IMG/VR virus record: IMGVR_UViG_3300031578_000005
Coordinates: 1-64,000 of that record
Strand: one strand, 5' to 3'
DNA length: 64,000 bases
Source of the DNA: a virus
Shown here piece after piece: positions 1 to 64,000 of this stretch. Under the pieces are notes generated by a model that was not told the DNA's origin, did no database searches, and was given only the letters and a program-made list of their open reading frames with translations. Position 1 is the first letter of the stretch; every line of letters starts with the position of its first letter. A program made the position numbers and the translations under genes.

Positions 1-2
1 TG

Positions 3-137
3 AGGTTTAAAAATTATGCCGAGAACTCGATTAAAACGTATATTTATCATGCCCAACAATTTTTAAATGGTTTTGATAATGATATTTATCACATATCTCA
101 AAATAAAGCAAAAAGAATTTTAGAGTGGATTTTTTAA
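3..137 (+). pseudogene. Tyrosine recombinase N-terminal (SAM-like) fragment
   Basis: An open frame enters from the left edge and stops at 135-137. Its last 44 residues read like the core-binding (SAM-like) domain of tyrosine recombinases such as Xer and integron integrases: a helix with YAENSIKTYIYHAQQFL, then a D-x-x-HIS segment and a helix ending ILEWIF. In the family this domain is N-terminal and is followed by the catalytic domain (R...H-x-x-R...Y). Here a stop codon follows at once, so the catalytic part is missing or lies in another frame outside the window. It sits just before a gene related to cassette genes at 61-62 kb, which makes a decayed integron-type integrase attractive but unproven. 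Only 44 residues are visible. Confidence 0.35.
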
Positions 138-144
138 TTCTGAA

Positions 145-153
145 TATTTATAT
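145..153 (+). promoter_or_regulatory. Late-type promoter motif
   Basis: TATTTATAT ends 11 nt before the ATG at 165. The surrounding bases, from TTTAATTCTG onward, are also found before the cassette gene at 61293. Confidence 0.5.
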
Positions 154-164
154 ATAAAGAAAAT

Positions 165-674
165 ATGAGTGAAGATATACGAAAAATGATTGATAAGGTT
201 AAGAATTTTAAGGAATTTGTAAATGAAAATGTTGTAGTGAAAGATGTTTTATATACCGATATTCAAAATTTTATAAAGTCAAATAATTTACAATATTTGA
301 TAAAGTCATGTGATTTGAGTAAAGGGAATTGTGATACAGTAACAAAAAAATTGTATAATTATTTATTGAACGTTGGGTATAATGATGATGATTTACAAGA
401 AATTGAATTATTAAACCCTAAATTTGAAACTGATGAAGCACATCCAGAGTGGCAAAAATATGATAAGAAATATTTGGTTCATGTTATATTGAATGTTGGT
501 AATTTTTTCGTTGATTTAACTGGTTCTCAATACTCGAAATCTCAATCTGGTATAAAAATATATACACTAAGTGAACTTGGTGATTTATGGGGTAATTATA
601 AGATTATGAAAAAAGATAGTGAAGGTAAATATATTGGTGGTGATTATTCGAGAGCCAAAGTTAGAAAATTTTAA
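165..674 (+). CDS. Putative packaged protein with papain-like Cys-His-Asp motif
   Basis: This 169-aa protein begins with an amphipathic leader (residues 1-21) containing KVKNFKEFVNE, nearly the same as the leaders of the genes at 61293 and 61977. By analogy with T4 capsid-targeting sequences I infer packaging into the head and cleavage after VNE by the gp21-like protease. The mature part has a Cys near residue 56 (GNCDTVT), a HVILNV strand with His106, and VDLTGSQ with Asp117. That order is seen in papain-like or transglutaminase-like toxins and proteases, so an injected enzyme is possible but unproven. It is preceded by a late-type promoter motif and followed by a half attC-like site at 745. 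Confidence 0.6.
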   Translation: MSEDIRKMIDKVKNFKEFVNENVVVKDVLYTDIQNFIKSNNLQYLIKSCDLSKGNCDTVTKKLYNYLLNVGYNDDDLQEIELLNPKFETDEAHPEWQKYDKKYLVHVILNVGNFFVDLTGSQYSKSQSGIKIYTLSELGDLWGNYKIMKKDSEGKYIGGDYSRAKVRKF

Positions 675-744
675 TATGTGTTGGAAAAATTCTTTTTGTT
701 TTTCATCACGAAAGATAAATTGAAACACTAAACTAAGACATGGA

Positions 745-821
745 GCATAACTACCAAATATAAACACCTGTCGTAACAAGCTATAAATCAATGATTATAA
801 AACAATCTTTGGCGGACTTAC
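745..821 (+). repeat. Half attC-like site plus 66-bp repeat copy A
   Basis: GCATAAC at 745-751 looks like the left core of an attC site. The following 66 bp (756-821) match 32475-32540 with about 6 differences. The second copy also directly follows an attC-like left core, so the segment may mark the end of a cassette array. No complementary right arm is visible here. Confidence 0.5.
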
Positions 822-906
822 AAGTGTCTGTGAAAAATAAAGTAATATAAGAAATACAGATCAAACGATTATTTATTTGAATGACAAAATAAGAAACAGT
901 ATTTTG

Positions 907-927
907 CCACATTATTAATAATTGTGG
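907..927. terminator. Possible bidirectional terminator hairpin
   Basis: A near-perfect palindrome (CCACA arms around TTATTAATAAT) lies between the convergent genes ending at 674 and 946. The T-tract is weak on both sides. Confidence 0.35.
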
Positions 928-945
928 TTAAAAATAGTTTAAATT

Positions 946-1497
946 TTAATCACCTTTTGTTTCCGACAATAAATTGATTATATCTTCCTTTACCGGAACT
1001 CCGTTTATCTTTTTCCAATAACTTTTAAATCCACCAATAGTCTTTTTTGTTTCATCAGTAACATTATTAGCATTTTCGACTTCATAATATCTATTTTTTT
1101 GACCACTCATATTATACTCAATAATATCACCTCTATTAATTTCAAGTTGTTTTTCTTCAAGCTCTTTTAAATAAACACCAAAGCTAATATTACCAGTATC
1201 ATCACGAACAATTCCTCCGGGATTATTACCATAATATTCCTGCTTACCTTCTTCAACAACAACCATTACATTTATACGCACAGGTGCCATAAATGATTTA
1301 TCTTTGGGTTTACTTTGTCCATATAATGTATGTGACTTTGTTTCTAATAAATTAATCCTATATATAATAACAAATTGTGGATTATCTGTTTGTAAATAAT
1401 TTCGTCCATACATAACATCCAAATCAAAAGAATCTTCGGTCATAAATAAACCCATTCTTTCATTTTCTAAGTCAATTATTTGTTTTTGCTTTTTCAT
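946..1497 (-). CDS. Putative neck protein (gp14-like)
   Basis: This 183-aa protein has the segments DLDVMYGRNYL and RGDIIEYNMSGQKNRYYEV. In layout they resemble the T4 gp14 neck family, where a G-D-x-I/L-x-F/Y strand is followed by a Y/F-E-I/V strand. It overlaps by 4 nt the upstream gene ending at 1494 and shares its operon. A gp13-like gene lies on the same strand at 3285-4403, with a hom­ing endonuclease in opposite orientation between them. The assignment is from remembered family patterns only; it may be another head-tail connector component. Confidence 0.4.
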   Translation of the reverse strand: MKKQKQIIDLENERMGLFMTEDSFDLDVMYGRNYLQTDNPQFVIIYRINLLETKSHTLYGQSKPKDKSFMAPVRINVMVVVEEGKQEYYGNNPGGIVRDDTGNISFGVYLKELEEKQLEINRGDIIEYNMSGQKNRYYEVENANNVTDETKKTIGGFKSYWKKINGVPVKEDIINLLSETKGD

Positions 1498-2033
1498 AAT
1501 TCACAGTTATTTGTGGTATAATTTTTAATTGCAGTTAAATCCCAAATACAGCCACTATCAATATCCCAACCGTTCATCCATTTATAATAATTTACACTCT
1601 TATAATTAGGAATTTCAATTCCTTTGTAGTGTTCAACAACATTTTTCCAATTAACAAAAAATTCACCATTACCATATTTTTCACTAAAATCAACTACCTT
1701 ATCACGGGTATCTAATATTAAAATATCAGTAAAATCAATATTAAGTGTGATATTATATTTTTTAATTTGAAAAACATCATGTTTTTTATAGTTTCGATAT
1801 TCAGCTTCCCTATTATTAATATTACATAATCTGTTCCATTTACCATTAATTTGATACCATAAGCCATTTGGTTTACTCCAATTATTTGATTGTTCATATG
1901 TTCTATTTAAATCTATCGTATTATTATCCGTATTAACACTCCTTGTTCCAATAACATTAACACTTCTGGGAACAAAGTCCTCATTTAATATTTTCATTAA
2001 TTCAAAAAGTCTTTCTTTATTATCCTTTTTCAT
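1494..2033 (-). CDS. Putative packaged protein with LNE leader
   Basis: The 179-aa product starts with MKKDNKERLFELMKILNED, an amphipathic helix ending in LNE. The same pattern (RLFEVM, RLLEIM) occurs at 40507 and 49189. I infer a capsid-targeting leader processed by the gp21-like protease. The body has WYQINGKWNRLC, KGIEIPNY and a C-terminal GWDIDSGCIWD segment; I do not recognise the fold. A late-type motif lies 15 nt upstream of the start. It may encode a head-internal protein ejected with the DNA. Confidence 0.55.
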   Translation of the reverse strand: MKKDNKERLFELMKILNEDFVPRSVNVIGTRSVNTDNNTIDLNRTYEQSNNWSKPNGLWYQINGKWNRLCNINNREAEYRNYKKHDVFQIKKYNITLNIDFTDILILDTRDKVVDFSEKYGNGEFFVNWKNVVEHYKGIEIPNYKSVNYYKWMNGWDIDSGCIWDLTAIKNYTTNNCEL

Positions 2034-2048
2034 ATTAAATTGTTATGA

Positions 2049-2057
2049 ATATAAATA
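2049..2057 (-). promoter_or_regulatory. Late-type promoter motif
   Basis: TATTTATAT on the minus strand, preceded by G, lies 15 nt before the start at 2033. Confidence 0.45.
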
Positions 2058-2121
2058 CCATGATTTTTTAATTAATTTTGGAAATATTCGTGGTTGAAAT
2101 GTCTTTTAGTCATGATGCGAG

Positions 2122-2130
2122 TATTTATAT
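2122..2130 (+). promoter_or_regulatory. Late-type promoter motif
   Basis: GTATTTATATTAAA ends about 13 nt before ATG 2144. This supports that ATG over the in-frame ATG at 2078. Confidence 0.5.
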
Positions 2131-2143
2131 TAAATTGTATATT

Positions 2144-3292
2144 ATGAATAATAATGAACTTAAAAATTATCTAAATTTAGATAATAAATCAGGATATAAA
2201 ACACGTGAAAAACATATTAAAAATAATTTCCCCGATACATATAATGAAATTATTAATTTAAATCAAAATAATGACTGGTTTACAAACTTATATAATTATG
2301 TTAATGACATTAATGAAAATAAGTTGTGTTCCCAATGTGGAAAAGTATTATCTGTTAGAATATTTAATTTAGGTTATCCACAATATTGTTCAACTTACTG
2401 TAAAAACACAAATATTAAATTTAAGGAAAAAATAAAAAAATCTTGTCAATTAAAATATGGCGTTGATAATCCATCTAAATCGGAATTTGTTAAGGATAAA
2501 ATTAAAAATAAGTTATATAAAGACGGAAAATGGTATAATGAAACTGATGAATTTAAAAAGAAATCAAAACAAACGTGTTTAAAAAAATATGGTGTAGAAC
2601 ATTTCTCAAAGACCAAAGAATATCATGAAAAAGTGAAAGAAACTAGTTTAAATAGATATGGTGTCGATTCATATAGTATGACTGAGGAATATAGAAATGA
2701 TATAAAACAACGAAACATGGAAAAATATGGTGTTGAATATTATTTCCAGACCAAAGAATGTACCGATAAAACAAAAAAGACGAATATTGAAAAATATGGT
2801 GTGGATAGTTACACCAAAACTGATGGATATAAAGCTAAAATGAAGAAATATTATATAGATAAATATGGTGTTGAATATCCCATGCAAATTGACGAATTTA
2901 AAAATAAGATGGTGGATACAATGATTCAAAAATACGGTGAACTCTGGGTAAAAAACGCACCTAAATATAATCCAAATTCAATCATATATTTAGATATGAT
3001 TTCCAACAAATTGGGGTTACATATTCAACATGCATTAAATGGTGGTGAGAAAAAATTTGTTAGGTATTGGGTTGATGGGTATATTGGAGAACATAACATA
3101 TGTATTGAATGGGATGAAAAACACCATAATGGATTAAGACAAAAAGAACGAGATAAGACTAAAGAAATATTCATTAAAGAAAATTATCATTGTAAGTTTA
3201 TTCGTATTAACGAAAAAGAATTTTTTAAAAACATTGAGACCAACATATATAATATATGTGGTCTCATTAATAATTTGATTGGTATTAAATAG
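2144..3292 (+). CDS. EDxHD-type homing endonuclease with KYGV repeats
   Basis: This is a 382-aa free-standing homing endonuclease. A Cys pair region (CSQCGK, CSTYCK) is followed by about eight repeats built around KYGVD-x-(P/Y)-S-K, the DNA-binding repeats common in phage endonucleases. The C-terminal nuclease domain has HNICIEWDEKHHN, the E-D-x-H core of the EDxHD (Vsr-like) family. It is encoded opposite to the neck genes around it and overlaps the end of the gene on the other strand by 8 nt. That fits insertion between two head genes. An intact relative helps interpret the frameshifted copy at 29342-30939. Confidence 0.8.
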   Translation: MNNNELKNYLNLDNKSGYKTREKHIKNNFPDTYNEIINLNQNNDWFTNLYNYVNDINENKLCSQCGKVLSVRIFNLGYPQYCSTYCKNTNIKFKEKIKKSCQLKYGVDNPSKSEFVKDKIKNKLYKDGKWYNETDEFKKKSKQTCLKKYGVEHFSKTKEYHEKVKETSLNRYGVDSYSMTEEYRNDIKQRNMEKYGVEYYFQTKECTDKTKKTNIEKYGVDSYTKTDGYKAKMKKYYIDKYGVEYPMQIDEFKNKMVDTMIQKYGELWVKNAPKYNPNSIIYLDMISNKLGLHIQHALNGGEKKFVRYWVDGYIGEHNICIEWDEKHHNGLRQKERDKTKEIFIKENYHCKFIRINEKEFFKNIETNIYNICGLINNLIGIK

Positions 3293-4403
3293 CGATGATA
3301 GGAAATTTGGGTGGCATAAACCCTCTTTCACGATTTACATTTTCAGCAATTTTTGCTCTTTTTTCAGTTAAATTAACTTGACTTATTTCTTCTAATTGCT
3401 CAAGTATTATTTTTTCAGTATCTTCTTTTAATTTTTGGCCCTCATCAAGTAAGTGCCGATACTCAAGAGTTAATTGTTTTTCTGTTACGCCTAATTCGCC
3501 ACTATAGAACCCTCTAACTCCGCCTAAAACTATTTTTACTTTAGCGATTAATAAATTACGAATTTGTTGATGTGCGACATCATTCATATTACTCCATTGC
3601 AATACTTTTATTGGTGGGTCTGATGGTAATCTAACCACATCATCATTTTCTTCTAAACATTTGTCCCTACCAGTACTATTTGTGTCATAATACCAATAAT
3701 ATACTCGTCTACCTGCATAATGTTTCCCCCATGTAGAAGCAATTTCATATCTATCATTAGGAATTGGATATAAATGCAGCATTTTTTCACCCGTTGCTAA
3801 ACCAGTAATACGATATGTTAATATTGACTGTAACACTCGTTGTTTCATTCTTCTATCCTGTGCTGAAAGTAACGTCGAATATGTCGGCTGCACATATAAT
3901 GCAGGACGACCAAGATACGACATCCCCATCATGCCTGCACTCCAAGCATTTAATGCAAAAGGATCAACCAAACCACCATCAATTTCAGGGGGAGTTTCCC
4001 ATAGAACTTCATTAACTTCACGTCCAGCTGGAATAATATAATGCTGAGTGTTTTCAGCTGTTGTTATAAAATCTCTTTTTAATTCCCAGCCAGTTGCTGC
4101 TGGAGCATTAGTCCCCATACCCACCTGTTTAGAATATGCATAAGTATAAGATTCCATATAAGTATTTGATTTTGTTGTAAATGCACTAACAAAATCACTA
4201 TTTTCTTTACTTAAACCCTCTAAACCTATCCATTGTTGTTGGATCAACCAACTATTGAGTAATGATGAATAATCTTCAATAACCATTTCTAAATATGAAT
4301 CAATCATTTCATCTTTTATTTCAAATGGACGTAGTGGATAACCTAATTCATGTTTGACTTGAAGATATAATTTATTTTTATCTGCTGTTGTTATTAATGC
4401 CAT
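3285..4403 (-). CDS. Neck protein (gp13-like)
   Basis: A 372-aa structural protein. The C-terminal third (AKVKIVLGGVRGFYSGELG, then a long charged helix and a final PPKFPIIAI) parallels the end of T4 gp13, where a LAKELNGQIL helix and GGVTIDG segment precede a terminal PPFGILVG. In T4 gp13 and gp14 form the neck that joins head to tail. The gp14-like gene lies downstream on the same strand after an inserted endonuclease gene. A late-type motif is at 4441-4449, about 37 nt upstream. Confidence 0.6.
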   Translation of the reverse strand: MALITTADKNKLYLQVKHELGYPLRPFEIKDEMIDSYLEMVIEDYSSLLNSWLIQQQWIGLEGLSKENSDFVSAFTTKSNTYMESYTYAYSKQVGMGTNAPAATGWELKRDFITTAENTQHYIIPAGREVNEVLWETPPEIDGGLVDPFALNAWSAGMMGMSYLGRPALYVQPTYSTLLSAQDRRMKQRVLQSILTYRITGLATGEKMLHLYPIPNDRYEIASTWGKHYAGRRVYYWYYDTNSTGRDKCLEENDDVVRLPSDPPIKVLQWSNMNDVAHQQIRNLLIAKVKIVLGGVRGFYSGELGVTEKQLTLEYRHLLDEGQKLKEDTEKIILEQLEEISQVNLTEKRAKIAENVNRERGFMPPKFPIIAI

Positions 4404-4440
4404 AAAATTAGTATTTAAATAACTATAATATTACTGTTGA

Positions 4441-4449
4441 ATATAAATA
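4441..4449 (-). promoter_or_regulatory. Late-type promoter motif
   Basis: GTATTTATAT on the minus strand, 37 nt upstream of the gp13-like gene start. Confidence 0.4.
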
Positions 4450-4533
4450 CTTAAAAGTTTTTTTAAAATAATAGTGTTAAATCAAAATGATTGTTATATA
4501 TTTGTAATTGATATTAATTAATTTAAAATTATT

Positions 4534-5037
4534 GTGTATAAAATCAAATATGGTATTAATTTAAACGATCATGGACGACCAGTAATTAATTTGCCCGAAG
4601 ATTATATTCACAGGGCAGAAGATAAATTCTTATCGATTGAATTAACAAGATATATACTTGGTGAAGTATATGTGCGTAAAAGTTCTGAACTTGATAATGA
4701 AACAAGTACTGCTCTAGAGACAACAATTAAATTTCTAGGACAAATCGGCGATAATATTGCTGAAATATTATATGAACAGATGAAATTCATGGGAGATATG
4801 GCAATGAATATTGATTGTGAATATCATATACAAGTTATATCTATCGAGGAAAGGAATAATTTACCTGAAAAAAACATTGTTTTTGACGATAAAATTTTTG
4901 ATAGGTTTGAGGGATTGAGAGTTTGCACTAATTTAGATATATCGAGATACCGTACGAGTGATCTTAAGCGAATGCTTGATATTTATGAACTTAAAGGTGG
5001 CATAACTAACGAACATTGGGTTAAATTAAATGGATAA
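4534..5037 (+). CDS. Hypothetical protein, GTG start
   Basis: A 167-aa protein of unknown function starting at GTG (MYKIKYGINLNDHGRPVINL). It is rich in acidic residues with a central amphipathic region and has no motif I recognise. TATATTTG at 4497-4504 could be a host-type -7 box, though the -33 element is weak. The gene overlaps the next gene by 8 nt, so the two are probably co-translated in the operon that runs through the helicase at 5266. Confidence 0.6.
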   Translation: MYKIKYGINLNDHGRPVINLPEDYIHRAEDKFLSIELTRYILGEVYVRKSSELDNETSTALETTIKFLGQIGDNIAEILYEQMKFMGDMAMNIDCEYHIQVISIEERNNLPEKNIVFDDKIFDRFEGLRVCTNLDISRYRTSDLKRMLDIYELKGGITNEHWVKLNG

Positions 5038-5251
5038 CGTCAAATGTATTGGTTGTGGTAAATGTTGTAACAAACATTGGCTTCTCAGATTAACTTCTGA
5101 GTATGAAAAATCATTATTTACTAATCAATTAGTTTATAATGACTTTATCTGGACTGATGAATGTCAATATAATGTCAATAATAAATGCAGTATTCATGAA
5201 AACAAACCCAGTAGATGTAAAGAGTATTATTGTGAAGAACATTTTAATTAA
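5030..5251 (+). CDS. YkgJ-like CxxCxxCC metal-binding protein
   Basis: The 73-aa product has CIGCGKCC near its start and CQYNVNNKCSIHENKPSRC later, the cysteine pattern of the YkgJ/UPF0153 family, small Zn or Fe-S cluster proteins of uncertain role. It is shorter than most cellular members. It starts inside the previous gene and is followed 14 nt later by the helicase gene. Confidence 0.75.
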   Translation: MDNVKCIGCGKCCNKHWLLRLTSEYEKSLFTNQLVYNDFIWTDECQYNVNNKCSIHENKPSRCKEYYCEEHFN

Positions 5252-5265
5252 AACAGGAATAATTA

Positions 5266-6753
5266 ATGAATCATAAATTAACTGCTGAACAAAAAAAGAT
5301 ATTTTTATTCACTGAAAAAAGACCTGAAAACATTTTAATTAAAGCATTTGCGGGTGCTGGAAAAACATTTACAATTGTCGAAGCAGTAAAATTATTACCC
5401 AAAGATAAATCAATAATGTTTTTAGCTTTTAATAAACACATTCAGGAAGAATTAAAAACAAAACTACCTGAATATGTTAGATGCTATACCACCTATGGAT
5501 TAGGCATGTCTGCAATTAAAAGAAAATACGGTGATAATATCAAATTTGATGAATTTAAAGCAGATAAGATAATTCAAAAAAAGGCCAAGGCTTGGAGTCT
5601 TGATGAAGAATTTAAAAGTAATGAAGAAATATCTATCTATCTCAATAACATCAAGAAGCTCGTAAATTTATGTAGATTGACTTTGACAATGAAAGCCGAA
5701 TATATTTCATATGTTTCTGAAAGATATGACATACAATTAAGTAAGCCAAAAGACATTAAACGTGTACTTAAGGTCTTGGATTTTATGAGTACGAACAGAG
5801 AAACGTTTGATTATACGGACATGATTTATCTCCCAGCAATAGATAATAGCATATGGTTTTTTCCTCAAGACTATGTATTTGTTGATGAAATTCAGGATTT
5901 AAATCGCTGTCAAATTAAAATAATTGAGAAAGTCCTCAAAAGAAACAGAACAACAAAAAAACTTGTGGGAAGATTAATTTCGGTTGGAGATTTTTTTCAG
6001 GGCATTTATGGTTTTAATGCTGCTGATGAGAAATCATTTGAATGGTTCGAAAAGTTTCCAAACACAAAAATATTACCACTTTCAACATCATTTAGATGTT
6101 CAAAGAATGTAATTAAAAAAGCACAAGAAATTGTTCCAGACATTAAAGCACTTGATGATGCACCCGATGGTAATGTTAGAGATGGTGATGTTTTAACCGA
6201 AGCACAGAGTGGTGATTTTGTAATATGTAGAACAACAATGCCATTGGTTAAACTATTCTTCGAATTTTTAGTTCAACATAAAAAAGCTGTTATTAAAGGT
6301 AGTGATATTGGTATTCATTTAATTGAATTGATTGGAAACATTAATAGTATTGAAAAACTTATTAACTTTTGGGAAGATGAGTTGCTAAAATTTAAAAAAG
6401 ATTTAAAATCTGATGGAGTTTTAAATCCTAATGAACATAGTGGCTATGTCGCACTTGAGGATAAAGTAACAACACTTTTGTTTTTAGCTAGGTTATCTGA
6501 TAGTATTTTGGATTTAAAATATAAAATTAAAACAATATTTACTGATGAAATTCAAGGAATTGTTTTAAGTACAGTACATAAGGTCAAGGGCTTAGAATCT
6601 GATAGGGTTTTTATAATCAGACCGGATTTATTACCAATGAAAAATACCAAATCATGGCAATATATTCAAGAAAAAAATTTGGAATATGTAGCATATACAA
6701 GGGCTAGATTAGAATTAATTTTTGATAGAGAATGGACTGATGAAGATAAATAA
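5266..6753 (+). CDS. Superfamily 1 (UvrD/Dda-like) DNA helicase
   Basis: A 495-aa SF1 helicase. Visible motifs are Walker A AFAGAGKT (27-34), motif Ia LAFNKHIQ, a TTYG element, Walker B VDEIQD (206-211), motif III GDFFQGIYGF (241-250), motif IV SFRCS, motif V VLSTVHKVKGLE and motif VI EYVAYTRAR. Such phage helicases act in replication initiation or recombination, as T4 Dda does. It is third in an operon of overlapping or closely spaced genes. The sequence gives no hint of extra domains. Confidence 0.9.
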   Translation: MNHKLTAEQKKIFLFTEKRPENILIKAFAGAGKTFTIVEAVKLLPKDKSIMFLAFNKHIQEELKTKLPEYVRCYTTYGLGMSAIKRKYGDNIKFDEFKADKIIQKKAKAWSLDEEFKSNEEISIYLNNIKKLVNLCRLTLTMKAEYISYVSERYDIQLSKPKDIKRVLKVLDFMSTNRETFDYTDMIYLPAIDNSIWFFPQDYVFVDEIQDLNRCQIKIIEKVLKRNRTTKKLVGRLISVGDFFQGIYGFNAADEKSFEWFEKFPNTKILPLSTSFRCSKNVIKKAQEIVPDIKALDDAPDGNVRDGDVLTEAQSGDFVICRTTMPLVKLFFEFLVQHKKAVIKGSDIGIHLIELIGNINSIEKLINFWEDELLKFKKDLKSDGVLNPNEHSGYVALEDKVTTLLFLARLSDSILDLKYKIKTIFTDEIQGIVLSTVHKVKGLESDRVFIIRPDLLPMKNTKSWQYIQEKNLEYVAYTRARLELIFDREWTDEDK

Positions 6754-6776
6754 TCAATACATGCAAAACTTTTAAT

Positions 6777-6959
6777 ATGGAAATAACAAAAGAAATGATT
6801 GAAAAAGAACTTGGATATGAAATTAATAGTTTCAAATTAGAACCATTTTATATGAATGGTGAATGTGTTGGATTAAGCGTTGGTGTTGAACCAAAAAGAC
6901 GTGTTGAATTTATCGCCATGACAATAACTATTGAGAAATCAAGTGATTATGAAAAATAA
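6777..6959 (+). CDS. Small hypothetical protein
   Basis: A 60-aa protein (MEITKEMIEKELGYEIN...). It follows the helicase by 23 nt and overlaps the next small gene by 11 nt. Function unknown. Confidence 0.5.
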   Translation: MEITKEMIEKELGYEINSFKLEPFYMNGECVGLSVGVEPKRRVEFIAMTITIEKSSDYEK

Positions 6960-7101
6960 TATCGAATTAATTGATAGTGAATTGGGTGAAACAATGACTC
7001 AATATATTGTTATGATTGAACATACAAGAACATTGTTTGAAAATTTCCTGATCATATTGGGGATTCCAAAAGAACTATGTGAAATTAAAGGTGCTAAATA
7101 A
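6949..7101 (+). CDS. Small hypothetical protein
   Basis: A 50-aa frame (MKNNIELIDSELGETMTQYI...) starting inside the previous gene. It has a central hydrophobic helix around FENFLIILGIP. Translational coupling is likely; function unknown. Confidence 0.4.
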   Translation: MKNNIELIDSELGETMTQYIVMIEHTRTLFENFLIILGIPKELCEIKGAK

Positions 7102-7108
7102 TATAACT

Positions 7109-7198
7109 ATGGTAAATATGAATAGTATCATTATGCTAATAAGAGATATTGATAAGTATGTAACAATAGAAATAATTGACATTAATAATAATTTATAA
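7109..7198 (+). CDS. Very small hypothetical peptide
   Basis: A 29-aa frame (MVNMNSIIMLIRDIDKYVTIE...) filling the gap between two operon genes. Supported only by position and frame. Confidence 0.25.
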   Translation: MVNMNSIIMLIRDIDKYVTIEIIDINNNL

Positions 7199-7199
7199 T

Positions 7200-7535
7200 A
7201 TGAAAAATACTGGAACAAGTACCACAAATAATATAAGCACAGTACAACTAACTACAATTGATAGTAATATAAATTTTGGAACATCGGCCACAACAGGCTA
7301 TGATGAATGGAGCAATTTCCCGACATTAATAAAAGCTGTTGAAGTTGGTGAAACTATTGAGTTTATATACAAACAAACATCAAATATTTCTTATCTTGGT
7401 ATCTATCCACAAGGATCACCACGAGAACGAGTGTTTAAAATTGTTTTTAGCTGTAAGAACGGTAAGTGGAATAAATCCGAACCGATTTTTGGTGTAATTA
7501 TCCCACCAAGTGATGAAGAATATGAATTTGATTAA
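7200..7535 (+). CDS. Hypothetical protein, beta-rich
   Basis: A 111-aa protein starting MKNTGTSTTN. This ATG directly follows the previous stop and is preferred to the in-frame ATG at 7176. The Thr/Ser/Asn-rich N-terminus and alternating strands (IEFIYKQTSNISYLGIY) suggest a beta-sandwich. Function unknown. Confidence 0.5.
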   Translation: MKNTGTSTTNNISTVQLTTIDSNINFGTSATTGYDEWSNFPTLIKAVEVGETIEFIYKQTSNISYLGIYPQGSPRERVFKIVFSCKNGKWNKSEPIFGVIIPPSDEEYEFD

Positions 7536-7562
7536 AATAATAACACTAAAGCTATAAAAGAT

Positions 7563-7877
7563 ATGAAAACTTTAATAAAAAAATATGTAGATGCTGGTGT
7601 TTTTCGAAACAAAATTATAGTATCATCATTACCATCAGTTTGTAACTGGTCATTATCAAGAAAATGCTTGGTTGGTGAAAATGGTATTGAACCATTGGAA
7701 ATACTGGATGATGGTGATGGAAACAAACGTTTATCATTTGAAAATAACAGAATGATTTCGATGCAAAATAGAACTGAAATTAATGTTGATGAGATTAATA
7801 ATTCAGCAGGAATAATTATTTCAAATGCAACTTATGGGAGGCCATATTTTAGATTTGGATTTATACCAACAGAATAA
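7563..7877 (+). CDS. Hypothetical protein
   Basis: A 104-aa protein (MKTLIKKYVDAGVFRNKII...). Nothing recognised. It is followed by a segment resembling the right half of an attC-like site (7902-7919), which may mark the start of a decayed cassette. Confidence 0.5.
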   Translation: MKTLIKKYVDAGVFRNKIIVSSLPSVCNWSLSRKCLVGENGIEPLEILDDGDGNKRLSFENNRMISMQNRTEINVDEINNSAGIIISNATYGRPYFRFGFIPTE

Positions 7878-7937
7878 TGTTAAATCGGAGTGCTTTGGTA
7901 GTATTGCATATATTGCTTGTTAGTAAATCGTAAAATC

Positions 7938-8144
7938 ATGGGACAAATCATTAAAGAACAAACTTTTGAACGAGATGAAGATAATGGCGGTGGTGAAATA
8001 ATACAAAAATGTGAATATAATAGTATAAGTGAATGGATAACAGTTGAAACTGACGAACAGAGATTATCACTGCCAACATTTGAATGGAGTATGTTAGTGG
8101 ATTTGATAAACAAAAGTTTGGCTATGAAAGGGCACTCACTTTAA
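7938..8144 (+). CDS. Hypothetical protein in degenerate cassette
   Basis: A 68-aa product, MGQIIKEQTFERDEDNGGGE..., with alternating charged strands and no known motif. The ATG at 7938 begins 18 nt after the presumed cassette junction, and the stop lies just before the hairpin at 8163. This is typical of integron cassette gene layout. Function unknown. Confidence 0.45.
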   Translation: MGQIIKEQTFERDEDNGGGEIIQKCEYNSISEWITVETDEQRLSLPTFEWSMLVDLINKSLAMKGHSL

Positions 8145-8162
8145 TTGTTTCTAGCAAGTTGC

Positions 8163-8221
8163 ACCATGAGTAGGTTTGTAATAATTTGAAATGTAATACT
8201 ATACAAACCTGTTCATGGTGT
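8163..8221 (+). repeat. attC-like hairpin (degenerate site)
   Basis: CACCATGAGTAGGTTTGTA and TACAAACCTGTTCATGGTG form a 19-bp imperfect stem with a 21-nt loop, followed by TTAGCA. Confidence 0.5.
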
Positions 8222-8273
8222 TAGCAGTAGTTATTAATTTAAAATCAAGTATTTATGAAAAATAATAAAAATT

Positions 8274-8687
8274 ATGGAAAAGTTAATAGTAACACAGTTT
8301 CAACCAAAAAGAAACGATCGTTTTTTGGTTGAATTCCCAAAGCAATTCAATATTGAATCATGGACAGTACAAAAGATAAATAAGCCCAAATATACTAATG
8401 GTGGATGGGAAGATATTAAAATTGTGTTCATTGACCCGATCGGACCATCTACATCTCAAAGTTTATTTGGTATTGTAAATTTTTTGAAAACAAATGATAA
8501 CAACGATAAAAAACTATTTGATGTTAAGATAAAATCATTAGACCCGACTGGCGTTGAAGTTGAAGAATGGGTTGTTGGTGTTGAAAAAGTATTAACAATT
8601 AACTTTGGTGAACTTGATTATGGTGATGATAATATACAACAACCATATTTAATTTTAAAACCGTTAAATTGTGTGTTAAAATATTAA
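8274..8687 (+). CDS. Conserved phage structural protein, possibly tail-tube fold
   Basis: The 137-aa product has RNDRFLVEFPKQFNIESWTV, KIVFIDPIGPSTSQ, KSLDPTGVEVEEW and LTINFGELDYGDDNIQQPY. This pattern reminds me of T4-like tail-tube or baseplate-associated beta proteins (gp19/gp54 fold), in which a substrate-like strand is followed by a -W-x-V/I- strand. The match is from memory and weak. It lies outside the main structural blocks, beside small early-type genes. Confidence 0.45.
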   Translation: MEKLIVTQFQPKRNDRFLVEFPKQFNIESWTVQKINKPKYTNGGWEDIKIVFIDPIGPSTSQSLFGIVNFLKTNDNNDKKLFDVKIKSLDPTGVEVEEWVVGVEKVLTINFGELDYGDDNIQQPYLILKPLNCVLKY

Positions 8688-8836
8688 GCGTGTTGGGAAA
8701 ATTCTTTTTGTCATTTATGTAATGGTGAACCGATTAATTAATTGTTATAAAAAGTTAAAACCGCAAAAATATGAAAAAATAATAGATAATACCACTATTA
8801 ATGCAATAAAAACAAAAACATATAATAACAAGAAGA

Positions 8837-9115
8837 ATGAGTTTATCAATTAACAAAATGCTATTCGTTTCACAGTGCATTACTGATTCATTATTTGCCG
8901 GAATAGATTTAGCTATCATAGATGCTGAATATATTGTTGGATATGATACTTACGATGCTGACCAATGTTGCTATGCACTTGTAAGAAAAGTGAATGGCGT
9001 TACTGAAATATTGCTAAATAAAACCAATAAGATCAGAAATAAGGAGGATAAAAACAGATTTGAAGCCGATGTAAATAAACTTGCTGAATACTTCAATTGT
9101 ACCGTAGTGTCTTAA
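8837..9115 (+). CDS. Hypothetical protein
   Basis: A 92-aa protein (MSLSINKMLFVSQCITDSLF...) with a hydrophobic first third and a C-terminal charged helix. Function unknown. The 150 nt before it are A-rich with no clear promoter; they contain GTGTTGGGAAAATTCTTTTT, also seen after the gene ending at 674. Confidence 0.5.
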   Translation: MSLSINKMLFVSQCITDSLFAGIDLAIIDAEYIVGYDTYDADQCCYALVRKVNGVTEILLNKTNKIRNKEDKNRFEADVNKLAEYFNCTVVS

Positions 9116-9156
9116 TGTGTGTTTAAACAATAAAATATTAACTTAAATAATAACAT

Positions 9157-9435
9157 ATGAGATGGATAATTAAAATAGAAAACAACGCCAATCAGAGAAT
9201 TTTGGTAAGATTTGACCCCAAGGCTGAGCAGGTAGTATTTATTGGTCAATATAAGCCCAATAATGCCATATGGACGGATTTTAGTGAAGAAAGTATAGCA
9301 ATGAACACTAACTTAGAAATCATTCAAAATACATTGACTAGTGTATATGATGTAATGAAAAAACGTTTTGAAGCATATGAAAATATCAATCAGGGATTTA
9401 GTGTGTTAAAAATAATTGAAATACAGGATAGTTAA
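9157..9435 (+). CDS. Hypothetical protein
   Basis: A 92-aa protein (MRWIIKIENNANQRILVRFD...). It has beta-strands then a helical C-terminus, reminiscent of small phage proteins of unknown role. It converges on the Mom/GIY-YIG gene, whose stop lies 8 nt away. Confidence 0.5.
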   Translation: MRWIIKIENNANQRILVRFDPKAEQVVFIGQYKPNNAIWTDFSEESIAMNTNLEIIQNTLTSVYDVMKKRFEAYENINQGFSVLKIIEIQDS

Positions 9436-9442
9436 TATCAAA

Positions 9443-11170
9443 TTATTTAATGATTTCTTTAAAAACAAAATAATCATAATACCAAGGTTTACCGGTATTT
9501 ATTTCAATTTGTTTTCGTTTAAACTTAGAATCAATAATTAGATCAGGATATGTGCTAGATAAATGTACTGTTAATACACCAGATTTATTTAAATAGTCAA
9601 TAAATTGTTTATTTGTTTTTTTACAGATTAACACATAATTCTTTGACTTATCATAATCAATATTAGCGGGAGTATTAGACTTTTTAATATATTGATTAAG
9701 CGTTGAAAAATGGATTGAATACTTTTTTGATAATTCTCGAATAGATAATTGATTAGTTAAATATTCATTATATATATTCTTTAATTCGATCTCAGTAAAT
9801 TTATCAAGTGATTTTCTTAATGTTGGATTGTATTCGTTGAAATTATTATTTAAAAAATCCTCCTCATAACACCAACGATAATTGTCATTTTTTGAATAGC
9901 CTAAACACTTTCTTAAAATTTGTTGATACGATAACTGGTCATTATTTTTATCGCCAGCATTTGCTAAAGATGGATATCTTTCTAAGACGGTATTGTCGGT
10001 ATTTAATTTTACGACGGGCTTATTAATTTTTTCAGTTCTTTTATTAATCCATTCTTTATTTTGTTTAACGTCTTTTCTAATTTTAGATAATTTTTGTATT
10101 GTTTCGGCATGAGCAATGGAATTTTTGCCACCAAATTCAATATTATATCCTAAATTTCTATTAGTTGTGTTATATTCAAAAATATATCTAATCTCTTTAT
10201 AATTCAACTCATCAATATTCTGTGCAGTATCAAGTATTATAAACTCAAAATTATCAAATCCATATTTATCAAATGCTTTTAGCACATATGGACTACAACT
10301 CTTGGCATTTGTTTTATATTCATAATATCTATCATTAAAACCCCTTGTAGTTTGTCCGACATATTTTTTATTATTGATTTTATTATTAATTAAATAAATA
10401 ATACCAGCAATTTCATTATTTCTTTTTGGATATGGAAGTATTAAATGACCAATACTTTTTAAAAACAATCGATTTTCTCGTTTATTGCCAATAAAATAAA
10501 AATATCTTCTTTTTCTATATTGTGGCAAAAATATTGCATCGGGATATTTTTGCAATATAATTTCCCTTTTAATTGTTCCAAATTCTTTTCTTATTGTACG
10601 TGAATGTTTTAATTTACCATTAATAAACACCGAGAATCTTTTTGTTTCTTTTCCATTTTTTCCATAATTTCCTGACATTAAACCAATATAGTGCCAATTT
10701 AATGATTGATAAATTGTACCAATTTCACCCGCAGCAGGATCAACAGTAGCGGTTATTATTTTATATTCAGTATTTTTCTTCAACCAGTCAGTAGTTTTTG
10801 AAATAAAATATGATGCGGTATTTTTTGGCGTCCACCACAAACAAACGCCCCTACTTAATAAAATAATTTTATTTGTAAACCCATATTTATCCCACGTGGT
10901 TGCTTTGTTTGCAGAATATTCTTCGGAATAAATAACAACACCACCTAAATGATAATCGCTTTCGATTTTAATAAATAATCCAAAATAAAATTTATTAAAT
11001 AATGGCATTGTTTTAAGCCATTCATATTTTAATATAATTTCACTGGCCATTCCCGAATCAATTAATTCAATTTTTGAATCAACCAGTGATATATCATCAA
11101 TATTAAATGATATATTATTATGTTCACTTTTCTCCTGCTCTTTTCTTATTTTATATTGATATGCTTCCAT
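9443..11170 (-). CDS. Mom-like DNA modification domain fused to GIY-YIG endonuclease (copy 2)
   Basis: A 575-aa protein starting MEAYQYKIRK at 11170, chosen because the upstream paralogue starts the same way and the longer frame overlaps it. The first ~240 residues carry SRGVCLWWTPKNTASYFI and ATVDPAAGEIGTIYQSLNW, the hallmarks of the Mom family (phage Mu adenine modification, GNAT-like fold). From IAGIIYLINNKINNKKYVGQ onward follow a GIY-YIG nuclease domain, a NUMOD-like segment (KPVVKLNTDNTVLERYPSLA) and an HTH (LSIRELSKKYSIHFSTLNQY). The protein may modify phage DNA and home, or the nuclease may have invaded the modification gene. It lies 14 nt downstream of copy 1. Confidence 0.75.
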   Translation of the reverse strand: MEAYQYKIRKEQEKSEHNNISFNIDDISLVDSKIELIDSGMASEIILKYEWLKTMPLFNKFYFGLFIKIESDYHLGGVVIYSEEYSANKATTWDKYGFTNKIILLSRGVCLWWTPKNTASYFISKTTDWLKKNTEYKIITATVDPAAGEIGTIYQSLNWHYIGLMSGNYGKNGKETKRFSVFINGKLKHSRTIRKEFGTIKREIILQKYPDAIFLPQYRKRRYFYFIGNKRENRLFLKSIGHLILPYPKRNNEIAGIIYLINNKINNKKYVGQTTRGFNDRYYEYKTNAKSCSPYVLKAFDKYGFDNFEFIILDTAQNIDELNYKEIRYIFEYNTTNRNLGYNIEFGGKNSIAHAETIQKLSKIRKDVKQNKEWINKRTEKINKPVVKLNTDNTVLERYPSLANAGDKNNDQLSYQQILRKCLGYSKNDNYRWCYEEDFLNNNFNEYNPTLRKSLDKFTEIELKNIYNEYLTNQLSIRELSKKYSIHFSTLNQYIKKSNTPANIDYDKSKNYVLICKKTNKQFIDYLNKSGVLTVHLSSTYPDLIIDSKFKRKQIEINTGKPWYYDYFVFKEIIK

Positions 11171-11184
11171 AATTGCACATATAA

Positions 11185-12642
11185 TCAAAATCTCCAAAGA
11201 ATTCCATTATTTATTTTATTTTTAGCACACCATCTCGAAATAGTTGATTGATTAACATTTTCAACTCTACTGGCATGTGCTGTTGAATCAAATGTTTGTA
11301 TTTTATTCGTATATGTGTCTATTTTATAAACTTTTTTACATATAATTTCTTTTTGTTTATCCGATAACCCCAACAACTTTTTTGTTTCGCTTATTTTTTT
11401 CTTAGTGTCATCATCACGATTTTTTCCAAGCCAATATTTTGGTGAGTTTGTGGATAAATATTCTTTTTCTTCTTCTGTTTTTGTTTTACCATATTTTTTA
11501 GCTTCATCAGTACCTGCTTTAGCAATTCTTCTGTCAATCCAAACATTGGTTTGTTTTATCCCAATATGTGATCTTGACATTCTCTCAAGAGTTTCTGTAT
11601 TGGGAATGGAATTTTTACCACCTAATTCAATATTATAACCAAACTCCTTTTGATTTGATTTATATTGTTGGATGTACTTAATTTCTTTTTCATTCAACTC
11701 GTCAAGGGTCGTTGCAGTATCTATAATACTAAATTCAAAACCATCCCAGCCATATTTTTTAAATGCATTTTGTAAATATGAATTACAAAATCCCTTTTCA
11801 TATTCACGTATTCTATCACGAAAAGAACGAATTGTTTGCCCAACATATTTTTTATTGTTGATCTTATTATTAATCAAATAAATTATACCTGAAATATCTC
11901 GCTCCCTTTTTTTATGTGGTAGTATTAAATGTTTTATTGAGTCATAATATTTACTATTTTCTCTTTTATTGCCAATAAAATAAAAATATCTTTCTTTCCT
12001 ATATTGTGGAACAAAAATAGCTTCTGGATAATGTTTTAGAATTTCGTCACGCTTCATCGACCCAATCTTATTCCGAACCCAACGTGAAAATCTTAATTTA
12101 CCATTAATAACTACACCAAATCTAGTTGCCATTTTGTTGCCATGATAATTTCCTGACATCAAGCCGACATAATGCCAATTTAATGATTGATAAATTGTAC
12201 CAATTTCACCAGCAGCTTTGTCCACAGTTGCTGTTATTATTTTATATTCGGTATTTTTCTTTATCCATTTTAATGTCCTACTAATAAAAAAAGATGCTGT
12301 GTTCTTAGGTGTCCACCATAAACAAACACCTCTACTTAATAACAACATTTTATTCTCATAACCATATTTCGCCCAAGCACCAGTATTTTCAGAATATTCA
12401 TTCCCAAAGACAAGAACCCCACCCAAATATTCAATATTACCAACAATGAAATATATTCCAAAAAAATATTTATTGGCAAAAGGCATGGAATGTAACCACT
12501 CGTATTCTAATATTATTTTTGTTGCGGTTGGTTTATCAATGCGTTTTATTTTTGTTTTATTTAAGTCAAGACAATTAATATCAAAATCAACCTTCTCTGT
12601 CATCGATTTTTCTTTTCTTATTCTATATTGATATGCTTCCAT
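11185..12642 (-). CDS. Mom-like DNA modification domain fused to GIY-YIG endonuclease (copy 1)
   Basis: A 485-aa paralogue of the next gene. Residues 1-240 are Mom-like: SRGVCLWWTPKNTASFFI (103-120) and TVDKAAGEIGTIYQSLNW (139-156). The GIY-YIG core is GIIYLINNKINNKKYVGQ (252-269) and the C-terminus is a NUMOD1-like helix-turn-helix (FDSTAHASRVENVNQSTISR). In Mu, Mom adds a carbamoylmethyl group to adenine and protects DNA from restriction; this product's chemistry is unknown. Duplicated fusion genes may be a paralogous pair or two insertions. They end the operon before a bidirectional terminator at 12675. Confidence 0.75.
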   Translation of the reverse strand: MEAYQYRIRKEKSMTEKVDFDINCLDLNKTKIKRIDKPTATKIILEYEWLHSMPFANKYFFGIYFIVGNIEYLGGVLVFGNEYSENTGAWAKYGYENKMLLLSRGVCLWWTPKNTASFFISRTLKWIKKNTEYKIITATVDKAAGEIGTIYQSLNWHYVGLMSGNYHGNKMATRFGVVINGKLRFSRWVRNKIGSMKRDEILKHYPEAIFVPQYRKERYFYFIGNKRENSKYYDSIKHLILPHKKRERDISGIIYLINNKINNKKYVGQTIRSFRDRIREYEKGFCNSYLQNAFKKYGWDGFEFSIIDTATTLDELNEKEIKYIQQYKSNQKEFGYNIELGGKNSIPNTETLERMSRSHIGIKQTNVWIDRRIAKAGTDEAKKYGKTKTEEEKEYLSTNSPKYWLGKNRDDDTKKKISETKKLLGLSDKQKEIICKKVYKIDTYTNKIQTFDSTAHASRVENVNQSTISRWCAKNKINNGILWRF

Positions 12643-12674
12643 AGATATATGTTTTAATGCAACACAAATATAAA

Positions 12675-12704
12675 AAAAAGAGTTGGATTAATCCAACTCT
12701 TTTT
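12675..12704. terminator. Bidirectional terminator
   Basis: A perfect stem AAAAAGAGTTGGAT/ATCCAACTCTTTTT with flanking A and T tracts lies between the capsid gene end (12729) and the start of the Mom-like gene (12642). Confidence 0.8.
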
Positions 12705-12728
12705 AAAATTATATTTCGATTTTATCGA

Positions 12729-14411
12729 TTATTGTAAATCACCAATTCCAAATGTTTGTAAACCATCACAGAAGATACGACCATAATAACGATTAAGTAC
12801 CATTTTCTTTGCATAACGAGTCATAATACCACGTATAGGTGTAAAATCAAAAGGATTGTACATGACCGGCGTAAGTTGCATCGGGACGTATGGGGCGTAT
12901 ATGAAACCGGTCTCTAAGATAGAGGTTCCTTTATGTCCAATTAACACGGTGTTAGCTGGAGAATAAGGGTCACGATATACGATATAACGTCCACCAAGAG
13001 TACCAATTTTTTCAATACCCATGTTATACTTATCTTGTTCAGGAGAAGCATTGCTTACGTGGAAGTATTCAAGGTCATCAAATACTGCAGATACTTCAGG
13101 AGATACTACTACCCAAGAAGCACCACCACGAAGGGTTGCTTTATGAATTTGAGCTGAAATTTGATTGATTTTAGTAACCAATGTTTGGTTCCAGTCTTTT
13201 TGCACACCATAATAAGTGTTAGTACCTTTACGTAAGCCGTTATAGTCCCAACGAGCGGTCCAAGCAGCACCTCTACGTAAGTCACGAAGAATTTCACGGT
13301 CAATTTCAGCAGCCATTTGTTCTGATAATAAAGCAGTTAATTCAGCTTCGGCATCAATGTTATGGAAAGCAGAAACGTCCTGTGCTAATTCAGGTGTCCA
13401 CATAGCACGCATTTTACGTGTTTCAACACTTACAGTAACTTGATCTAATACGAAAGTTACCTCAGCCATTCTTGAATCTTCTTCAAGATCGCTATAGCTT
13501 CTGTAAGTTGCAATGAATGATGCAGTTGTTCCAGATAATGGTTGATAACCATTAGCACCCGGATATTGCATATCAACAACTAATACAATCTGGCCTAATT
13601 TATTAACAATACCTTGTCCGTATTTTTGAACTTTTACGTTAAAAGGAATGGCGTTACCAGCAGTAATACCTTCAGCTGCATAAGGAGATGGTGCAGTAAA
13701 GTTTGCACTAGCAGTAATTCTCAAACCAGCAAGGAATGATTCAGTGTCAAGTTGAACACCAGCAGGTCCGATTAATTTACCATCGTTAGATGTTGAGAAA
13801 CCACTAAGAATGATAGTAGCATATTTATCGGTTCCAAGGGTGAATGATGAATCAGTTAAACCAGTAACTGTGGTTTCAGTCATTGAACCTTTTGAGCGAT
13901 CAAATAATGATGTACCTTCTTCACTATATTCACTTGCATAAAATGCATCATATAATGAACGGCTTTCAAATTGTGTTGTTGATGTAGCAGCTTTTTCAGC
14001 AGCATTACCATAAGCACCATCAGGTGATGTGTGTAAGTTACCCGGAGTAGTTGTTGTAGTTGAGCTATCAACTCTAACACTAGTTTTTGGGTTAATGTAG
14101 TACAATTTACCAATTGGTAAGTTAAGTGCTTGTACTGACACGATATCATTTGCTAAAAGTTTAGCAAAAACTCTACGGATCACCGGGAAAGCAACTGTTT
14201 CAAATTGACCACTTGAAGATGAATCTGATGATTCATTAATCATATGTGATAATTGATTTTCGAATAACTGAGCACAGTTTTCTTTTACATTACCTTCCAA
14301 ACCTTCTAACAAACCAATTTTTTCCCAACGGTTTGTAGTTATTTCTCTTTGTTCACGAAGTTGTTTTAATCCAATATTACCAACTTCTGCAGATTCCATT
14401 AAAAATCCCAT
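12729..14411 (-). CDS. Major capsid protein (gp23-like)
   Basis: A 560-aa HK97-fold capsid subunit. Similarity to T4 gp23 is clear in WTPELAQDVSAFHNIDAEAEL, LGGRYIVYRDPYSPANTVLIGHKG and FIYAPYVPMQLTPVMYNP (quoted in parts) plus the terminal FTPIRGIMTRYAKKMVLN. The N-terminus holds FENQLSHMINE; by analogy with T4, where gp21 removes 65 residues, I predict cleavage after Glu60 (MINE/SSDSS). It follows the scaffold gene by 21 nt on the same strand, in the T4 order protease, scaffold, capsid. Confidence 0.93.
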   Translation of the reverse strand: MGFLMESAEVGNIGLKQLREQREITTNRWEKIGLLEGLEGNVKENCAQLFENQLSHMINESSDSSSSGQFETVAFPVIRRVFAKLLANDIVSVQALNLPIGKLYYINPKTSVRVDSSTTTTTPGNLHTSPDGAYGNAAEKAATSTTQFESRSLYDAFYASEYSEEGTSLFDRSKGSMTETTVTGLTDSSFTLGTDKYATIILSGFSTSNDGKLIGPAGVQLDTESFLAGLRITASANFTAPSPYAAEGITAGNAIPFNVKVQKYGQGIVNKLGQIVLVVDMQYPGANGYQPLSGTTASFIATYRSYSDLEEDSRMAEVTFVLDQVTVSVETRKMRAMWTPELAQDVSAFHNIDAEAELTALLSEQMAAEIDREILRDLRRGAAWTARWDYNGLRKGTNTYYGVQKDWNQTLVTKINQISAQIHKATLRGGASWVVVSPEVSAVFDDLEYFHVSNASPEQDKYNMGIEKIGTLGGRYIVYRDPYSPANTVLIGHKGTSILETGFIYAPYVPMQLTPVMYNPFDFTPIRGIMTRYAKKMVLNRYYGRIFCDGLQTFGIGDLQ

Positions 14412-14432
14412 TTTTTTATTTTTTTATTTAAT

Positions 14433-15839
14433 TTAAATTATTTTTTTCTTGCCTCTATTCTCAACATACTCAATTAACTTTTTCATTTTATTGATATGTT
14501 CATCATTTTCGTAAGCAGTTTTTTCAATTACTTCATCAAGTTTTTGTTTTGAAGACGGTTGTATTGAGGCAGATACTTTAGTTTCAATACTTTCAGTTAA
14601 AGTTTTAGTACTACTTTGCATTTCTGTTAAGATAGCTTTGTACTTTTTCTGTGATTCAGTAATACTATCAACCTTTTTAAATTCATTGATAATTTTAATT
14701 TTATCTTCTTGGGTTAATGCCAAGCTTTCATTTACCAATAAATTATTAACGTGTGCTAAATTGGTATTAAAGGTTGCCATTTCTCTCAATTGATTTCGAT
14801 ACTTTTCAAGTGCAGATTTATATTGCTCAACCAAAGTTGTTACTGATTGTTTGTATTTTTTGGTTTCATTTAATTTTTTTGTTAATTTTTTATTTTCTTC
14901 AATTAAACCACCAATTTTTGTTTCATTTTCTCTTAGGCCATAACGCATCTTATTCACAGCACTTTCTGGTTTGTGTTCTCTATTAGGAATACTTGCAGTT
15001 GTTGCTCTTTGGTTTGGATAATTATTAGCAATTGTTTCTTCAACAGGTTGTTCTTCATCATTTCCACCCAGTACCGCCATAACATCATCATCAGTAATTT
15101 CTTCTTCTTCAATTGGTGAATTGTCTTGATATTGCTCTTCCTCAACAGGTGAATTATTTCCGTTCATTCCGTTAAGTATTTCATCAAGTTGATTTTTTAG
15201 ACCAACAAGTTGATTGAAAGCATCACCACCCTGATTTTCTACAGAACCACGTTTTTCTAATTCAGGTTGAGGTAAATTACCCATATCATCAATTTCTTCA
15301 CCAAGCCCTTGCATTGAAGCAATTTCTTCTTCAATTTCATTCATTGTAATAATTTCGTCATCATCATCAGCACCTTCTAGTGCAGTACCTACACTCTGTG
15401 CATCTAATTCTGTTATGTCAAATTCTTCGGTTTGAAGTGCCTTTTTAGGGTTTTCGGTGTAAACACCATCTTTACCAGCATTTTCCACAATTTTTGCAGA
15501 TTTTTTTGCTTTTTCTTTAAAAGGATCGCCATCACCAACAGTATCGGTAATGTTTACAACTTCTTCAACCTTTTCGGTCTCTTTTTCTTGTTTTTTCATA
15601 ACAGGTTCTTTTTTTGTTTTATTTTTATCTGATTCTTCAGACTCTTCGGTATCGTCAATTTTTTTATATGACTCTTTTGCCGTTTTATTTTTATTAATTT
15701 CTTCTTTAAGTAGATTATTAAATTTTTCTGGAAACTCTTCGGCTAATCTTTTTTTAGCATTATTATTTGCAGCTTCCTTAATTGCATTAAAATCAGTTAA
15801 TGCTTCTTTAATTATCGATGATTTTTTATCTTCTTTCAT
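14433..15839 (-). CDS. Prohead scaffold/core protein (gp22-like)
   Basis: A 468-aa highly acidic, Lys/Glu-rich protein with long low-complexity stretches and a coiled coil around GGLIEENKKLTKKLNETKKY. Composition and position between protease and capsid gene match the T4 prohead core protein gp22, which is degraded by the protease. Several potential cut sites of the (L/I/V)xE type are visible (IINE, LVNE, LTE). A late-type motif lies 35 nt upstream. Confidence 0.8.
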   Translation of the reverse strand: MKEDKKSSIIKEALTDFNAIKEAANNNAKKRLAEEFPEKFNNLLKEEINKNKTAKESYKKIDDTEESEESDKNKTKKEPVMKKQEKETEKVEEVVNITDTVGDGDPFKEKAKKSAKIVENAGKDGVYTENPKKALQTEEFDITELDAQSVGTALEGADDDDEIITMNEIEEEIASMQGLGEEIDDMGNLPQPELEKRGSVENQGGDAFNQLVGLKNQLDEILNGMNGNNSPVEEEQYQDNSPIEEEEITDDDVMAVLGGNDEEQPVEETIANNYPNQRATTASIPNREHKPESAVNKMRYGLRENETKIGGLIEENKKLTKKLNETKKYKQSVTTLVEQYKSALEKYRNQLREMATFNTNLAHVNNLLVNESLALTQEDKIKIINEFKKVDSITESQKKYKAILTEMQSSTKTLTESIETKVSASIQPSSKQKLDEVIEKTAYENDEHINKMKKLIEYVENRGKKKII

Positions 15840-15874
15840 ATTCTTAAAATATCGTATCTAATACCATAATTTTT

Positions 15875-15883
15875 ATATAAATA
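15875..15883 (-). promoter_or_regulatory. Late-type promoter motif
   Basis: GTATTTATAT on the minus strand upstream of the scaffold-capsid operon. Confidence 0.45.
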
Positions 15884-15947
15884 CATTCTTTTCGTAAAAA
15901 AGTATTAAATTCACTTAAATTTCTCACTTATATAGTCATATATGTTT

Positions 15948-16661
15948 TTATAATAAGAATTTATTAAGTGCTGTTGTTAATCTGTCATTATCTTCTTTAA
16001 GATAAAGACCATTTTTATTAACATAATTTTCTGCAAAATTAATATCGCCATTTTTTTCTGGAAATAAATAAGCTCCGGGAGTACTTGGTGTTGCGACCAA
16101 ATCAAAGCCAATTAATTCAAAATCATTTTGAACTAAATTTTCACCTTGAATTTCTTTAAGTGTACCAACACCACGACTTGATATCCCCAATCTGATTTTA
16201 TTTTCAAGATATAAAACGATTTTATCACCAATTACTGAAACAATTCCTAAATTAACATATCCTCTAGTAACAATAATTTTTAATTGTCCATATAATATGT
16301 TTTCTTGTTCACCCTTTCCCCACCACATTTTTGTGATCATATGGGAAATATTTTGTAGTGAAATTATTGATGACTCCGGGTGATCAGCTTCTGATACTGC
16401 ACTATTCGTACCTACTAATTTTTGATATTCCTCGACTTGTGGAACTAAAACTTCTTTTGGGTATATTCTACCATTTTTATTTTTAACTCCCCATTTTTGC
16501 AAAATACAATTAACCAAAACTGGTTCGTTTGGTTTTAGCACGAATGATTCAGTTATATATTGTGGATTAAGTTCACTATTAATCTCACCTGCATCATGTT
16601 CAATTAAATACATTTTTTCATTAAATCTATTCATACTATATGAGTCAATTACTTTAATCAT
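15948..16661 (-). CDS. Prohead core protease (gp21-like)
   Basis: A 237-aa serine protease of the T4 gp21/herpesvirus assemblin type. NKNGRIYP (61-68), EADHPESS with His94 and GISSRGVG with Ser161/162 are the conserved blocks of the family. It matures the prohead by cutting scaffold, capsid and internal proteins, and is the likely enzyme behind the (V/L/I)NE sites discussed below. A late-type motif is 18 nt upstream. Confidence 0.9.
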   Translation of the reverse strand: MIKVIDSYSMNRFNEKMYLIEHDAGEINSELNPQYITESFVLKPNEPVLVNCILQKWGVKNKNGRIYPKEVLVPQVEEYQKLVGTNSAVSEADHPESSIISLQNISHMITKMWWGKGEQENILYGQLKIIVTRGYVNLGIVSVIGDKIVLYLENKIRLGISSRGVGTLKEIQGENLVQNDFELIGFDLVATPSTPGAYLFPEKNGDINFAENYVNKNGLYLKEDNDRLTTALNKFLL

Positions 16662-16679
16662 AATATTAAATTACTTTTC

Positions 16680-16688
16680 ATATAAATA
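16680..16688 (-). promoter_or_regulatory. Late-type promoter motif
   Basis: CTATTTATATG on the minus strand, 18 nt before the protease start. Confidence 0.45.
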
Positions 16689-16695
16689 GTTTTAA

Positions 16696-16851
16696 TTATT
16701 GTTTTGAGCCAACATTAACAACTGAGTTTTCATTATTAATCTTTTTATCGCCATAATTCATATTGTCAATAAATAATTTTGTCTCCAAATCAATTAATAG
16801 TCTATTAATAATCGCATTAATCTCTTTGAGTTTTTCCAACTTTTTTGACAT
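16696..16851 (-). CDS. Small hypothetical protein
   Basis: A 51-aa frame, MSKKLEKLKEINAIINRLLI..., mostly one amphipathic helix. It follows the membrane protein gene by 5 nt on the same strand and is probably in the same operon. Confidence 0.5.
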   Translation of the reverse strand: MSKKLEKLKEINAIINRLLIDLETKLFIDNMNYGDKKINNENSVVNVGSKQ

Positions 16852-16856
16852 ATAGA

Positions 16857-17255
16857 TTAATTTTTAATTGTTAGGTTCTCAACCTTTAATTGTAATTCAT
16901 CCAATTTTTTTAATATTTTTTCAGATTCAACTCTACCAATTTTTTCACTTAAGTCTAATAAATTAGAAACACCATTTAATACAAATAACGTTTCTTTTTC
17001 AGACTCAATCCATTGTCGATTTTTTTCACCCTCATTTTTGATCATCTCAACCCGAATTTTTTCTAGTGTATCTGAATGTTCTCGCCTGATATTATCAATT
17101 TTTGCTACATGTTGTTGTTGAATTAATTTTATTTCAATAGTTCTCATGCTCATTTTCTTATAAAGAACTGCTGAAAGAATAATTATAAAAATTGTTTGTA
17201 TTATTATTATAAATGAATCGGTATTATGATGCCAAGGTATTTGTGATATTATCAT
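16857..17255 (-). CDS. Membrane-anchored coiled-coil protein
   Basis: The 132-aa product has one N-terminal transmembrane segment (FIIIIQTIFIIILSAVLY) followed by a long charged coiled coil. This is the architecture of i-spanins, but also of many phage membrane proteins; no o-spanin or holin partner is visible nearby. CTATTTATTATAA lies upstream. Confidence 0.55.
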   Translation of the reverse strand: MIISQIPWHHNTDSFIIIIQTIFIIILSAVLYKKMSMRTIEIKLIQQQHVAKIDNIRREHSDTLEKIRVEMIKNEGEKNRQWIESEKETLFVLNGVSNLLDLSEKIGRVESEKILKKLDELQLKVENLTIKN

Positions 17256-17331
17256 ACTATTAGTTTTATTATAATAAATAGTTTAAATTATTCAATAATG
17301 AATAGTAATTATTAAAAATTTTATGTATATG

Positions 17332-17340
17332 TATTTATAT
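17332..17340 (+). promoter_or_regulatory. Late-type promoter motif
   Basis: GTATTTATATAAAA ends 13 nt before ATG 17354. Confidence 0.5.
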
Positions 17341-17353
17341 AAAATCAATTTAA

Positions 17354-20300
17354 ATGAGTGATGATTTAAATAATTATCAAATAACAAAAGAACGTGATCA
17401 TGTTATACTAGTTGACCCCAATTATGTGAATATTAACTATGAAAACGGTTTCGTTAATGGGATTCCCAAATATGAAGACATGTTTATTTTCGCTGAGCTA
17501 ACCGCAACAAGTAAAGGGAGAACAATCATTGATTCTACGGGTATTAATAGCACTAATACGGTAACAATTAATTTATTAGGTGTTAATCAGGATAATACAA
17601 CACCTAATTCCGATTATTTAAATTTTACCACGAACTATTATGATGGTAGTATGGGCGGTAAAGATATATACGAAAGTTTTGGTATTTCAGCAATTAATAT
17701 TAAAATAAATTCATCATTCATACCACAAGTTAATATTCAATTTGTTGATATTAGAGGATTATCATTTTTTAATAATGAAAAATCCCCATATAGAATATTA
17801 TTTGATTTTCCCCCGCCAACATTTAAGTTAAAAATTAAGGGATATTATGGAAAGGCATTAACTTATGAATTACACTTAGTCAAATATACAACTGAATTCA
17901 AAGCCGAAAACGGTAATTTCGTTATTGATGCACAATTTGTTGCAATGACATTTGCACCATTGAGCGATATTTTATTTAGATATGTTACAAATATTGCAAT
18001 GGTTAAAGATTTTGGCATGACCCCAATTCCTAATGCTAAGCCAAGGAATACATATGATTTAATTCTTAAATTAAAAAGTCTGTATTCTTCAATAAATGAA
18101 AAAATAAAAGCCGAGCCTGAAAGTAAAAGATTTGAAATCATAAGAAAAAATATTGAAATAATTAATGGTGGTATTGATAAGATTAATTCATATAAAGATG
18201 ATACTATTTTATCAAAAGATACCAATCAGCCATTATTAATTATAAATAGCACCACAAATCTTGTTGAAAAAACACCGACAAATGATTGGAGTTTAATTGA
18301 TAACACATTATATTATGACAAAATTATTCAAAAGAGTGCGTCAAGCGGTATTAATATAAACCCCAAAGATAGATTATATATCGGATATGCTGTTGGTGCA
18401 AATTCATCAACAGTTGATGACGAAGATATATCAAATTTCCCACCAACAATTGCTGCGTATGATGGCAATACATCACGTATGGATGATTTAGTAAATAGTT
18501 TAAATAAATATGCTGAAACATTAATAAGCACAGTTAATAACGTGATTCCCAACATTACAATATCAAATGCTAGTAGTAATGTTAATTACAAGAAAAATGT
18601 TGCAACTGGTGATGATTTCTCAACAAGATATGCAATTTTGGATATTACTAGTTACTACATTAGCTTATATAAACAAAAAACTAATCTAAATAAAGAAAAA
18701 CAATCAATATCTGACATAATTAGCACAAAAGTTAATAGTATGATTATTACTGAGTTAGGAATGATACCTACAATATATAATGTATTTAAAATAATATTAG
18801 ATGATGTTGACCAGTTTTTCACTGAATTTCGTAAATATGCTTTTGAGGCAGAAACTGATCATAAAAGAGATATTAATAAAATTGCTAATGGTACTGGTAG
18901 TTTTGATGTGAATGGAACAAAAATTTATGCATATCCATTAATTATGGAACCAAAAGATGGTAGAAATGAACGAGTTGCACCAATTAAGTTGAGAAGATCA
19001 GGCATTAGTTTTCCTGAGCTAACATTTGTGGATATTTTTATTAAATCATTTCAAGAAGAAAGTTCACTAGCTGCTTTATATGATTTTAGAAACAACCAAA
19101 ATGATGATGGAACATTTAAATGGGTTCCAATATCACCTGTTGATTCAAAAATTGGCGGTGCTTCAAATCTAAGCCCATATATTCCGAACAATATAAATAA
19201 CGCAACAATACAAATTTTTCAAACAATTATTGAAAGATATTATATGTTATCCCAAGGAATATTTCCTGATGAGTTTGGTCCAAATACAATTGATAGTGTG
19301 AGTGGTGCATATCAAGGATTATTTGCTGAAGCTGAAGCAGCTAATTTAGCTGAGGTATTATCATTATTGCCCGATGATAAGACATTAAAATTTATTAAGA
19401 CCTCAATAAATACTTATTTGAATGACATAAAGAATTTTTATAAAGACATTAATAAAATTAGTTTATCTTCTGAGAATACGTTATATTCTTTCGTAAATGA
19501 TGTTGATTATTTTCAAATTAATCCAGATAATTCTGACGTGGGAAAAATTTATGTCGATAAAATAAATCCAAATTTTGTTGGTCTTAGTATCTATGAAAAT
19601 GCAATTCCCATTCAGAACGCTACAGATATTAATGATGCAACAAAACCTGTTGATTACTTCAAAAAAAATTCTGGTGGTGTTTGGATAAAAAATCTTGCTC
19701 AAGGTAGACCAAGTGAATTTCATTATGATTTTACTGAACAAAACTTTTTATATGTTAGCGATTATAATTCTAATAAAATTGAAAAAAATATTGTTGATAC
19801 ATCAACCGGTACGGTGTTAACAACAAGATATGTTGGATATAATGAAAATCAAGCTGGTGTTAATTTAGGTAGCTATGGTTATTATCTATCAAAAGTATCA
19901 TTTAGTGATGCATATGATTATGGTAATAATTTTTTAGGCGGACCAAAATATGTTTATAATTTCAAAAATTTAACAAATTTAGCTAATGTTGTAGATGTAT
20001 GGGTTCAAGAATTAAACGATAACGGGCATTATTTGGAAGATAAAGTAATTAACACCAATTCTAAATTAAGTGCGCTATTAATATTGGCAAATTTCGGTTG
20101 GACATTTTCACCATTTAATACTTACCCAAATGATATAAATTCACTTATTTTCAATACAGCAGCGGGCATTGAAGTACCAAAATTTTTGATACTATATCTA
20201 GGTGCATTAGTTGATGCGATAAATAATGATTGGGAAAATGAAATTATTGATTATTTTACAAATGATTCTGGAAAATATTTAAAAAATGGTGGCATTTTTA

Positions 20301-21859
20301 TTGCTGCCGATTTACACGATATAAAACAATATCTATCAACAAAAGATTCCGAGACATTTAGCACAGCATTTAATGATTTTTATAATGCTGGCGGGTTATA
20401 CTCAACAATTCAGACTAATTTAGCTGAATATTGGAAAACGGCAAATGAAAGCATCACAGGTACAACGCCAATTTATAAAAATTTGCATGATGCTCTTGAT
20501 GTTTTATTGAATCCTAATTCTACTGTTAAGACAACTAACATAAAGGGGCTATATTTTGGAAATATATTACAACCAGTAATTGAGAGAGAAACTATTATAA
20601 CATATAGCCAAATTACATTTAAAATGGATAATTCTACCTATGGTAAGGCTAAATATAATTCACTTAGTACTAGAAGTACCAATGATAAAACAAAAAATAT
20701 TGATAATAACTATTTTAAAACACTTTTTAAAAAACTCGACAATTTACTTATTTTTGTGATTAAAACAAAAAAAGAAGAGCAAACAAAAATTGATAAATTA
20801 ACAAGTAATGAGGATATAATTACACAAACATACTATTCATTTAAAAATATTAACGATAAATGGATATCGGGAAAGGGTAATTCAATTAATGGATATCCAT
20901 TTAATGTTGGCGGTAAAAATCTTATAGATTCATTTGCATTTGTCGATAGAGCAATGAATCCTATTGGTGATACAATACTTAATGCAGAGATTCTTATACA
21001 ATTATTTGATGATCCCGACGTTTCGTTATTTAGTGTAATATCGCAATTATTATCTGTAAATGGTTTTGAGTTTTTCCCGCTACAAAATTTTATGAACTTC
21101 AACAATGCTGATAATTGGACTGATTCATTTAAAATTAATTTAACTACTGATAATGCAAATAATACCGCATTTGTTTGTATGTATATCGGTGGTGCTTCTA
21201 GCTATCTATCAACATCAAATAGTTCAAATGGTGGTTTTGAAAATGATGGAATTATTGATATAACCAATCCAGATGCACCAGAATTTAATTCAGCACCAAG
21301 TTCACCACTAGAAGATCAAGAAACTAATAATAAAGACTTTCCTTGGAGACAGGTTAGGGCATTTAGAGTTAGATTTGGTACACAAAATCAATCAATGTTT
21401 AGCGACATAAAAATTGATAGTAAAGAATATCTCGACACAAATGAATCAATACAAATTCTATCAAGAATGGCTGGCGATAATAAAATTAATGAACCAACAC
21501 CTATTGGTCAAAGCCTTTACAGCATATATGAAAGTAGGTCATATAAAGCATCAATCACCGGACTGGGAAATGCAATGATTCAACCAACACAATATTTTCA
21601 ATTAGAAAATATTCCAATGTATAATGGTGCATATATCATATTGAATGTTGAGCATAATATTATGCCAAACAAAATGACGACAACATTTTCTGGAACTAAA
21701 TTATCTAGATATCCAGTACCACGTGTTCTAAACCCAATAGCACTCGTTGGAATCGATAATCTTAGTGAATTGTCTGGTGGTGAAATCACACAAGTCGCAC
21801 TACTTAGTAATAATACATTAACACATCATAACTCAATGTACACACTTAAAATAACTTAA
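17354..21859 (+). CDS. Large baseplate hub-like protein
   Basis: A 1501-aa structural protein. The N-terminal block (VDIRGLSFFNNEKSPYRILF, then KLKIKGYYGKALTYELHLV) is typical of phage tail/baseplate proteins. The C-terminal block (YKASITGLGNAMIQPTQYFQ, then IPMYNGAYIILNVEHNIMPN and KMTTTFSGTKLSRYPVPRV) matches the gpD/gp27 hub fold, where Y-x-A-x-x-x-G-x-G and P-x-x-x-x-x-L/N-I-P-x-Y/F-x-G are conserved. It abuts the tail lysozyme gene with no spacer, as hub and cell-puncturing lysozyme genes often do. Confidence 0.7.
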   Translation: MSDDLNNYQITKERDHVILVDPNYVNINYENGFVNGIPKYEDMFIFAELTATSKGRTIIDSTGINSTNTVTINLLGVNQDNTTPNSDYLNFTTNYYDGSMGGKDIYESFGISAINIKINSSFIPQVNIQFVDIRGLSFFNNEKSPYRILFDFPPPTFKLKIKGYYGKALTYELHLVKYTTEFKAENGNFVIDAQFVAMTFAPLSDILFRYVTNIAMVKDFGMTPIPNAKPRNTYDLILKLKSLYSSINEKIKAEPESKRFEIIRKNIEIINGGIDKINSYKDDTILSKDTNQPLLIINSTTNLVEKTPTNDWSLIDNTLYYDKIIQKSASSGININPKDRLYIGYAVGANSSTVDDEDISNFPPTIAAYDGNTSRMDDLVNSLNKYAETLISTVNNVIPNITISNASSNVNYKKNVATGDDFSTRYAILDITSYYISLYKQKTNLNKEKQSISDIISTKVNSMIITELGMIPTIYNVFKIILDDVDQFFTEFRKYAFEAETDHKRDINKIANGTGSFDVNGTKIYAYPLIMEPKDGRNERVAPIKLRRSGISFPELTFVDIFIKSFQEESSLAALYDFRNNQNDDGTFKWVPISPVDSKIGGASNLSPYIPNNINNATIQIFQTIIERYYMLSQGIFPDEFGPNTIDSVSGAYQGLFAEAEAANLAEVLSLLPDDKTLKFIKTSINTYLNDIKNFYKDINKISLSSENTLYSFVNDVDYFQINPDNSDVGKIYVDKINPNFVGLSIYENAIPIQNATDINDATKPVDYFKKNSGGVWIKNLAQGRPSEFHYDFTEQNFLYVSDYNSNKIEKNIVDTSTGTVLTTRYVGYNENQAGVNLGSYGYYLSKVSFSDAYDYGNNFLGGPKYVYNFKNLTNLANVVDVWVQELNDNGHYLEDKVINTNSKLSALLILANFGWTFSPFNTYPNDINSLIFNTAAGIEVPKFLILYLGALVDAINNDWENEIIDYFTNDSGKYLKNGGIFIAADLHDIKQYLSTKDSETFSTAFNDFYNAGGLYSTIQTNLAEYWKTANESITGTTPIYKNLHDALDVLLNPNSTVKTTNIKGLYFGNILQPVIERETIITYSQITFKMDNSTYGKAKYNSLSTRSTNDKTKNIDNNYFKTLFKKLDNLLIFVIKTKKEEQTKIDKLTSNEDIITQTYYSFKNINDKWISGKGNSINGYPFNVGGKNLIDSFAFVDRAMNPIGDTILNAEILIQLFDDPDVSLFSVISQLLSVNGFEFFPLQNFMNFNNADNWTDSFKINLTTDNANNTAFVCMYIGGASSYLSTSNSSNGGFENDGIIDITNPDAPEFNSAPSSPLEDQETNNKDFPWRQVRAFRVRFGTQNQSMFSDIKIDSKEYLDTNESIQILSRMAGDNKINEPTPIGQSLYSIYESRSYKASITGLGNAMIQPTQYFQLENIPMYNGAYIILNVEHNIMPNKMTTTFSGTKLSRYPVPRVLNPIALVGIDNLSELSGGEITQVALLSNNTLTHHNSMYTLKIT

Positions 21860-22690
21860 ATGGCATATACCGCATTAAAACAAGAGGGAATTAATTTTAT
21901 TCGCAACGTTTGTAAAAATCAAGGAAATAAATTATTATCAGGTAAAGTTTCCGATGGTCCATTACCATATTGCAACCCCCCAACATCTCCTGACAAAATA
22001 TGGTATGCACACCCAAAAGATGATAGTGGTGTTTTAATAACAACAAGTATTGCGTTAGGAGAAGCATTAATTAAATGGTTTAATAAATATTCTGAACAAT
22101 ATGAACTGAATGCAAATATTATTGCAGCACAAGCATATGCAGAATCTGGATATATATTATGGAATTATCCATTAACCAGTTCAGCATCTGGAATTAGTCA
22201 ATTCGTTAATGATGCTGTTTATGATATAATCATTAGAAATCAGGATAAAACATTTTCTACAGATGAAATTAGTGCGATTACTAAAGACTTTACTCAACAC
22301 ATACCAATAGCCCCAAAAGTAACTATTGGTAAAAAAAATAAACCATATTTACATCAAAATATTTGTGATAATCCACAAATTATGATTAAAGCACAATGTT
22401 CGTACATGAAAATAATTGCAAATCGATGCGATGGAATTGCAAGTAGTTCATTGTTTGGGTATAATCGTGGACCCGAATATTCGTTTCCATCATACACTAA
22501 ATCAATAACTAGTGCAAGTAATCATAAGTCAGGATATGAAGAAGAAGGAATTAATTATGTTTATAGAATTTTTAATATATTAGGTAACCCTAAATATAAT
22601 AAAAATGGATATTTTGGACTTGATGAATTAAATTTAAATGAACCTTTTAATGAATTTAATGCGGAAATTGCAATATCAAATTTAAGTTAA
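21860..22690 (+). CDS. Tail-associated lytic transglycosylase
   Basis: A 276-aa SLT-type muramidase. NANIIAAQAYAESGYILWNY holds the catalytic Glu95 in the A-x-A-x-x-E-S-G motif, followed by SASGISQFV (S-x-x-G-x-x-Q/F-x) and a downstream GYNRGP. It starts one base after the hub stop codon and would open peptidoglycan during DNA injection. The last 70 residues are variable. Confidence 0.8.
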   Translation: MAYTALKQEGINFIRNVCKNQGNKLLSGKVSDGPLPYCNPPTSPDKIWYAHPKDDSGVLITTSIALGEALIKWFNKYSEQYELNANIIAAQAYAESGYILWNYPLTSSASGISQFVNDAVYDIIIRNQDKTFSTDEISAITKDFTQHIPIAPKVTIGKKNKPYLHQNICDNPQIMIKAQCSYMKIIANRCDGIASSSLFGYNRGPEYSFPSYTKSITSASNHKSGYEEEGINYVYRIFNILGNPKYNKNGYFGLDELNLNEPFNEFNAEIAISNLS

Positions 22691-23481
22691 AGCAATCCTG
22701 TTTTTAATTCATATAAACTTATAATATCATCATCAACACTATCTTTTTTATATGACATTTCATTAATCTTTTGAATAGCTTTCGCAATACCATCCTTAGA
22801 ATTTGTATTATTTACATTTTCCAATAACGCAATACTCTCGGTTTTATATGTTTCAAGTAGCTCTAATTTTTCATTATCTGTTGATTTAATTAATTGCAAA
22901 AATAAATTTCGGTCACCCTCATTTAATGAAAAATATTTTTCATTAAACTTATTAATCGCAATTTCAATTATATCGTCATTAATCTCGTCTTTTATATCGA
23001 CGTTTTCAGTAATTAGATTCTTCGGTGTTTTAATGTGATTTAAAACAACTGTAAATGATTCGTGAATGTCATCTACATCAACCTTATCATAATCAATGAG
23101 AGACTCTTTAATTAAATTGTCAATAGCACAATATAAATTATATTTATGACTATAATTCTCAGGTAAAAGATTAAACAAATCAGCCTCAATAAGCGGTATT
23201 AATTTTTCATGCTCCCTTTCAATTTCTTCTATAGTATATACCTCAAATAATTTAATGTTATTATCAATATAACGAGTCGCAGCAAGATCACTCTCAATAT
23301 GTTTATTTTCAATATTATTGAACACTTTAAACTCTAATTGTAATAACGGAGATTTTTTCATAACATCGAAAAAGTCAAAAGCAATTGCTTTTGATTCCCC
23401 AATCAAATTATTGTTGAAATATGAGTCTTTTAATTTATTTGATATCACCAAATTAACAACTCCAATATTAATGTTTTCCAT
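22687..23481 (-). CDS. Putative head protein
   Basis: A 264-aa acidic, helical protein (MENINIGVVNLVISNKLKDS...). It contains NLITENVDI, a possible gp21-type cleavage site, and lies between portal and lysozyme genes on the head-gene strand. A late-type motif is 18 nt upstream. A head or prohead-core role is inferred from context only. Confidence 0.45.
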   Translation of the reverse strand: MENINIGVVNLVISNKLKDSYFNNNLIGESKAIAFDFFDVMKKSPLLQLEFKVFNNIENKHIESDLAATRYIDNNIKLFEVYTIEEIEREHEKLIPLIEADLFNLLPENYSHKYNLYCAIDNLIKESLIDYDKVDVDDIHESFTVVLNHIKTPKNLITENVDIKDEINDDIIEIAINKFNEKYFSLNEGDRNLFLQLIKSTDNEKLELLETYKTESIALLENVNNTNSKDGIAKAIQKINEMSYKKDSVDDDIISLYELKTGLL

Positions 23482-23499
23482 ATAATATAATACAATTTA

Positions 23500-23508
23500 A
23501 TATAAATA
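23500..23508 (-). promoter_or_regulatory. Late-type promoter motif
   Basis: GTATTTATAT on the minus strand, 18 nt before the start at 23481. Confidence 0.45.
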
Positions 23509-23608
23509 CTGTAATTAAACCTAAAATGTTAGTATGTTGTAATATATTAATATATGATCAAAAACAATTGCTTCAAGTAATACATTTAACATACATATAT
23601 TCAATACT

Positions 23609-26600
23609 TTATAATTTGTTTTTCTTAATTCCTTTGTTAATAGTAATCGGATTTTCTAGTAATTCTGAGATTTCTTTAATCATGCTTTCAGCATTTTTAT
23701 TTAGTTTATCATTAATTTCATTATTCTCTTGAATAATGGCCTTTTGTTTTACTTTATTTTTACTTCCAGTCTCAGATGTGTTTCCAAAAACTAACTTTTC
23801 TAAATGTTCATTATATTCCCTTTCACTTAATTTATGATTTTCCATCATTGGTGGTATTCCACCACCAGCAGGAGCACCTGTTTCAGATGGCATTCCACCA
23901 CCTTCGGTACCACCACTTACCGGCATTCCCTCAATCGGTTCACCAAATCTTTTATCAATATCTGCAAATAAACCGGATTTCTTTATTGTAACTGGAGAAT
24001 CTTGAAGTTCTTGCATCACAACCTTTTCCATTTTTTGTTGCTTAAGGTCTTCAACAATTTCTCTATCAGTCATGTTAAATATCATACGCTTTGCTGTGGT
24101 ATGTGACATTGCAGCAATACCCCCTTCAGCACGTGTTAATTCAGTATATGTTTGTGCTTTTTCACGCATTAATTCTGACTTCAATAATTCTTGTTGTGTT
24201 GATGGATTGGTTAATGTTAAAGTAAAATCGCTTAAATCTTCTGCCGTGTACCCTAATAAAAATAAATGGATCATTGCCATTTTATTCAATTCTTGAATTA
24301 CTGATTGTTGTATTCGATTAATTTTTTTAGCGAATCTAATATCATATTGCGCCATGTTTTTACCAGCACCCGCAGCATCACTAAAACTTAAAAATGGTTT
24401 AGGCACACCAAGCCCAATAAATAAGTTATCTCTCAGATACTCAATATCTTGTATGGCATCTAAATTAGAATTTTTTGTAAATATTCCACATGATAATGCA
24501 AAATTATGATAATTATGAAATTCTTCATTACCATCAATGGTTATCGTACCAGTATCTTGTTTTTCAGTAAGAAACTCAATAGAAATAATCTTATGATTGT
24601 AACAAGGTACTTTGTGTTTAAAATCGTTCCAATTTGAATAGCCAAAATGTTTTAATAATTTATCAATGTTATTACGAGTAATTACAGTCATTTTATTTAA
24701 CTGTTTATTATTCGAATTTAATTTTTTGAATTCTACAAACCATTCAGAATTTTCAACATTAATTTTATTTTCAAGTATTAAATCAATTCTATTAAATTCA
24801 TTATAATAGTCAACAATTAAGTCAAGTAATTTTTCACTATATTTAATTGATTGTTTTTCTTTAATAATTTCGCCTAAATTTGTATTTTTCCATTGTAATT
24901 TAGTGTTATTTGAACATAATAATTTATGCTTTGGTTCATTCTTAGTTTTTATTGATTTCAATCTAATTCGATCAATAATTGCATTTCTATTAGGATTATT
25001 TTTAAATGTTTCAACCGACTTATTCCTAGATTTAATTGAATTATTAATACTTATATTATTTCTAAATTCTCTATCAATATTTGATAATTCATTAATATAT
25101 TTTTGTGCTGAATTAGATTGTTTTTTTCTTACATTAAAACAAAATTCTTTATCATATTTTAATTTATCGTGATAATTCTTTCTACCAGCTAATAATCTTA
25201 AATCAACAGATTTCTTAAATTCTTTATTAGTGTTATACTTAAATTTATATGCTTCGCTACCAATTGATGCTTGTTCAGCATGTTTTAATAGATGTTCATT
25301 AACTGTTAAAAATTCTAAATTATTTGGGTTATTATCATATCTATTAAAATTAATATGATGTCTAATTTTATTGGAATCTGGAATATTAAAATAATCCGAA
25401 ACCATTCTATGTGTATATATCCAATTATTTGTTGAATGATTATAAATCATTTCGTAATCATTCCCTTGATTTTTTATTTTTTCAAATTTTTTATTGAATG
25501 CCCACATTGATTCACCAACTTGTAAATCTTTGGCTTGTTTCTCACCATTAAATTTTGTTGGAAATTTATGATCAGGTGTACATATTATTTCCTCACCATT
25601 ATCTAAGGTCAGTTTAATCACTTGGGTGTTTTTACGAGTAATTCCCGCCCACGTAATTTTACTGGGCACAATTTGTCCTGTTTCGGAATCTATTGAATAT
25701 GACCATAATTCCTTACCCAATTCATATTCAGATATGACATCATTTAATTCAAGGCTTCTGCCATCAAGTAATTCAATCTTTGTATTTAACGCTAAACATG
25801 CTCCGGGAAGGGTGTCAATGCCTGTTTGGGTATTAGCATTTCTTACAGGTAGGAAATAATCTTCATCATTACCTAATATATTAAAACGATAATCAATTTG
25901 TCCACTATTTGGATTTACTTGTGAAGTTTTTTTAAATTTTGTTGCAACCTTATAGATATATTCTTCAATATCATCCTCATCAATATTTCCGACATCAATT
26001 TTAAATACTTTTTTCTCACCAGCACGAATAATACGATATGTTAACATAGCATCTTCAGCCATTACCAATTGCCTGAATACTCTACGAACTTTATTTAATA
26101 GGGAATTGTGAACAACAATGTTATTGGCATAAAAATTATGATTTTCATTATCGACATGAATATCATAAACAAAACCAATTTCATCTAATTCGATTGACTT
26201 TATTTTTTCGACAATGAAATCATTGGTTAATCTATTTTTAATGTCAGAAACAATTGTTTGCTTATTTTTTGATTCATAATAATATATTACATATGCATCG
26301 GAAATATTAATTACTTTATTGCCGTTAATAACAACATTATTTCTTTTTTTTCTTTTATTAATACTACCAGTTTTATATCCTAGTGATTGTGCCAGTAATT
26401 TAATATCGTTAATTAGTGCATAATTAGACATTTCGATTGTAAATCTTTTACAATTCCACTTATCAACGCTTACTGCCCCATCAGCATCTTGTAAACCTTC
26501 TAAAAATGCTTTTCTAATTTCAATCGATGCAGAATATATCCATTTGGGAATTCTTTTTGTTCTCGCATCCCCAGAAAATTCCATATTTTTTAATATTGTT

Positions 26601-29215
26601 GCCAAAGATTTTGAATTAACAACTGCTGAGGCAATTCCGTTAGCATAGTTATTATTCTTTCTTAAATATATTTTTTTATTTGAGAATTTTTCTAATAAAT
26701 TAATATATTTGCTATTAATTATATCATGTACACCATATGCAAAATAAACCATGTATGGTCTTTTTATATTTATTCCCCCATCACCAATTAAGAACCCAAA
26801 TAATTTTGCAAAATCCTCATCAACAAAATTTGGTACATATTTTAAATCACCAACAAAATCATCATACAACCTATTTTTATATTCTTTAATCTCAACTGAT
26901 TTATTAATTTCAATTTTATTATCGTAATCGTCATGGTTATTTATTATTAATCCATCCCCAATTTTTAACTCATTAACAAATTTTTCTTTAAATAAATCAT
27001 CGGTATAATCATAAATTGGAATTTTATGATTATCAGTTACTTTAAGATAATTATGTTGTGTTGATATTTTAAACGTTTGTTTTTCCCCATTACACACGAC
27101 ATCCAATACATTGGTTTCTATTTTTTGTTGTGTTTTAATGTCAAAACCAATAACAACATCACCCTTTAAAATATTCTTAATTTCTTTAATTCCATCCTTC
27201 GTTTTTATGTAAGTGTCTGATAATAAGCAACTTCCATAAGGCAAAAATTTGTCGTCTCCAAGTAATCTAAAATGTGCAATTTCAAAAGTATTAAATTCAT
27301 CACCAGTCATTCTTTCCTTAAATTTCACCAAAGGTTTGCCATTTTGAATTCTTTCAAACCTTTCTATTTCATAATTAACCATTTGTTTGACATGGGTAAT
27401 CCCCTTTTTTCTTTCGCCATATAATAATACGAAATTATCACCATATTTACAATTCGATACAAACACTCCATTTCTAGTATATTCACCACTTTCATCCTTA
27501 CTACAAATTGGAAAATTATGTCTATCCTGTTCGTTGTTTTTACCAACAACTTCCATGCAATATACATCACATTTCTCAGATATCTTCTCAATAGATATTA
27601 CTTTATGATTAAGAACACAGTTTTTATTACCACGTGCATTAGAAATGGCAGCGGCTCTTTTAAAATTACTTTCGTTATTGAATTTTGGATTAATTTCTGA
27701 CGCAAAATTACAATATGTTTTATGTGTTTTTCTAAATATTAATTTAGTTAATGTTGTTGATGATAATGATTTGGTTAAATCTTTTCTTATTTGATTATTG
27801 GCCATTTTAAACGATTTCATGAATTCATCATCTAGTGTCAGTATTTTACCTAAACCGTTTGCTGAAACATAATTATCACGATTTTCTAACACAACTATTA
27901 TGCGATTTAAACAATTATCATCAATTTTTAGTTGCATTTTATTCTTTAATTTATCTTGGTATTCAGAATCAGACCATAATTCAATCATTCTGTTTTTACG
28001 TATGATATTATGCTCATCATGCAATGGACTATTATTATATTTCTTAAAATACTTAGGATATGTTCCTAACATTTCTTTTGATAACCTATCTTTTCTATCT
28101 TTTGAACGAAGATATTTATCAATTCCCAACATTCTTCTTTCTTTTACGTCTTTCCTTTGTAGTATGAATTTTCCCTTTTCACCAAGCACGTTATGATATT
28201 CACAGTGTTTTCCAGTGGTCATTCTTAATAGGTTCTTTGGGTGATTATTCTTTTTATTGAAGTCAATATGATGTGTAACATATTTATCTTCGGACTGTTT
28301 TTCATCATCTAAGTTTATTACACATTCTTTTGCAACAGCTCTGTGTGTAAAAACATGACGATTTGTTGCTGGATCATATACTTTTTCATATCCAGAAATG
28401 AAATTTGTTTTATTACTTGTTATAGTATAAAAGGGCATTAAACTAATTCCTACATTTAGTTCATCAGCTCTTAGGTATGAGCCATTTCTAAGCATAAATT
28501 CATGATCTGGTGTTGTCTCAACATATGTACCATCATCAAATTTTATTTTTAATATTTCACTATTTTTTCTAGTTAAATCACACCAAACCACTTTACCGGG
28601 TAATATCTTTTTTGTTTCATCTTGAATGGAATATGTCCATATTTCTTCATTTGGGTTAAGTTTTATCCTTTCAGATAGTTCTTTAATTGTAATTGTTTCA
28701 CCATTTAATAGTGGAATCATACTATCATATTTAATCGGCAAGTTCCTTACCCAAAAAGGTAGATTAACATTAACATTTACAATATCATAGAAAAATTCCT
28801 CCAATAACATTTTTATTCTTTCTTTATTGGAATATATATTTAGCATCTTGCCATTTAAGCCGATTGTTGTGGCTTCTTCCATAAATAAATCCAATGCACT
28901 TGAAATAATGGGGTAGTATTCCATCCCCTCATAGTCAATGTATGCTGGCAATCTCGCTGCTTCATATTGAAGTGCCTTTTGGAAACCTCTATCAGTTGTT
29001 CTAAAGAATTTATTTTGAAGATCACGCTTTTGTTGTAATTCTAAACCCTTTTGATGTATTTCTTCGGGGGTGCTACCTTTAATTATGATCTTTGATTTTT
29101 CTTGTGCTGGTGTTGATTGAGATATATTTGTTTGTACGTCCTGAAGACCAAATCCATCTAAATTAAGCATTTTATTAAGTGCTTGATAAATTGTTTCTTT
29201 ATTTTGTTCTGCCAT
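23609..29215 (-). CDS. Portal protein (gp20-like) interrupted by three inteins
   Basis: An 1868-aa precursor. The exteins total about 621 aa and match T4 gp20: PYGS/SLLNKVRRVFRQL with EDAMLTYRIIRAGEKKVF, then TLPGA/SNLDAIQDIEYL. The dodecameric portal is the DNA entrance and the docking site for terminase and neck. Inteins sit at residues 160-588, 663-1037 and 1140-1582, each directly in a conserved portal motif, and all must splice out to give a working portal. The extein C-terminus is Gly/Met-rich, then acidic. A late-type motif is at 29238. Confidence 0.9.
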   Translation of the reverse strand: MAEQNKETIYQALNKMLNLDGFGLQDVQTNISQSTPAQEKSKIIIKGSTPEEIHQKGLELQQKRDLQNKFFRTTDRGFQKALQYEAARLPAYIDYEGMEYYPIISSALDLFMEEATTIGLNGKMLNIYSNKERIKMLLEEFFYDIVNVNVNLPFWVRNLPIKYDSMIPLLNGETITIKELSERIKLNPNEEIWTYSIQDETKKILPGKVVWCDLTRKNSEILKIKFDDGTYVETTPDHEFMLRNGSYLRADELNVGISLMPFYTITSNKTNFISGYEKVYDPATNRHVFTHRAVAKECVINLDDEKQSEDKYVTHHIDFNKKNNHPKNLLRMTTGKHCEYHNVLGEKGKFILQRKDVKERRMLGIDKYLRSKDRKDRLSKEMLGTYPKYFKKYNNSPLHDEHNIIRKNRMIELWSDSEYQDKLKNKMQLKIDDNCLNRIIVVLENRDNYVSANGLGKILTLDDEFMKSFKMANNQIRKDLTKSLSSTTLTKLIFRKTHKTYCNFASEINPKFNNESNFKRAAAISNARGNKNCVLNHKVISIEKISEKCDVYCMEVVGKNNEQDRHNFPICSKDESGEYTRNGVFVSNCKYGDNFVLLYGERKKGITHVKQMVNYEIERFERIQNGKPLVKFKERMTGDEFNTFEIAHFRLLGDDKFLPYGSCLLSDTYIKTKDGIKEIKNILKGDVVIGFDIKTQQKIETNVLDVVCNGEKQTFKISTQHNYLKVTDNHKIPIYDYTDDLFKEKFVNELKIGDGLIINNHDDYDNKIEINKSVEIKEYKNRLYDDFVGDLKYVPNFVDEDFAKLFGFLIGDGGINIKRPYMVYFAYGVHDIINSKYINLLEKFSNKKIYLRKNNNYANGIASAVVNSKSLATILKNMEFSGDARTKRIPKWIYSASIEIRKAFLEGLQDADGAVSVDKWNCKRFTIEMSNYALINDIKLLAQSLGYKTGSINKRKKRNNVVINGNKVINISDAYVIYYYESKNKQTIVSDIKNRLTNDFIVEKIKSIELDEIGFVYDIHVDNENHNFYANNIVVHNSLLNKVRRVFRQLVMAEDAMLTYRIIRAGEKKVFKIDVGNIDEDDIEEYIYKVATKFKKTSQVNPNSGQIDYRFNILGNDEDYFLPVRNANTQTGIDTLPGACLALNTKIELLDGRSLELNDVISEYELGKELWSYSIDSETGQIVPSKITWAGITRKNTQVIKLTLDNGEEIICTPDHKFPTKFNGEKQAKDLQVGESMWAFNKKFEKIKNQGNDYEMIYNHSTNNWIYTHRMVSDYFNIPDSNKIRHHINFNRYDNNPNNLEFLTVNEHLLKHAEQASIGSEAYKFKYNTNKEFKKSVDLRLLAGRKNYHDKLKYDKEFCFNVRKKQSNSAQKYINELSNIDREFRNNISINNSIKSRNKSVETFKNNPNRNAIIDRIRLKSIKTKNEPKHKLLCSNNTKLQWKNTNLGEIIKEKQSIKYSEKLLDLIVDYYNEFNRIDLILENKINVENSEWFVEFKKLNSNNKQLNKMTVITRNNIDKLLKHFGYSNWNDFKHKVPCYNHKIISIEFLTEKQDTGTITIDGNEEFHNYHNFALSCGIFTKNSNLDAIQDIEYLRDNLFIGLGVPKPFLSFSDAAGAGKNMAQYDIRFAKKINRIQQSVIQELNKMAMIHLFLLGYTAEDLSDFTLTLTNPSTQQELLKSELMREKAQTYTELTRAEGGIAAMSHTTAKRMIFNMTDREIVEDLKQQKMEKVVMQELQDSPVTIKKSGLFADIDKRFGEPIEGMPVSGGTEGGGMPSETGAPAGGGIPPMMENHKLSEREYNEHLEKLVFGNTSETGSKNKVKQKAIIQENNEINDKLNKNAESMIKEISELLENPITINKGIKKNKL
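24470..25798 (-). mobile_element. Intein 3 in portal (HNH type)
   Basis: 443 residues, Cys1 (CLALNTKIELLDG) to the terminal KN before Ser+1. Block B is ICTPDHKF. An HNH-like nuclease segment reads IRHHINFNRYDNNPNNLEFL. It is related to intein 1 across its splicing blocks. The penultimate residue is Lys, not His. Confidence 0.85.
26105..27229 (-). mobile_element. Intein 2 in portal (LAGLIDADG type)
   Basis: 375 residues, Cys1 (SCLLSDTYIKTKDG) to VVHN before Ser+1. It has two dodecapeptide motifs, LFGFLIGDGG (805-814 of the precursor) and FLEGLQDADG (904-913), and canonical block F/G (FVYDIHV, NFYANNIVVHN). A classical homing intein, unlike its two neighbours. Confidence 0.88.
27452..28738 (-). 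mobile_element. Intein 1 in portal (Pro1, HNH type)
   Basis: 429 residues. Aligning with intein 3 places the first intein residue at Pro160 (PIKYDSMIPLLNG against CLALNTKIELLDG), after WVRNL and before Cys+1 (SN/CKYGDN). It thus lacks the usual Cys/Ser1. Block B is TTPDHEF, the HNH-like part is VTHHIDFNKKNNHPKNLLRM, and block F has VYCMEVV with Cys where Asp is usual. The penultimate residue is Ser. Confidence 0.75.
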
Positions 29216-29237
29216 TTTATAAATTTTTATACTTTTT

Positions 29238-29245
29238 TATAAATA
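29238..29245 (-). promoter_or_regulatory. Late-type promoter motif
   Basis: GTATTTATA on the minus strand, 22 nt before the portal start. Confidence 0.4.
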
Positions 29246-29298
29246 CTTTGATTTTATTGAAAAGTTATTTAGATATAAATACAATTAGTATTTATTTA

Positions 29299-29328
29299 TT
29301 GACATTATCATAAATTTATTTATTTTTG
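29299..29328 (+). promoter_or_regulatory. Host-type promoter
   Basis: TTG at 29299-29301, 19-nt spacer, TATTTTTG at 29321-29328. It lies just upstream of the endonuclease start at 29342. Confidence 0.5.
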
Positions 29329-29341
29329 TAAAAAACATATA

Positions 29342-30939
29342 ATGACAATTTTAGAATTTATATCAGGTAATATAAATAACATTAAAGAGGCTTCGATAAA
29401 GAAGGTATTTCCTAATGAATATATTGAAATAATTAACTTCAATAATAATTTCTTCTTAGAACATGATATGAAATGGATTCAAAGATTATATAATTGGATT
29501 AATAATATCAATGAATTACCAAAATGTAAAAATGAAAATTGTTGTAATACTGTTAGATTTTTAGCCGTAGGAAAAAATAAAAGATATCTCGATTATTGTT
29601 CAAATAAATGTGCCCAAAGTTCACAAGTAATTATTGAAAAAAAGAAAAAAAGAAAAAAACAACACTAAATAATTTTGGAACAGAATACCCAATGCAAAAT
29701 ATTGAGGTAAAAAATAAATCAAAAAAAACAATTATAAAAAATTTTGGTGTCGATAATCCATCTAAATCAATAACGATACAAAATAAAAAAATAAATACTA
29801 ATATTAGTAAATTTGGCGTTGATAATTACTCAAAAACAAATGATTTTAGAAAAATTATGATAGATCGTCATAATGCCACTACATTAAAATCATTTTCAGA
29901 AAAATTAAATATTGACATAGGCAATATTGAAATAATTAATAAAGATTTTATTAAAATAAAAAATTATTGTACCATCCATGATGAATTTATAATATCAAAA
30001 GATAATATTTATAATAGAATAAATCAAAAAATCGAAAATATCTGTACTAAATGCAATCCAATTTCAGAAAATTCATCAATTAAAGAAAATGAGGTTAAGG
30101 AATTTATTAAGAATGAATTAAATATTAAAACCAAGAAAATACGAATTGAAAATAAAGAAATTGATATTTATTTGCCTGATTATAAATTAGGAATTGAATT
30201 TGATGGATTATATCATCATTCACAAAAATTTAAAGACATTAATTATCATCTGAACAAGACCGAAATTTGTGAGAAAAACAACATACAATTACTTCACGTA
30301 TTTGAGAACGAATGGGTTAATAAAAAAGAAATCGTCAAGTCAATCATTAAGAGTAAACTAGGAATTTATGCTGAGAAAATATTTGCTAGAAAATGCCAAA
30401 TTAATGAGGTAACTAACAATAATTTATTACGTAATTTCTTAAATACTAATCATTTACAGGGCTTTATTGGAAGTTCTGTTAAAATTGGTTTATTCTACAA
30501 CAATGAGCTAGTATCGCTTATGACATTTGGTAAGAAAAGACTGGCTATGGGTAGTAAAGTCAGTATTGACGGTGAACATGAGATGCTGAGATTTTGTAAT
30601 AAACTCGATACACAAGTAATTGGTGGTGCTAGTAAACTGCTTAATTATTTTATTGAAATCTATCAGCCTAAGTCAATATTAACCTTTGCTGATAGAAGAT
30701 ATAGTCAAGGTGGGCTGTATAAACAATTGGGTTTTGAACACATTGGTAATTCTGATCCAAGTTATCGATATTATCATAAACATGATTATGGCACAAAGCA
30801 TCGTTTCAATTTCAGAAAAGATAAATTAGTTAGAGAAGGTTATGATAAAAATAAAAGTGAACGTCAAATAATGACAGAGAGAGGATATTTAAGAATTTAT
30901 GATTGCGGAAATATGAGATTCTATAAAGAATTATTTTGA
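29342..30939 (+). pseudogene. Frameshifted EDxHD homing endonuclease with GNAT-like tail
   Basis: Two frames form one protein: 29342-29668 (Cys-rich N-terminus, as in the gene at 2144) and a second frame that continues through FGVDNPSK repeats to 30939. The switch falls in an A-rich run around 29637-29660 (EKKKKRKKQH stop, against KKTTLNNFGTEYPM). The nuclease core is YKLGIEFDGLYHHS. The C-terminal ~170 residues (VSLMTFGKKRL, EMLRFCNKLDT, GGASKLLNYFI) look like the GNAT-like domain seen in phage endonucleases. It may be inactivated, recoded or a sequencing indel. It stops 6 nt before the first promoter-like element of the cassette array. Confidence 0.7.
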
Positions 30940-30944
30940 AAACA

Positions 30945-30976
30945 TTGTAACAAAACTTGAAATTTAACGTATAATG
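30945..30976 (+). promoter_or_regulatory. TTGTAACA-N15-CGTATAATG promoter
   Basis: Member of a recurrent element family, located just before the cassette array. It could drive the cassettes as an integron Pc promoter does. Confidence 0.5.
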
Positions 30977-30997
30977 TAATTGAAATACGACAGCAAT

Positions 30998-31018
30998 GTT
31001 TTATATTTGTTGTTATAA
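30998..31018 (+). repeat. Right half of attC- or attI-like site
   Basis: GTTTTATATTTGTTG/TTATAA matches the right arm of site B (31847-31866). No left arm is visible, so it is either attI-like or lost its left half next to the endonuclease gene. Confidence 0.5.
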
Positions 31019-31028
31019 AATGTTTATT

Positions 31029-31208
31029 ATGAAAACACAAAAAGATATGGTAAAGGCTTGGGCTAAGATGGAATTAAATTCTTCTTATGGTTTCCCACCA
31101 ATTCCTGTTATACCAATGGAGTATGATGAACACAAAGCACTACAAATTACCGAAGAAGGTAAGAAGAATTTAATTGTGATACAAGAAGCATTGAAAAATG
31201 TTTTATAA
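31029..31208 (+). CDS. Cassette 1 gene, hypothetical
   Basis: 59 aa, MKTQKDMVKAWAKMELNSSY... then PPIPVIPMEYDEHKAL. The stop codon TAA is part of the attC left core TTATAAC, a typical cassette arrangement. An in-frame ATG nine bases earlier (31020) is possible. No recognised domain. Confidence 0.6.
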   Translation: MKTQKDMVKAWAKMELNSSYGFPPIPVIPMEYDEHKALQITEEGKKNLIVIQEALKNVL

Positions 31209-31295
31209 CGGTCGGCAATATGAAACGGTTGTCTAATAAGACGTTTCAAATTTAGTAATAGCTTGATGGCAACTGTTTTATATTGCTTGTTAGGC
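31203..31295 (+). other. attC-like site A
   Basis: Left core TTATAAC (31203-31209), left arm GCAATATGAAAC (31215-31226), right arm GTTTTATATTGC (31275-31286, one G-T mismatch), TTG, right core GTTAGGC (31289-31295), which fits GTTRRRY exactly. Confidence 0.7.
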
Positions 31296-31310
31296 ACAGT
31301 ATGGTAAATT

Positions 31311-31604
31311 ATGATTGGTTTATATAGTATTATTAAATGTCCTAAATGTGGAATTGAGATTCCAATATGTTATGGGCATTATTGTGGAATTGGTATCGAA
31401 ATTGAATTTGAAGAAGATACGATTTGTAGAGATAAAAAATGTATGTATGAATTTAAAATAGACATACCCTTTTTAAATCAATTTAAAACAATAGAAGTAG
31501 ATTGGGAAGATTTTAAAACAATAAAAAATGAACTTGTTGGAATTGATTCATATGATGATTATTGTAAACAATTATTAAATTATATAAAAAATAAAATTTT
31601 ATGA
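31311..31604 (+). CDS. Cassette 2 gene, zinc-ribbon-like
   Basis: 97 aa with KCPKCG near the N-terminus and CRDKKC further on, giving a possible four-Cys zinc site, then an acidic helix. It is followed by a second frame overlapping by 4 nt (ATGA). Located in cassette 31290-31861. Function unknown. Confidence 0.6.
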   Translation: MIGLYSIIKCPKCGIEIPICYGHYCGIGIEIEFEEDTICRDKKCMYEFKIDIPFLNQFKTIEVDWEDFKTIKNELVGIDSYDDYCKQLLNYIKNKIL

Positions 31605-31738
31605 GAATATATATTAAAATAACAAATGAAATTGATATTATACCAAGTTTTCAAAAAATATTGGTTAATGATAAAATAATTGGAATAAATATAAAAATTT
31701 TATTTATATTTGTTTGTTGGAAAATGGGTGAAAAGTAA
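31601..31738 (+). CDS. Cassette 2 second small gene
   Basis: 45 aa, MRIYIKITNEIDIIPSFQKI..., hydrophobic near the C-terminus (IKILFIFVCW). It starts at the ATGA overlap with the previous gene and stops 6 nt before the attC left core. Confidence 0.35.
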   Translation: MRIYIKITNEIDIIPSFQKILVNDKIIGINIKILFIFVCWKMGEK

Positions 31739-31744
31739 TATTGT

Positions 31745-31867
31745 GCCTAACGGTTGCAAATATAAAACGTTTATTAAACTAAACTTAAATTGAAAAACAG
31801 AATATAAATAAAAACACGACAATAAATTTGAAACACTGAAATAAATGTTTTATATTTGTTGTTATGG
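31745..31867 (+). other. attC-like site B
   Basis: Left core GCCTAAC (31745-31751, canonical RYYYAAC), left arm GCAAATATAAAAC (31756-31768), right arm GTTTTATATTTG (31847-31858), TTG, right core GTTATGG (31861-31867). The spacer contains TTGAAACACTGA, shared with other cassettes. Confidence 0.7.
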
Positions 31868-31904
31868 TTAGTTAATTAGTAGAAACTTAAAAAATATAAA
31901 AAAT

Positions 31905-32162
31905 ATGAGAGAAATTTATTTTAAAATCAAACAAAATTGTGAATTACCAGTAGCAATGTTAAATTACACTTACAAAGATTTTGATGGTGTGATACATCCA
32001 TTCAGTAATATTTTTGTTGATTTTAAAGACGATGAAAAGAACATTGAAAAAATGGAAGCAATAAAAAACAAATATGGTTCATTTTTTATGTTTTTTAATA
32101 ATAGTGATGAAGGTATAGATTTCTGGAAGAACAATCCAATTACGATAGTACCAAAGGTTTAA
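31905..32162 (+). CDS. Cassette 3 gene, hypothetical
   Basis: 85 aa, MREIYFKIKQNCELPVAMLN..., then strands and a helix (DDEKNIEKMEAIKNKYGSFF). The cassette begins with TTATGGTTAG and ends with the complementary CTAACCATAA-like core after the stop. No known motif. Confidence 0.6.
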   Translation: MREIYFKIKQNCELPVAMLNYTYKDFDGVIHPFSNIFVDFKDDEKNIEKMEAIKNKYGSFFMFFNNSDEGIDFWKNNPITIVPKV

Positions 32163-32166
32163 TTAA

Positions 32167-32293
32167 CCATAACGTAAATAATATGGCAAGTTTGCCAACC
32201 AAATAAGTAGAAACTTTAATAAAATATACAAAATTATGATTACATGTAAAGAAAGAAAAAAGAGAAGCAAATTTGCTATATTTAGTGTTAGCA
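32167..32293 (+). other. attC-like site C
   Basis: Left core CCATAAC (32167-32173). The arm GTAAATAATATGGCAAG pairs with TTTGCTATATTTAGTG with a two-base bulge, as extrahelical bases do in attC. Right core GTTAGCA (32287-32293). Confidence 0.6.
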
Positions 32294-32469
32294 ACAGGTT
32301 TGTTATTAAGGACTTGAATGAAGAGCAGTGGTATGTTCGCACGTATAAAGGACATAAACCACCGAACTTTGTTAGTTGCACTGGATATGCTAAAAAATAC
32401 AAATTTAGATTAATTGCACAAATACGTGCGTGGTTACTTGGCAACTGTGTTGTTCAAACTTGTTGCTAA
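32236..32469 (+). CDS. Cassette 4 gene, reading through attC site C
   Basis: 77 aa if started at ATG 32236, which lies in the spacer of site C, so the frame runs through the recombination junction. The conserved-looking part (EEQWYVRTYKGHKPPNF, then GYAKKYKFRLIAQIRAW) lies in cassette 4. A non-ATG start inside the cassette is possible. The stop TAA is inside TGCTAAC, the left core of site D. Confidence 0.5.
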   Translation: MITCKERKKRSKFAIFSVSNRFVIKDLNEEQWYVRTYKGHKPPNFVSCTGYAKKYKFRLIAQIRAWLLGNCVVQTCC

Positions 32470-32540
32470 CTACTCAATATAAACAACTGTCGTAACAGTC
32501 TATAAATCAATGATTATGAAACAATCTTTGACGGACTTAC
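32464..32540 (+). repeat. Half attC-like site D plus 66-bp repeat copy B
   Basis: Left core TGCTAAC (32464-32470) is followed by the repeat 32475-32540, which matches 756-821. No right arm occurs before the terminase gene end at 32567. Confidence 0.55.
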
Positions 32541-32566
32541 TTATAAAGTATGTCAAAGATTAAGTA

Positions 32567-34654
32567 TTATTTAGTTCTTAATCCATCAAATAGCCATGAA
32601 TTCGAAATATATGGATTTAATGGTGATGCACTTGATGGTGAAATTATCGGTCGGTTTTTTATTTCTTTTTTACTTCCAATTTCGGATATGTCATTATTTG
32701 TTATAATTGCATTAAGCATTTTTTCTGTAATTCCTTTGCTTTGTTTAAATCTTGCCATATCGAAATTAATTACGAATAACCCCAATGATAACCCCATAAT
32801 GGAATCATCATGAAATGAACGCTTATGATCTGCAACACGATTACCAGCAATTGTTACAAAGGTCTTTAATTCGTTTAGCAATCTGAATGACCTTATTATA
32901 ATATCCTCTAGGTGGATTGCTCTTTGCATTTCAAGTAAAATTGATGCACGGTTATTGCCGATAAAAAATCCCGGAATTAAATCAACATTAACAATATTAC
33001 CATCAGACATAATTTTTTGACCTCTTTTTACATATCCTTGTAATCTGTCTCTACTTGGTTTATGTGTTACTTCGGCATAATGCAGATTCTCATATCCAAA
33101 TTCAAGCAATTTTTCAACAGTCTGAATACCATAACCCCCGGTGATATCAACAACACAATAAGCATCATTATATCTTTTTCCATATTGATATGCAATTTCG
33201 GCAAGCATTTGTGGTGTGACTTTACCATAATATTCTGCAACTTGCTCGACTTTATGTCGTTTTATTTTCACTTTTTTTGCTTTTTCATTTTTAATAACGA
33301 CCTTTTCTTCAATCGTTTCAACGGTTTTTAGAATATTAATTGTTGAATTATCTTCGCCATGTCCGGGTGATGCATCGATTGCCATGATATATGTTTCGCC
33401 AGCTAACACATCTTCCCAAACCCACATGTTTTTGTCAAGATATTCTTGTCTTATTGGTGGTTTAATTTCATTTTCCTCAATACGTTTTAAATATTCTTCG
33501 GCAATAAAATTATCACCAGACCCAAGAAATGAGCAAACAATTTCCTGTGCAATACGTTTCATATCACCATTTGCATTTTGGATTTGTATTTCAAACCAAG
33601 GCGAACTTGCCTCCCAACCATCATTAGCTAATTGAATTCTTTTCTCAGCAGACCAATTTTCATCAGGTAATCTTATTTCATTATTTTTATTTTTATTTTT
33701 TAACCAAACCAAGTTTTTATTATATCTAGGATCATTATACCACCACAATTCGACTGCTTTGAATGTATTTTTTGGATTACCATTTTCATCCAATTCTCTT
33801 GCACCCATAAATGTTTTATAAAAAACCGGGTCCAATCCATTTGGCGTTGACACCATAATTGCTGAACCACCGGTTTGCAGTGTTGGAAATGCAGCCGTCC
33901 AGAATTTATCACCCTTTTCCGTCCAAGCAGTTTCGTCCCAAAATAATAATGTTGGGGTTGTACCACGCAAACCACCCTTAGCTGAAAATGCTCCCAATGC
34001 GGAGCCATTATCATATCGTTTTAGTTTTTGTGTATCTTTAAAATTTTGTTCAGATTCTTTACCAGTTTTGGGACGTAGCCATGTAGGACAGTTATTAATG
34101 AATTCAACAACATCATTCATTAATTCATCACGTGCAGTATCTAATCTATCAGCAACAATCGCAACAGTACGATTAGAATTAAACATCACATACCAAGCAA
34201 TATATGCACAAGTTGTTGTACTTACCCCTGCTTGCCTGTATTTATTAGCAATAAGAAATCTATTCTGGGGATTATGATAATTATTGATTAAATCTTTTTG
34301 TGATTCGAATAATTTAAATGGAACAATTAGACCTGCATTTCCTTGTGTTTGGTCAAAAATTGTTAAGTACGTTTCAATAAAATATATTGGATTTGCTGCA
34401 CAACGAATTATTTCATTTTCTTGCTCAATATATGTTAATTTACTTGCTTGCTTAACAACACCTGATTTGGTAACAATAATCGGTTCGACTTTAGCAGATT
34501 TTTTTCTAAGTTCAGCATATAGCTTTCTCGCAGATTCTTTTTCACGTTCCCTTAATATATCAATTGGAACAACTGGTGCATGTTCAGGAACTAATGATTC
34601 TAATTTTTCAATTTTTTCTCTTTCCTTTTCTTCGTCACTTAAATATCTTCTCAT
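32567..34654 (-). CDS. Large terminase subunit (gp17-like)
   Basis: A 695-aa packaging motor. The ATPase has Walker A-like KYRQAGVSTTT (138-148), Walker B LLFWDETAW (236-244) and STPNG (coupling motif, 269-273). The RNase H-like nuclease has AIDASPGHGED (Asp427), VVDITGGYG (Asp503) and FHDDS (Asp616). It is similar in length to T4 gp17 (610 aa) with a longer N-terminus. It lies alone on the minus strand beside cassette array 1. Confidence 0.92.
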   Translation of the reverse strand: MRRYLSDEEKEREKIEKLESLVPEHAPVVPIDILREREKESARKLYAELRKKSAKVEPIIVTKSGVVKQASKLTYIEQENEIIRCAANPIYFIETYLTIFDQTQGNAGLIVPFKLFESQKDLINNYHNPQNRFLIANKYRQAGVSTTTCAYIAWYVMFNSNRTVAIVADRLDTARDELMNDVVEFINNCPTWLRPKTGKESEQNFKDTQKLKRYDNGSALGAFSAKGGLRGTTPTLLFWDETAWTEKGDKFWTAAFPTLQTGGSAIMVSTPNGLDPVFYKTFMGARELDENGNPKNTFKAVELWWYNDPRYNKNLVWLKNKNKNNEIRLPDENWSAEKRIQLANDGWEASSPWFEIQIQNANGDMKRIAQEIVCSFLGSGDNFIAEEYLKRIEENEIKPPIRQEYLDKNMWVWEDVLAGETYIMAIDASPGHGEDNSTINILKTVETIEEKVVIKNEKAKKVKIKRHKVEQVAEYYGKVTPQMLAEIAYQYGKRYNDAYCVVDITGGYGIQTVEKLLEFGYENLHYAEVTHKPSRDRLQGYVKRGQKIMSDGNIVNVDLIPGFFIGNNRASILLEMQRAIHLEDIIIRSFRLLNELKTFVTIAGNRVADHKRSFHDDSIMGLSLGLFVINFDMARFKQSKGITEKMLNAIITNNDISEIGSKKEIKNRPIISPSSASPLNPYISNSWLFDGLRTK

Positions 34655-34672
34655 TAAATAGATATGTATTTA

Positions 34673-34680
34673 AGCATAAA
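34673..34680 (-). promoter_or_regulatory. Late-type promoter motif
   Basis: CTATTTATGC on the minus strand, 18 nt before the terminase start. Confidence 0.35.
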
Positions 34681-34700
34681 TAGTTGGGTTTGGAAAAATC

Positions 34701-34731
34701 TTGCTTAATTAAAATTTAAACAGTACATTTA
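34701..34731 (+). promoter_or_regulatory. Host-type promoter
   Basis: TTG (34701-34703), 20 nt, TACATTTA (34724-34731), one mismatch from TAnnTTTG, ahead of the gene at 34745. Confidence 0.4.
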
Positions 34732-34744
34732 CAAAAAAATTGTT

Positions 34745-35053
34745 ATGATAGGAAAATACAAAGTCATCACACTATGCGGTAGTACAAAATTCAAAGAACA
34801 ATTTCTAGTTGAACAAAAACGTTTAACACTTGAAGGAAATATAGTAATAAGCGTTGGGTTATTTGGACACAGTGGTGATGACGAAGTTTGGACCGAAAAT
34901 ACTAAAGAAATGCTTGATGAGATGCATAAAAGAAAAATTGATTTGGCTGATGAAATTTTTGTAATAAACGTTGATGGCTATATTGGCTCATCAACAAAAG
35001 GTGAAATTGAGTATGCCGAACATACGAATAAAATTGTGAGATATTTGTGTTAA
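34745..35053 (+). CDS. Nucleoside 2-deoxyribosyltransferase-like protein
   Basis: A 102-aa Rossmann-like protein with ITLCGSTKFKEQF at the N-terminus, MHKRKIDLADEIFVINV in the middle and GYIGSSTKGEIEYAEHTNK at the end. This is the pattern of the nucleoside 2-deoxyribosyltransferase/DUF4406 superfamily common in phages. A role in nucleotide salvage or in NAD/nucleoside breakdown is possible. A host-type promoter precedes it, consistent with early expression. Confidence 0.7.
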   Translation: MIGKYKVITLCGSTKFKEQFLVEQKRLTLEGNIVISVGLFGHSGDDEVWTENTKEMLDEMHKRKIDLADEIFVINVDGYIGSSTKGEIEYAEHTNKIVRYLC

Positions 35054-35169
35054 AAAAGACTGAATTTAACTGGGTCAGTGATGAATCAAGCACGCTCAGG
35101 CAATTATACGGTAATGTTTATAAAATCTAATACAGGATTTAAATACAAGCCCGTTCGAACAAAAGGTTC

Positions 35170-35661
35170 TTAAAACTTTATTGACGCAGCCTCAATAAAT
35201 TTATTATTTTTTAATATTATCTTCTTTGTGCTTAAAATATCTTTAATTTTTCCCAATGTCATGCCATAATGAAACACTAACAATGGTGAGTCATCATCAT
35301 CATTATGTTCGAACATCTTATCATAATCACTAACACCATTTGCATTGATTCCATCAGAATTCTCATCCTCATACGCCAAAGCGTGAATTGTATAATATCC
35401 ATGCATATATGGTCTATCAACAGCCTCATGCAAACAGAATAAATTAAATGATCGTGTTTTTAACTCAATAATTGCATTAATATAATCTTCATCGGGAGGC
35501 AAGGCATTATCACAAGCAGGAGATAAATCCCAACACCAGTTATCCATATCAATATTTGTTGGATCAAGTGAAAATATGAATTCATATAGTCCATCACCAA
35601 CAGTATTGTAACCGATTTTCTTTACAAAAATTAGTTTTAATTTATTGTCATCATATTCCAT
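35170..35661 (-). CDS. Conserved phage hypothetical protein
   Basis: A 163-aa acidic protein. NWCWDLSPACDN, FCLHEAVDRPYMHGYYTIHA and LVFHYGMTLGKIKDIL stand out as likely conserved blocks with Trp, Cys and His residues. I do not recognise the family. A late-type motif lies 12 nt upstream. Confidence 0.55.
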   Translation of the reverse strand: MEYDDNKLKLIFVKKIGYNTVGDGLYEFIFSLDPTNIDMDNWCWDLSPACDNALPPDEDYINAIIELKTRSFNLFCLHEAVDRPYMHGYYTIHALAYEDENSDGINANGVSDYDKMFEHNDDDDSPLLVFHYGMTLGKIKDILSTKKIILKNNKFIEAASIKF

Positions 35662-35673
35662 ATTAACGTTTAC

Positions 35674-35682
35674 GCATAAATA
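35674..35682 (-). promoter_or_regulatory. Late-type promoter motif
   Basis: GTATTTATG on the minus strand, 12 nt before the start at 35661. Confidence 0.4.
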
Positions 35683-35692
35683 CTATACTTAA

Positions 35693-36109
35693 TTAATTTT
35701 TATTTCCTTGGATTCCAGATATTTTGTATATCTCACCTAAAGTAATTGTTAATGAAAAGTCATATAATTTTATTTGGCGATTTAATTTTCTTTTTAAAAG
35801 ATACGTAATTATTTTGAATATAATTGAAACCAATAAAAACACCAGTGATAATAATTTATATTTAAATAAAATTGCACTTAATAAAATCGTTAATATCGAA
35901 AAATAATTTAGGCTATTCCTCCAACTTAAAATTACATTTAAAAAATCATCATAATAAAAAATAATCATTCTTTTAAATTTGAACCAATCACAATTAATGT
36001 TGTTATTTTCATCATCCTGTACAATCGAAAACATCTCCAATTCTTTTTTCTTTGAGCCACCAATATAAGTTCTCATGAACTTATAATTAGAAAATGTTCG
36101 ATTAATCAT
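35693..36109 (-). CDS. Hypothetical membrane protein
   Basis: A 138-aa protein with two closely spaced hydrophobic segments (SLNYFSILTILLSAILF and LLSLVFLLVSIIFKIITYL) and a soluble N-terminal 60 residues. No known family. Confidence 0.5.
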   Translation of the reverse strand: MINRTFSNYKFMRTYIGGSKKKELEMFSIVQDDENNNINCDWFKFKRMIIFYYDDFLNVILSWRNSLNYFSILTILLSAILFKYKLLSLVFLLVSIIFKIITYLLKRKLNRQIKLYDFSLTITLGEIYKISGIQGNKN

Positions 36110-36155
36110 ATTAAATAGTTTTAAGTTAATACGTTAATATCTATGTTAATGTTAC

Positions 36156-36185
36156 AAAAAAAACTCGAAATATTTCGAGTTTTTT
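36156..36185. terminator. Bidirectional terminator
   Basis: AAAAACTCGAAATATTTCGAGTTTTT is a perfect palindrome with A/T tracts, just after the stop at 36188 of the frameshifted internal-head gene. Confidence 0.75.
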
Positions 36186-36187
36186 AT

Positions 36188-38928
36188 CTAAAATCCACCA
36201 AAACTATTCATTCCTCCTGTGCCTTTGCCACGCATTGGACTTACAATTGCCTTATTTTGAACTTCGGGTGATGCGTATTGTAATCTTCCGTCCTTACCAA
36301 TTCTTAATGTGCCACCATTATTTTCAACATATAATTTAACCAAGTCATATTTACTTTCAATGGGTGTACTACTTGCAGCTTTTTTGATTGCCCCCCAATT
36401 ATTGAGAATTTCCCTAAATGCTTTGTTAAATAACTCCTCAATACCTTTAGCGTCATCGGGTCTTAAACTTTTAAATTTTTCTGCAACACTTAACCCAAAA
36501 ATTTCGTTCAGTTCACTTTTTTTTTTAATGTTACTCCCTCAAATAACTTATATTGATTGTCAATCATTGCATCTAATTTTTTTAATGCATCAGACTTTTT
36601 GCTTTCAGTTAATATTGGTTTTCTCAACCCCGCATGTTCTTCAAGTCTATTGTGAATGTATTTTCTAACCTTAAGTTCACTTTCAGTCATTTGTTTCTTA
36701 TTATTTTCAACACCTTCTTTTTTCATGTTTTTCCACATAGCAGCTGCGGCCACTTTTTCACCAGCTTCTTTACTGCCATATTCTTTTTCAGCTTTTTTTG
36801 CTACCTTTTCAAACCCCTTGCCCTTTTTTCCAATATCTTCACCAGCCTTAGCCTTTTTTACCACTTCGCTTTTCTTCTCTTTTGATAAACCAGCAGATGG
36901 TTTTTCTTCATTAACAACTTTAGCACCTTTCATGATGGGGACTTTATTTCCACCCTTCGTTTCATTCACCAAAGCATTTAATGTTTCACGTAATTTCTGA
37001 ACCACTTCATTTACTGAAATATTAACGGTCTTACTTTGACCATCAACATTTATGTCAATTCCAGTTGTTGGTGCACCATCAGGTTTAACAACACCTCCAC
37101 CCAATGATTGTGCTTCTGGAGCAAAATCGAATTCATTATTATCTTCAGTATCTGTTTCCTCGGTATTATCAATATCCAAATCTTCACCTTCGGGTTCTTC
37201 TTCTTCTTTAATTGCTTTTACCGGGACGTTTGTGCTGAGTTTTTTTCCAGTTTTTTCAGGAATCTTAATTTCTTCAAGCTGTTCCATATTGGGTTGAGTT
37301 TCAATATTTGCGGGATCAACGCCTTCGGCTTTATATTTGGACAAATCAACACCTCCACCCGTTTTTCTAAGCTGATTTGACATAGTTTGTAATAAACTCC
37401 CAACATTTATTGGTTCTTGTCCTGCTTTAGCTGCACCAGCATTTGCAGCGGCAATTTGATTAACTAAATTACCTGCCATTGCTTGAATTTTATCTAGAGA
37501 TGCGTTTCTTTTTTTAATGCCGCTTTTAATATCTTGTGTTTGACTACCAGCTTGATATGCTTGTTTACCTCTTTCAACGGCATTACCAACACCTGTACTA
37601 ACATTCTTAGCAGCATTACCAACAGCATTACCAATACCCGTACCAGCTTTCTTAATGCTACCAAGAGCTGCTTTTCCCAAACCCGCTAATCCACCACCCC
37701 AAGCTTCATCAATTTTTGCATGAATATCCTCTTCGGTTGATTCATCCATTGAGTTAACTTCGGGTTCTAATTCGTTAGCATAATCGTCATGGCCATATTC
37801 ATTTTTTAGGATATCTAATACTTGTGGCATGAGTTTAATAAATAATGCAACAGTCTTATGATCCCCATCATTTTCACCTTCGCCATATGCATTAGCATAC
37901 CCACTAACCAAATTACCCATTTCTTCTTCACCACATTCCATTAAAGATTCTTTAGAATAACCTCTAGATTCAGCATATTTTGCAAAGCCACCGCATTCAG
38001 AGCATTGCCCCTCTGCCATTTCTTCATTACCTGCGGTATCTTCAACATTTTGTCCTAAACCTTCAATGTCTTCATCAGGAACTACTTTAGTAATTTTATC
38101 AGCCATTGCTTTTCTATCTTCAACTTCAACATCAGGAAATTTATCCTTGAATGCTGATAAAAATGTATTCACATATGACTTAACTTGAGAATCGGTTAAT
38201 TCTGTTTTTCTTAATTTATTGGTTAATTTTCCCAATGACTTTTCAATTTCTTCTGTCGTAATATCTTTATTTTCTTCACCCTCTGGATTAGGCATCTCTT
38301 CTTCGCCATCATCAGATGGTAATTCATCAGTAGGCATCTCTTCTTCGCCATCATCAGATGGTAATTCATCAGTAGGCATTTCTTCCCCACCCTCTGGACT
38401 AGGCATTTCTTCGCCACCATCAGATGGTAATTCATCAGTAGGCATTTCTTCCCCACCCTCTGGCGATGGTTGATTTACAGGCATTTCAGCAGCACTGGTT
38501 GCAGCGTCCAAATCACCTAATTTATTTTCGGCATTTTCGATTTCTTTACCCGCAACGTCTTCATTTAATCTTTTTTTACTACCAGTTTTACTTGGCTTAT
38601 TTACGATTGCCTCATTTATTGAGTGAAACATCATATTTCGTTGTTTATCTGCTTCAGCTAATGACTTATACTGAAAATTCGTTATATTTGCTAATCCACC
38701 AACATATGCAAAGTCTGAAATATTTGGGTCTTGTTTTAAACCAGCTATTTTAACATAATAATTATGATTTTCTTTAATGATACCATAGGCAACACCATTT
38801 GCTGCTCTTTTATAATCAATTAAAGTACCATTTGTACGATTTTGAGATTCTTTCGTTATTTTTTTATTGACTTCAGCTAACGTTCTCATTCTTTCGTAAT
38901 GTGCTTCTTCTGATATATGTCTTTTCAT
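36188..38928 (-). CDS. Large internal head/core protein with -1 frameshift extension
   Basis: The zero frame (36508-38928) gives 806 aa. At its end a run of ten A (minus strand, 36517-36526) lets a -1 shift continue into an open frame without its own start (SELNEIFGLSVAEKF... to FGGF stop at 36188), adding about 109 aa. The N-terminus has YYVKIAGLKQDPNISDFAYV and two likely protease sites (HSINE, KRLNE). Acidic tandem repeats of EEMPTDELPSDDGE follow at about residues 158-220, then Ala/Gly-rich and Lys-rich regions. It looks like a head-internal polyprotein processed by the gp21-like protease. The shift may be programmed or an indel. Confidence 0.6.
38219..38473 (-). repeat. Tandem coding repeat
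   Basis: About four to five imperfect units encoding EEMPTDELPSD(D/G)GE, alternating with EEMPSPEGGE, inside the internal-head gene. Confidence 0.8.
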
Positions 38929-38970
38929 TTGAATATTTTTTATTTGCTAATTATTTACGTTATATTTTTT

Positions 38971-38979
38971 TATAAATAC
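38971..38979 (-). promoter_or_regulatory. Late-type promoter motif
   Basis: GTATTTATA on the minus strand, 42 nt upstream of 38928. Confidence 0.35.
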
Positions 38980-39006
38980 TTATGTAACAACAAAAGGGTT
39001 GATACA

Positions 39007-39255
39007 TTAAATTATTTCTTGTTTTTCATTAATGATTTTATTTTTAATTAACATTTCATTAATTTCAGTTGTTATTAAATTTTTTCTAAAATAATCATTA
39101 ATAACTGATTGATTTACATTTTTTAATGAAACATTTTCATTTAAATTTTTGACATTTTTATGCAATGCCTCTAATATGTCATAATAAATTCTTTCTAATT
39201 TTTTATTATTAACATATTCAATTAATTGTTCTTTTTTCACTATAAATCTTTTCAT
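39007..39255 (-). CDS. Small putative head-internal protein
   Basis: An 82-aa helical, Lys/Asn-rich protein with VKNLNENVSL around residue 38, a possible (L)NE cleavage site. It sits between two head-type genes on the same strand and lies 3 nt after the nucleotidyltransferase gene. Confidence 0.45.
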   Translation of the reverse strand: MKRFIVKKEQLIEYVNNKKLERIYYDILEALHKNVKNLNENVSLKNVNQSVINDYFRKNLITTEINEMLIKNKIINEKQEII

Positions 39256-39258
39256 AAA

Positions 39259-40071
39259 CTAAATAGCAAATTCATCTAAACTTAATTCCTTCGTCAAATA
39301 ATTATTTTTCATTTGCATTAATTTCTCAAGATATCCTGAATTTCTTAAAATTTTAAATACTAAATTTTCAATTGAATATTCACCACCATTATCTAATCCA
39401 GATTGTCGATATTTTTTAATTTTATTTTTCAATGCCTCATATTTTTCAATGAAATCCTTTTTATTTTTATTATTAGTTAAATCATCAATAGCATTCATGA
39501 GATCAGCAGTTTTTAATTGTACTGCACTTGTATTAATATTTATTATTTTTTTGGTTGGCTTAATTACCCAATCATTTTTAATTAAAGAATATGTACCAGA
39601 TGAATGATGTAACTCATTAATGTCTTGAAAATACATTTCTACCTCATGTCCTTTTACTTGGATGGGCAAATTATTAGCCCATAATTGTTTTTTTAATTTT
39701 AAAAAATCACCAACAAATTCCGTATTTATTGAAATTTGACTAAAATCTGTAATAATGTGAACATCCAAATCAGAGTTTTCATTATAATTATAATTAGCCA
39801 AGCTTCCTGTCAAAATAATATCGTTAAATTTAAGCATTTCAACATCACAAAATTCTATAAATCTTTTTGCATTCATTAATAATATTTTTCGGATTTCTGG
39901 TTTTAATTTCATATTATTATCCCATATAAATGGACTTAGCTCATCGTGTATTTGAATAGACGATGTATTAACGTCATCAGGCTCAACGACTTCTTTTAAA
40001 ACATCCGAGATATTATTTTTTGCCCAAAATCTACTTGACCATGAACGTGGTTTTTTATTGTCTTCAATCAT
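39259..40071 (-). CDS. Nucleotidyltransferase-fold protein
   Basis: A 270-aa protein with the polymerase-beta-type signature: ILTGSLANYNYNENSDLDVH gives G89-S90 and D101-x-D103. Whether a third acidic residue is present (EVEMYFQ is a candidate) is uncertain. Minimal nucleotidyltransferases add NMP to proteins or RNA. Its place among internal-head genes suggests it could be packaged, but it has no clear NE leader. Confidence 0.7.
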   Translation of the reverse strand: MIEDNKKPRSWSSRFWAKNNISDVLKEVVEPDDVNTSSIQIHDELSPFIWDNNMKLKPEIRKILLMNAKRFIEFCDVEMLKFNDIILTGSLANYNYNENSDLDVHIITDFSQISINTEFVGDFLKLKKQLWANNLPIQVKGHEVEMYFQDINELHHSSGTYSLIKNDWVIKPTKKIININTSAVQLKTADLMNAIDDLTNNKNKKDFIEKYEALKNKIKKYRQSGLDNGGEYSIENLVFKILRNSGYLEKLMQMKNNYLTKELSLDEFAI

Positions 40072-40075
40072 AACA

Positions 40076-40507
40076 TTATTTACCTACTTTAGCTATATCA
40101 ACAACAGGTATTTTAGGTTTTGATTCATTTGTTGTTACATCTTTTTTTGATTTATCAACATTATCCTTATCATCTTCGTTTTCTGAATCATCTTCATCTG
40201 TTTTCTTTTCGAAATTCCATTTTTTTCTCTCACTAATTTCGACCTCAGTGCTTTCACCAGAGTCTTCACTTGGAATTTCCTCAGATTCTTCACCATGTAT
40301 CATAGAATATAATTCGTCAACCTTATTTTTTAGTTCTTCGTATTTTTCTTCAACTGATTGTTCTTCAGCAGGTGACTCATCACCAGTTTCAACAGGTAAA
40401 TTCTCTGTGTTATTTAGTTCTTCAAAATCTTCGTTTAATTTAGGTTTAAATGTTTTATCCAACCTGCCCATAACTTCAAAAAGTCTTACTCTACTGTCTT
40501 TTTTCAT
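40076..40507 (-). CDS. Acidic prohead-core protein with LNE leader
   Basis: 143 aa. It begins MKKDSRVRLFEVMGRLDKTF, then KPKLNEDF, like the gene at 1494, and continues as a very acidic, Ser/Glu-rich chain with one coiled coil (EEKYEELKNKVDELYSMI). Composition resembles small T4 prohead core proteins (gp67/gp68 type). A late-type motif lies 13 nt upstream. Confidence 0.55.
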   Translation of the reverse strand: MKKDSRVRLFEVMGRLDKTFKPKLNEDFEELNNTENLPVETGDESPAEEQSVEEKYEELKNKVDELYSMIHGEESEEIPSEDSGESTEVEISERKKWNFEKKTDEDDSENEDDKDNVDKSKKDVTTNESKPKIPVVDIAKVGK

Positions 40508-40520
40508 ATTTTTTGTTTTT

Positions 40521-40529
40521 ATATAAATA
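40521..40529 (-). promoter_or_regulatory. Late-type promoter motif
   Basis: GTATTTATAT on the minus strand, 13 nt before 40507. Confidence 0.45.
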
Positions 40530-40615
40530 CATATTATTTTAAATCGTACATTTTTAATTTTTGTACAATTTCATCATTATTTAATAAATACTTAGTTATA
40601 TTCAAATGGATTTAG

Positions 40616-40624
40616 TATTTATAA
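40616..40624 (+). promoter_or_regulatory. Late-type promoter motif
   Basis: GTATTTATAA, 18 nt before ATG 40643; divergent from the motif at 40521. Confidence 0.4.
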
Positions 40625-40642
40625 TTAAAATCTTAGTGTAAA

Positions 40643-42643
40643 ATGAATTTAGACTGTTTAAATAACATAATAACAACCAACCTAGCTGTTCAAATAGATA
40701 TTAGTAAATTAAAATCATGGAATTTGAATGCTGATTTAACCACGTTTAGCATAACAAAATGGAATGATGCTGTTTCTGATAACATCAACTTAATTGATTT
40801 TGGATTAACTGCTTTTGATAATGGTAGAACAAATATTATGTGGAGCGGAATCACACTAACACCACAAGATAATTTATTTTCAATGTATCGTGTTGGCTAT
40901 AATGACGTATATAACCCAATAAACACTGAAACTAGTGGAATTACGGCAATTACACAATACTTGCCAATTAGTGCAATTACAACAAGTACGGCAGGAAATT
41001 ATTTTGATTTAAATGGTGGATATTTGCAAGGATTTTTTAAATTAAATGGGTATAACTATGAATTATTACCATCAAGGTATAATGACGGAATTACAATTGA
41101 AACATTGTTATATCTATACCCAAATTCTAGTGGGATTTTTTATATGATGGGAGCACGTGCTGAAGATAAATATAATCCATATTTTAGTGGGGAAATTATT
41201 ACCGGTAATACTACAATTGGTGTTGTGAGTAGTTCTGATAATTATTTGGATGCAATAATTTCATCTGAGATTTTAAAAGAAAGCTTTTCAACACCAGAAA
41301 ATAACACCAATACAATATATACAGAAACCGATCCAATTAATAACATAAAAAATAATGTAATTGCCTTTGAAATAACTACTGAAGGTAATCTTAGTTATAA
41401 ATATGTCGATGATAATGGCGTTATTGTTAATAATTCATCACTAAATATCATTACAGCAACAGGATTTACGTTAATATCAATAGTATTTACGCCTTATAGT
41501 AAAATAACTGATATTGATTTATTATATTGTACTAAACAAAGAAGAGGTGATTTAGTTTTTTATGTCAACGGTCGCACAATCTGGGCAGTAAAAGATTTTC
41601 CAGAGTTTTATTTTAAATCATTTACAAATAATAATGAAAAACAATTAGGTGTTCCATATTCAATTAGCTGGGGTGGTGGCAGCTTTGGACTACAAAATTC
41701 TTGGCACTATGATTATCAAACATATATTATATATAGTGGACAAAACAGTAATTATATTAATTCAAAATTTTTCGTAACGAACAATCCGTTACCAAATATA
41801 TGCCGAATAACATCAACTGGCGATACGTATCTATCGGGATTATCATTAAGTGCTAATTCAACAACATTTATTAAAACAGATACTTGTAACCCAACAGTTC
41901 AAATTCCTGTTACAGTAATGTGTATTAATTATACTGGTAGTACAGGGAACACATATTTTGTCAGATTTAACCAACCAATATCAGTTATCTCTAATAGGGA
42001 TTATACCGTTAATTTATCGGTATATAATAACAATTTTTTTATGGCTAATACTGATAATAAGTTATCAATCTTAGCTTATAGTAATACTGTTGATATTAAC
42101 GTTATTGACGATACTGAATATATGTACCCATTACCATATAATATAAATAATATTGATAGCGAACTACATAAATTTAATGATGCTCAGGAATATGAATATA
42201 TTTTAAATGGCGTAATGTATTATGGGGTATCTGGACTTGAGGTAACACAACAAAATTCGCTAATTCAAAATAGCGATACAATAATGGCAAATAATGATAC
42301 GTGGTTGCCAATGACAAGTATTTTTAGAAGTACTGAGAATAGCGGTCAAAATAATATATATTTGGGATTATTAATTGAAACTGATGGAATTTTTAATACT
42401 GGTGGAACCCTATATGTTAAAGACTTTACATATACAGCTGCGGATATTTTAGTTCAGGATGAAAGAAAAGATAATTTATTAATTGAACAAAATTTTAATA
42501 CAAGTTTTATTGGTGGTATTCAAAAACTTAGAATATATGATATGGCATTAACATCACCAGAGATATTGCATAACGCATTATTTGAGGCAAATTTAAACTC
42601 AGATGTTATTGTAAACAAAGGTGGAAGAATAATACATAGATAA
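40643..42643 (+). CDS. LamG-like structural protein (fibre, decoration or baseplate)
   Basis: A 666-aa Asn/Thr/Ile-rich beta protein. GDLVFYVNGRTIWAVKDF and the late QKLRIYDMALTSPEI are typical of concanavalin/LamG-type jelly-roll domains that end R-I-Y-x-x-A-L-S/T. No signal peptide and no trimeric fibre repeats are evident. A host-binding or decoration role is likely; the exact structure is unknown. Confidence 0.5.
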   Translation: MNLDCLNNIITTNLAVQIDISKLKSWNLNADLTTFSITKWNDAVSDNINLIDFGLTAFDNGRTNIMWSGITLTPQDNLFSMYRVGYNDVYNPINTETSGITAITQYLPISAITTSTAGNYFDLNGGYLQGFFKLNGYNYELLPSRYNDGITIETLLYLYPNSSGIFYMMGARAEDKYNPYFSGEIITGNTTIGVVSSSDNYLDAIISSEILKESFSTPENNTNTIYTETDPINNIKNNVIAFEITTEGNLSYKYVDDNGVIVNNSSLNIITATGFTLISIVFTPYSKITDIDLLYCTKQRRGDLVFYVNGRTIWAVKDFPEFYFKSFTNNNEKQLGVPYSISWGGGSFGLQNSWHYDYQTYIIYSGQNSNYINSKFFVTNNPLPNICRITSTGDTYLSGLSLSANSTTFIKTDTCNPTVQIPVTVMCINYTGSTGNTYFVRFNQPISVISNRDYTVNLSVYNNNFFMANTDNKLSILAYSNTVDINVIDDTEYMYPLPYNINNIDSELHKFNDAQEYEYILNGVMYYGVSGLEVTQQNSLIQNSDTIMANNDTWLPMTSIFRSTENSGQNNIYLGLLIETDGIFNTGGTLYVKDFTYTAADILVQDERKDNLLIEQNFNTSFIGGIQKLRIYDMALTSPEILHNALFEANLNSDVIVNKGGRIIHR

Positions 42644-42646
42644 CTT

Positions 42647-42736
42647 ATGACAGAAGATCAATATTATGATTATTATGAAGATTATGATAATCTATTTCGT
42701 GAGATATTAGAGTTAATGATAAATAAATTCGATTAA
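42647..42736 (+). CDS. Very small hypothetical peptide
   Basis: A 29-aa acidic, Tyr-rich peptide (MTEDQYYDYYEDYDNLFREI...) starting 3 nt after the previous stop; likely co-transcribed. Confidence 0.4.
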   Translation: MTEDQYYDYYEDYDNLFREILELMINKFD

Positions 42737-42753
42737 CAAAAATCAATCCTAAT

Positions 42754-43209
42754 ATGTATCAAAAGGCACTTAATGAATTTACCAGATATGGTGGTTTAAT
42801 GAATTATCCGACAAAATATGTCGAACAATGGAAGGATATTATTATTAACAATTTTATGTATCTGGATGTTATTACAATGTTTTTGGGCCATACTAGTTAT
42901 TTCGATGTTGATACTTTTAACGATGTCGTATTATACGATGATGGGAATGAAGATAATTATGTTCATGATTGGAACGATGCAATGGAATATATTGAAAAAA
43001 TGGGATATGATGATTTTTTAGATAACATCTTACCGCATTTCTCAAATGGTCAGGATTTAATTAGTGATTATGGTCTGGAACCACTAAGAAAAATAGTTGA
43101 AGAATTATATGGTGAAACCGATCCTAATAAAATATTGGTTTTAATTAATAGAGCATTAGATATTTCACATCAGAGATCGAATTTATCAGAATTATTTATT
43201 GAGGGTTAA
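42754..43209 (+). CDS. Hypothetical protein
   Basis: A 151-aa acidic protein rich in aromatic residues (MYQKALNEFTRYGGLMNYPT...). It follows the structural gene and the 29-aa peptide; no motif recognised. Confidence 0.5.
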   Translation: MYQKALNEFTRYGGLMNYPTKYVEQWKDIIINNFMYLDVITMFLGHTSYFDVDTFNDVVLYDDGNEDNYVHDWNDAMEYIEKMGYDDFLDNILPHFSNGQDLISDYGLEPLRKIVEELYGETDPNKILVLINRALDISHQRSNLSELFIEG

Positions 43210-43322
43210 TCAACTGCTACGATAATATTACACAAAATTATACAATATTTAATAAAAATTAACAAAATTTTTCGTATTTTTACAAAAAATATACTATTTA
43301 TATGAAAAGAAGAAATAAAATT

Positions 43323-43517
43323 ATGGAAAATTTGAAGAACCAATCGTTGAAAGTTGTTCGTGTTGACAAACATGAATTTGAACTTGATAACGGGGATGTA
43401 TATCCGATACCTTTCGAATTGGATGTTGATGAAGATATTTCCGTTGAAGAATTTCAGAAGATTCTGGACTCTTCAAAAGAACTGATGCTAAAGATACTTG
43501 AACAGTCAAATGAATAA
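43323..43517 (+). CDS. Small protein upstream of tnpA
   Basis: 64 aa from ATG 43323 (MENLKNQSLKVVRVDKHEFE...). The start is chosen because TATTTATAT at 43295-43303 overlaps the ATG at 43302. DNGDVYPIPFELD is distinctive. It overlaps tnpA by 8 nt (ATGAATAA). It may be an accessory or regulatory protein of the element; function unknown. Confidence 0.5.
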   Translation: MENLKNQSLKVVRVDKHEFELDNGDVYPIPFELDVDEDISVEEFQKILDSSKELMLKILEQSNE

Positions 43518-44166
43518 GTTATTATCCATACAACAAGTATCTCTGACTCTTGGTGTCACCAAGAAAACATTAAGGATATGGGATAACGAAGGTAAACTCA
43601 TATCTGTTAAAACCGTTGGTGGACACCGTAAATACCGTGAGGAAGACATTAACAACTACATGGGTGAACACAGTGTCGAAGTTGTTATAACTGGTGTCGC
43701 CACATATAGTCGTGTCAGTTCACATGAACAGAAAACCAAAGGAGATTTGGACAGACAGTCTCAGAGGATTTCTGAATACTGTGCGAAGAAAAAATATAGT
43801 GTTGAACATATTATTAAAGATGTCGGGTCTGGACTTTCGGACACCCGTGTTGGTTTTGTTAAACTCGTGGATTTGGTTATTAAGAAAAAAATTAGTAAAA
43901 TTGTAATCGAAAACAAAGACCGTCTTACCAGATTTCAATTCAACCTGATTAAGACATTCTTTAACAGTTATGATGTTGAGCTGGAATGTGTGGACAATAA
44001 CAACATATCCAATGAGGAAGAATTCGTGAACGACATCATGATGCTCATGGCTTCGTTCTCTGGAAAACTTTACGGGAAGCGTAGCGTTAAGCGTAAAAAA
44101 GAATTGAAAGAAGAAAAATTGAAGTTACAACAATTAAAAGAGAAAAATGAACAACCAGTGGTTTGA
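43510..44166 (+). CDS. tnpA: IS607-family serine recombinase TnpA
   Basis: 218 aa. An N-terminal MerR-like HTH (LLSIQQVSLTLGVTKKTLRI, then GHRKYREED) is followed by a small serine-recombinase domain: ATYSRVSSHEQK with catalytic Ser about 70, GDLDRQSQ and ENKDRLTRF. It is typical IS607 TnpA in length and order. The preferred ATG is 43510, four codons inside the longest frame. The stop overlaps the helicase start by 20 nt, unlike the usual direct tnpA-tnpB overlap. Confidence 0.88.
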   Translation: MNKLLSIQQVSLTLGVTKKTLRIWDNEGKLISVKTVGGHRKYREEDINNYMGEHSVEVVITGVATYSRVSSHEQKTKGDLDRQSQRISEYCAKKKYSVEHIIKDVGSGLSDTRVGFVKLVDLVIKKKISKIVIENKDRLTRFQFNLIKTFFNSYDVELECVDNNNISNEEEFVNDIMMLMASFSGKLYGKRSVKRKKELKEEKLKLQQLKEKNEQPVV

Positions 44167-46783
44167 AAGTAGAAATCTGAGAGTATTAACATACCAAGAT
44201 ACCGCAATTACTAAAGTACAGGAAAGTCTTGAACAGCGTGAGATAACTGTTCTCGCTGCCTGTCCGTCAGCAGGAAAAACTCTTATGACAATTTATATGA
44301 TGGAAGAATGGCTTCGTCAGAATCCCAATAGTAAAATAATGGTACTGGCTCACGGTACAACAATTCTCCGTACACAGTTTCATGATGTTCTCAAAGAGAC
44401 TAAACCAAATTTCACATACAACCTTGTTGAGAAATTCACTCAGTATGATGTTACCGCAGATGTCAATATTTGTTTACCTCAGACTCTTGCAGGAAATGTC
44501 TTGGATAAGATTGACTTTCTCATAGTCGATGAAGCGCACCAATTTTACTTCGCTGAGAAGATGATGAAAGACATCATCAAACAGACCAAGCCGAAGAAAC
44601 AATTGCTTCTCACGGGTACACCATCACCATTCATCAGAAAAGGTTTTAAAATCATTCCTGTTACGCTCAACACGATATTTGATGAAGGTATGATTTCAGA
44701 CCTTTATGTTGAGATAGCAACATCATCGTACACCTTTGACCCGATGACTGACTTCAATCAAGATGATGAACTAAAACTTGGCGTTTATATAAAGGATTCT
44801 GAGACAAAGAAAACACTTGATGACCTTGTAAGTAAGATTGTTGAAAGGCTCAAAAGTATTAGAGGTAATGATTATCAGAACTTGCTTCCCGAATGGTTAC
44901 CCACATTAAAAAGACTACAAAAGACGATGATTGCTTGTAGGAGTCAACAACAGGCAATGCAAGTTAAACATTACTTTGACAAGATGGGTGTTAAATCAGC
45001 ATTAAGCATATCAGACATTGATTATAACAGCAGTGAGATTGAAGTCTTCAAACAAGATGTTGATTGTCTTATTCTTATTGTAGTGGGTCGTGGTATACTT
45101 GGCTTTAATTATCCAGAACTTGTGAATGTTGTTGATATGACCACAAGTCAGAATGTTGATAGGATATATCAGTTGCTCTGTCGTGTTATCCGTAAACATC
45201 CCGAAGGTCAGAAGAAACTATTTTTCAAGGTTGCTCCGAATATTCATAGTGATTACTACAAATACATAATGACCGCAGTATTATCATTGTCAGATGAATC
45301 ATTTTTTACCAAGTTCAACGGGAAGAATTTCTCAGAAATGATTATTCCTATCATCAAAACAAAGAGAGAACATCACGAACCAAATAATGGTGGTGGTAAT
45401 GGTAAACCAAGACCGAAAACATTAAAACCAATTGACTTTGAGGGTTTACCAGTTTTCGAATTTTTCAAAGACCTTTATCATAAGAAGGATGCGTTGCTTC
45501 ATGTTTATGCATACACAACGGTAAGGGATGTACGAGCAGAATTTATGAATTTTAAACCAAGCGGTTATTGGACTTTTGAAAAATGTATGGAAAGTGCATC
45601 ACACTATATTAGTAGTGGAGATTGGTTTAAAAATGATTCGGGTGCATATACTGCTGCCATCGAAAAGAAATGGTTTGAAGCATGTACGAAACATATGTTA
45701 AATGTTAGAAAACCAAATGGTTTTTGGACAAAAGAAAAATGTATAGAAAGTGCATTAAAATATAAAACTAAAAACGAATGGAGAATACATAATAATAAAG
45801 CATTAAATGCTGCATTATTAAATAATTGGTACGATGAATGTACCAAACATATGGTGGATATGCATAATTCATGGACGAAAGAAAAGTGTATTGAGAGTGC
45901 GAAAAAACATAATAATAAAACCGCTTGGTTTAAAAATGACGGGAACGCCTACTCTGCTGCGAAAAATAATGGATGGTTCGAAGAATGCGTTACTCACATG
46001 GAAAAATTAACAGGATTTTGGACATTTGAAGCATGCAAAACAAGTGCTTTAAAATATAATACCGTTAAAGAATGGTTAAAAAATGAAAGTGGAGCATATC
46101 ATAAAGCCAGAAATAATAATTGGTTGGAAGAATGTTGTAGTCATATGTCACGATTAAACAGAAAACCATATACTAAAGAAGAATGTATTGAAAATGCGAA
46201 AAAATATACGAAATTATTCGATTGGAGAAAAGAGAATTGTAATTTATATGCTGCTGTATTAACCAACGGATGGCTGGAAGAATGCACATCACATATGACA
46301 AGATTGGTAAAAAAGCGTTGGACACTTGACACATGTAAAGTAAGTGCTCTCAAATATAATACAAGAAGAGAATGGTTTGATGGCGAAATGTCTGCATATA
46401 ACGCTGCTCGTATAAATAAATGGTTGGATGAATGTTGTCCACATATGACAAGAGAATCGTTTCCAAAAAATTACTGGACGAAAGATAAATGTTTAAAAAT
46501 TGTATTAAATTATCGAACATCCAAAGAATGGAAAATCGGTGATAATAAATCCTATACCGCAGCACAAAGATATGGATGGCTTAATGAATGCACTAATCAC
46601 ATGAAAAATAATTTAAATAACAGCAATATGGAAAACGAAAAATTTGAACAAAGAAACTATGTTAAACCTGCTTGGCAGCCAACTGAAAAGGAAATGGCAC
46701 AGGAGAAACAAATCATTACAAACGAACCAACACCCGAACCTGCTCCAGTAACAACAGAAGGTGATAATACAAACAACGAGTAA
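44147..46783 (+). CDS. SF2 helicase with seven DNA-binding-type repeats
   Basis: 878 aa. Residues 1-420 are an SF2 helicase: PSAGKTLMT (Walker A), FLIVDEAHQFY (DEAH), LLLTGTPSPF (motif III) and RIYQLLCRVIRKH (motif VI). From about residue 475 follow seven ~47-residue repeats of the form W-T-x-E-x-C-x-x-S/N-A-x-x-Y-x-x-x-x-x-W ... A-Y-x-A-A-x-x-x-x-W-L-E-E-C-x-x-H-M, as in phage-encoded endonucleases. The tail is Pro/Glu-rich. It sits between tnpA and tnpB, a cargo position I do not know from described IS607 elements. Base composition changes at the repeats, which are more AT-rich. Confidence 0.8.
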   Translation: MNNQWFESRNLRVLTYQDTAITKVQESLEQREITVLAACPSAGKTLMTIYMMEEWLRQNPNSKIMVLAHGTTILRTQFHDVLKETKPNFTYNLVEKFTQYDVTADVNICLPQTLAGNVLDKIDFLIVDEAHQFYFAEKMMKDIIKQTKPKKQLLLTGTPSPFIRKGFKIIPVTLNTIFDEGMISDLYVEIATSSYTFDPMTDFNQDDELKLGVYIKDSETKKTLDDLVSKIVERLKSIRGNDYQNLLPEWLPTLKRLQKTMIACRSQQQAMQVKHYFDKMGVKSALSISDIDYNSSEIEVFKQDVDCLILIVVGRGILGFNYPELVNVVDMTTSQNVDRIYQLLCRVIRKHPEGQKKLFFKVAPNIHSDYYKYIMTAVLSLSDESFFTKFNGKNFSEMIIPIIKTKREHHEPNNGGGNGKPRPKTLKPIDFEGLPVFEFFKDLYHKKDALLHVYAYTTVRDVRAEFMNFKPSGYWTFEKCMESASHYISSGDWFKNDSGAYTAAIEKKWFEACTKHMLNVRKPNGFWTKEKCIESALKYKTKNEWRIHNNKALNAALLNNWYDECTKHMVDMHNSWTKEKCIESAKKHNNKTAWFKNDGNAYSAAKNNGWFEECVTHMEKLTGFWTFEACKTSALKYNTVKEWLKNESGAYHKARNNNWLEECCSHMSRLNRKPYTKEECIENAKKYTKLFDWRKENCNLYAAVLTNGWLEECTSHMTRLVKKRWTLDTCKVSALKYNTRREWFDGEMSAYNAARINKWLDECCPHMTRESFPKNYWTKDKCLKIVLNYRTSKEWKIGDNKSYTAAQRYGWLNECTNHMKNNLNNSNMENEKFEQRNYVKPAWQPTEKEMAQEKQIITNEPTPEPAPVTTEGDNTNNE

Positions 46784-46785
46784 CA

Positions 46786-47922
46786 ATGAAACTAATCAGG
46801 TCAACTAAATGTAGTCTGAAGTTCGCTACTGCGAAGAAAAAGAATGATTTACTAACTATCTTGAGTGAATACTCAAAGGTGGTTAATATCTTCATTGACT
46901 ATTTCTGGTTGAATTCTGATAAAGCAACAAAAGGAGAACTTCTTAAACCCGTTGTGGATTTACCACAAGACTCATGGTTGTCGGCTCGACTGAGAAAAGT
47001 TGCAGCAAGAGAAGCAATCGACATGATTAATGCCAGTAAGCAACGATGGAAAGAGAAAGCCGTTAAGCCATTACACAAAGGTCAGAGGATGTATGTTAGT
47101 TGTACCATTGCTGACCTTGTATCAACCAAAAACAATGGTTATAAAACCGAAGACAGCAGACTTTTTGATGCTTGGTTACACATAGCCAGTGTTGGTAATA
47201 AGATGATAATGGACTTGCCGATAAAATACCATAAGCACTTCAACAAATACAATAACATTGGTAGGAGACTGAATTCATATATCATTACCAAGAACTATGT
47301 GCAATTCAGTTTCGAGATAATTACCGAGACAAAGAAGGAAGGTAAACATTGTATCGGTATTGATACAGGTATAAACGCATTGGCAAGTCTTAATAATGGT
47401 AATCAGTATGGTAAGGACATCAAAGGTTGTATCGAGAGAGTTAAAAGATGCAAGCAGAAGTCCAATGGTTATTATGTAGCCAAGAGAGCATTGAAACAAA
47501 GGATTGATGAAACAGCAAAGGAAATATTAGTTAAAGAAACCCCAGATTTAATTGTTGTAGAGCAACTAAAGAAAATGGGATTTAAAAGTAAAGCCAAACG
47601 CTTGTTGGCTAAAAATATCAGGCGTTCTATCGGAACTTGGAATTGGAAGTATTGGTTGAAAAGGTTAGAAGCACAATGCGAGATTAACCGTGTTAGTTTT
47701 CGCAGTGTAGCACCTTATTACACCAGTACAACCTGTCCAATATGTGGTCATTCCGATAGGGGAAATCGACTCGGAGAAGTGTTCTTGTGTCTCAGTTGTG
47801 GTCACGGAGACAATGCAGATATAAATGCGGGTAAGAACATTTTGAATCGATTTCTCACGGGACAATACGGTGCTCGTTACAAGGAAATAAAGGATGTGCA
47901 AGTTTGTGCAGATTTATTTTAA
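46786..47922 (+). CDS. tnpB: TnpB RNA-guided nuclease
   Basis: 378 aa with the RuvC core GIDTGINALAS (Asp193), VVEQLKKMG (Glu259) and NADINAGKN (Asp345). The zinc finger has CPIC (317-320) and CLSC (335-338). All catalytic residues are present, so it should be active as an omega-RNA-guided nuclease. It starts 2 nt after the helicase stop. Its own omega-RNA should overlap the 3' end of the gene and the following ~50 nt; no confident 3' hairpin is seen there. Confidence 0.9.
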   Translation: MKLIRSTKCSLKFATAKKKNDLLTILSEYSKVVNIFIDYFWLNSDKATKGELLKPVVDLPQDSWLSARLRKVAAREAIDMINASKQRWKEKAVKPLHKGQRMYVSCTIADLVSTKNNGYKTEDSRLFDAWLHIASVGNKMIMDLPIKYHKHFNKYNNIGRRLNSYIITKNYVQFSFEIITETKKEGKHCIGIDTGINALASLNNGNQYGKDIKGCIERVKRCKQKSNGYYVAKRALKQRIDETAKEILVKETPDLIVVEQLKKMGFKSKAKRLLAKNIRRSIGTWNWKYWLKRLEAQCEINRVSFRSVAPYYTSTTCPICGHSDRGNRLGEVFLCLSCGHGDNADINAGKNILNRFLTGQYGARYKEIKDVQVCADLF

Positions 47923-47955
47923 CGGTGGTGAAAGTTCATTAAATAGAATTTCAGG

Positions 47956-48018
47956 CATGAATGAAAATGTCATAAGAATAATCAATGAGGAAATATTAAA
48001 ATTTATTTATTATGAGTA
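47956..48018 (+). pseudogene. Orphan leader peptide (INE type)
   Basis: A 20-aa frame, MNENVIRIINEEILKFIYYE. It looks like the N-terminal leader of the 48918 gene (FIRIINEEISDF), cut short right after the IS607 element. Probably the remnant of a disrupted packaged-protein gene. Confidence 0.4.
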
Positions 48019-48215
48019 AACTAACCGAAATATATGATGGGTGGAAAAATTTAACGTTTCCAAATCCAAACATCGAAAAACTCGCAAAAACAAGAATTGG
48101 GATTTGTGTCGATTGTGACAAATTAACAAGGAATAATACTTGTAAACTTTGTGGATGTTATATGCCAGCCAAAGTTCGCTCAAAACAAAGTAAATGTAAT
48201 TTAAATAAGTGGTGA
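48012..48215 (+). CDS. Small Cys-rich phage protein
   Basis: 67 aa with CVDCDKLTRNNTCKLCGCYM and a terminal KVRSKQSKC, a likely zinc-binding site of two Cys pairs. Similar small proteins ending in K-x-R-x-K-x-S/C are common in T4-like phages, without known function. Confidence 0.6.
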   Translation: MSKLTEIYDGWKNLTFPNPNIEKLAKTRIGICVDCDKLTRNNTCKLCGCYMPAKVRSKQSKCNLNKW

Positions 48216-48302
48216 TAGCTTATTAAGTTGAATAATAAGTACCTCTCGTTTCTTATCAATTATTTTACAAATTTTTTTTAATAATTCTTTTTTATTGTTC
48301 AT
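48201..48302 (-). CDS. Small hypothetical peptide
   Basis: 33 aa, MNNKKELLKKICKIIDKKRE..., a basic helix. It lies 10 nt downstream of the gene starting at 48918 on the same strand and overlaps the end of the convergent gene. Confidence 0.3.
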   Translation of the reverse strand: MNNKKELLKKICKIIDKKREVLIIQLNKLSPLI

Positions 48303-48312
48303 TATTAATTTG

Positions 48313-48918
48313 TTAGCAATATGGAATATTCTGAATATTATCTTTCATTTCAGGTGTTCTAATATCTAGATTGGTATGATTACTAATATAATCAGCGATA
48401 TACTCTCTAATAAAGAGTACTTTTATCTTATTTGGCGCAATCCTGAATGCTTTAAAATCAATTTCATCACCGTTTGTCGTATTTAGTGTAACATTAATAT
48501 CACCCCAATCAAAACTATTAAACCATTCATCATTTGTTTGTTGTGTATAGCTATCAGTACTGATATTATCTGATTCTTCTTTACCAATACTAATGTTATC
48601 ACTGTAAAAATCTAAATCAAACACAATTGGTTCCTTTTCTTGATCATATGAATATTCTATATTTAAAAAATATCTAATCGTTAATGTTGAAGTATCTTCA
48701 GGGGAATTCTCCCAATCGCCACCAATTGTGGATTCGGTTACATCGATTTTTATTTTATTTTGTTTATTTAATAATGAATCACATATGAATTGTTTCTGGA
48801 AATCTTCATTATTTAGTATATCAACAGATTCTTTTTCTTTCTGATACTTATCGTTATTTAAAAAATCAAAATCAGAAATTTCTTCATTAATAATCCTTAT
48901 AAAGTCCTTTTTTTGCAT
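48313..48918 (-). CDS. Putative packaged protein with INE leader
   Basis: 201 aa from ATG 48918; the longer frame begins at TTG. The leader MQKKDFIRIINEEISDF ends in INE, then acidic linker and beta-rich body (TLTIRYFLNIEYSYD, DWGDINVTLNTTNGD). The gene at 58960 has a similar layout. Function of the body unknown. Confidence 0.5.
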   Translation of the reverse strand: MQKKDFIRIINEEISDFDFLNNDKYQKEKESVDILNNEDFQKQFICDSLLNKQNKIKIDVTESTIGGDWENSPEDTSTLTIRYFLNIEYSYDQEKEPIVFDLDFYSDNISIGKEESDNISTDSYTQQTNDEWFNSFDWGDINVTLNTTNGDEIDFKAFRIAPNKIKVLFIREYIADYISNHTNLDIRTPEMKDNIQNIPYC

Positions 48919-48932
48919 TGTACTCAATTTTA

Positions 48933-48941
48933 AATAAATAC
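48933..48941 (-). promoter_or_regulatory. Late-type promoter motif
   Basis: GTATTTATTT on the minus strand, 14 nt before ATG 48918. Confidence 0.4.
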
Positions 48942-48994
48942 TGTTTATCTAATATAAATTTATGTTTTTTAATAAATTTTTTGTGATAATATTA

Positions 48995-49114
48995 ATGCAT
49001 AGAGTATTTATTGGTATAGAATCATCGCTTAATATTGACATTAAGCTAAGTCTGAAAAAAGTCAGGAATGATTTTAAAAATTTATCGCCCGACAGTGGTT
49101 ATGTAAATTTTTAA
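48995..49114 (+). CDS. Small hypothetical peptide
   Basis: 39 aa, MHRVFIGIESSLNIDIKLSL... Supported only by an open frame; its start overlaps a GTATTTATTG motif. Confidence 0.2.
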   Translation: MHRVFIGIESSLNIDIKLSLKKVRNDFKNLSPDSGYVNF

Positions 49115-49122
49115 TACTTGAC

Positions 49123-49154
49123 AAAAATGCATCAATACCAATGGTGCATTTTTT
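49123..49154 (+). terminator. Terminator-like hairpin
   Basis: AAAAATGCA and TGCATTTTTT pair across a 13-nt loop, with a T-tract on the plus strand. Confidence 0.5.
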
Positions 49155-49166
49155 ATGTGCAATTGG

Positions 49167-49175
49167 TATTTATAT
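49167..49175 (+). promoter_or_regulatory. Late-type promoter motif
   Basis: GTATTTATATTAAA, 13 nt before ATG 49189. Confidence 0.45.
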
Positions 49176-49188
49176 TAAAAATTAATTA

Positions 49189-49468
49189 ATGTCCAAAAAC
49201 AATAAAAATAGATTATTGGAAATAATGAAGCTAGTTAATCCTTCATTTATTACCGAAGATTTTAATGACAAGCCATTACCAACGAGCTGTGAAAAATTCA
49301 TCAGCAGTACAATACTCAAATTCACGTATAGATACTCCAGTTGAGTTCGAAGACGCATTTAAAGTATGGTTTAGCTCAACGGGTTTTCATCCAGAAAAAA
49401 GTAATTTAACCATATCACAAGCACAGGTATTTGTAAAAAAAGTCATGCAAGAATTGGGATATAAATAA
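49189..49468 (+). pseudogene. Frameshifted putative packaged protein with ITE leader
   Basis: The frame from 49189 gives the leader MSKNNKNRLLEIMKLVNPSF, then ITEDF, but stops at 49344. The overlapping frame 49265-49468 gives 67 aa (MTSHYQRAVKNSSAVQYSNS... ending KKVMQELGYK). Leader plus body would make a normal packaged-type protein, so one indel or a recoding event around 49235-49337 is likely. Alternatively the second frame is an independent gene starting at ATG 49265. Confidence 0.45.
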
Positions 49469-49483
49469 TTATTTTAAAAATTA

Positions 49484-49526
49484 TTTGCAGTTATTGTAAC
49501 ATTTACTATCTTTGCTACGTATTTAT
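49484..49526 (+). promoter_or_regulatory. Double promoter before ncRNA/tRNA cluster 1
   Basis: Host type: TTTG (49484-49487), 19 nt, TATCTTTG (49507-49514). The same region also carries TTGTAACA (49494-49501), 16 nt, CGTATTTAT (49518-49526). Confidence 0.65.
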
Positions 49527-49529
49527 AAA

Positions 49530-49745
49530 AAGGAGTATAAATTCCATCCATTGTTTTTACGTGAATGGAATGTAAGCGGCAAATGCTAATCCTGATTGAG
49601 AATATACTAAAGTAAGGAATAATCATATTGTCGGGTTCAGGGATTGAATCCTACATTAAGCAAAAACGGGATGAGGCGTTGCCATTAGGTGAGTCTATGA
49701 CCCCCGAAGCCCAACCCGTCAGTTTTGCTGTGGGTGGTAGTTCAC
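49530..49745 (+). ncRNA. omega-RNA-like ncRNA 1 (orphan)
   Basis: A structured, less AT-rich segment without a gene. It starts with a hairpin (ATTCCAT ... ATGGAAT) and ends GAAGCCCAACCC - loop - GTGGGTGGTAGTTCAC. The terminal arrangement GAAGC, hairpin, GTAGTTCAC is what I associate with IS200/IS605-type right ends and TnpB omega-RNA 3' scaffolds. The bases after TTCAC (AAAATGCAAGCCTATTATTT) would be the guide. The nearest TnpB is 1.6 kb away. The 5' limit is inferred from the promoter. Confidence 0.5.
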
Positions 49746-49797
49746 AAAATGCAAGCCTATTATTTAGGCAGTTAATTAAATTGAAGAATTAGAAATT

Positions 49798-49872
49798 ATG
49801 AAAAATTTTACACATACTCAGCCCCAACCGCAACAACATCCACAAGAAGTTGAATGGGGAAAATATGTTTAA
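49798..49872 (+). CDS. Small peptide before terminator
   Basis: 24 aa, MKNFTHTQPQPQQHPQEVEW..., ending shortly before a strong terminator ahead of the tRNA cluster. Possible leader peptide. Confidence 0.35.
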   Translation: MKNFTHTQPQPQQHPQEVEWGKYV

Positions 49873-49903
49873 AAATTTTAAGAATATTTTAAAATGAACA
49901 TAG

Positions 49904-49931
49904 ACCCCATTCGAAAGAGTGGGGTTTTTTT
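49904..49931 (+). terminator. Rho-independent terminator
   Basis: ACCCCA/TGGGGT stem with a T7 tract. Confidence 0.85.
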
Positions 49932-49970
49932 GTAACAAAAAATTTGATATTACGTATAGTTGTTCTTTGA
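49930..49970 (+). promoter_or_regulatory. TTGTAACA-N15-CGTATA promoter with boxA-like site
   Basis: TTGTAACA (49930-49937), 15 nt, CGTATAG (49953-49959), then TGTTCTTTGA (49961-49970). The last is like the boxA antitermination signal of bacterial rRNA leaders. It directly precedes tRNA-Pro. Confidence 0.55.
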
Positions 49971-49984
49971 AATATAATTTAAAA

Positions 49985-50058
49985 CTGGGAGTGGGAAAAT
50001 TGGTTAATCCGCTTGCCTTGGACGCAAGAGACTGCTGAATCGTACTCAGCCTCCCAGA
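49985..50058 (+). tRNA. tRNA-Pro (TGG)
   Basis: Acceptor CTGGGAG/CTCCCAG, anticodon arm CTTGC-CTTGGAC-GCAAG. The T-loop ATCGTAC is unusual. Confidence 0.75.
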
Positions 50059-50067
50059 CAATTTTAT

Positions 50068-50156
50068 CGAGTAGTAGCTCTGTAGCTGGTAGCAGTCCCG
50101 TCTTGGAAACGGGTGGAATATAAAATCCCTCGCAGGTTCGAACCCTGCCTATTCGA
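50068..50156 (+). tRNA. tRNA with TGG anticodon and long variable arm
   Basis: Acceptor CGAGTAG/CTATTCG, anticodon arm CCCGT-CTTGGAA-ACGGG, T arm GCAGG-TTCGAAC-CCTGC. The variable region is ~18 nt, which is class II size and odd for Pro. Isotype uncertain. Confidence 0.6.
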
Positions 50157-50214
50157 CTGGTAGTCAAAGAGTTATATTGATTTCTACTTTGACTGTAAAA
50201 AAATCCATATATAT

Positions 50215-50288
50215 GGTGGTATTAGTGTAGTGGTTAGCACGATACTCTGTGAAAGTATTAGCACCAGTTCAAATCTGGTATATCACCC
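50215..50288 (+). tRNA. tRNA-His (GTG)
   Basis: Acceptor GGTGGTA/TATCACC with discriminator C, anticodon arm ATACT-CTGTGAA-AGTAT. Confidence 0.85.
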
Positions 50289-50295
50289 CAAATAT

Positions 50296-50369
50296 TACTC
50301 TCTGGTGTAATTGGTTAACATTTTGGAATTTGACTCCAAAGATTGTAGGTTCAAGTCCTACGAGAGTAA
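50296..50369 (+). tRNA. tRNA-Gln (TTG)
   Basis: Acceptor TACTCTC/GAGAGTA, anticodon arm TTGGA-ATTTGAC-TCCAA. Confidence 0.8.
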
Positions 50370-50375
50370 CAATAT

Positions 50376-50458
50376 TGTCCTCTGGCAGAATGGCTATTGC
50401 ATCGCCCTTTGAAGGCGACACCCGAAACGGTTTACAGGTTCGAATCCTGTGAGGACTA
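50376..50458 (+). tRNA. tRNA with TTG anticodon and long variable arm
   Basis: GTCCTC/GAGGAC acceptor, anticodon arm TCGCC-CTTTGAA-GGCGA, variable region CACCCGAAACGGTTT, T arm ACAGG-TTCGAAT-CCTGT. Class II architecture with a Gln anticodon; isotype uncertain. Confidence 0.6.
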
Positions 50459-50466
50459 CACTATAT

Positions 50467-50537
50467 TACCAAATGGTGTAATGGTAACACCCAATCCTCT
50501 GAAGGTTGTGTTCTTGGTTCGAATCCAAGTTTGGTTA
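50467..50537 (+). tRNA. tRNA-Gln (CTG)
   Basis: Anticodon arm CAATC-CTCTGAA-GGTTG, T arm CTTGG-TTCGAAT-CCAAG. The first acceptor pair is T-T. Confidence 0.7.
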
Positions 50538-50594
50538 CTAAGATAGTTGAATCAATTATTATGAATGCATAAGAATTATTAATGGGCTTAGAAC

Positions 50595-50624
50595 TTGGAA
50601 TTAAATATTAATTCATTATATTTG
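50595..50624 (+). promoter_or_regulatory. Host-type promoter
   Basis: TTG (50595-50597), 19 nt, TATATTTG (50617-50624), 5 nt before ATG 50629; a nearly leaderless transcript is implied. Confidence 0.6.
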
Positions 50625-50628
50625 CAAA

Positions 50629-50856
50629 ATGGAAGCAGAAGAATTAATAAAAAAAATAAAGAAGTTTGTCGAAGAACTTGATAATAACTTCGAATCAATA
50701 CTTATTCCAACTAAGTATGATCCTAATGATATACAGTATGATGTTTCTTTTATTATGATGGAGAAAGTCGAAGATGATAGAAGTACGCCAAGATTCATTG
50801 TAAATGTAACTGATTTAAATAAAGATGATAATGTCAAAACTAAGAGTGGGAAATAA
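50629..50856 (+). CDS. Hypothetical protein
   Basis: 75 aa, acidic, starting with a Lys/Glu-rich helix (MEAEELIKKIKKFVEELDNN...). It overlaps the next small gene by 26 nt. Function unknown. Confidence 0.5.
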   Translation: MEAEELIKKIKKFVEELDNNFESILIPTKYDPNDIQYDVSFIMMEKVEDDRSTPRFIVNVTDLNKDDNVKTKSGK

Positions 50857-50980
50857 AGAAAACGCTAAAATAAATGGTGAATGGGGCGACCATGTAAGAA
50901 AATGGGGCAAATTTTTCACAGCTAAATTACGTAGAAATATTGATAAACAAATAATTAAAAAAGAGTACGATGAATTATAA
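50831..50980 (+). CDS. Small basic protein
   Basis: 49 aa, MSKLRVGNKENAKINGEWGD..., Lys/Arg-rich, with WGDHVRKWGKFFTAK. The 3' end overlaps the next gene start by 11 nt, suggesting translational coupling. Function unknown. Confidence 0.5.
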   Translation: MSKLRVGNKENAKINGEWGDHVRKWGKFFTAKLRRNIDKQIIKKEYDEL

Positions 50981-51377
50981 TTTATTCTTAGATGATATAA
51001 GAGTTCCTAGAAATGTATACTCATATATACATAATCCCATATACGCTATGGATGAGTGGATAATTGTTCGAAACTATGATGATTTTGTAAAATACATTGA
51101 AAAAAATGGTATGCCCGAAAAAATTTCTTTTGATCATGATTTATCAGCAGAACATTATGACCCGGACTTATATGGTAGTGAAACATATGATGAAGTATAT
51201 GATCAATTTGAAGAAAAAACCGGATATGATTGTGCTAAATGGCTCATTAATTACTGTATTGAAAATAAATTAGATTTGCCCAATGAAATCCTAATTCACT
51301 CGATGAATATTACCGGTGGGTTGAACATCAAATCATTATTTGATACTTACAATAAATCATTAAAAGTAAATTCGTGA
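50970..51377 (+). CDS. Cyclic-phosphate-processing receiver-like protein (cREC)
   Basis: 135 aa. It begins LFLDDIRVPRN, has ISFDHDLSAEHYD in the middle, then YDCAKWLINYC and NEILIHSMNITGGLNIKSL. This is the conserved set of the phage cREC family (receiver fold with an added HD/HSxN site), proposed to process cyclic phosphate ends of RNA or nucleotides. It lies near the tRNA clusters and an RNA ligase gene, consistent with a role in RNA repair. Confidence 0.7.
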   Translation: MNYNLFLDDIRVPRNVYSYIHNPIYAMDEWIIVRNYDDFVKYIEKNGMPEKISFDHDLSAEHYDPDLYGSETYDEVYDQFEEKTGYDCAKWLINYCIENKLDLPNEILIHSMNITGGLNIKSLFDTYNKSLKVNS

Positions 51378-51488
51378 TTTGCAAATTGCAAATTATTATG
51401 TGTTGAGATTATAAGTACTAAAATTTATTACTAGAACATATTAATAATCAACAACATATAAATTAAACTAAAAATAATTTAAAAAAAG

Positions 51489-51531
51489 TTTGCAGATATT
51501 GTAACATTTACTAACTTTGTTGCGTATTTAG
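51489..51531 (+). promoter_or_regulatory. Double promoter before tRNA cluster 2
   Basis: TTTG (51489-51492), 19 nt, TAACTTTG (51512-51519), overlapping TTGTAACA (51499-51506), 16 nt, CGTATTTAG (51523-51531). The same layout as at 49484. Confidence 0.65.
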
Positions 51532-51576
51532 ATAAAACGAATTAAGAATTTTTGAATAATTAAATAAATAATACAA

Positions 51577-51666
51577 ATGAAAAATTTACTCGACATATTG
51601 ATGGTAGTCTTAGCAGTTGACCTATTATGGGCAGATGCAGAGGATAAACTATGTTTAGTCGGGTAA
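51577..51666 (+). CDS. Small hydrophobic leader peptide
   Basis: 29 aa, MKNLLDILMVVLAVDLLWAD..., encoded between the promoter and a terminator before tRNA genes. Confidence 0.45.
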   Translation: MKNLLDILMVVLAVDLLWADAEDKLCLVG

Positions 51667-51696
51667 TGAAAAATTACACTCCTTTCTTAATTGAAA

Positions 51697-51727
51697 AACC
51701 CGACAACTAAAAATGGTCGGGTTTTTT
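51697..51727 (+). terminator. Rho-independent terminator
   Basis: AACCCGAC/GTCGGGTT-like stem followed by T6. Confidence 0.85.
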
Positions 51728-51743
51728 GTTTTTATAGAAAGGA

Positions 51744-51753
51744 TGTTCTTTGA
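51744..51753 (+). promoter_or_regulatory. boxA-like antitermination site
   Basis: TGTTCTTTGA identical to 49961-49970, between terminator and tRNA-Asp. A hairpin GGAGTGG/CCACTCC follows at about 51778-51800. Confidence 0.45.
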
Positions 51754-51808
51754 CATGTTGGAAATTTAAAAATAATTGGAGTGGGTTTGTAATCCACTCC
51801 TAAATAAC

Positions 51809-51878
51809 GACTGCGTAGTATAATGGCTAGTATTTCTCACTGTCTATGAGAGGGCGGGGTTCGAATCCCACGTAGTCG
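51809..51878 (+). tRNA. tRNA-Asp (GTC)
   Basis: Acceptor GACTGCG/CGTAGTC, anticodon arm TCTCA-CTGTCTA-TGAGA. Confidence 0.85.
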
Positions 51879-51882
51879 GCAT

Positions 51883-51956
51883 GGTGCGTTTGGCAAGTTG
51901 GTTAAGCCGTAAGACCTTCAATTTTACATTCATGGGTTCGAGTCCCATACGCACTA
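51883..51956 (+). tRNA. tRNA-Glu-like (TTC, C33)
   Basis: Acceptor GGTGCGT/ACGCACT, anticodon arm TAAGA-CCTTCAA-TTTTA, T arm ATGGG-TTCGAGT-CCCAT. Position 33 is C rather than U. Confidence 0.6.
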
Positions 51957-51962
51957 CGATAT

Positions 51963-52034
51963 GTTCGGTTCGAATAATGGTCAGTTCACAAAATTTTCAA
52001 TTTTGTTATAGCGGTTCAAATCCGCTACCGAGTA
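51963..52034 (+). tRNA. tRNA-Glu (TTC)
   Basis: Anticodon arm CAAAA-TTTTCAA-TTTTG, T arm AGCGG-TTCAAAT-CCGCT; acceptor with two wobble pairs. Confidence 0.75.
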
Positions 52035-52047
52035 CATTTAAAAACAT

Positions 52048-52078
52048 ACGGTTTAGGACCGTTATGGTTTCGACCATA
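52048..52078 (+). pseudogene. tRNA remnant, Leu(TAG)-like
   Basis: An anticodon-arm-like hairpin ACGG-TTTAGGA-CCGT and a T-arm-like hairpin TATGG-TTTCGA-CCATA without acceptor or D arm. Confidence 0.35.
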
Positions 52079-52079
52079 G

Positions 52080-52112
52080 AAGAGTGACGATGTTCGCTAC
52101 TACGTCACTCTT
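52080..52112 (+). terminator. Terminator-like hairpin
   Basis: AAGAGTGACG/CGTCACTCTT 10-bp stem followed by a short T tract. Confidence 0.6.
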
Positions 52113-52125
52113 TAATTTAAAAATC

Positions 52126-52156
52126 TTGACAATACCGCTATTATTTAATACATTTG
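52126..52156 (+). promoter_or_regulatory. Host-type promoter
   Basis: TTG (52126-52128), 20 nt, TACATTTG (52149-52156), before ATG 52174. Confidence 0.65.
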
Positions 52157-52173
52157 CAATAAATCTTGAAATC

Positions 52174-52665
52174 ATGGCATTGGATGTTAATAGTGAAAAG
52201 GGTAAAGAAAGCGTTCGTCAAGAAGCTGAAATGTTAAAAGGTGTTGAAAAATGCTGGAATTATAATGTCGTTGTGACAAATAAAAATAAAGAGGCAATTT
52301 GTGATGGTTTTTTAGTAAAAAAAAGAGAAGTTGTTGCAATATTTGAAAGTAAATGTAGGGACCTATCATATAATGAATTGGAAAATTATGGTTCATGGCT
52401 TATTACATATGATAAAATAAAAACCTGTAAATATTTATCTGAATTATTGAAAGTACCATTTATTGGTTTCTTGTATCTAATCAAAGACAATATCACACTT
52501 TTTTGGAAAATCACTGATTCAGATGGAAAGTACTTATTTGAATTTAATCATAATAAAACATTAACGCAAGAAACAATTAATGGTGGCAAAATATACAGAG
52601 ATAATGCATATTTGCCATTTTCAGAAGCTAAATTTGTTCACAAAGAAGAAATTATGTTTCCATAA
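52174..52665 (+). CDS. PD-(D/E)XK-like nuclease domain protein
   Basis: 163 aa from ATG 52174, chosen because the promoter at 52126-52156 lies inside the longer frame. CDGFLVKKREVVAIFESKCR has the D-x(n)-E-x-K spacing of PD-(D/E)XK nucleases, followed by helices and strands with LITYDKI and FIGFLYLIKDN. It might degrade host DNA or be a homing-type nuclease. No partner gene is obvious. Confidence 0.55.
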   Translation: MALDVNSEKGKESVRQEAEMLKGVEKCWNYNVVVTNKNKEAICDGFLVKKREVVAIFESKCRDLSYNELENYGSWLITYDKIKTCKYLSELLKVPFIGFLYLIKDNITLFWKITDSDGKYLFEFNHNKTLTQETINGGKIYRDNAYLPFSEAKFVHKEEIMFP

Positions 52666-52715
52666 TGAATGATATTACAAACACAATTAATTAATTTGTT
52701 TATAATATAGTACAT

Positions 52716-52786
52716 GGGGAATTGGCGTAAAGGTAGCGTATTTGGCTTACATCCAATTGGCAATAGTTCGATTCTATTATTCCCTA
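52716..52786 (+). tRNA. tRNA-Val (TAC)
   Basis: Acceptor GGGGAAT/ATTCCCT, anticodon loop CTTACAT, T arm AATAG-TTCGATT-CTATT. Confidence 0.75.
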
Positions 52787-52959
52787 CTTCGTCTGGAAAA
52801 TCCAGAAATAAATTAGCAGTTATCGGCTTATTCATCGATAAACATTCGTTATCGGTTATTAAGACGATAAAGCTATCTGGAAAATTCAGATAATTTCACA
52901 AAATCATTGTTTTATTTAAAATAAACTCAGTATATTTATAACTTGTCAGTATAAGACAT

Positions 52960-53093
52960 TAAAACCTCGTTAGGGACTAACGAGTACACGAGTGGAGTAA
53001 AAGTAAGACTTCTAGCTTTTCGGAGCAGTAAGCAAATTGCCGTGAAACTCGAAGCTCAATCCATCACGAAGTGTGGATGGGTAGTTCACATAG
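52960..53093 (+). ncRNA. omega-RNA-like ncRNA 2 (orphan)
   Basis: A structured, less AT-rich segment with a CTCGTTAGGGACTAACGAG hairpin at its left end. It ends GAAGCTCAATCCATC - loop - GGATGGGTAGTTCAC, the same terminal scheme as ncRNA 1. The bases after TTCAC (ATAGGTATCGTCTAAAGG) would be the guide and are the 5' end of the adjoining tRNA-like gene. No transposase or TnpB flanks it. The 5' end is uncertain. Confidence 0.5.
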
Positions 53094-53096
53094 GTA

Positions 53097-53176
53097 TCGT
53101 CTAAAGGTAAGACGCTTCCCGTCCGAGGGAAGAGATGGGAACTGCAGATAAGGTTCAATTCCTCCTGCCTATGCAA
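53097..53176 (+). tRNA. tRNA-like gene, degenerate (Arg CCG or Gly TCC)
   Basis: The D arm CGTC-TAAAGGTAA-GACG and an anticodon-like stem CTTCC/GGAAG with an 8-nt loop CGTCCGAG are present, but the T arm is poor. It abuts ncRNA 2. Could be damaged or intron-like. Confidence 0.4.
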
Positions 53177-53178
53177 AT

Positions 53179-53262
53179 GCTCTTATGGTGCAACTGGAGT
53201 GAGACACAGCAGTCTTAGAAACTGTTTCTTAAATGGTGTGGGTTCGAGTCCCACTAAGAGCA
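53179..53262 (+). tRNA. tRNA-Leu (TAG)
   Basis: Acceptor GCTCTTA/TAAGAGC, anticodon arm GCAGT-CTTAGAA-ACTGT, long variable arm, T arm GTGGG-TTCGAGT-CCCAC. Confidence 0.85.
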
Positions 53263-53939
53263 CAATTTACTTCTAACTTATTATTGATTACATTAATAAC
53301 AATATTTAAATATTTTATTGAGGTTTGTTCTTTGAAATACTTTTGTTGGGAGACATCGATTATACATAATTCAATTCCTTGTTCTAAACAGGCTTGAAAC
53401 TTACGTTGGTCATTATTTTGGATTTGACCTAATTTATCTTCACCAAATATTGGTTCGTAATGGAAAATACCATTAAGTTCAAATGCTAATTTAAGTGAGG
53501 GAATGTAAATATCTAATTCTGAATTGATGGTTGTTTTATTATTGAATAATATTTCTAAATTTCGGTATTGTTTGGTTAATTCAGTTTCAAGATATTGCTC
53601 AAGTTTCGACCTACGATTACCATTTGTTTTGTGTTTATTATTATATGTGGCAGCACATGAACGTGAACAAAAGTGATTGGTAGATTTTTTTTTATCTGAT
53701 AATTGAATCGTAATATTGTTGCCACAATTAGTACATTGAATTATTTCTTTTTTACCTTGTGACGATTGATAACAATTTAATGAACAATATTTACCACTAA
53801 ATTTAGCACTTTTACATGGGATTTGTTTTATTTTACGTTTTGTTAAATAAAAAATATTTGCACAGCCATAACATTTGCATGGTAATTTATCTAATGATTT
53901 TGATGTTAAAAACTCTTGTTCTGTATATAATTTAATCAT
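53229..53939 (-). CDS. EDxHD-like homing endonuclease at tRNA-Leu
   Basis: 236 aa from ATG 53939. Two zinc-ribbon-like Cys pairs (CKCYGC, CSLNCYQ; CTNCGN, CSRSCA) precede a Vsr-like nuclease domain: ELDIYIPSLKLAFELNGIFH, then DKLGQIQNNDQRKFQACLEQ. The catalytic E-L-N-G-x-x-H has Asn where many relatives have Asp. The C-terminal residues (GTRTHTI) come from reading the antisense of tRNA-Leu, indicating invasion next to the tRNA. A late-type motif lies upstream. Confidence 0.75.
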   Translation of the reverse strand: MIKLYTEQEFLTSKSLDKLPCKCYGCANIFYLTKRKIKQIPCKSAKFSGKYCSLNCYQSSQGKKEIIQCTNCGNNITIQLSDKKKSTNHFCSRSCAATYNNKHKTNGNRRSKLEQYLETELTKQYRNLEILFNNKTTINSELDIYIPSLKLAFELNGIFHYEPIFGEDKLGQIQNNDQRKFQACLEQGIELCIIDVSQQKYFKEQTSIKYLNIVINVINNKLEVNCALSGTRTHTI

Positions 53940-53952
53940 ATAATGATGTTTA

Positions 53953-53961
53953 TAATAAATA
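53953..53961 (-). promoter_or_regulatory. Late-type promoter motif
   Basis: GTATTTATTA on the minus strand, 13 nt before ATG 53939. Confidence 0.35.
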
Positions 53962-54088
53962 CTTATAATATTCATTTTCTGTACGTATCATCAGTACAAA
54001 ATTTATCGAAATAAAAAACTGCTTATTCTGGGGGATGATAGTAAGTTCCAGACACTAAGGTAGGGGTGATAGTCTACATAGGCGTAAT

Positions 54089-54162
54089 GGGGTCGTAGCT
54101 CAATTGGCGAGAGCACCGCACTTGCAATGCGGAGGTTAGGGAATCGTGCTCCCTCGACTCCA
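54089..54162 (+). tRNA. tRNA-Ala (TGC)
   Basis: Acceptor GGGGTCG/CGACTCC, anticodon arm CCGCA-CTTGCAA-TGCGG; T-loop ATCGTGC, unusual like that of tRNA-Pro at 49985. Confidence 0.82.
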
Positions 54163-54164
54163 CA

Positions 54165-54195
54165 AATGACTGTAAATCAACAATTTACAGTCATT
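54165..54195 (+). terminator. Inter-tRNA hairpin
   Basis: AATGACTGTAAAT/ATTTACAGTCATT, 13-bp stem; terminator or processing signal. Confidence 0.45.
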
Positions 54196-54216
54196 ATTTA
54201 AAGTAATCATTTACAT

Positions 54217-54303
54217 GGCTCAGTGGTGGAAATGGCAAGACACGCAGGACTTAAAATCCTGTCCACCGAAAGGTGGGTGTGGGTTCGACTCCCATCTGAG
54301 CTA
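54217..54303 (+). tRNA. tRNA-Leu (TAA)
   Basis: Acceptor GGCTCAG/CTGAGCT, anticodon arm CAGGA-CTTAAAA-TCCTG, long variable arm CCACCGAAAGGTGG. Confidence 0.88.
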
Positions 54304-54307
54304 CAAT

Positions 54308-54392
54308 TACCGGATATTGCCAGATAAAATTTTAGTTTATTGATTATCAAATATTTAATAAATTATATTTTACCAGATATTGCCGGATACAT
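54308..54392 (+). repeat. Short direct repeat pair between tRNAs
   Basis: TACCGGATATTGCCAGATA and TACCAGATATTGCCGGATA, about 45 nt apart, enclose an AT-rich spacer. Confidence 0.6.
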
Positions 54393-54466
54393 GGCTCTAT
54401 AACCCAAATGGTAGAGGTGGTGTCTTCAAACGGCATTTGTTTTCAGTTCGAATCTGAATAGAGCTA
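54393..54466 (+). tRNA. tRNA-like, CAA anticodon (Leu?), class I
   Basis: Acceptor GGCTCTA/TAGAGCT, anticodon arm GTGTC-TTCAAAC-GGCAT, T arm TTCAG-TTCGAAT-CTGAA, short variable loop. CAA is a Leu anticodon but Leu tRNAs are class II. Confidence 0.55.
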
Positions 54467-54472
54467 CAACAG

Positions 54473-54481
54473 TATTTATAA
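54473..54481 (+). promoter_or_regulatory. Late-type promoter motif
   Basis: GTATTTATAA, 13 nt before ATG 54495. Confidence 0.4.
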
Positions 54482-54494
54482 TAAAACTAAGGTT

Positions 54495-54980
54495 ATGAAT
54501 TATAAATTATTTTCTTACTTAATGATGATACTGGTGTTTGTATCATATGTTGTATTCATCTGGTCAAGATATGGCATACAAAAATCAATATCTGCCAGTT
54601 ATTATGTATTGCCTGAAAAAATCAATGTGTTATTCACATTATTTTGTTGGGGATTTGCATTTCCTGCGATAATTGTTGCACAAACGCCATTAATGTTTTT
54701 GGCAGGTTCTGCAATTGTTTTTGTTGGTGCTGCCGCAAGATTTAAAGAAAAACTAACAAAATCTGTTCATATGATAAGTGCTACAATTGGTGTTATTTTA
54801 AGTCAGGCATCAATATTTTTTGATTATCACCTGTGGCATCTTAATGCAATATTTGTATTATCGTCATTAATTATATTAGGTGTGCTATATTTTAAACACA
54901 TCGATAAATATATATGGTGGATTGAAATTTTTGCATTTTCAACAATATGTATTGCATTAGGTATTAATTCAATATTTTAA
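54495..54980 (+). CDS. Polytopic membrane protein
   Basis: 161 aa with about five hydrophobic helices (for example LMMILVFVSYVVFIW, LFTLFCWGFAFPAIIVA, AIFVLSSLIILGVLYF). No recognised transport motif. It is a lone gene within the tRNA clusters; a holin is not suggested by its length and topology. Confidence 0.55.
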   Translation: MNYKLFSYLMMILVFVSYVVFIWSRYGIQKSISASYYVLPEKINVLFTLFCWGFAFPAIIVAQTPLMFLAGSAIVFVGAAARFKEKLTKSVHMISATIGVILSQASIFFDYHLWHLNAIFVLSSLIILGVLYFKHIDKYIWWIEIFAFSTICIALGINSIF

Positions 54981-54984
54981 AATA

Positions 54985-55057
54985 CACGTCTTTGTTGTAA
55001 TGGTAGCATAAATCTCTCCAAAAGATTTAGTACTTGTTCGAATCGAGTAAGACGTGC
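54985..55057 (+). tRNA. tRNA-Trp (CCA)
   Basis: Acceptor CACGTCT/AGACGTG, anticodon arm AATCT-CTCCAAA-AGATT. Confidence 0.8.
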
Positions 55058-55124
55058 AAAATAAAGTTTATTGAAACAATTACTTTTGCTGTTCGAGATT
55101 GTTTTTATGTTAAAATAAATGATT

Positions 55125-55475
55125 ATGAATAGCAAAACAGATAATTTTTCAGATATTGAAATAATTAAAATACTTTCAGAGTGTAAATCATTTAGAGAGG
55201 TTTTAATTAAAATCGGTTATAGTAGTAATGGAAGCGGTGGTTATAGTCTACTCAAACAACAATTAAAAAAACGTGGCATTCAAATACCTAAATATCATTA
55301 TTATGGTGATGGAAAAAAACGTAGCTTATATACATTAGATGAAATTTTAGTTGAGAATTCAACATATACTGCAAGAGGTCGATTAAAAAAACGTTTGGTT
55401 AAAGAAGGTATGTTAGAATATAAATGTGTTTCTGATAACACAATACGTAAATGGCTTAAATTATATGAAAAATAA
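55125..55475 (+). pseudogene. Truncated HNH-type homing endonuclease
   Basis: 116 aa from ATG 55125. SFREVLIKIGYSSNGSGGYS and LKKRLVKEGMLEYKC are the HTH-type DNA-binding parts of a common HNH endonuclease family in which the last segment leads into E-Y-K-C-x-x-C and the HNH core. Here the protein ends soon after, with no HNH residues, so only the binding domain remains. Confidence 0.55.
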
Positions 55476-55488
55476 ATGTGCTAATACA

Positions 55489-55562
55489 TGCGTCTATCGT
55501 TCAACGGTAAGACAACTGCTTCCAAACCAGTTAATGAGGGTTCGATTCGTTCCCGGTGTGCT
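55489..55562 (+). tRNA. tRNA-Gly-like (TCC), degenerate
   Basis: Anticodon region AACTGCTTCCAAACCAGTT with an enlarged loop; T arm poorly paired. Probably a decayed tRNA-Gly. Confidence 0.4.
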
Positions 55563-55609
55563 AAATCGAATTTAAATTTTAGTGGAATAATTTCAGCTTT
55601 GATTTTCAT

Positions 55610-55640
55610 TTGTAACAAAACCAATTTTTTTTCGTATATA
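55610..55640 (+). promoter_or_regulatory. TTGTAACA-N15-CGTATATA promoter
   Basis: TTGTAACA (55610-55617), 15 nt, CGTATATA (55633-55640). A host-type promoter, TTTG (55653-55656), 20 nt, TAAATTTG (55677-55684), follows it before ATG 55690. Confidence 0.5.
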
Positions 55641-55689
55641 TTACCAATAATATTTGTTAATTAACACAAAATGATTTAAATTTGCTATT

Positions 55690-56406
55690 ATGTATATAAT
55701 CTCAAAAAAGAAAGATTTTTATGATGGTGTTGTCTCGACAATGGGTATTGATAAGTCTATTGTTTTTAATCGAGATGATGTTGAAATTGGAGAAAATGAA
55801 TATCCAAAATTATTTAGCCACTCCAAAGGTTATTGGAATTCATTAATGAATGATACCATTAATAATTTACATCACCACAATATAAAAAAAGAGCATAAAG
55901 GCGATTATCAAGCATATAACTATTTTGTTATTGGATTTTGTGGAAAACTTTATTTGGGTATGAAGTTATATACAAAAAGTCAGAACATCTTTGATGGTTT
56001 AACAACAAAAATAATTTATGATATTGACTTAATTACTGAAATTATTGAAAACACCGGCTATCGAAGCAATTTAATTGATGAAATTAATTATGTTCGTAAT
56101 TATAATGCATTAGACATTTTTAGAAAATTTAATACACCTGTATTTGTATATGATAATGACTATAACCGAATCTCGATCAATGATAGAAATGAGCATAAGT
56201 TCATTATTAACGCCAATATATACGAATATGAATTTTATAAAATCTTTGATAGTTTTCATGCATTCCAAGAAATTCAAATGTTTATTAGCGGTGTATTGGG
56301 TAGTGGTGAAAAGGAAATAATCAAAATTACAGATAAAGATAAAATCGCTCAACATGGCTTTGACTATAAATATAGTTTTAGAAAAGATAAAGAAAATAAA
56401 AAATAA
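55690..56406 (+). CDS. Conserved phage hypothetical protein
   Basis: 238 aa, starting MYIISKKKDFYDGVVSTMGI. VVIGFCGKLYLGMKL-like and HAFQEIQMFISGVLG segments suggest a globular enzyme or structural protein, but I cannot assign a family. It is preceded by host-type and TTGTAACA-type promoters and ends 7 nt before the tmRNA. Confidence 0.6.
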   Translation: MYIISKKKDFYDGVVSTMGIDKSIVFNRDDVEIGENEYPKLFSHSKGYWNSLMNDTINNLHHHNIKKEHKGDYQAYNYFVIGFCGKLYLGMKLYTKSQNIFDGLTTKIIYDIDLITEIIENTGYRSNLIDEINYVRNYNALDIFRKFNTPVFVYDNDYNRISINDRNEHKFIINANIYEYEFYKIFDSFHAFQEIQMFISGVLGSGEKEIIKITDKDKIAQHGFDYKYSFRKDKENKK

Positions 56407-56413
56407 GTTCTTT

Positions 56414-56776
56414 GGGGGTGACCGGATTTGACAGCATGTTAGACTGGTAATGTAAGCAGGTAGTAGTTGAATCAGGCTACTTTAAAAAGGTTCAAAGTTA
56501 TAAACGCAAACAATTCCGAGGACATTATGTCCATTCCGACTTCACACTTAATTGTGGGAAGAAGTGCATTTGCAGAGAAAACTGAACTCGCATTTGCTGC
56601 ATAGGAAATAACTAATACAGTTAAGAACTCCTGAGTTGAAAGGATAAATTTAATACAGTTTCATGTTTGAACTGGTAGAATCAATCAATACTTTGTCGGT
56701 TTAGAGAAATCGAATAAACCTGTAGAAAACGTATTAATCACATGTGTGGACGTGGGTTCGAATCCCACTACCTCCA
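56414..56776 (+). ncRNA. ssrA: tmRNA
   Basis: Both tRNA-like ends are present: GGGGGTGACCGGATTTGACA at the 5' end (G-x-x-T-T-C/T-G-A-C-A core) and GTGGGTTCGAATCCCACTAC then CTCCA at the 3' end; acceptor GGGGGTG pairs with TACCTCC. The reading frame ends GAA CTC GCA TTT GCT GCA TAG (stop 56602-56604), tag ending ELAFAA. If the resume codon is GCA 56572 the tag is AEKTELAFAA (10 aa); an in-frame GCA at 56506 would give 32 aa. It would release stalled ribosomes and tag products. Confidence 0.88.
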
Positions 56777-56802
56777 CTTAAGTAATTATAAATAAGATGA
56801 TT

Positions 56803-57231
56803 ATGAGTACAGCAAGAAGTAGATTTATTGAAGCGATTGATGTTTGGATTAAGTCTGACGACGGAGAAGCCTACCTTAAAGACGAACGAATTCGACATGA
56901 AATTCAAATTGGAAGATATAAACGTTTTGATGACTGGTTGAAATGCAATGACTTTGATCTGCTAATATATCGACTAATTTTAAAGCATGACATAAGCTAT
57001 CGTGAAAAATATTATCATAATGGATTCGAACCCGGACCAAATAATTTATTACAATTCATTTTTGACTATATCGACAATAAATTCGAACCAATTGCCGTAG
57101 CTGAACTTGATTGCGAATTTTCAAATAATATCTGGTTATTTAAAGGATATTATTTTCAATGTATTTATGGTCAAGGAGCAATATTTAAAATATATAATAA
57201 AGCAGATATGCGAGAAATAATATCAATATAG
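56803..57231 (+). CDS. Hypothetical protein
   Basis: 142 aa from MSTARSRFIEAIDVWIKSDD. Trp/Tyr/Phe-rich (FSNNIWLFKGYYFQCIYGQG). It is close after the tmRNA. Function unknown. Confidence 0.5.
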   Translation: MSTARSRFIEAIDVWIKSDDGEAYLKDERIRHEIQIGRYKRFDDWLKCNDFDLLIYRLILKHDISYREKYYHNGFEPGPNNLLQFIFDYIDNKFEPIAVAELDCEFSNNIWLFKGYYFQCIYGQGAIFKIYNKADMREIISI

Positions 57232-57333
57232 ATGAAAAAAATCAAGCAACAAAAAAACGATGACTGTAATTGTGGTAAGTCAGTTAAAATAACAGAAAGA
57301 AAAAAATTAATATATAAGAACAATAAGAAATGA
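57232..57333 (+). CDS. Small basic peptide
   Basis: 33 aa, Lys-rich, with CNCGK. It begins 1 nt after the previous stop codon. Confidence 0.3.
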   Translation: MKKIKQQKNDDCNCGKSVKITERKKLIYKNNKK

Positions 57334-57383
57334 AAGAAAATTTTAAAGTCTTGTAATGCAACTCAAATGTTGCTACAAGAATA

Positions 57384-57713
57384 ATGAAAGTAAAAAAAAT
57401 TGTAGATTCAACAACAAATCGTTATGTATTCAATCGTGCGTATAAAGAATATTTAGAACGCAAAGGTAAAATTCGTTGCTCTTATTGCCAATTTCATAAA
57501 AATGAAAATGATAATAGAAAATGGTATGGTGGAATAAAACATAATGAATTTTATGATGATATGTTGACATGTTATGGTGGTGTTAAAGAAACTCATACTA
57601 GATATCCTAATTGGAAATTAATTTCTAAAAATAAGAAACAGTGGATGAATAAAGGAATTAAAATCACTGAAAAATATGATTTAAAACGTATTTATATTGA
57701 AATAAAATTTTGA
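57384..57713 (+). CDS. Small HNH-like/Cys protein
   Basis: 109 aa. KGKIRCSYCQFHKNEND and HTRYPNWKLISKNKKQW resemble phage proteins with a CxxC and a conserved R-x-P-N-W-K tail. I cannot confirm a metal site or nuclease residues. Confidence 0.5.
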   Translation: MKVKKIVDSTTNRYVFNRAYKEYLERKGKIRCSYCQFHKNENDNRKWYGGIKHNEFYDDMLTCYGGVKETHTRYPNWKLISKNKKQWMNKGIKITEKYDLKRIYIEIKF

Positions 57714-57723
57714 GGTAATCACA

Positions 57724-57795
57724 TGGCGACATCGTTCAATGATAGGACAGCTCTCTCATAAGGAGTTGATACGAGTTCAATTCTCGTTATCCCAA
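57724..57795 (+). tRNA. tRNA-Met-like (CAT)
   Basis: Anticodon arm GCTCT-CTCATAA-GGAGT and T arm ACGAG-TTCAATT-CTCGT are good; the acceptor stem is poorly paired. Elongator, initiator or Ile(lysidine) cannot be told. Confidence 0.55.
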
Positions 57796-57822
57796 CCATT
57801 GGTCATTTTTGTACTAAGATAG

Positions 57823-57831
57823 TATTTATAT
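57823..57831 (+). promoter_or_regulatory. Late-type promoter motif
   Basis: GTATTTATATTTAAA, 14 nt before ATG 57846. Confidence 0.5.
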
Positions 57832-57845
57832 TTAAAAGTACATTT

Positions 57846-58499
57846 ATGGCAAGAAAGGAAAAAACATATCATTTTATTTACAAAACGACCAATCTATTGA
57901 ATGACAAATATTATTATGGAATGCATTCCACTTATGATTTGAATGATGGATATTTAGGTAGTGGTAAAAGGTTGAGATATTCAATAAATAAACACGGAAA
58001 AGAAAATCATGTTAGAGAAATTATTGAATTTTTACCAAATTATAATGAATTGATTAAAAGAGAAGAAGAAATTGTAAATTTAAATGAAATTGCAAAAGAA
58101 AATTGTTTAAATTTAAGAGTTGGAGGTTCTGGTGGTTTGAATGGATTATCTAAGGAATCGTTAATGAAGATTAGAATTGCATCGTCTAATTATATGAAAA
58201 GTTTGTGGAAAAATGGTGGTGAAGAATATCGAAATAAATTCAGTAAAATTAACACAATAAATCTAACAAATGCACATAAAAACAATAAAATAAAATATGA
58301 TAATTTTAAAAACAGAAAACATCGAAATGAAACGATTGAATTAATGAAAAAAAAGAAAATTGGTTTTGGACGTGGAAGCGATAATTCTCAATATAATACC
58401 TGTTGGGTTACAAGAAACGGAATAAATAAAAAAATAAAAAAAGAGAAACTGTCCGAATTCATTAAATTGGGATGGATTAATGGAAGAAAATTTAAATAA
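57846..58499 (+). CDS. GIY-YIG homing endonuclease (Seg-like)
   Basis: 217 aa. YHFIYKTTNLLNDKYYYGMH is the GIY-YIG core, followed by DGYLGSGKRL and NKHGKENHVREIIEF with the conserved Arg and Glu region. The C-terminus has a GxxWVTxxGIxKKIKKEKLSEF-like DNA-binding module shared with the gene at 60205. It stands alone between tRNA-Met and a minus-strand gene. Confidence 0.8.
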   Translation: MARKEKTYHFIYKTTNLLNDKYYYGMHSTYDLNDGYLGSGKRLRYSINKHGKENHVREIIEFLPNYNELIKREEEIVNLNEIAKENCLNLRVGGSGGLNGLSKESLMKIRIASSNYMKSLWKNGGEEYRNKFSKINTINLTNAHKNNKIKYDNFKNRKHRNETIELMKKKKIGFGRGSDNSQYNTCWVTRNGINKKIKKEKLSEFIKLGWINGRKFK

Positions 58500-58522
58500 T
58501 CCTAAGTTGGCTCTGGTTTAAT

Positions 58523-58960
58523 TTAAAATTTAACAATACAATTTTTATTTTTAAAATCAAAACTTAGACCATTAATATATAATGAACTGCCCTTTTGAAG
58601 ATTTGCGTCATTATCGATAATAAATTTCCATTCGAAGTCATTGATATTTTTTGGTGTTTCTTGTTTTTGTTCATCATTTTGTTTATCAAATAATTTTAAT
58701 AAAAACGTGCCTTCGACGCTTTCAACATCAACAATAAAATTTTCAACCCCCATGTCATTTAACCAGAAAGAAATTCCCCAATTAACAACAATATCACTTT
58801 CAGTAACTTCACTATCAAATTCATTTGTGAATGCACTGTAATTGTAAAAAGATGAATTAGTTAGCCTTTCTTTAAAATGAAATCTATCATCATTCATTAT
58901 ATATGATTCATTGAGAAATTTCTGTATTTCCTCAAAAATTATAGTTTCACTTAACTTCAT
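58523..58960 (-). CDS. Putative packaged protein with LNE leader
   Basis: 145 aa. The leader SETIIFEEIQKFLNESY ends in LNE; the body is acidic and beta-rich (VVNWGISFWLNDMGVENFIV). Similar in architecture to the gene at 48918. A late-type motif lies 16 nt upstream. Confidence 0.5.
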   Translation of the reverse strand: MKLSETIIFEEIQKFLNESYIMNDDRFHFKERLTNSSFYNYSAFTNEFDSEVTESDIVVNWGISFWLNDMGVENFIVDVESVEGTFLLKLFDKQNDEQKQETPKNINDFEWKFIIDNDANLQKGSSLYINGLSFDFKNKNCIVKF

Positions 58961-58976
58961 AACAAATATATTTTAA

Positions 58977-58985
58977 ATATAAATA
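58977..58985 (-). promoter_or_regulatory. Late-type promoter motif
   Basis: GTATTTATAT on the minus strand, 16 nt before 58960. Confidence 0.45.
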
Positions 58986-59019
58986 CTATTAATTCAATTA
59001 AAATTAATATATTTGTTTT

Positions 59020-59052
59020 CTGTAACAAATATAAAAACTTTACGTATATAAT
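59020..59052 (+). promoter_or_regulatory. CTGTAACA-N15-CGTATATAA promoter
   Basis: CTGTAACA (59020-59027), 15 nt, CGTATATAA from 59043, 14 nt or so before the RNA ligase start at 59066. One mismatch to the family consensus. Confidence 0.5.
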
Positions 59053-59065
59053 TTAAACATTAAAA

Positions 59066-60163
59066 ATGAAATTACTTGAAAAAATTAATTGGGAAGTCCT
59101 AGATACATATATTGAAAATGGATTGATTATGTCCAATAAGCATCCTGAATACGATATTTGGATTTTAAATTACACACCAAAAACACAATCAAAAAAGTTA
59201 TGGGATGTATATACTATATCATGTCGTGGATTAATTATCGATGTTGATGGTAATATTTTAGCCCGACCTTTTCAAAAATTTAAAAACTTTGAGGAACATG
59301 ATTCTTCAGAAATTGATATGTCATTACCTTTTGAAATATTTGAAAAGCGTGATGGATCATTAATTATATTATTTTACTACGAACTCAGAATGGAATGGAT
59401 TGTTGCATCAAGAGGTTCATTTGCTTCAGAACAATCAATTGAAGCTAAAAAAATATTAGAGTCAAAAGAAAATGCTTTTAAATTCTTAGACATAAAAAAT
59501 ACGTATTTATATGAAGTTCATTATGGCGAAAATAGAATTGTGGTAGATTATGGTGACTTAAGAGACGTGGTGTTATTAACTGTTATTAATTCAAAAACCG
59601 GCTATGAATTATCTTATGATGCAATGAATGAACAATATTCAAATTATTTTGCAATTGTCAAAAGGTTTGATATAAATATTAATTCACTGGATGATTTAAA
59701 AAAACTTGAAGAAGAAAATAAAGAAGGTTTTGTTGTTAAATTTTCGAACAATTTTAGAGTTAAAGTAAAATTTAGTGAATACATTAGATTGCATGGAATA
59801 TTAACAAATGTTTCAAACATAATTGTCTGGGAACATTTGAAGAATAACTATGATTTCGACACATTATTAGACAGAGTTCCTGACGAATTTTATTCATGGC
59901 TTAACAAAACCATTGATAAATTAAAAGGTAATTTCAATGAAATTGAAAGATTATCATTAAAAGAATTTATTAGAATTTACTATATTAATGAGATATCTAC
60001 TCGCAGAGAATTTGCAATGGAAGCAAAGAAGTGTAAATATCGATCGATCTTATTTAAATTGTATGATAAAAATCAATACGATGAAATTATCTGGAAAATG
60101 ATTAGACCAGTTTATAGTAAGCCGTTTTCTCGTCATTTTGAAAATAGTTTGGAAATTAATTAG
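59066..60163 (+). CDS. T4 Rnl1-like RNA ligase
   Basis: 365 aa, close to T4 RnlA (374 aa). ISCRGLIIDVDGNILARPFQ precedes nucleotidyl-transfer motif I FEKRDGSLI with the adenylated Lys94. YLYEVHYGENRIVV (motif III-like), KEGFVVKF (motif IV) and KVKFSEYI (motif V) follow, then a helical C-terminal domain. In T4 this enzyme repairs tRNA cut by host anticodon nucleases. Its location among many phage tRNAs and a cREC protein fits tRNA repair. Confidence 0.88.
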   Translation: MKLLEKINWEVLDTYIENGLIMSNKHPEYDIWILNYTPKTQSKKLWDVYTISCRGLIIDVDGNILARPFQKFKNFEEHDSSEIDMSLPFEIFEKRDGSLIILFYYELRMEWIVASRGSFASEQSIEAKKILESKENAFKFLDIKNTYLYEVHYGENRIVVDYGDLRDVVLLTVINSKTGYELSYDAMNEQYSNYFAIVKRFDININSLDDLKKLEEENKEGFVVKFSNNFRVKVKFSEYIRLHGILTNVSNIIVWEHLKNNYDFDTLLDRVPDEFYSWLNKTIDKLKGNFNEIERLSLKEFIRIYYINEISTRREFAMEAKKCKYRSILFKLYDKNQYDEIIWKMIRPVYSKPFSRHFENSLEIN

Positions 60164-60183
60164 TCCATTATACATTGTCATAG

Positions 60184-60192
60184 TATTTATAT
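60184..60192 (+). promoter_or_regulatory. Late-type promoter motif
   Basis: GTATTTATATTAAAA, 12 nt before ATG 60205. Confidence 0.5.
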
Positions 60193-60204
60193 TAAAATAA
60201 TATT

Positions 60205-60999
60205 ATGGCATATGTATATAAACATCTCAGAAAAGATAATAATGATGTATTCTATATTGGCATTGGATTATCTAAAAATTTTAAACGAGCATATTCTAAA
60301 TGTAATAGAAATAACTATTGGAAAAATATTGTGAATAAAGTAGATTATATTATTGAAATTATTCATACAAATATTACATGGGAAGAAGCATGTAATATTG
60401 AAATAAAATTAATAAAAGAATATGGTCGAAAAGATTTGAATGAGGGTGAATTGGTTAATATGACTAACGGTGGAGATGGTATTGTTGGGTTAATTCAGAC
60501 TGATGAACATAGAAGAAAAAATAGTGAAGCAAATAAAGGAAGACCTAAAAGTACCAAACATATTGAAAAATTCAAAAATAGAATTCAGTCTGATGAAACC
60601 AAACGAAAAATTAGTTTAAAGAATAAAGGAAGAATTTGTACTGATGAAACCAAACGAAAAATTAGTGATAAATTAAAAAATAAGATGATTGGTGATAAAA
60701 ATCCGTTCTTTGGTAAAGAACATACTAATAAAGCTAAAGAACAAATAAGTAATTCCTTGAAAGGACGCAAATTGTCCGAAACAACAAAAAATAAAATATC
60801 TGAATCAAATAAAGGAAAAACTCGCATAATTTCCGAAAAATCAAAAATTAAAATGAGTATTTCTGCAAAACATAGAAACATTAGACCACCATCAAGAAAA
60901 GGAACGTGTTGGGTAACAAAAAATGGTGTAACTAAATCAATTAAAATTAATGATTTAGATTTTTACATTTTTGATGGTTGGGTAAGAGGACGTAAGTAA
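60205..60999 (+). CDS. GIY-YIG homing endonuclease with NUMOD3 repeats
   Basis: 264 aa. The nuclease domain starts AYVYKHLRKDNNDVFYIGIG and has AYSKCNRNNYWKNI and EIKLIKEYGRKDLNEGEL. Then come NUMOD3-type repeats (DETKRKISLKNKGR, DETKRKISDKLKNK, KNPFFGKEHTNKAK) and the same C-terminal WVTKNGVTKSI module as at 57846. It ends about 80 nt before cassette array 2, where its insertion may have removed an upstream cassette. Confidence 0.82.
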   Translation: MAYVYKHLRKDNNDVFYIGIGLSKNFKRAYSKCNRNNYWKNIVNKVDYIIEIIHTNITWEEACNIEIKLIKEYGRKDLNEGELVNMTNGGDGIVGLIQTDEHRRKNSEANKGRPKSTKHIEKFKNRIQSDETKRKISLKNKGRICTDETKRKISDKLKNKMIGDKNPFFGKEHTNKAKEQISNSLKGRKLSETTKNKISESNKGKTRIISEKSKIKMSISAKHRNIRPPSRKGTCWVTKNGVTKSIKINDLDFYIFDGWVRGRK

Positions 61000-61028
61000 T
61001 TATATAATTTTCTTTACTATTTATTAGT

Positions 61029-61076
61029 ATGGATATTATTAAAATAATAAAAGAAGAAATTGAAACACTGATGTAG
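61029..61076 (+). pseudogene. Orphan leader-like mini ORF
   Basis: 15 aa, MDIIKIIKEEIETLM, similar in pattern to the packaged-protein leaders. It ends just before the attC-like site at 61083, so it may be what is left of a cassette gene. Confidence 0.35.
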
Positions 61077-61082
61077 TATTGG

Positions 61083-61177
61083 TTATAACGGTTGGGTGTA
61101 TGAGAAGGTTTGCTTAGATGAACTTTCAAATTATCCACAACTGCTGATAGCAAACTTTCTTATACACCTTGTTATAC
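61083..61177 (+). other. attC-like site E
   Basis: Left core TTATAAC (61083-61089), arm GGTGTATGAGAAGGTTTGC (61095-61113) pairing with GCAAACTTTCTTATACACC (61150-61168) over 19 bp with two mismatches, TTG, right core GTTATAC (61171-61177). Confidence 0.7.
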
Positions 61178-61262
61178 ACAGTACGGTTTAATTAGGTAGA
61201 AACTAAATTGAAAACGAAATAAAAACTTTTTAAAAATGTGTGATGGAAAATTTAATTCTGAA

Positions 61263-61271
61263 TATTTATAT
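61263..61271 (+). promoter_or_regulatory. Late-type promoter motif
   Basis: ATATTTATATATAAAA, 21 nt before ATG 61293, inside the cassette. Confidence 0.5.
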
Positions 61272-61292
61272 ATAAAATAAAAACGAAATACT

Positions 61293-61685
61293 ATGAGTAA
61301 AGAAATTAGACAAATGATTGATAAAGTTAAGAACTTTAAGCAATTTGTGAATGAACAAAGAGTTCCATATAACGAATTACAAAATATGGTTAAAGATTTC
61401 TTGAATAAAGAAATTCAATTTACAATGGATGATATTCAAAAATATGTTGTTGGTAACATTGAAAGTATTGATTATCACACAAATGGTAGAGGGTTTGAAG
61501 TTAGTGTTGGTAATTATAAAAGTGGTGACGGTGTTAAAGATGGTAGGGGGTCATTATCAATATTTCCAGATGAAAATAAAATTATCTTTTCACATAATGA
61601 TTTTAAACCACACCCAGTTAGTGGTTTGAATGAATTTACGAATAATTTTTTTCAATTTATTAGTAAAATAGATTTCAAAAAATAG
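61293..61685 (+). CDS. Cassette 5 gene: putative packaged protein with VNE leader
   Basis: 130 aa. The leader MSKEIRQMIDKVKNFKQFVN then E closely matches the gene at 165. The body (NIESIDYHTNGRGFEVSVGN, KPHPVSGLNEFTNNFFQFIS) is beta-rich and not recognised. It carries its own late-type promoter motif, unlike most integron cassettes. Confidence 0.6.
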   Translation: MSKEIRQMIDKVKNFKQFVNEQRVPYNELQNMVKDFLNKEIQFTMDDIQKYVVGNIESIDYHTNGRGFEVSVGNYKSGDGVKDGRGSLSIFPDENKIIFSHNDFKPHPVSGLNEFTNNFFQFISKIDFKK

Positions 61686-61775
61686 TGAATATTTTTTGAA
61701 TGTAAAAATGTGTGGTGGAAATCTTTAAAAAGTTTTTTACATAGAACTTAATTTGAAACACTAATATAGTATTGT

Positions 61776-61866
61776 GTATAACGTTGAGTGTATGAAACGT
61801 AGCATGCACAACACTTAATATAAACCACTAACCTTGATTGGCTATGTTTTATACACGTTGTTATAA
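61776..61866 (+). other. attC-like site F
   Basis: Left core GTATAAC (61776-61782, RYYYAAC-like), arm GTGTATGAAACGTAGC (61788-61803) pairing with GCTATGTTTTATACAC (61841-61856), then GTTG/TTATAA. Confidence 0.7.
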
Positions 61867-61953
61867 CCAGTACGGTAAAATTACCACAAATGTTAGATTG
61901 AAACACCGAACAAAAACTTTTAAAAATGTGTGACGGTAATATAATTACACTAC

Positions 61954-61962
61954 TATTTATAT
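61954..61962 (+). promoter_or_regulatory. Late-type promoter motif
   Basis: CTATTTATATTAAAA, 14 nt before ATG 61977. Confidence 0.45.
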
Positions 61963-61976
61963 TAAAATATTATTAT

Positions 61977-62299
61977 ATGGAAAATGAAATGAGAAAACTG
62001 ATTGACCAAGTTAAGAATTTTGGTAAATCATTAAACGAAAATGTTGGTAATACAACATACGCAATATATTTAGGAACTGATATTATTTATAATCATTTAT
62101 CTAATGAAAGATTAAAATCAGTACTCTATTCATTGGTGAAGATTTAGGTGAAGATTTAGGTGATTACATTATTGTTCAAAACGGAACAAACCACACCAAA
62201 CCAGCAGATGAATTAGGATGGGATTTGTCAAACGTAAAACCTTTTGATAACATTAATTCACTACGTACCAAAATAGATAATATTGCCAACAGAATTTAA
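61977..62299 (+). pseudogene. Cassette 6 gene: packaged-type protein, frameshifted
   Basis: The first frame (61977-62147) gives MENEMRKLIDQVKNFGKSLN then E and about 35 more residues before a stop. The other frame continues without stop as ISTLFIGEDLGEDLGDYIIV to RTKIDNIANRI (stop 62297-62299). One indel near 62100-62130 restores a ~107-aa protein. The leader again ends in LNE. Confidence 0.55.
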
Positions 62300-62333
62300 T
62301 TTTTTATTGTGGATTGGAGATTTTTAAAAGTTT

Positions 62334-62365
62334 TTGTAACAAAATGCTAATTAGAACGTATAATG
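62334..62365 (+). promoter_or_regulatory. TTGTAACA-N15-CGTATAATG promoter
   Basis: TTGTAACA (62334-62341), 15 nt, CGTATAATG (62357-62365). Nearly the same as 30945-30976 and again next to a cassette boundary. Confidence 0.5.
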
Positions 62366-62371
62366 TAGTAT

Positions 62372-62400
62372 TGGTTATAACTATTATATATAAAACATAA
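62372..62400 (+). repeat. Half attC-like site G
   Basis: TGGTTATAAC then a left-arm-like TATTATATATAAAAC; no right arm follows. Array end or truncation. Confidence 0.5.
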
Positions 62401-62502
62401 CACTTAACTAATTGATTGTAAACATTAAAAACAAGTCAACTTTAGGAAAGTATAAAAAATTTTTTAAAGTTAAACGTAGTATTTAAAAATAATTTAAAAT
62501 TT

Positions 62503-62534
62503 TTGTAACATTTATTAGTTTATTACGTATTTAT
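62503..62534 (+). promoter_or_regulatory. TTGTAACA-N15-CGTATTTAT promoter
   Basis: Ahead of the leader ORF and tRNA cluster 3; the CGTATTTA form as at 49518 and 51523. Confidence 0.5.
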
Positions 62535-62667
62535 GATTAACTTTGTAGAATTAAAATTTGAAATAATGAAAAAAGGTAACACATATTATAAAAAGTATTA
62601 TTATAAACATTATGTTTGTAAGACTGGCAATACTGTGTTGTTATCTGAAAAGGAAACTGATAATTAA
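62533..62667 (+). CDS. Small leader-type peptide
   Basis: 44 aa (MINFVELKFEIMKKGNTYYK...), or 33 aa from ATG 62566. Tyr/Lys-rich. Between promoter and terminator ahead of tRNA-Tyr and Lys, like the small ORFs at 49798 and 51577. Confidence 0.4.
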   Translation: MINFVELKFEIMKKGNTYYKKYYYKHYVCKTGNTVLLSEKETDN

Positions 62668-62688
62668 AGATAAACGATACTAACAAAA

Positions 62689-62723
62689 AACCCGGTCTTA
62701 ATTTAATAAGACCGGGTTTTTTT
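62689..62723 (+). terminator. Rho-independent terminator
   Basis: AACCCGGTCTTA/TAAGACCGGGTT stem with T7 tract, 21 nt before tRNA-Tyr. Confidence 0.88.
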
Positions 62724-62743
62724 ATGCTTATTTTCATTGTAAT

Positions 62744-62824
62744 TGGGTGGTAGGTAAGTGGTTAAAACGGATTGACTGTAAATCAATTGCTTCGGCTTCG
62801 GGGGTTCGAATCCCTCCCGCCCAA
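62744..62824 (+). tRNA. tRNA-Tyr (GTA)
   Basis: Acceptor TGGGTGG/CCGCCCA, anticodon arm ATTGA-CTGTAAA-TCAAT, class II variable arm, T loop TTCGAAT. Confidence 0.87.
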
Positions 62825-62831
62825 CAATAAT

Positions 62832-62915
62832 GCATCCATGCCAGAGAGGTTATGGACTGGACTTTTAATCCAGACTCCGAACGGAGTAACGTAGATTCGA
62901 GTTCTACTGGATGCA
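62832..62915 (+). tRNA. tRNA with TTT anticodon (Lys?) and long variable arm
   Basis: Acceptor GCATCCA/TGGATGC, anticodon arm CTGGA-CTTTTAA-TCCAG, variable arm ACTCCGAACGGAGT, T arm GTAGA-TTCGAGT-TCTAC. Class II with a Lys anticodon. Confidence 0.65.
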
Positions 62916-62968
62916 CAGTGGGGACTGTTTATAATTTTCATAGTACATGAAAGCGTAGAAAATTAAAT

Positions 62969-63042
62969 GACTCCATAGCTCAATTGGTAGATGTAACTGG
63001 CCTTTAACCAGTGGGTTCTGGGTTCGAGTCCCAGTGGGGTCA
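62969..63042 (+). tRNA. tRNA-Lys-like (TTT, C33)
   Basis: Acceptor GACTCCA/TGGGGTC, anticodon arm ACTGG-CCTTTAA-CCAGT, T arm CTGGG-TTCGAGT-CCCAG. C at position 33 as in the tRNA at 51883. Confidence 0.7.
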
Positions 63043-63126
63043 CTAACTAAACTTTAATGAACTGAAGTTTTGTCAACCACCAATCATGATTAGGTTCATA
63101 GGCGGGGAAGATTTATAAGTTCAAAC

Positions 63127-63194
63127 GCCAACGATTCAGGGTATGGACGGCTCTGTAAAAGCCCAGCCTGAAGGTTCGAGTCCTTCCGGTGGCA
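63127..63194 (+). tRNA. tRNA-like, GTA or TGT anticodon, reduced D arm
   Basis: Acceptor GCCAACG/CGGTGGC with one mismatch, anticodon hairpin GGCT-CTGTAAA-AGCC, good T arm GAAGG-TTCGAGT-CCTTC, very small D arm. The 80 nt before it look like another decayed tRNA. Confidence 0.45.
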
Positions 63195-63258
63195 CAATGT
63201 TTAATTAAGTAGCTATCAATTTATTATGATAACTACTTAATTAAAATATTTAAATTAC

Positions 63259-63289
63259 TTGCATTTTTATTTAAGATTAATTATCTTTG
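63259..63289 (+). promoter_or_regulatory. Host-type promoter
   Basis: TTG (63259-63261), 20 nt, TATCTTTG (63282-63289), 36 nt before ATG 63326. Confidence 0.65.
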
Positions 63290-63325
63290 TTGAAAATAAC
63301 TTTATTTTAATGCTTATGTATAAAA

Positions 63326-64000
63326 ATGGCAAATAATAAAAAGAAAGTAACTACTGTAGTTACTACAACAACAGAAATCATTAATAATCCCATCAATGAA
63401 AAAACTCAAATAATCTGTATTCTTGATAGAAGTGGTTCTATGTCAAGTATTATGTCAGACAGTATTGGTGGATTTAATACTTTTCTTAAACAGCAAAAGG
63501 AATTAAAAGACGAAGCAACATTAACAATTGCATTATTTGATGACAAATATGAAATGCTTTATGATGATGTTGACATTAAAAAAGTTGATGAACTCACCAA
63601 TAAGATTTGGTATCCTCGTGGAACTACTGCATTATATGATGCAATTGGAAAGACAATTAATACCGTTAAAGCAAATCATTTAAAATCTGGCAACGAAAAA
63701 CCCACCAAAGTACTGGTATGTATTGTAACTGATGGACATGAAAATGCCAGTAGCGAATATGGACATGACATGATTAAAAAACTCATTAAAGATTGTGAAG
63801 ATGATGATTGGAATTTTATTTATTTTGGCGCAAACCAAGATGCATTTGCAGTAGGAAATTCACTTAATATTAGTGGAAATAATACATACACTTATACATC
63901 TACCAGTACTGGTGTTCAAGATATGTCATTTATATTAAGCAATACTGTAACTAGCTATCGTTCAATGAATACTAGTGATAGTAATTTTAAATATTCCTCC
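63326..64000 (+). CDS. von Willebrand factor A domain protein (partial)
   Basis: The visible 225 residues start MANNKKKVTTVVTTTTEIIN. The MIDAS metal site is clear: ILDRSGSMSSIM (D-x-S-x-S), RGTTALYDAI (Thr) and CIVTDGHENASS (Asp). The domain is typical of phage- and bacterial-encoded vWA proteins that bind partners through a divalent metal, sometimes with chaperone AAA proteins. It continues beyond the right edge. A host-type promoter precedes it. Confidence 0.85.
   Translation, partial: MANNKKKVTTVVTTTTEIINNPINEKTQIICILDRSGSMSSIMSDSIGGFNTFLKQQKELKDEATLTIALFDDKYEMLYDDVDIKKVDELTNKIWYPRGTTALYDAIGKTINTVKANHLKSGNEKPTKVLVCIVTDGHENASSEYGHDMIKKLIKDCEDDDWNFIYFGANQDAFAVGNSLNISGNNTYTYTSTSTGVQDMSFILSNTVTSYRSMNTSDSNFKYSS

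Follow-up and report, generated by a model that had tools for sequence, protein, structure and literature searches.

Integron-type gene cassettes in a T4-like giant phage and the phage-borne tyrosine recombinase that probably moves them

Small gene units between the portal and terminase genes

The DNA analysed here, hereafter the window, comprises the first 64,000 nucleotides of a 128,513-bp IMG/VR record (IMGVR_UViG_3300031578_000005; G000 in our numbering). At 31.0–32.5 kb, between the portal and terminase genes, it carries a series of integron-type units (array A), in the place where a first-pass annotation had located them. The features of this locus are as follows.

29692–30939 (+): homing endonuclease gene (phrog_3339, E 9e-115), inserted along with array A in the portal–terminase gap
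30996–31208 (+): cassette gene A1, 70 aa or shorter, with internal ATGs at 31020 and 31029
30998–31015 (+): right half (L'–R') of an attC ahead of unit 1, an 18-mer identical to the right half of attC site 2
31203–31295 (+): attC site 1, finder score 40, covariance model E 3.3e-13 (site used in training)
31311–31604 (+): cassette gene A2, 97 aa
31745–31867 (+): attC site 2, finder score 39, covariance model E 2.5e-6
31905–32162 (+): cassette gene A3, 85 aa
32167–32293 (+): attC site 3, finder score 33, covariance model E 8e-3
32236–32469 (+): cassette gene A4, 77 aa as called, overlapping attC site 3
32467–32486 (+): end of array A, the left core TAAC of unit 4 (32470) followed by an attI-like tail, TACTCAATATAAACA, with no hairpin
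32567–34654 (-): terminase large subunit gene (phrog_5989, phrog_2), marker of the array A site

The stop codons of the array A genes lie in or near the left cores, that of A1 within the left core TTTATAAC, and a 45-aa ORF (31601–31738) follows A2 within its unit. The A3 unit ends at TAAC 32173 with a linkage, in the sense described below, of 10/11. As the called A4 ORF (from 32236) begins inside hairpin 3, its true start is uncertain, and a later one, for example TTG 32314, is possible. None of the array A genes could be assigned to a family in Pfam or PHROGs at a meaningful score. The first-pass annotation had given each of four units a hairpin of its own; three complete hairpins are indeed present, but ahead of unit 1 only the right half at 30998–31015, and no left half, is recognisable, and unit 4 ends in the attI-like tail. 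This tail, TACTCAATATAAACA, matches in a looser form the motif AACTAYTNWATATMMA located upstream of phage integrase genes. A candidate integrase remnant behind the tail was rejected, its alignment not being significant, and none is detectable past the tail.

Of 80 relatives, 77 have a gap of 70–105 bp here (78 bp for the related phage G001), where the present phage holds the homing endonuclease gene and array A. Judged by this comparison, array A is an insertion absent from 77 of the 80 relatives, and the portal–terminase gap, empty in these, was rejected as a general site for arrays. Homing endonuclease genes stand on the flanks of array A and ahead of the second array described below. The portal gene itself (23609–29215, -) encodes 1868 aa, only ~870 of which align to the G001 portal; the remainder resembles inteins that contain homing endonuclease domains.

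The phage and its relatives

By its gp23-type major head protein, gp21-type protease and T4-type terminase (phrog_138, phrog_207, phrog_5989/phrog_2), this phage is T4-like; a tail sheath was found in G001. The best named relatives of its terminase are from Flavobacterium phages, at 26% identity, with ~100 closer relatives in IMG/VR, and this giant (jumbo) phage probably infects Bacteroidota.

The G001 contig (202.8 kb) is collinear with positions 1–71.6 kb of our record, and the rest of G001 aligns collinearly with a further contig, G010 (140.8 kb), such that G010 and our record cover complementary stretches of G001. Contig ends overlap exactly between G012 and G010 (127 bp, within an attC) and between G010 and our record (33 bp, within an integrase gene), G012 being a 47.9-kb contig with an intact recombinase adjoining an array. 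The simplest reading of these overlaps, which themselves lie in repeats, is that the three contigs derive from one phage of ~317 kb broken at repeats, and relatives of 321–328 kb are in line with such a size. We infer that the intact G012 recombinase belongs to the same phage population as our record, and a recombinase is probably encoded somewhere in the complete genome.

A second array and further sites

A second array (array B), of two to three units, lies within the window at 61.1–62.5 kb.

59066–60163 (+): RNA ligase gene (PF09511), left marker of the array B locus, a neighbour conserved in 14 relatives
61083–61177 (+): attC site 1 of array B, finder score 42.5, covariance model E 7e-15 (site used in training)
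61293–61685 (+): cassette gene B1, 130 aa, with a leader, MSKEIRQMIDKVKNFKQFVNE, common to cassette genes of other phages
61776–61866 (+): attC site 2 of array B, finder score 34, covariance model E 1e-13 (site used in training)
61977–62147 (+): cassette gene B2, apparently shortened, with a leader of the B1 type (MENEMRKLIDQVKNFGKSLNEN)
62378–62394 (+): end of array B, TAAC and the attI-like motif TATTATATATAAA
62414–62475 (+): remnant of an integrase gene's 5' end, decayed and without its start codon, recognised by alignment to the 5' region of the G039 integrase

The alignment of 62414–62475 to the G039 gene scored 108, against a maximum of 58 for shuffled sequence. The locus of array B, from the RNA ligase gene to the next conserved gene, holds a different and longer array in G001 and no array in the other relatives examined. 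The suggestion that related genomes might hold other cassettes at the same site was borne out at this locus. Some ten more sites lie in the record outside the window: the finder placed one at 117274–117366 and eight at 124304–128215, and the covariance model added weaker ones at ~88.1 kb (E 5.5e-4) and ~121.3 kb (E 0.04).

A tmRNA (56414–56777) and, by ARAGORN, 18 tRNA genes occur among and around small phage genes at 49985–63043 (+) of the window. Array C contains a GIY-YIG/NUMOD3 homing endonuclease gene (L135:1321–1890, +), and the same phage record has a TnpB-like gene (L132:10225–11454, +).

Evidence that the hairpins are attC sites

Our finder looked for TAAC and GTTA separated by 45–170 bases and joined by complementary inner arms. 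Its five best distinct sites in the 64 kb were the three of array A and the two of array B (31203–31295, 31745–31867, 32167–32293, 61083–61177 and 61776–61866). The annotation's central observation, that the left core at a unit's end recurs, reverse-complemented, at the start of that same unit, was confirmed for array A at 9/11 positions in unit 1 and 10/11 in units 2–4, and such complementarity reached at least 10/11 in most units across six records. It was absent from randomised sequence: when the window was randomised 60 times with an order-1 Markov model, no linked pairs and no sites scoring at least 33 arose, compared with five of each on the real + strand. Nor did the finder report any site of at least 32 in 80 loci of related phages.

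A covariance model trained on 35 sites, including those at 31203, 61083 and 61776, comprises 21 pairs, and compensatory changes occur in 14 of these. The attC boxes R''/R' and L''/L' fold as a hairpin with an asymmetric unpaired spacer between the R and L boxes, and conserved G.T pairs in this covarying hairpin favour the ORF-sense strand. Run on the array A region, as had been proposed, the model recovered all three sites; the score at 31203 (E 3e-13) is not independent since that site was in the training set and, as the three strongest sites of the window trained the model, independent support within it comes from 31745 (E 2.5e-6) and 32167 (E 8e-3). A scan of Rfam at gathering thresholds reported tRNAs and tmRNA only, and no attC family. 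Among 257 Gb of bacterial genomes, a search with the exact attC motif returned 33 matches, one of them with an array by the finder; the exact motif is therefore rare in bacteria, and the bacterial relatives of these arrays were found by the covariance model rather than by the motif.

The sequence TATATTTG is present in the right arm of some attC sites. It was considered as a conserved Bacteroidota promoter box and rejected, only some sites having it.

Recombinase genes and an attI-like motif

The window opens within a recombinase gene.

1–110 (+): truncated phage tyrosine recombinase (integrase) gene, codons 17–52, identical to the intact gene of G012 (44045–44848, -)

The end of G010 carries an attI-like motif and integrase codons 1–26, preceding the window's codons 17–52. 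No intact recombinase was found in the 128.5-kb record, where TIGR02249 and PF00589 gave nothing, or in G001. PF00589 did identify tyrosine recombinase genes in ten array-carrying viral records (G012, G019, G021, G025, G027, G030, G033, G035, G039 and G040), which are partly redundant in that G019/G030/G033 and G027/G035 represent the same or near-identical phages. Full-length enzymes with intact catalytic residues adjoin the arrays in most of the ten; the G039 copy has an internal stop, and two of the records, both > 250 kb, also carry terminase (G025, G030). In each case examined, the array lies 5' of the recombinase gene, co-directional with it and pointing towards it. Arrays A and B each have at least two attC sites and no integrase gene nearby, as a CALIN does. 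The first-pass description of array A as CALIN-like, with no adjacent integrase, thus holds for that array alone; it does not extend to the window, with its integrase fragments at 1–110 and at the end of array B, nor to the nine other viral contigs in which recombinases of the same family stand beside arrays.

The recombinase matches PF00589 at E 4e-38 and in alignment keeps the residues R-K-H-R-H-Y. Identities among the phage enzymes are 49–79% (36–38% for the more distant G040), and those to other enzymes ~33–38% (Tenacibaculum), ~26–32% (IntI1) and 25–34% (XerD). The additional domain specific to IntI is absent, by alignment, from the phage recombinases and from their array-adjacent bacterial relatives: matches to TIGR02249 lack approximately positions 205–255 in the phage enzymes and 180–238 in the bacterial ones, and fall below the family cut-off. 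As cited in a later paper, this domain was reported to be necessary (Messier and Roy, 2001, in PMC9668308). Activity of the phage recombinase on attC is thus not guaranteed given that the domain is missing, and for the same reason the phage enzymes are not canonical IntI proteins, though the system appears to work in an integron-like manner.

At the array end upstream of the recombinase gene, both G012 and G039 have TAAC|TATTATATAT, and G025 has a close variant. The motif also ends array B and, in the looser form, array A, and two further truncated integrase starts, located in G012 and G010, have it too. We infer that TAAC|TATTATATAT, defined from few examples, is an attI site that has been copied to several places.

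A short contig in a Bacteroidales MAG (G041:C184; L258) has an array of phage-like polarity together with a recombinase gene, whose product is 61% identical to the G012 enzyme. It may be phage DNA in the Bacteroidales bin.

Cassettes move with the hairpin upstream of the gene

Two units were found as clean copies in different contexts, and these two only. One, of 276 bp, is identical at 275/276 positions between G001 and G012, with different neighbours; the other, of 297 bp, occurs twice in G018, 100% identical, in two arrays and in opposite orientation, with borders exactly TAAC...TAAC. On these few examples, cassettes move as units bordered at the G|TT (TAA|C) point. Both clean copies include the hairpin 5' of the gene and exclude the hairpin 3' of it, and two partial transposed copies agree. 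As read from these copies, the mobile unit is TAA|C–hairpin–GTTA–gene–TAA|C, the hairpin belonging to the downstream gene; the first-pass annotation, in which a hairpin closed each unit at its 3' end, had misassigned it. Accordingly, attC site 1 of array A is part of the downstream unit, which runs from TAA|C 31209 to 31751.

Folding points the same way. AttC-like folds are predicted but, where the annotation had looked to the bottom strands, the better-folding strand is the ORF strand in 84 of 87 phage-type units, compared with none of the five scored units in a Tenacibaculum chromosomal array used as a control. In that bacterium (Tenacibaculum sp. AHE14PA), duplicated cassettes have GTTA...hairpin...CGTT borders, the classical form. 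The classical polarity, with attC following the gene, does not hold for the phage arrays; since the hairpin is upstream of the gene and the strand asymmetry is opposite to that of the control, the phage genes are antisense to the classical attC orientation. The array sites of Polaribacter phage P12002L likewise fold better on the gene-sense strand, for which reason this known CALIN may belong to the reversed type.

What the cassettes encode

Only a few of 84 cassette proteins had family matches, namely a methyltransferase, an exonuclease, a PAPS reductase and ADP-ribosyltransferase-like proteins. Leaders such as MSEDIRKMIDKVKNFKQFVNE and MELRKFIATTIREYLNEQ are common to cassette genes of several phages, where they stand before unrelated bodies. 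Those ending in (L/V)NE were located at the following positions.

Window: 61293 and 61977
Remainder of the record: 116808 (-) and 126852
G001: 191607
G018: 2793
L084: 537
L110: 13918
L129: 930

Leaders with a terminal LNE are found in head-cluster genes as well, and MINE closes a likely propeptide of the major head protein. The (L/V)NE leaders may target proteins to the capsid and be cleaved by the gp21-type protease; because the phage has such a protease, we hypothesize that leader-bearing cassette products are packaged and injected. Two cassette proteins are ADP-ribosyltransferase-like (L135:2852–3400, with an ART-PolyVal match, and G001 191607–192074, with a YHGT motif), reminiscent of the Alt/Mod effectors of T4.

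Proposed mechanism and alternatives

Our explanation, which we hold with considerable confidence, is that these are integron-type cassettes of a T4-like jumbo phage, moved at attC hairpins by a tyrosine recombinase that is itself phage-borne and belongs to a Bacteroidota lineage. The claim of integron-like cassettes in a T4-like phage, already made in the first-pass annotation, is sustained by the linkage, the covarying hairpin, the swapped content of a locus and the identical cassettes in different contexts. The sites, their linkage and covariation, the exact unit borders, the differences in occupancy and the adjacency of recombinase and array can all be read from the genomes themselves; the action of the recombinase on the sites, the strand recombined and the role of the attI-like motif are what we propose. 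The ORF-sense strand would fold into the attC hairpin, and the recombinase would exchange strands in TAA|C on its 5' side, equivalent to the classical G|TT read on the other strand. Excised circles would then consist of a hairpin and its downstream gene, and would insert at another TAAC site or at the attI-like TAAC|TATTATATAT, ~40 nt upstream of the recombinase gene, so that arrays would grow beside attI sites. Scattered copies of attI with a recombinase start (array B, the contig junction, G012:2405) may be present or former extra platforms; array A has the tail motif only. Cassette genes lie antisense to the classical integron polarity and point to the recombinase gene.

A different possibility is that the arrays are passive CALINs, genuine cassettes shuffled in trans by the integron recombinase of a Bacteroidota host, with the phage-borne recombinase genes as hitch-hikers or dead. 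Our record and G001 do carry arrays and no intact recombinase, the recombinase starts in the window are truncated or decayed, related recombinases occur in 115 of 395 Bacteroidota genomes (E ≤ 1e-30), Bacteroidota chromosomes also have similar attC arrays, and attC sites of virulent phages, P12002L among them, recombine with the bacterial IntI1 (PMC9892861). We nonetheless regard this as rather unlikely, given the full-length, catalytically intact enzymes beside arrays in most of the ten viral records, two of them with terminase, and a gene polarity opposite to that of the host array examined, in Tenacibaculum; because of this reversal, the phage cassettes are not simply host cassettes.

Much less probable still is a classical CALIN in which each gene owns its 3' hairpin and crossover falls at the right-side G|TTA. 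The stop codons in or near the left cores would suit it, and linkage by itself does not decide polarity, but in both clean transposed copies, with the two partial ones in agreement, the hairpin precedes the gene, and the strand asymmetry is inverted relative to the Tenacibaculum control. T4-like phages recombine heavily, and homing endonuclease genes flank array A and precede array B, so one could also imagine small phage genes with structured terminators or repeats shuffled by homologous or homing-endonuclease-driven recombination, with no integron involved. We give this hardly any credence: it would not lead one to expect unit-end complementarity specific to each gene, exact TAAC borders or a recombinase–attI–array anatomy, and linked pairs did not arise in any of the 60 randomisations.

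Beyond phage-borne cassette movement as such, we tentatively suggest, at slightly less than even chances, a distinct phage-adapted integron class in T4-like jumbo phages of Bacteroidota. Its recombinase would lack the IntI-specific domain, each genome would have several attI platforms, and the cassette genes would lie antisense to attC; part of the cassettes would encode proteins with capsid-targeting leaders ending in (L/V)NE, some of them ADP-ribosyltransferase-like, so that the phage would swap injected effectors as cassettes.

Relation to known integrons

Integrons are regarded as gene-capture platforms of bacteria (and archaea), and phage integrons have so far mostly been seen as fragments acquired from hosts. 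The large phages studied here appear to run an integron system themselves, with their own recombinase family, arrays at several loci of one genome and cassettes common to different phages. If true, this would explain accessory-gene exchange among such phages and would add a large cassette pool. Two textbook features of integrons, the IntI-specific domain and the 3' polarity of attC, may also be dispensable.

The annotation knew of no description of such arrays in this phage type. Phage CALINs do have precedents, although we found none for the present arrangement. Among 10,705 phage genomes, Qi and colleagues (2023; PMC9892861) reported 17 CALINs and four integrons or In0 elements; attC sites from virulent phages were recombined by IntI1, including one P12002L attC with IntI1/attI1. 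The complete integrons were in temperate or inactive prophages (Vibrio, E. coli P1, Shewanella), those of Vibrio prophages being described as segments of host chromosomal integrons (PMC9892861). Our arrays resemble these CALINs as attC arrays with small genes, in phages of which some are virulent (PMC9892861), and resemble that of P12002L in having hairpins of the present type on the gene-sense strand. The integrons of that study differ in having neither a recombinase lineage common to T4-like jumbo phages nor dispersed platforms, and we found no statement on reversed gene polarity in that paper (PMC9892861). In the open-access literature we found no description of phage integrons of this kind, of Bacteroidota chromosomal integrons or of Tenacibaculum integrons. 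The phage-borne recombinase family, the dispersed platforms and the reversed cassettes look new, whereas phage CALINs as such were already known.

With the class 1 integron of plasmid R100 and its IntI1, the phage system shares a tyrosine recombinase, an attI beside the recombinase gene, hairpin attC sites and tandem, co-oriented small genes; it differs in its enzyme, which is 26% identical to IntI1 and is without the additional domain present there, and in that the R100 cassette genes read away from intI. On the Tenacibaculum sp. AHE14PA chromosome, an array of related sites of ~70 kb (1,286–1,358 kb; L252–L256) lies beside a related recombinase (34% identity). The likeness extends to the missing IntI-specific domain, the same asymmetry of the hairpin spacer and cassette-type repeats. 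However, the Tenacibaculum array has classical polarity and is a single large chromosomal array downstream of the recombinase gene, whereas the phage arrays are upstream of it, with genes antisense to attC.

We found no report in the open-access literature of a Bacteroidota recombinase lineage that lacks the IntI-specific domain and stands beside arrays. The related recombinases and arrays of Bacteroidota chromosomes suggest a widespread integron type that would be missed by searches requiring the domain. IntI above the family cut-off was detected in only two of ten bacterial genomes tested, and there elsewhere in the genome. In seven further Bacteroidota chromosomes (L282–L288), the tyrosine recombinase next to large cassette arrays likewise lacks the IntI-specific domain.
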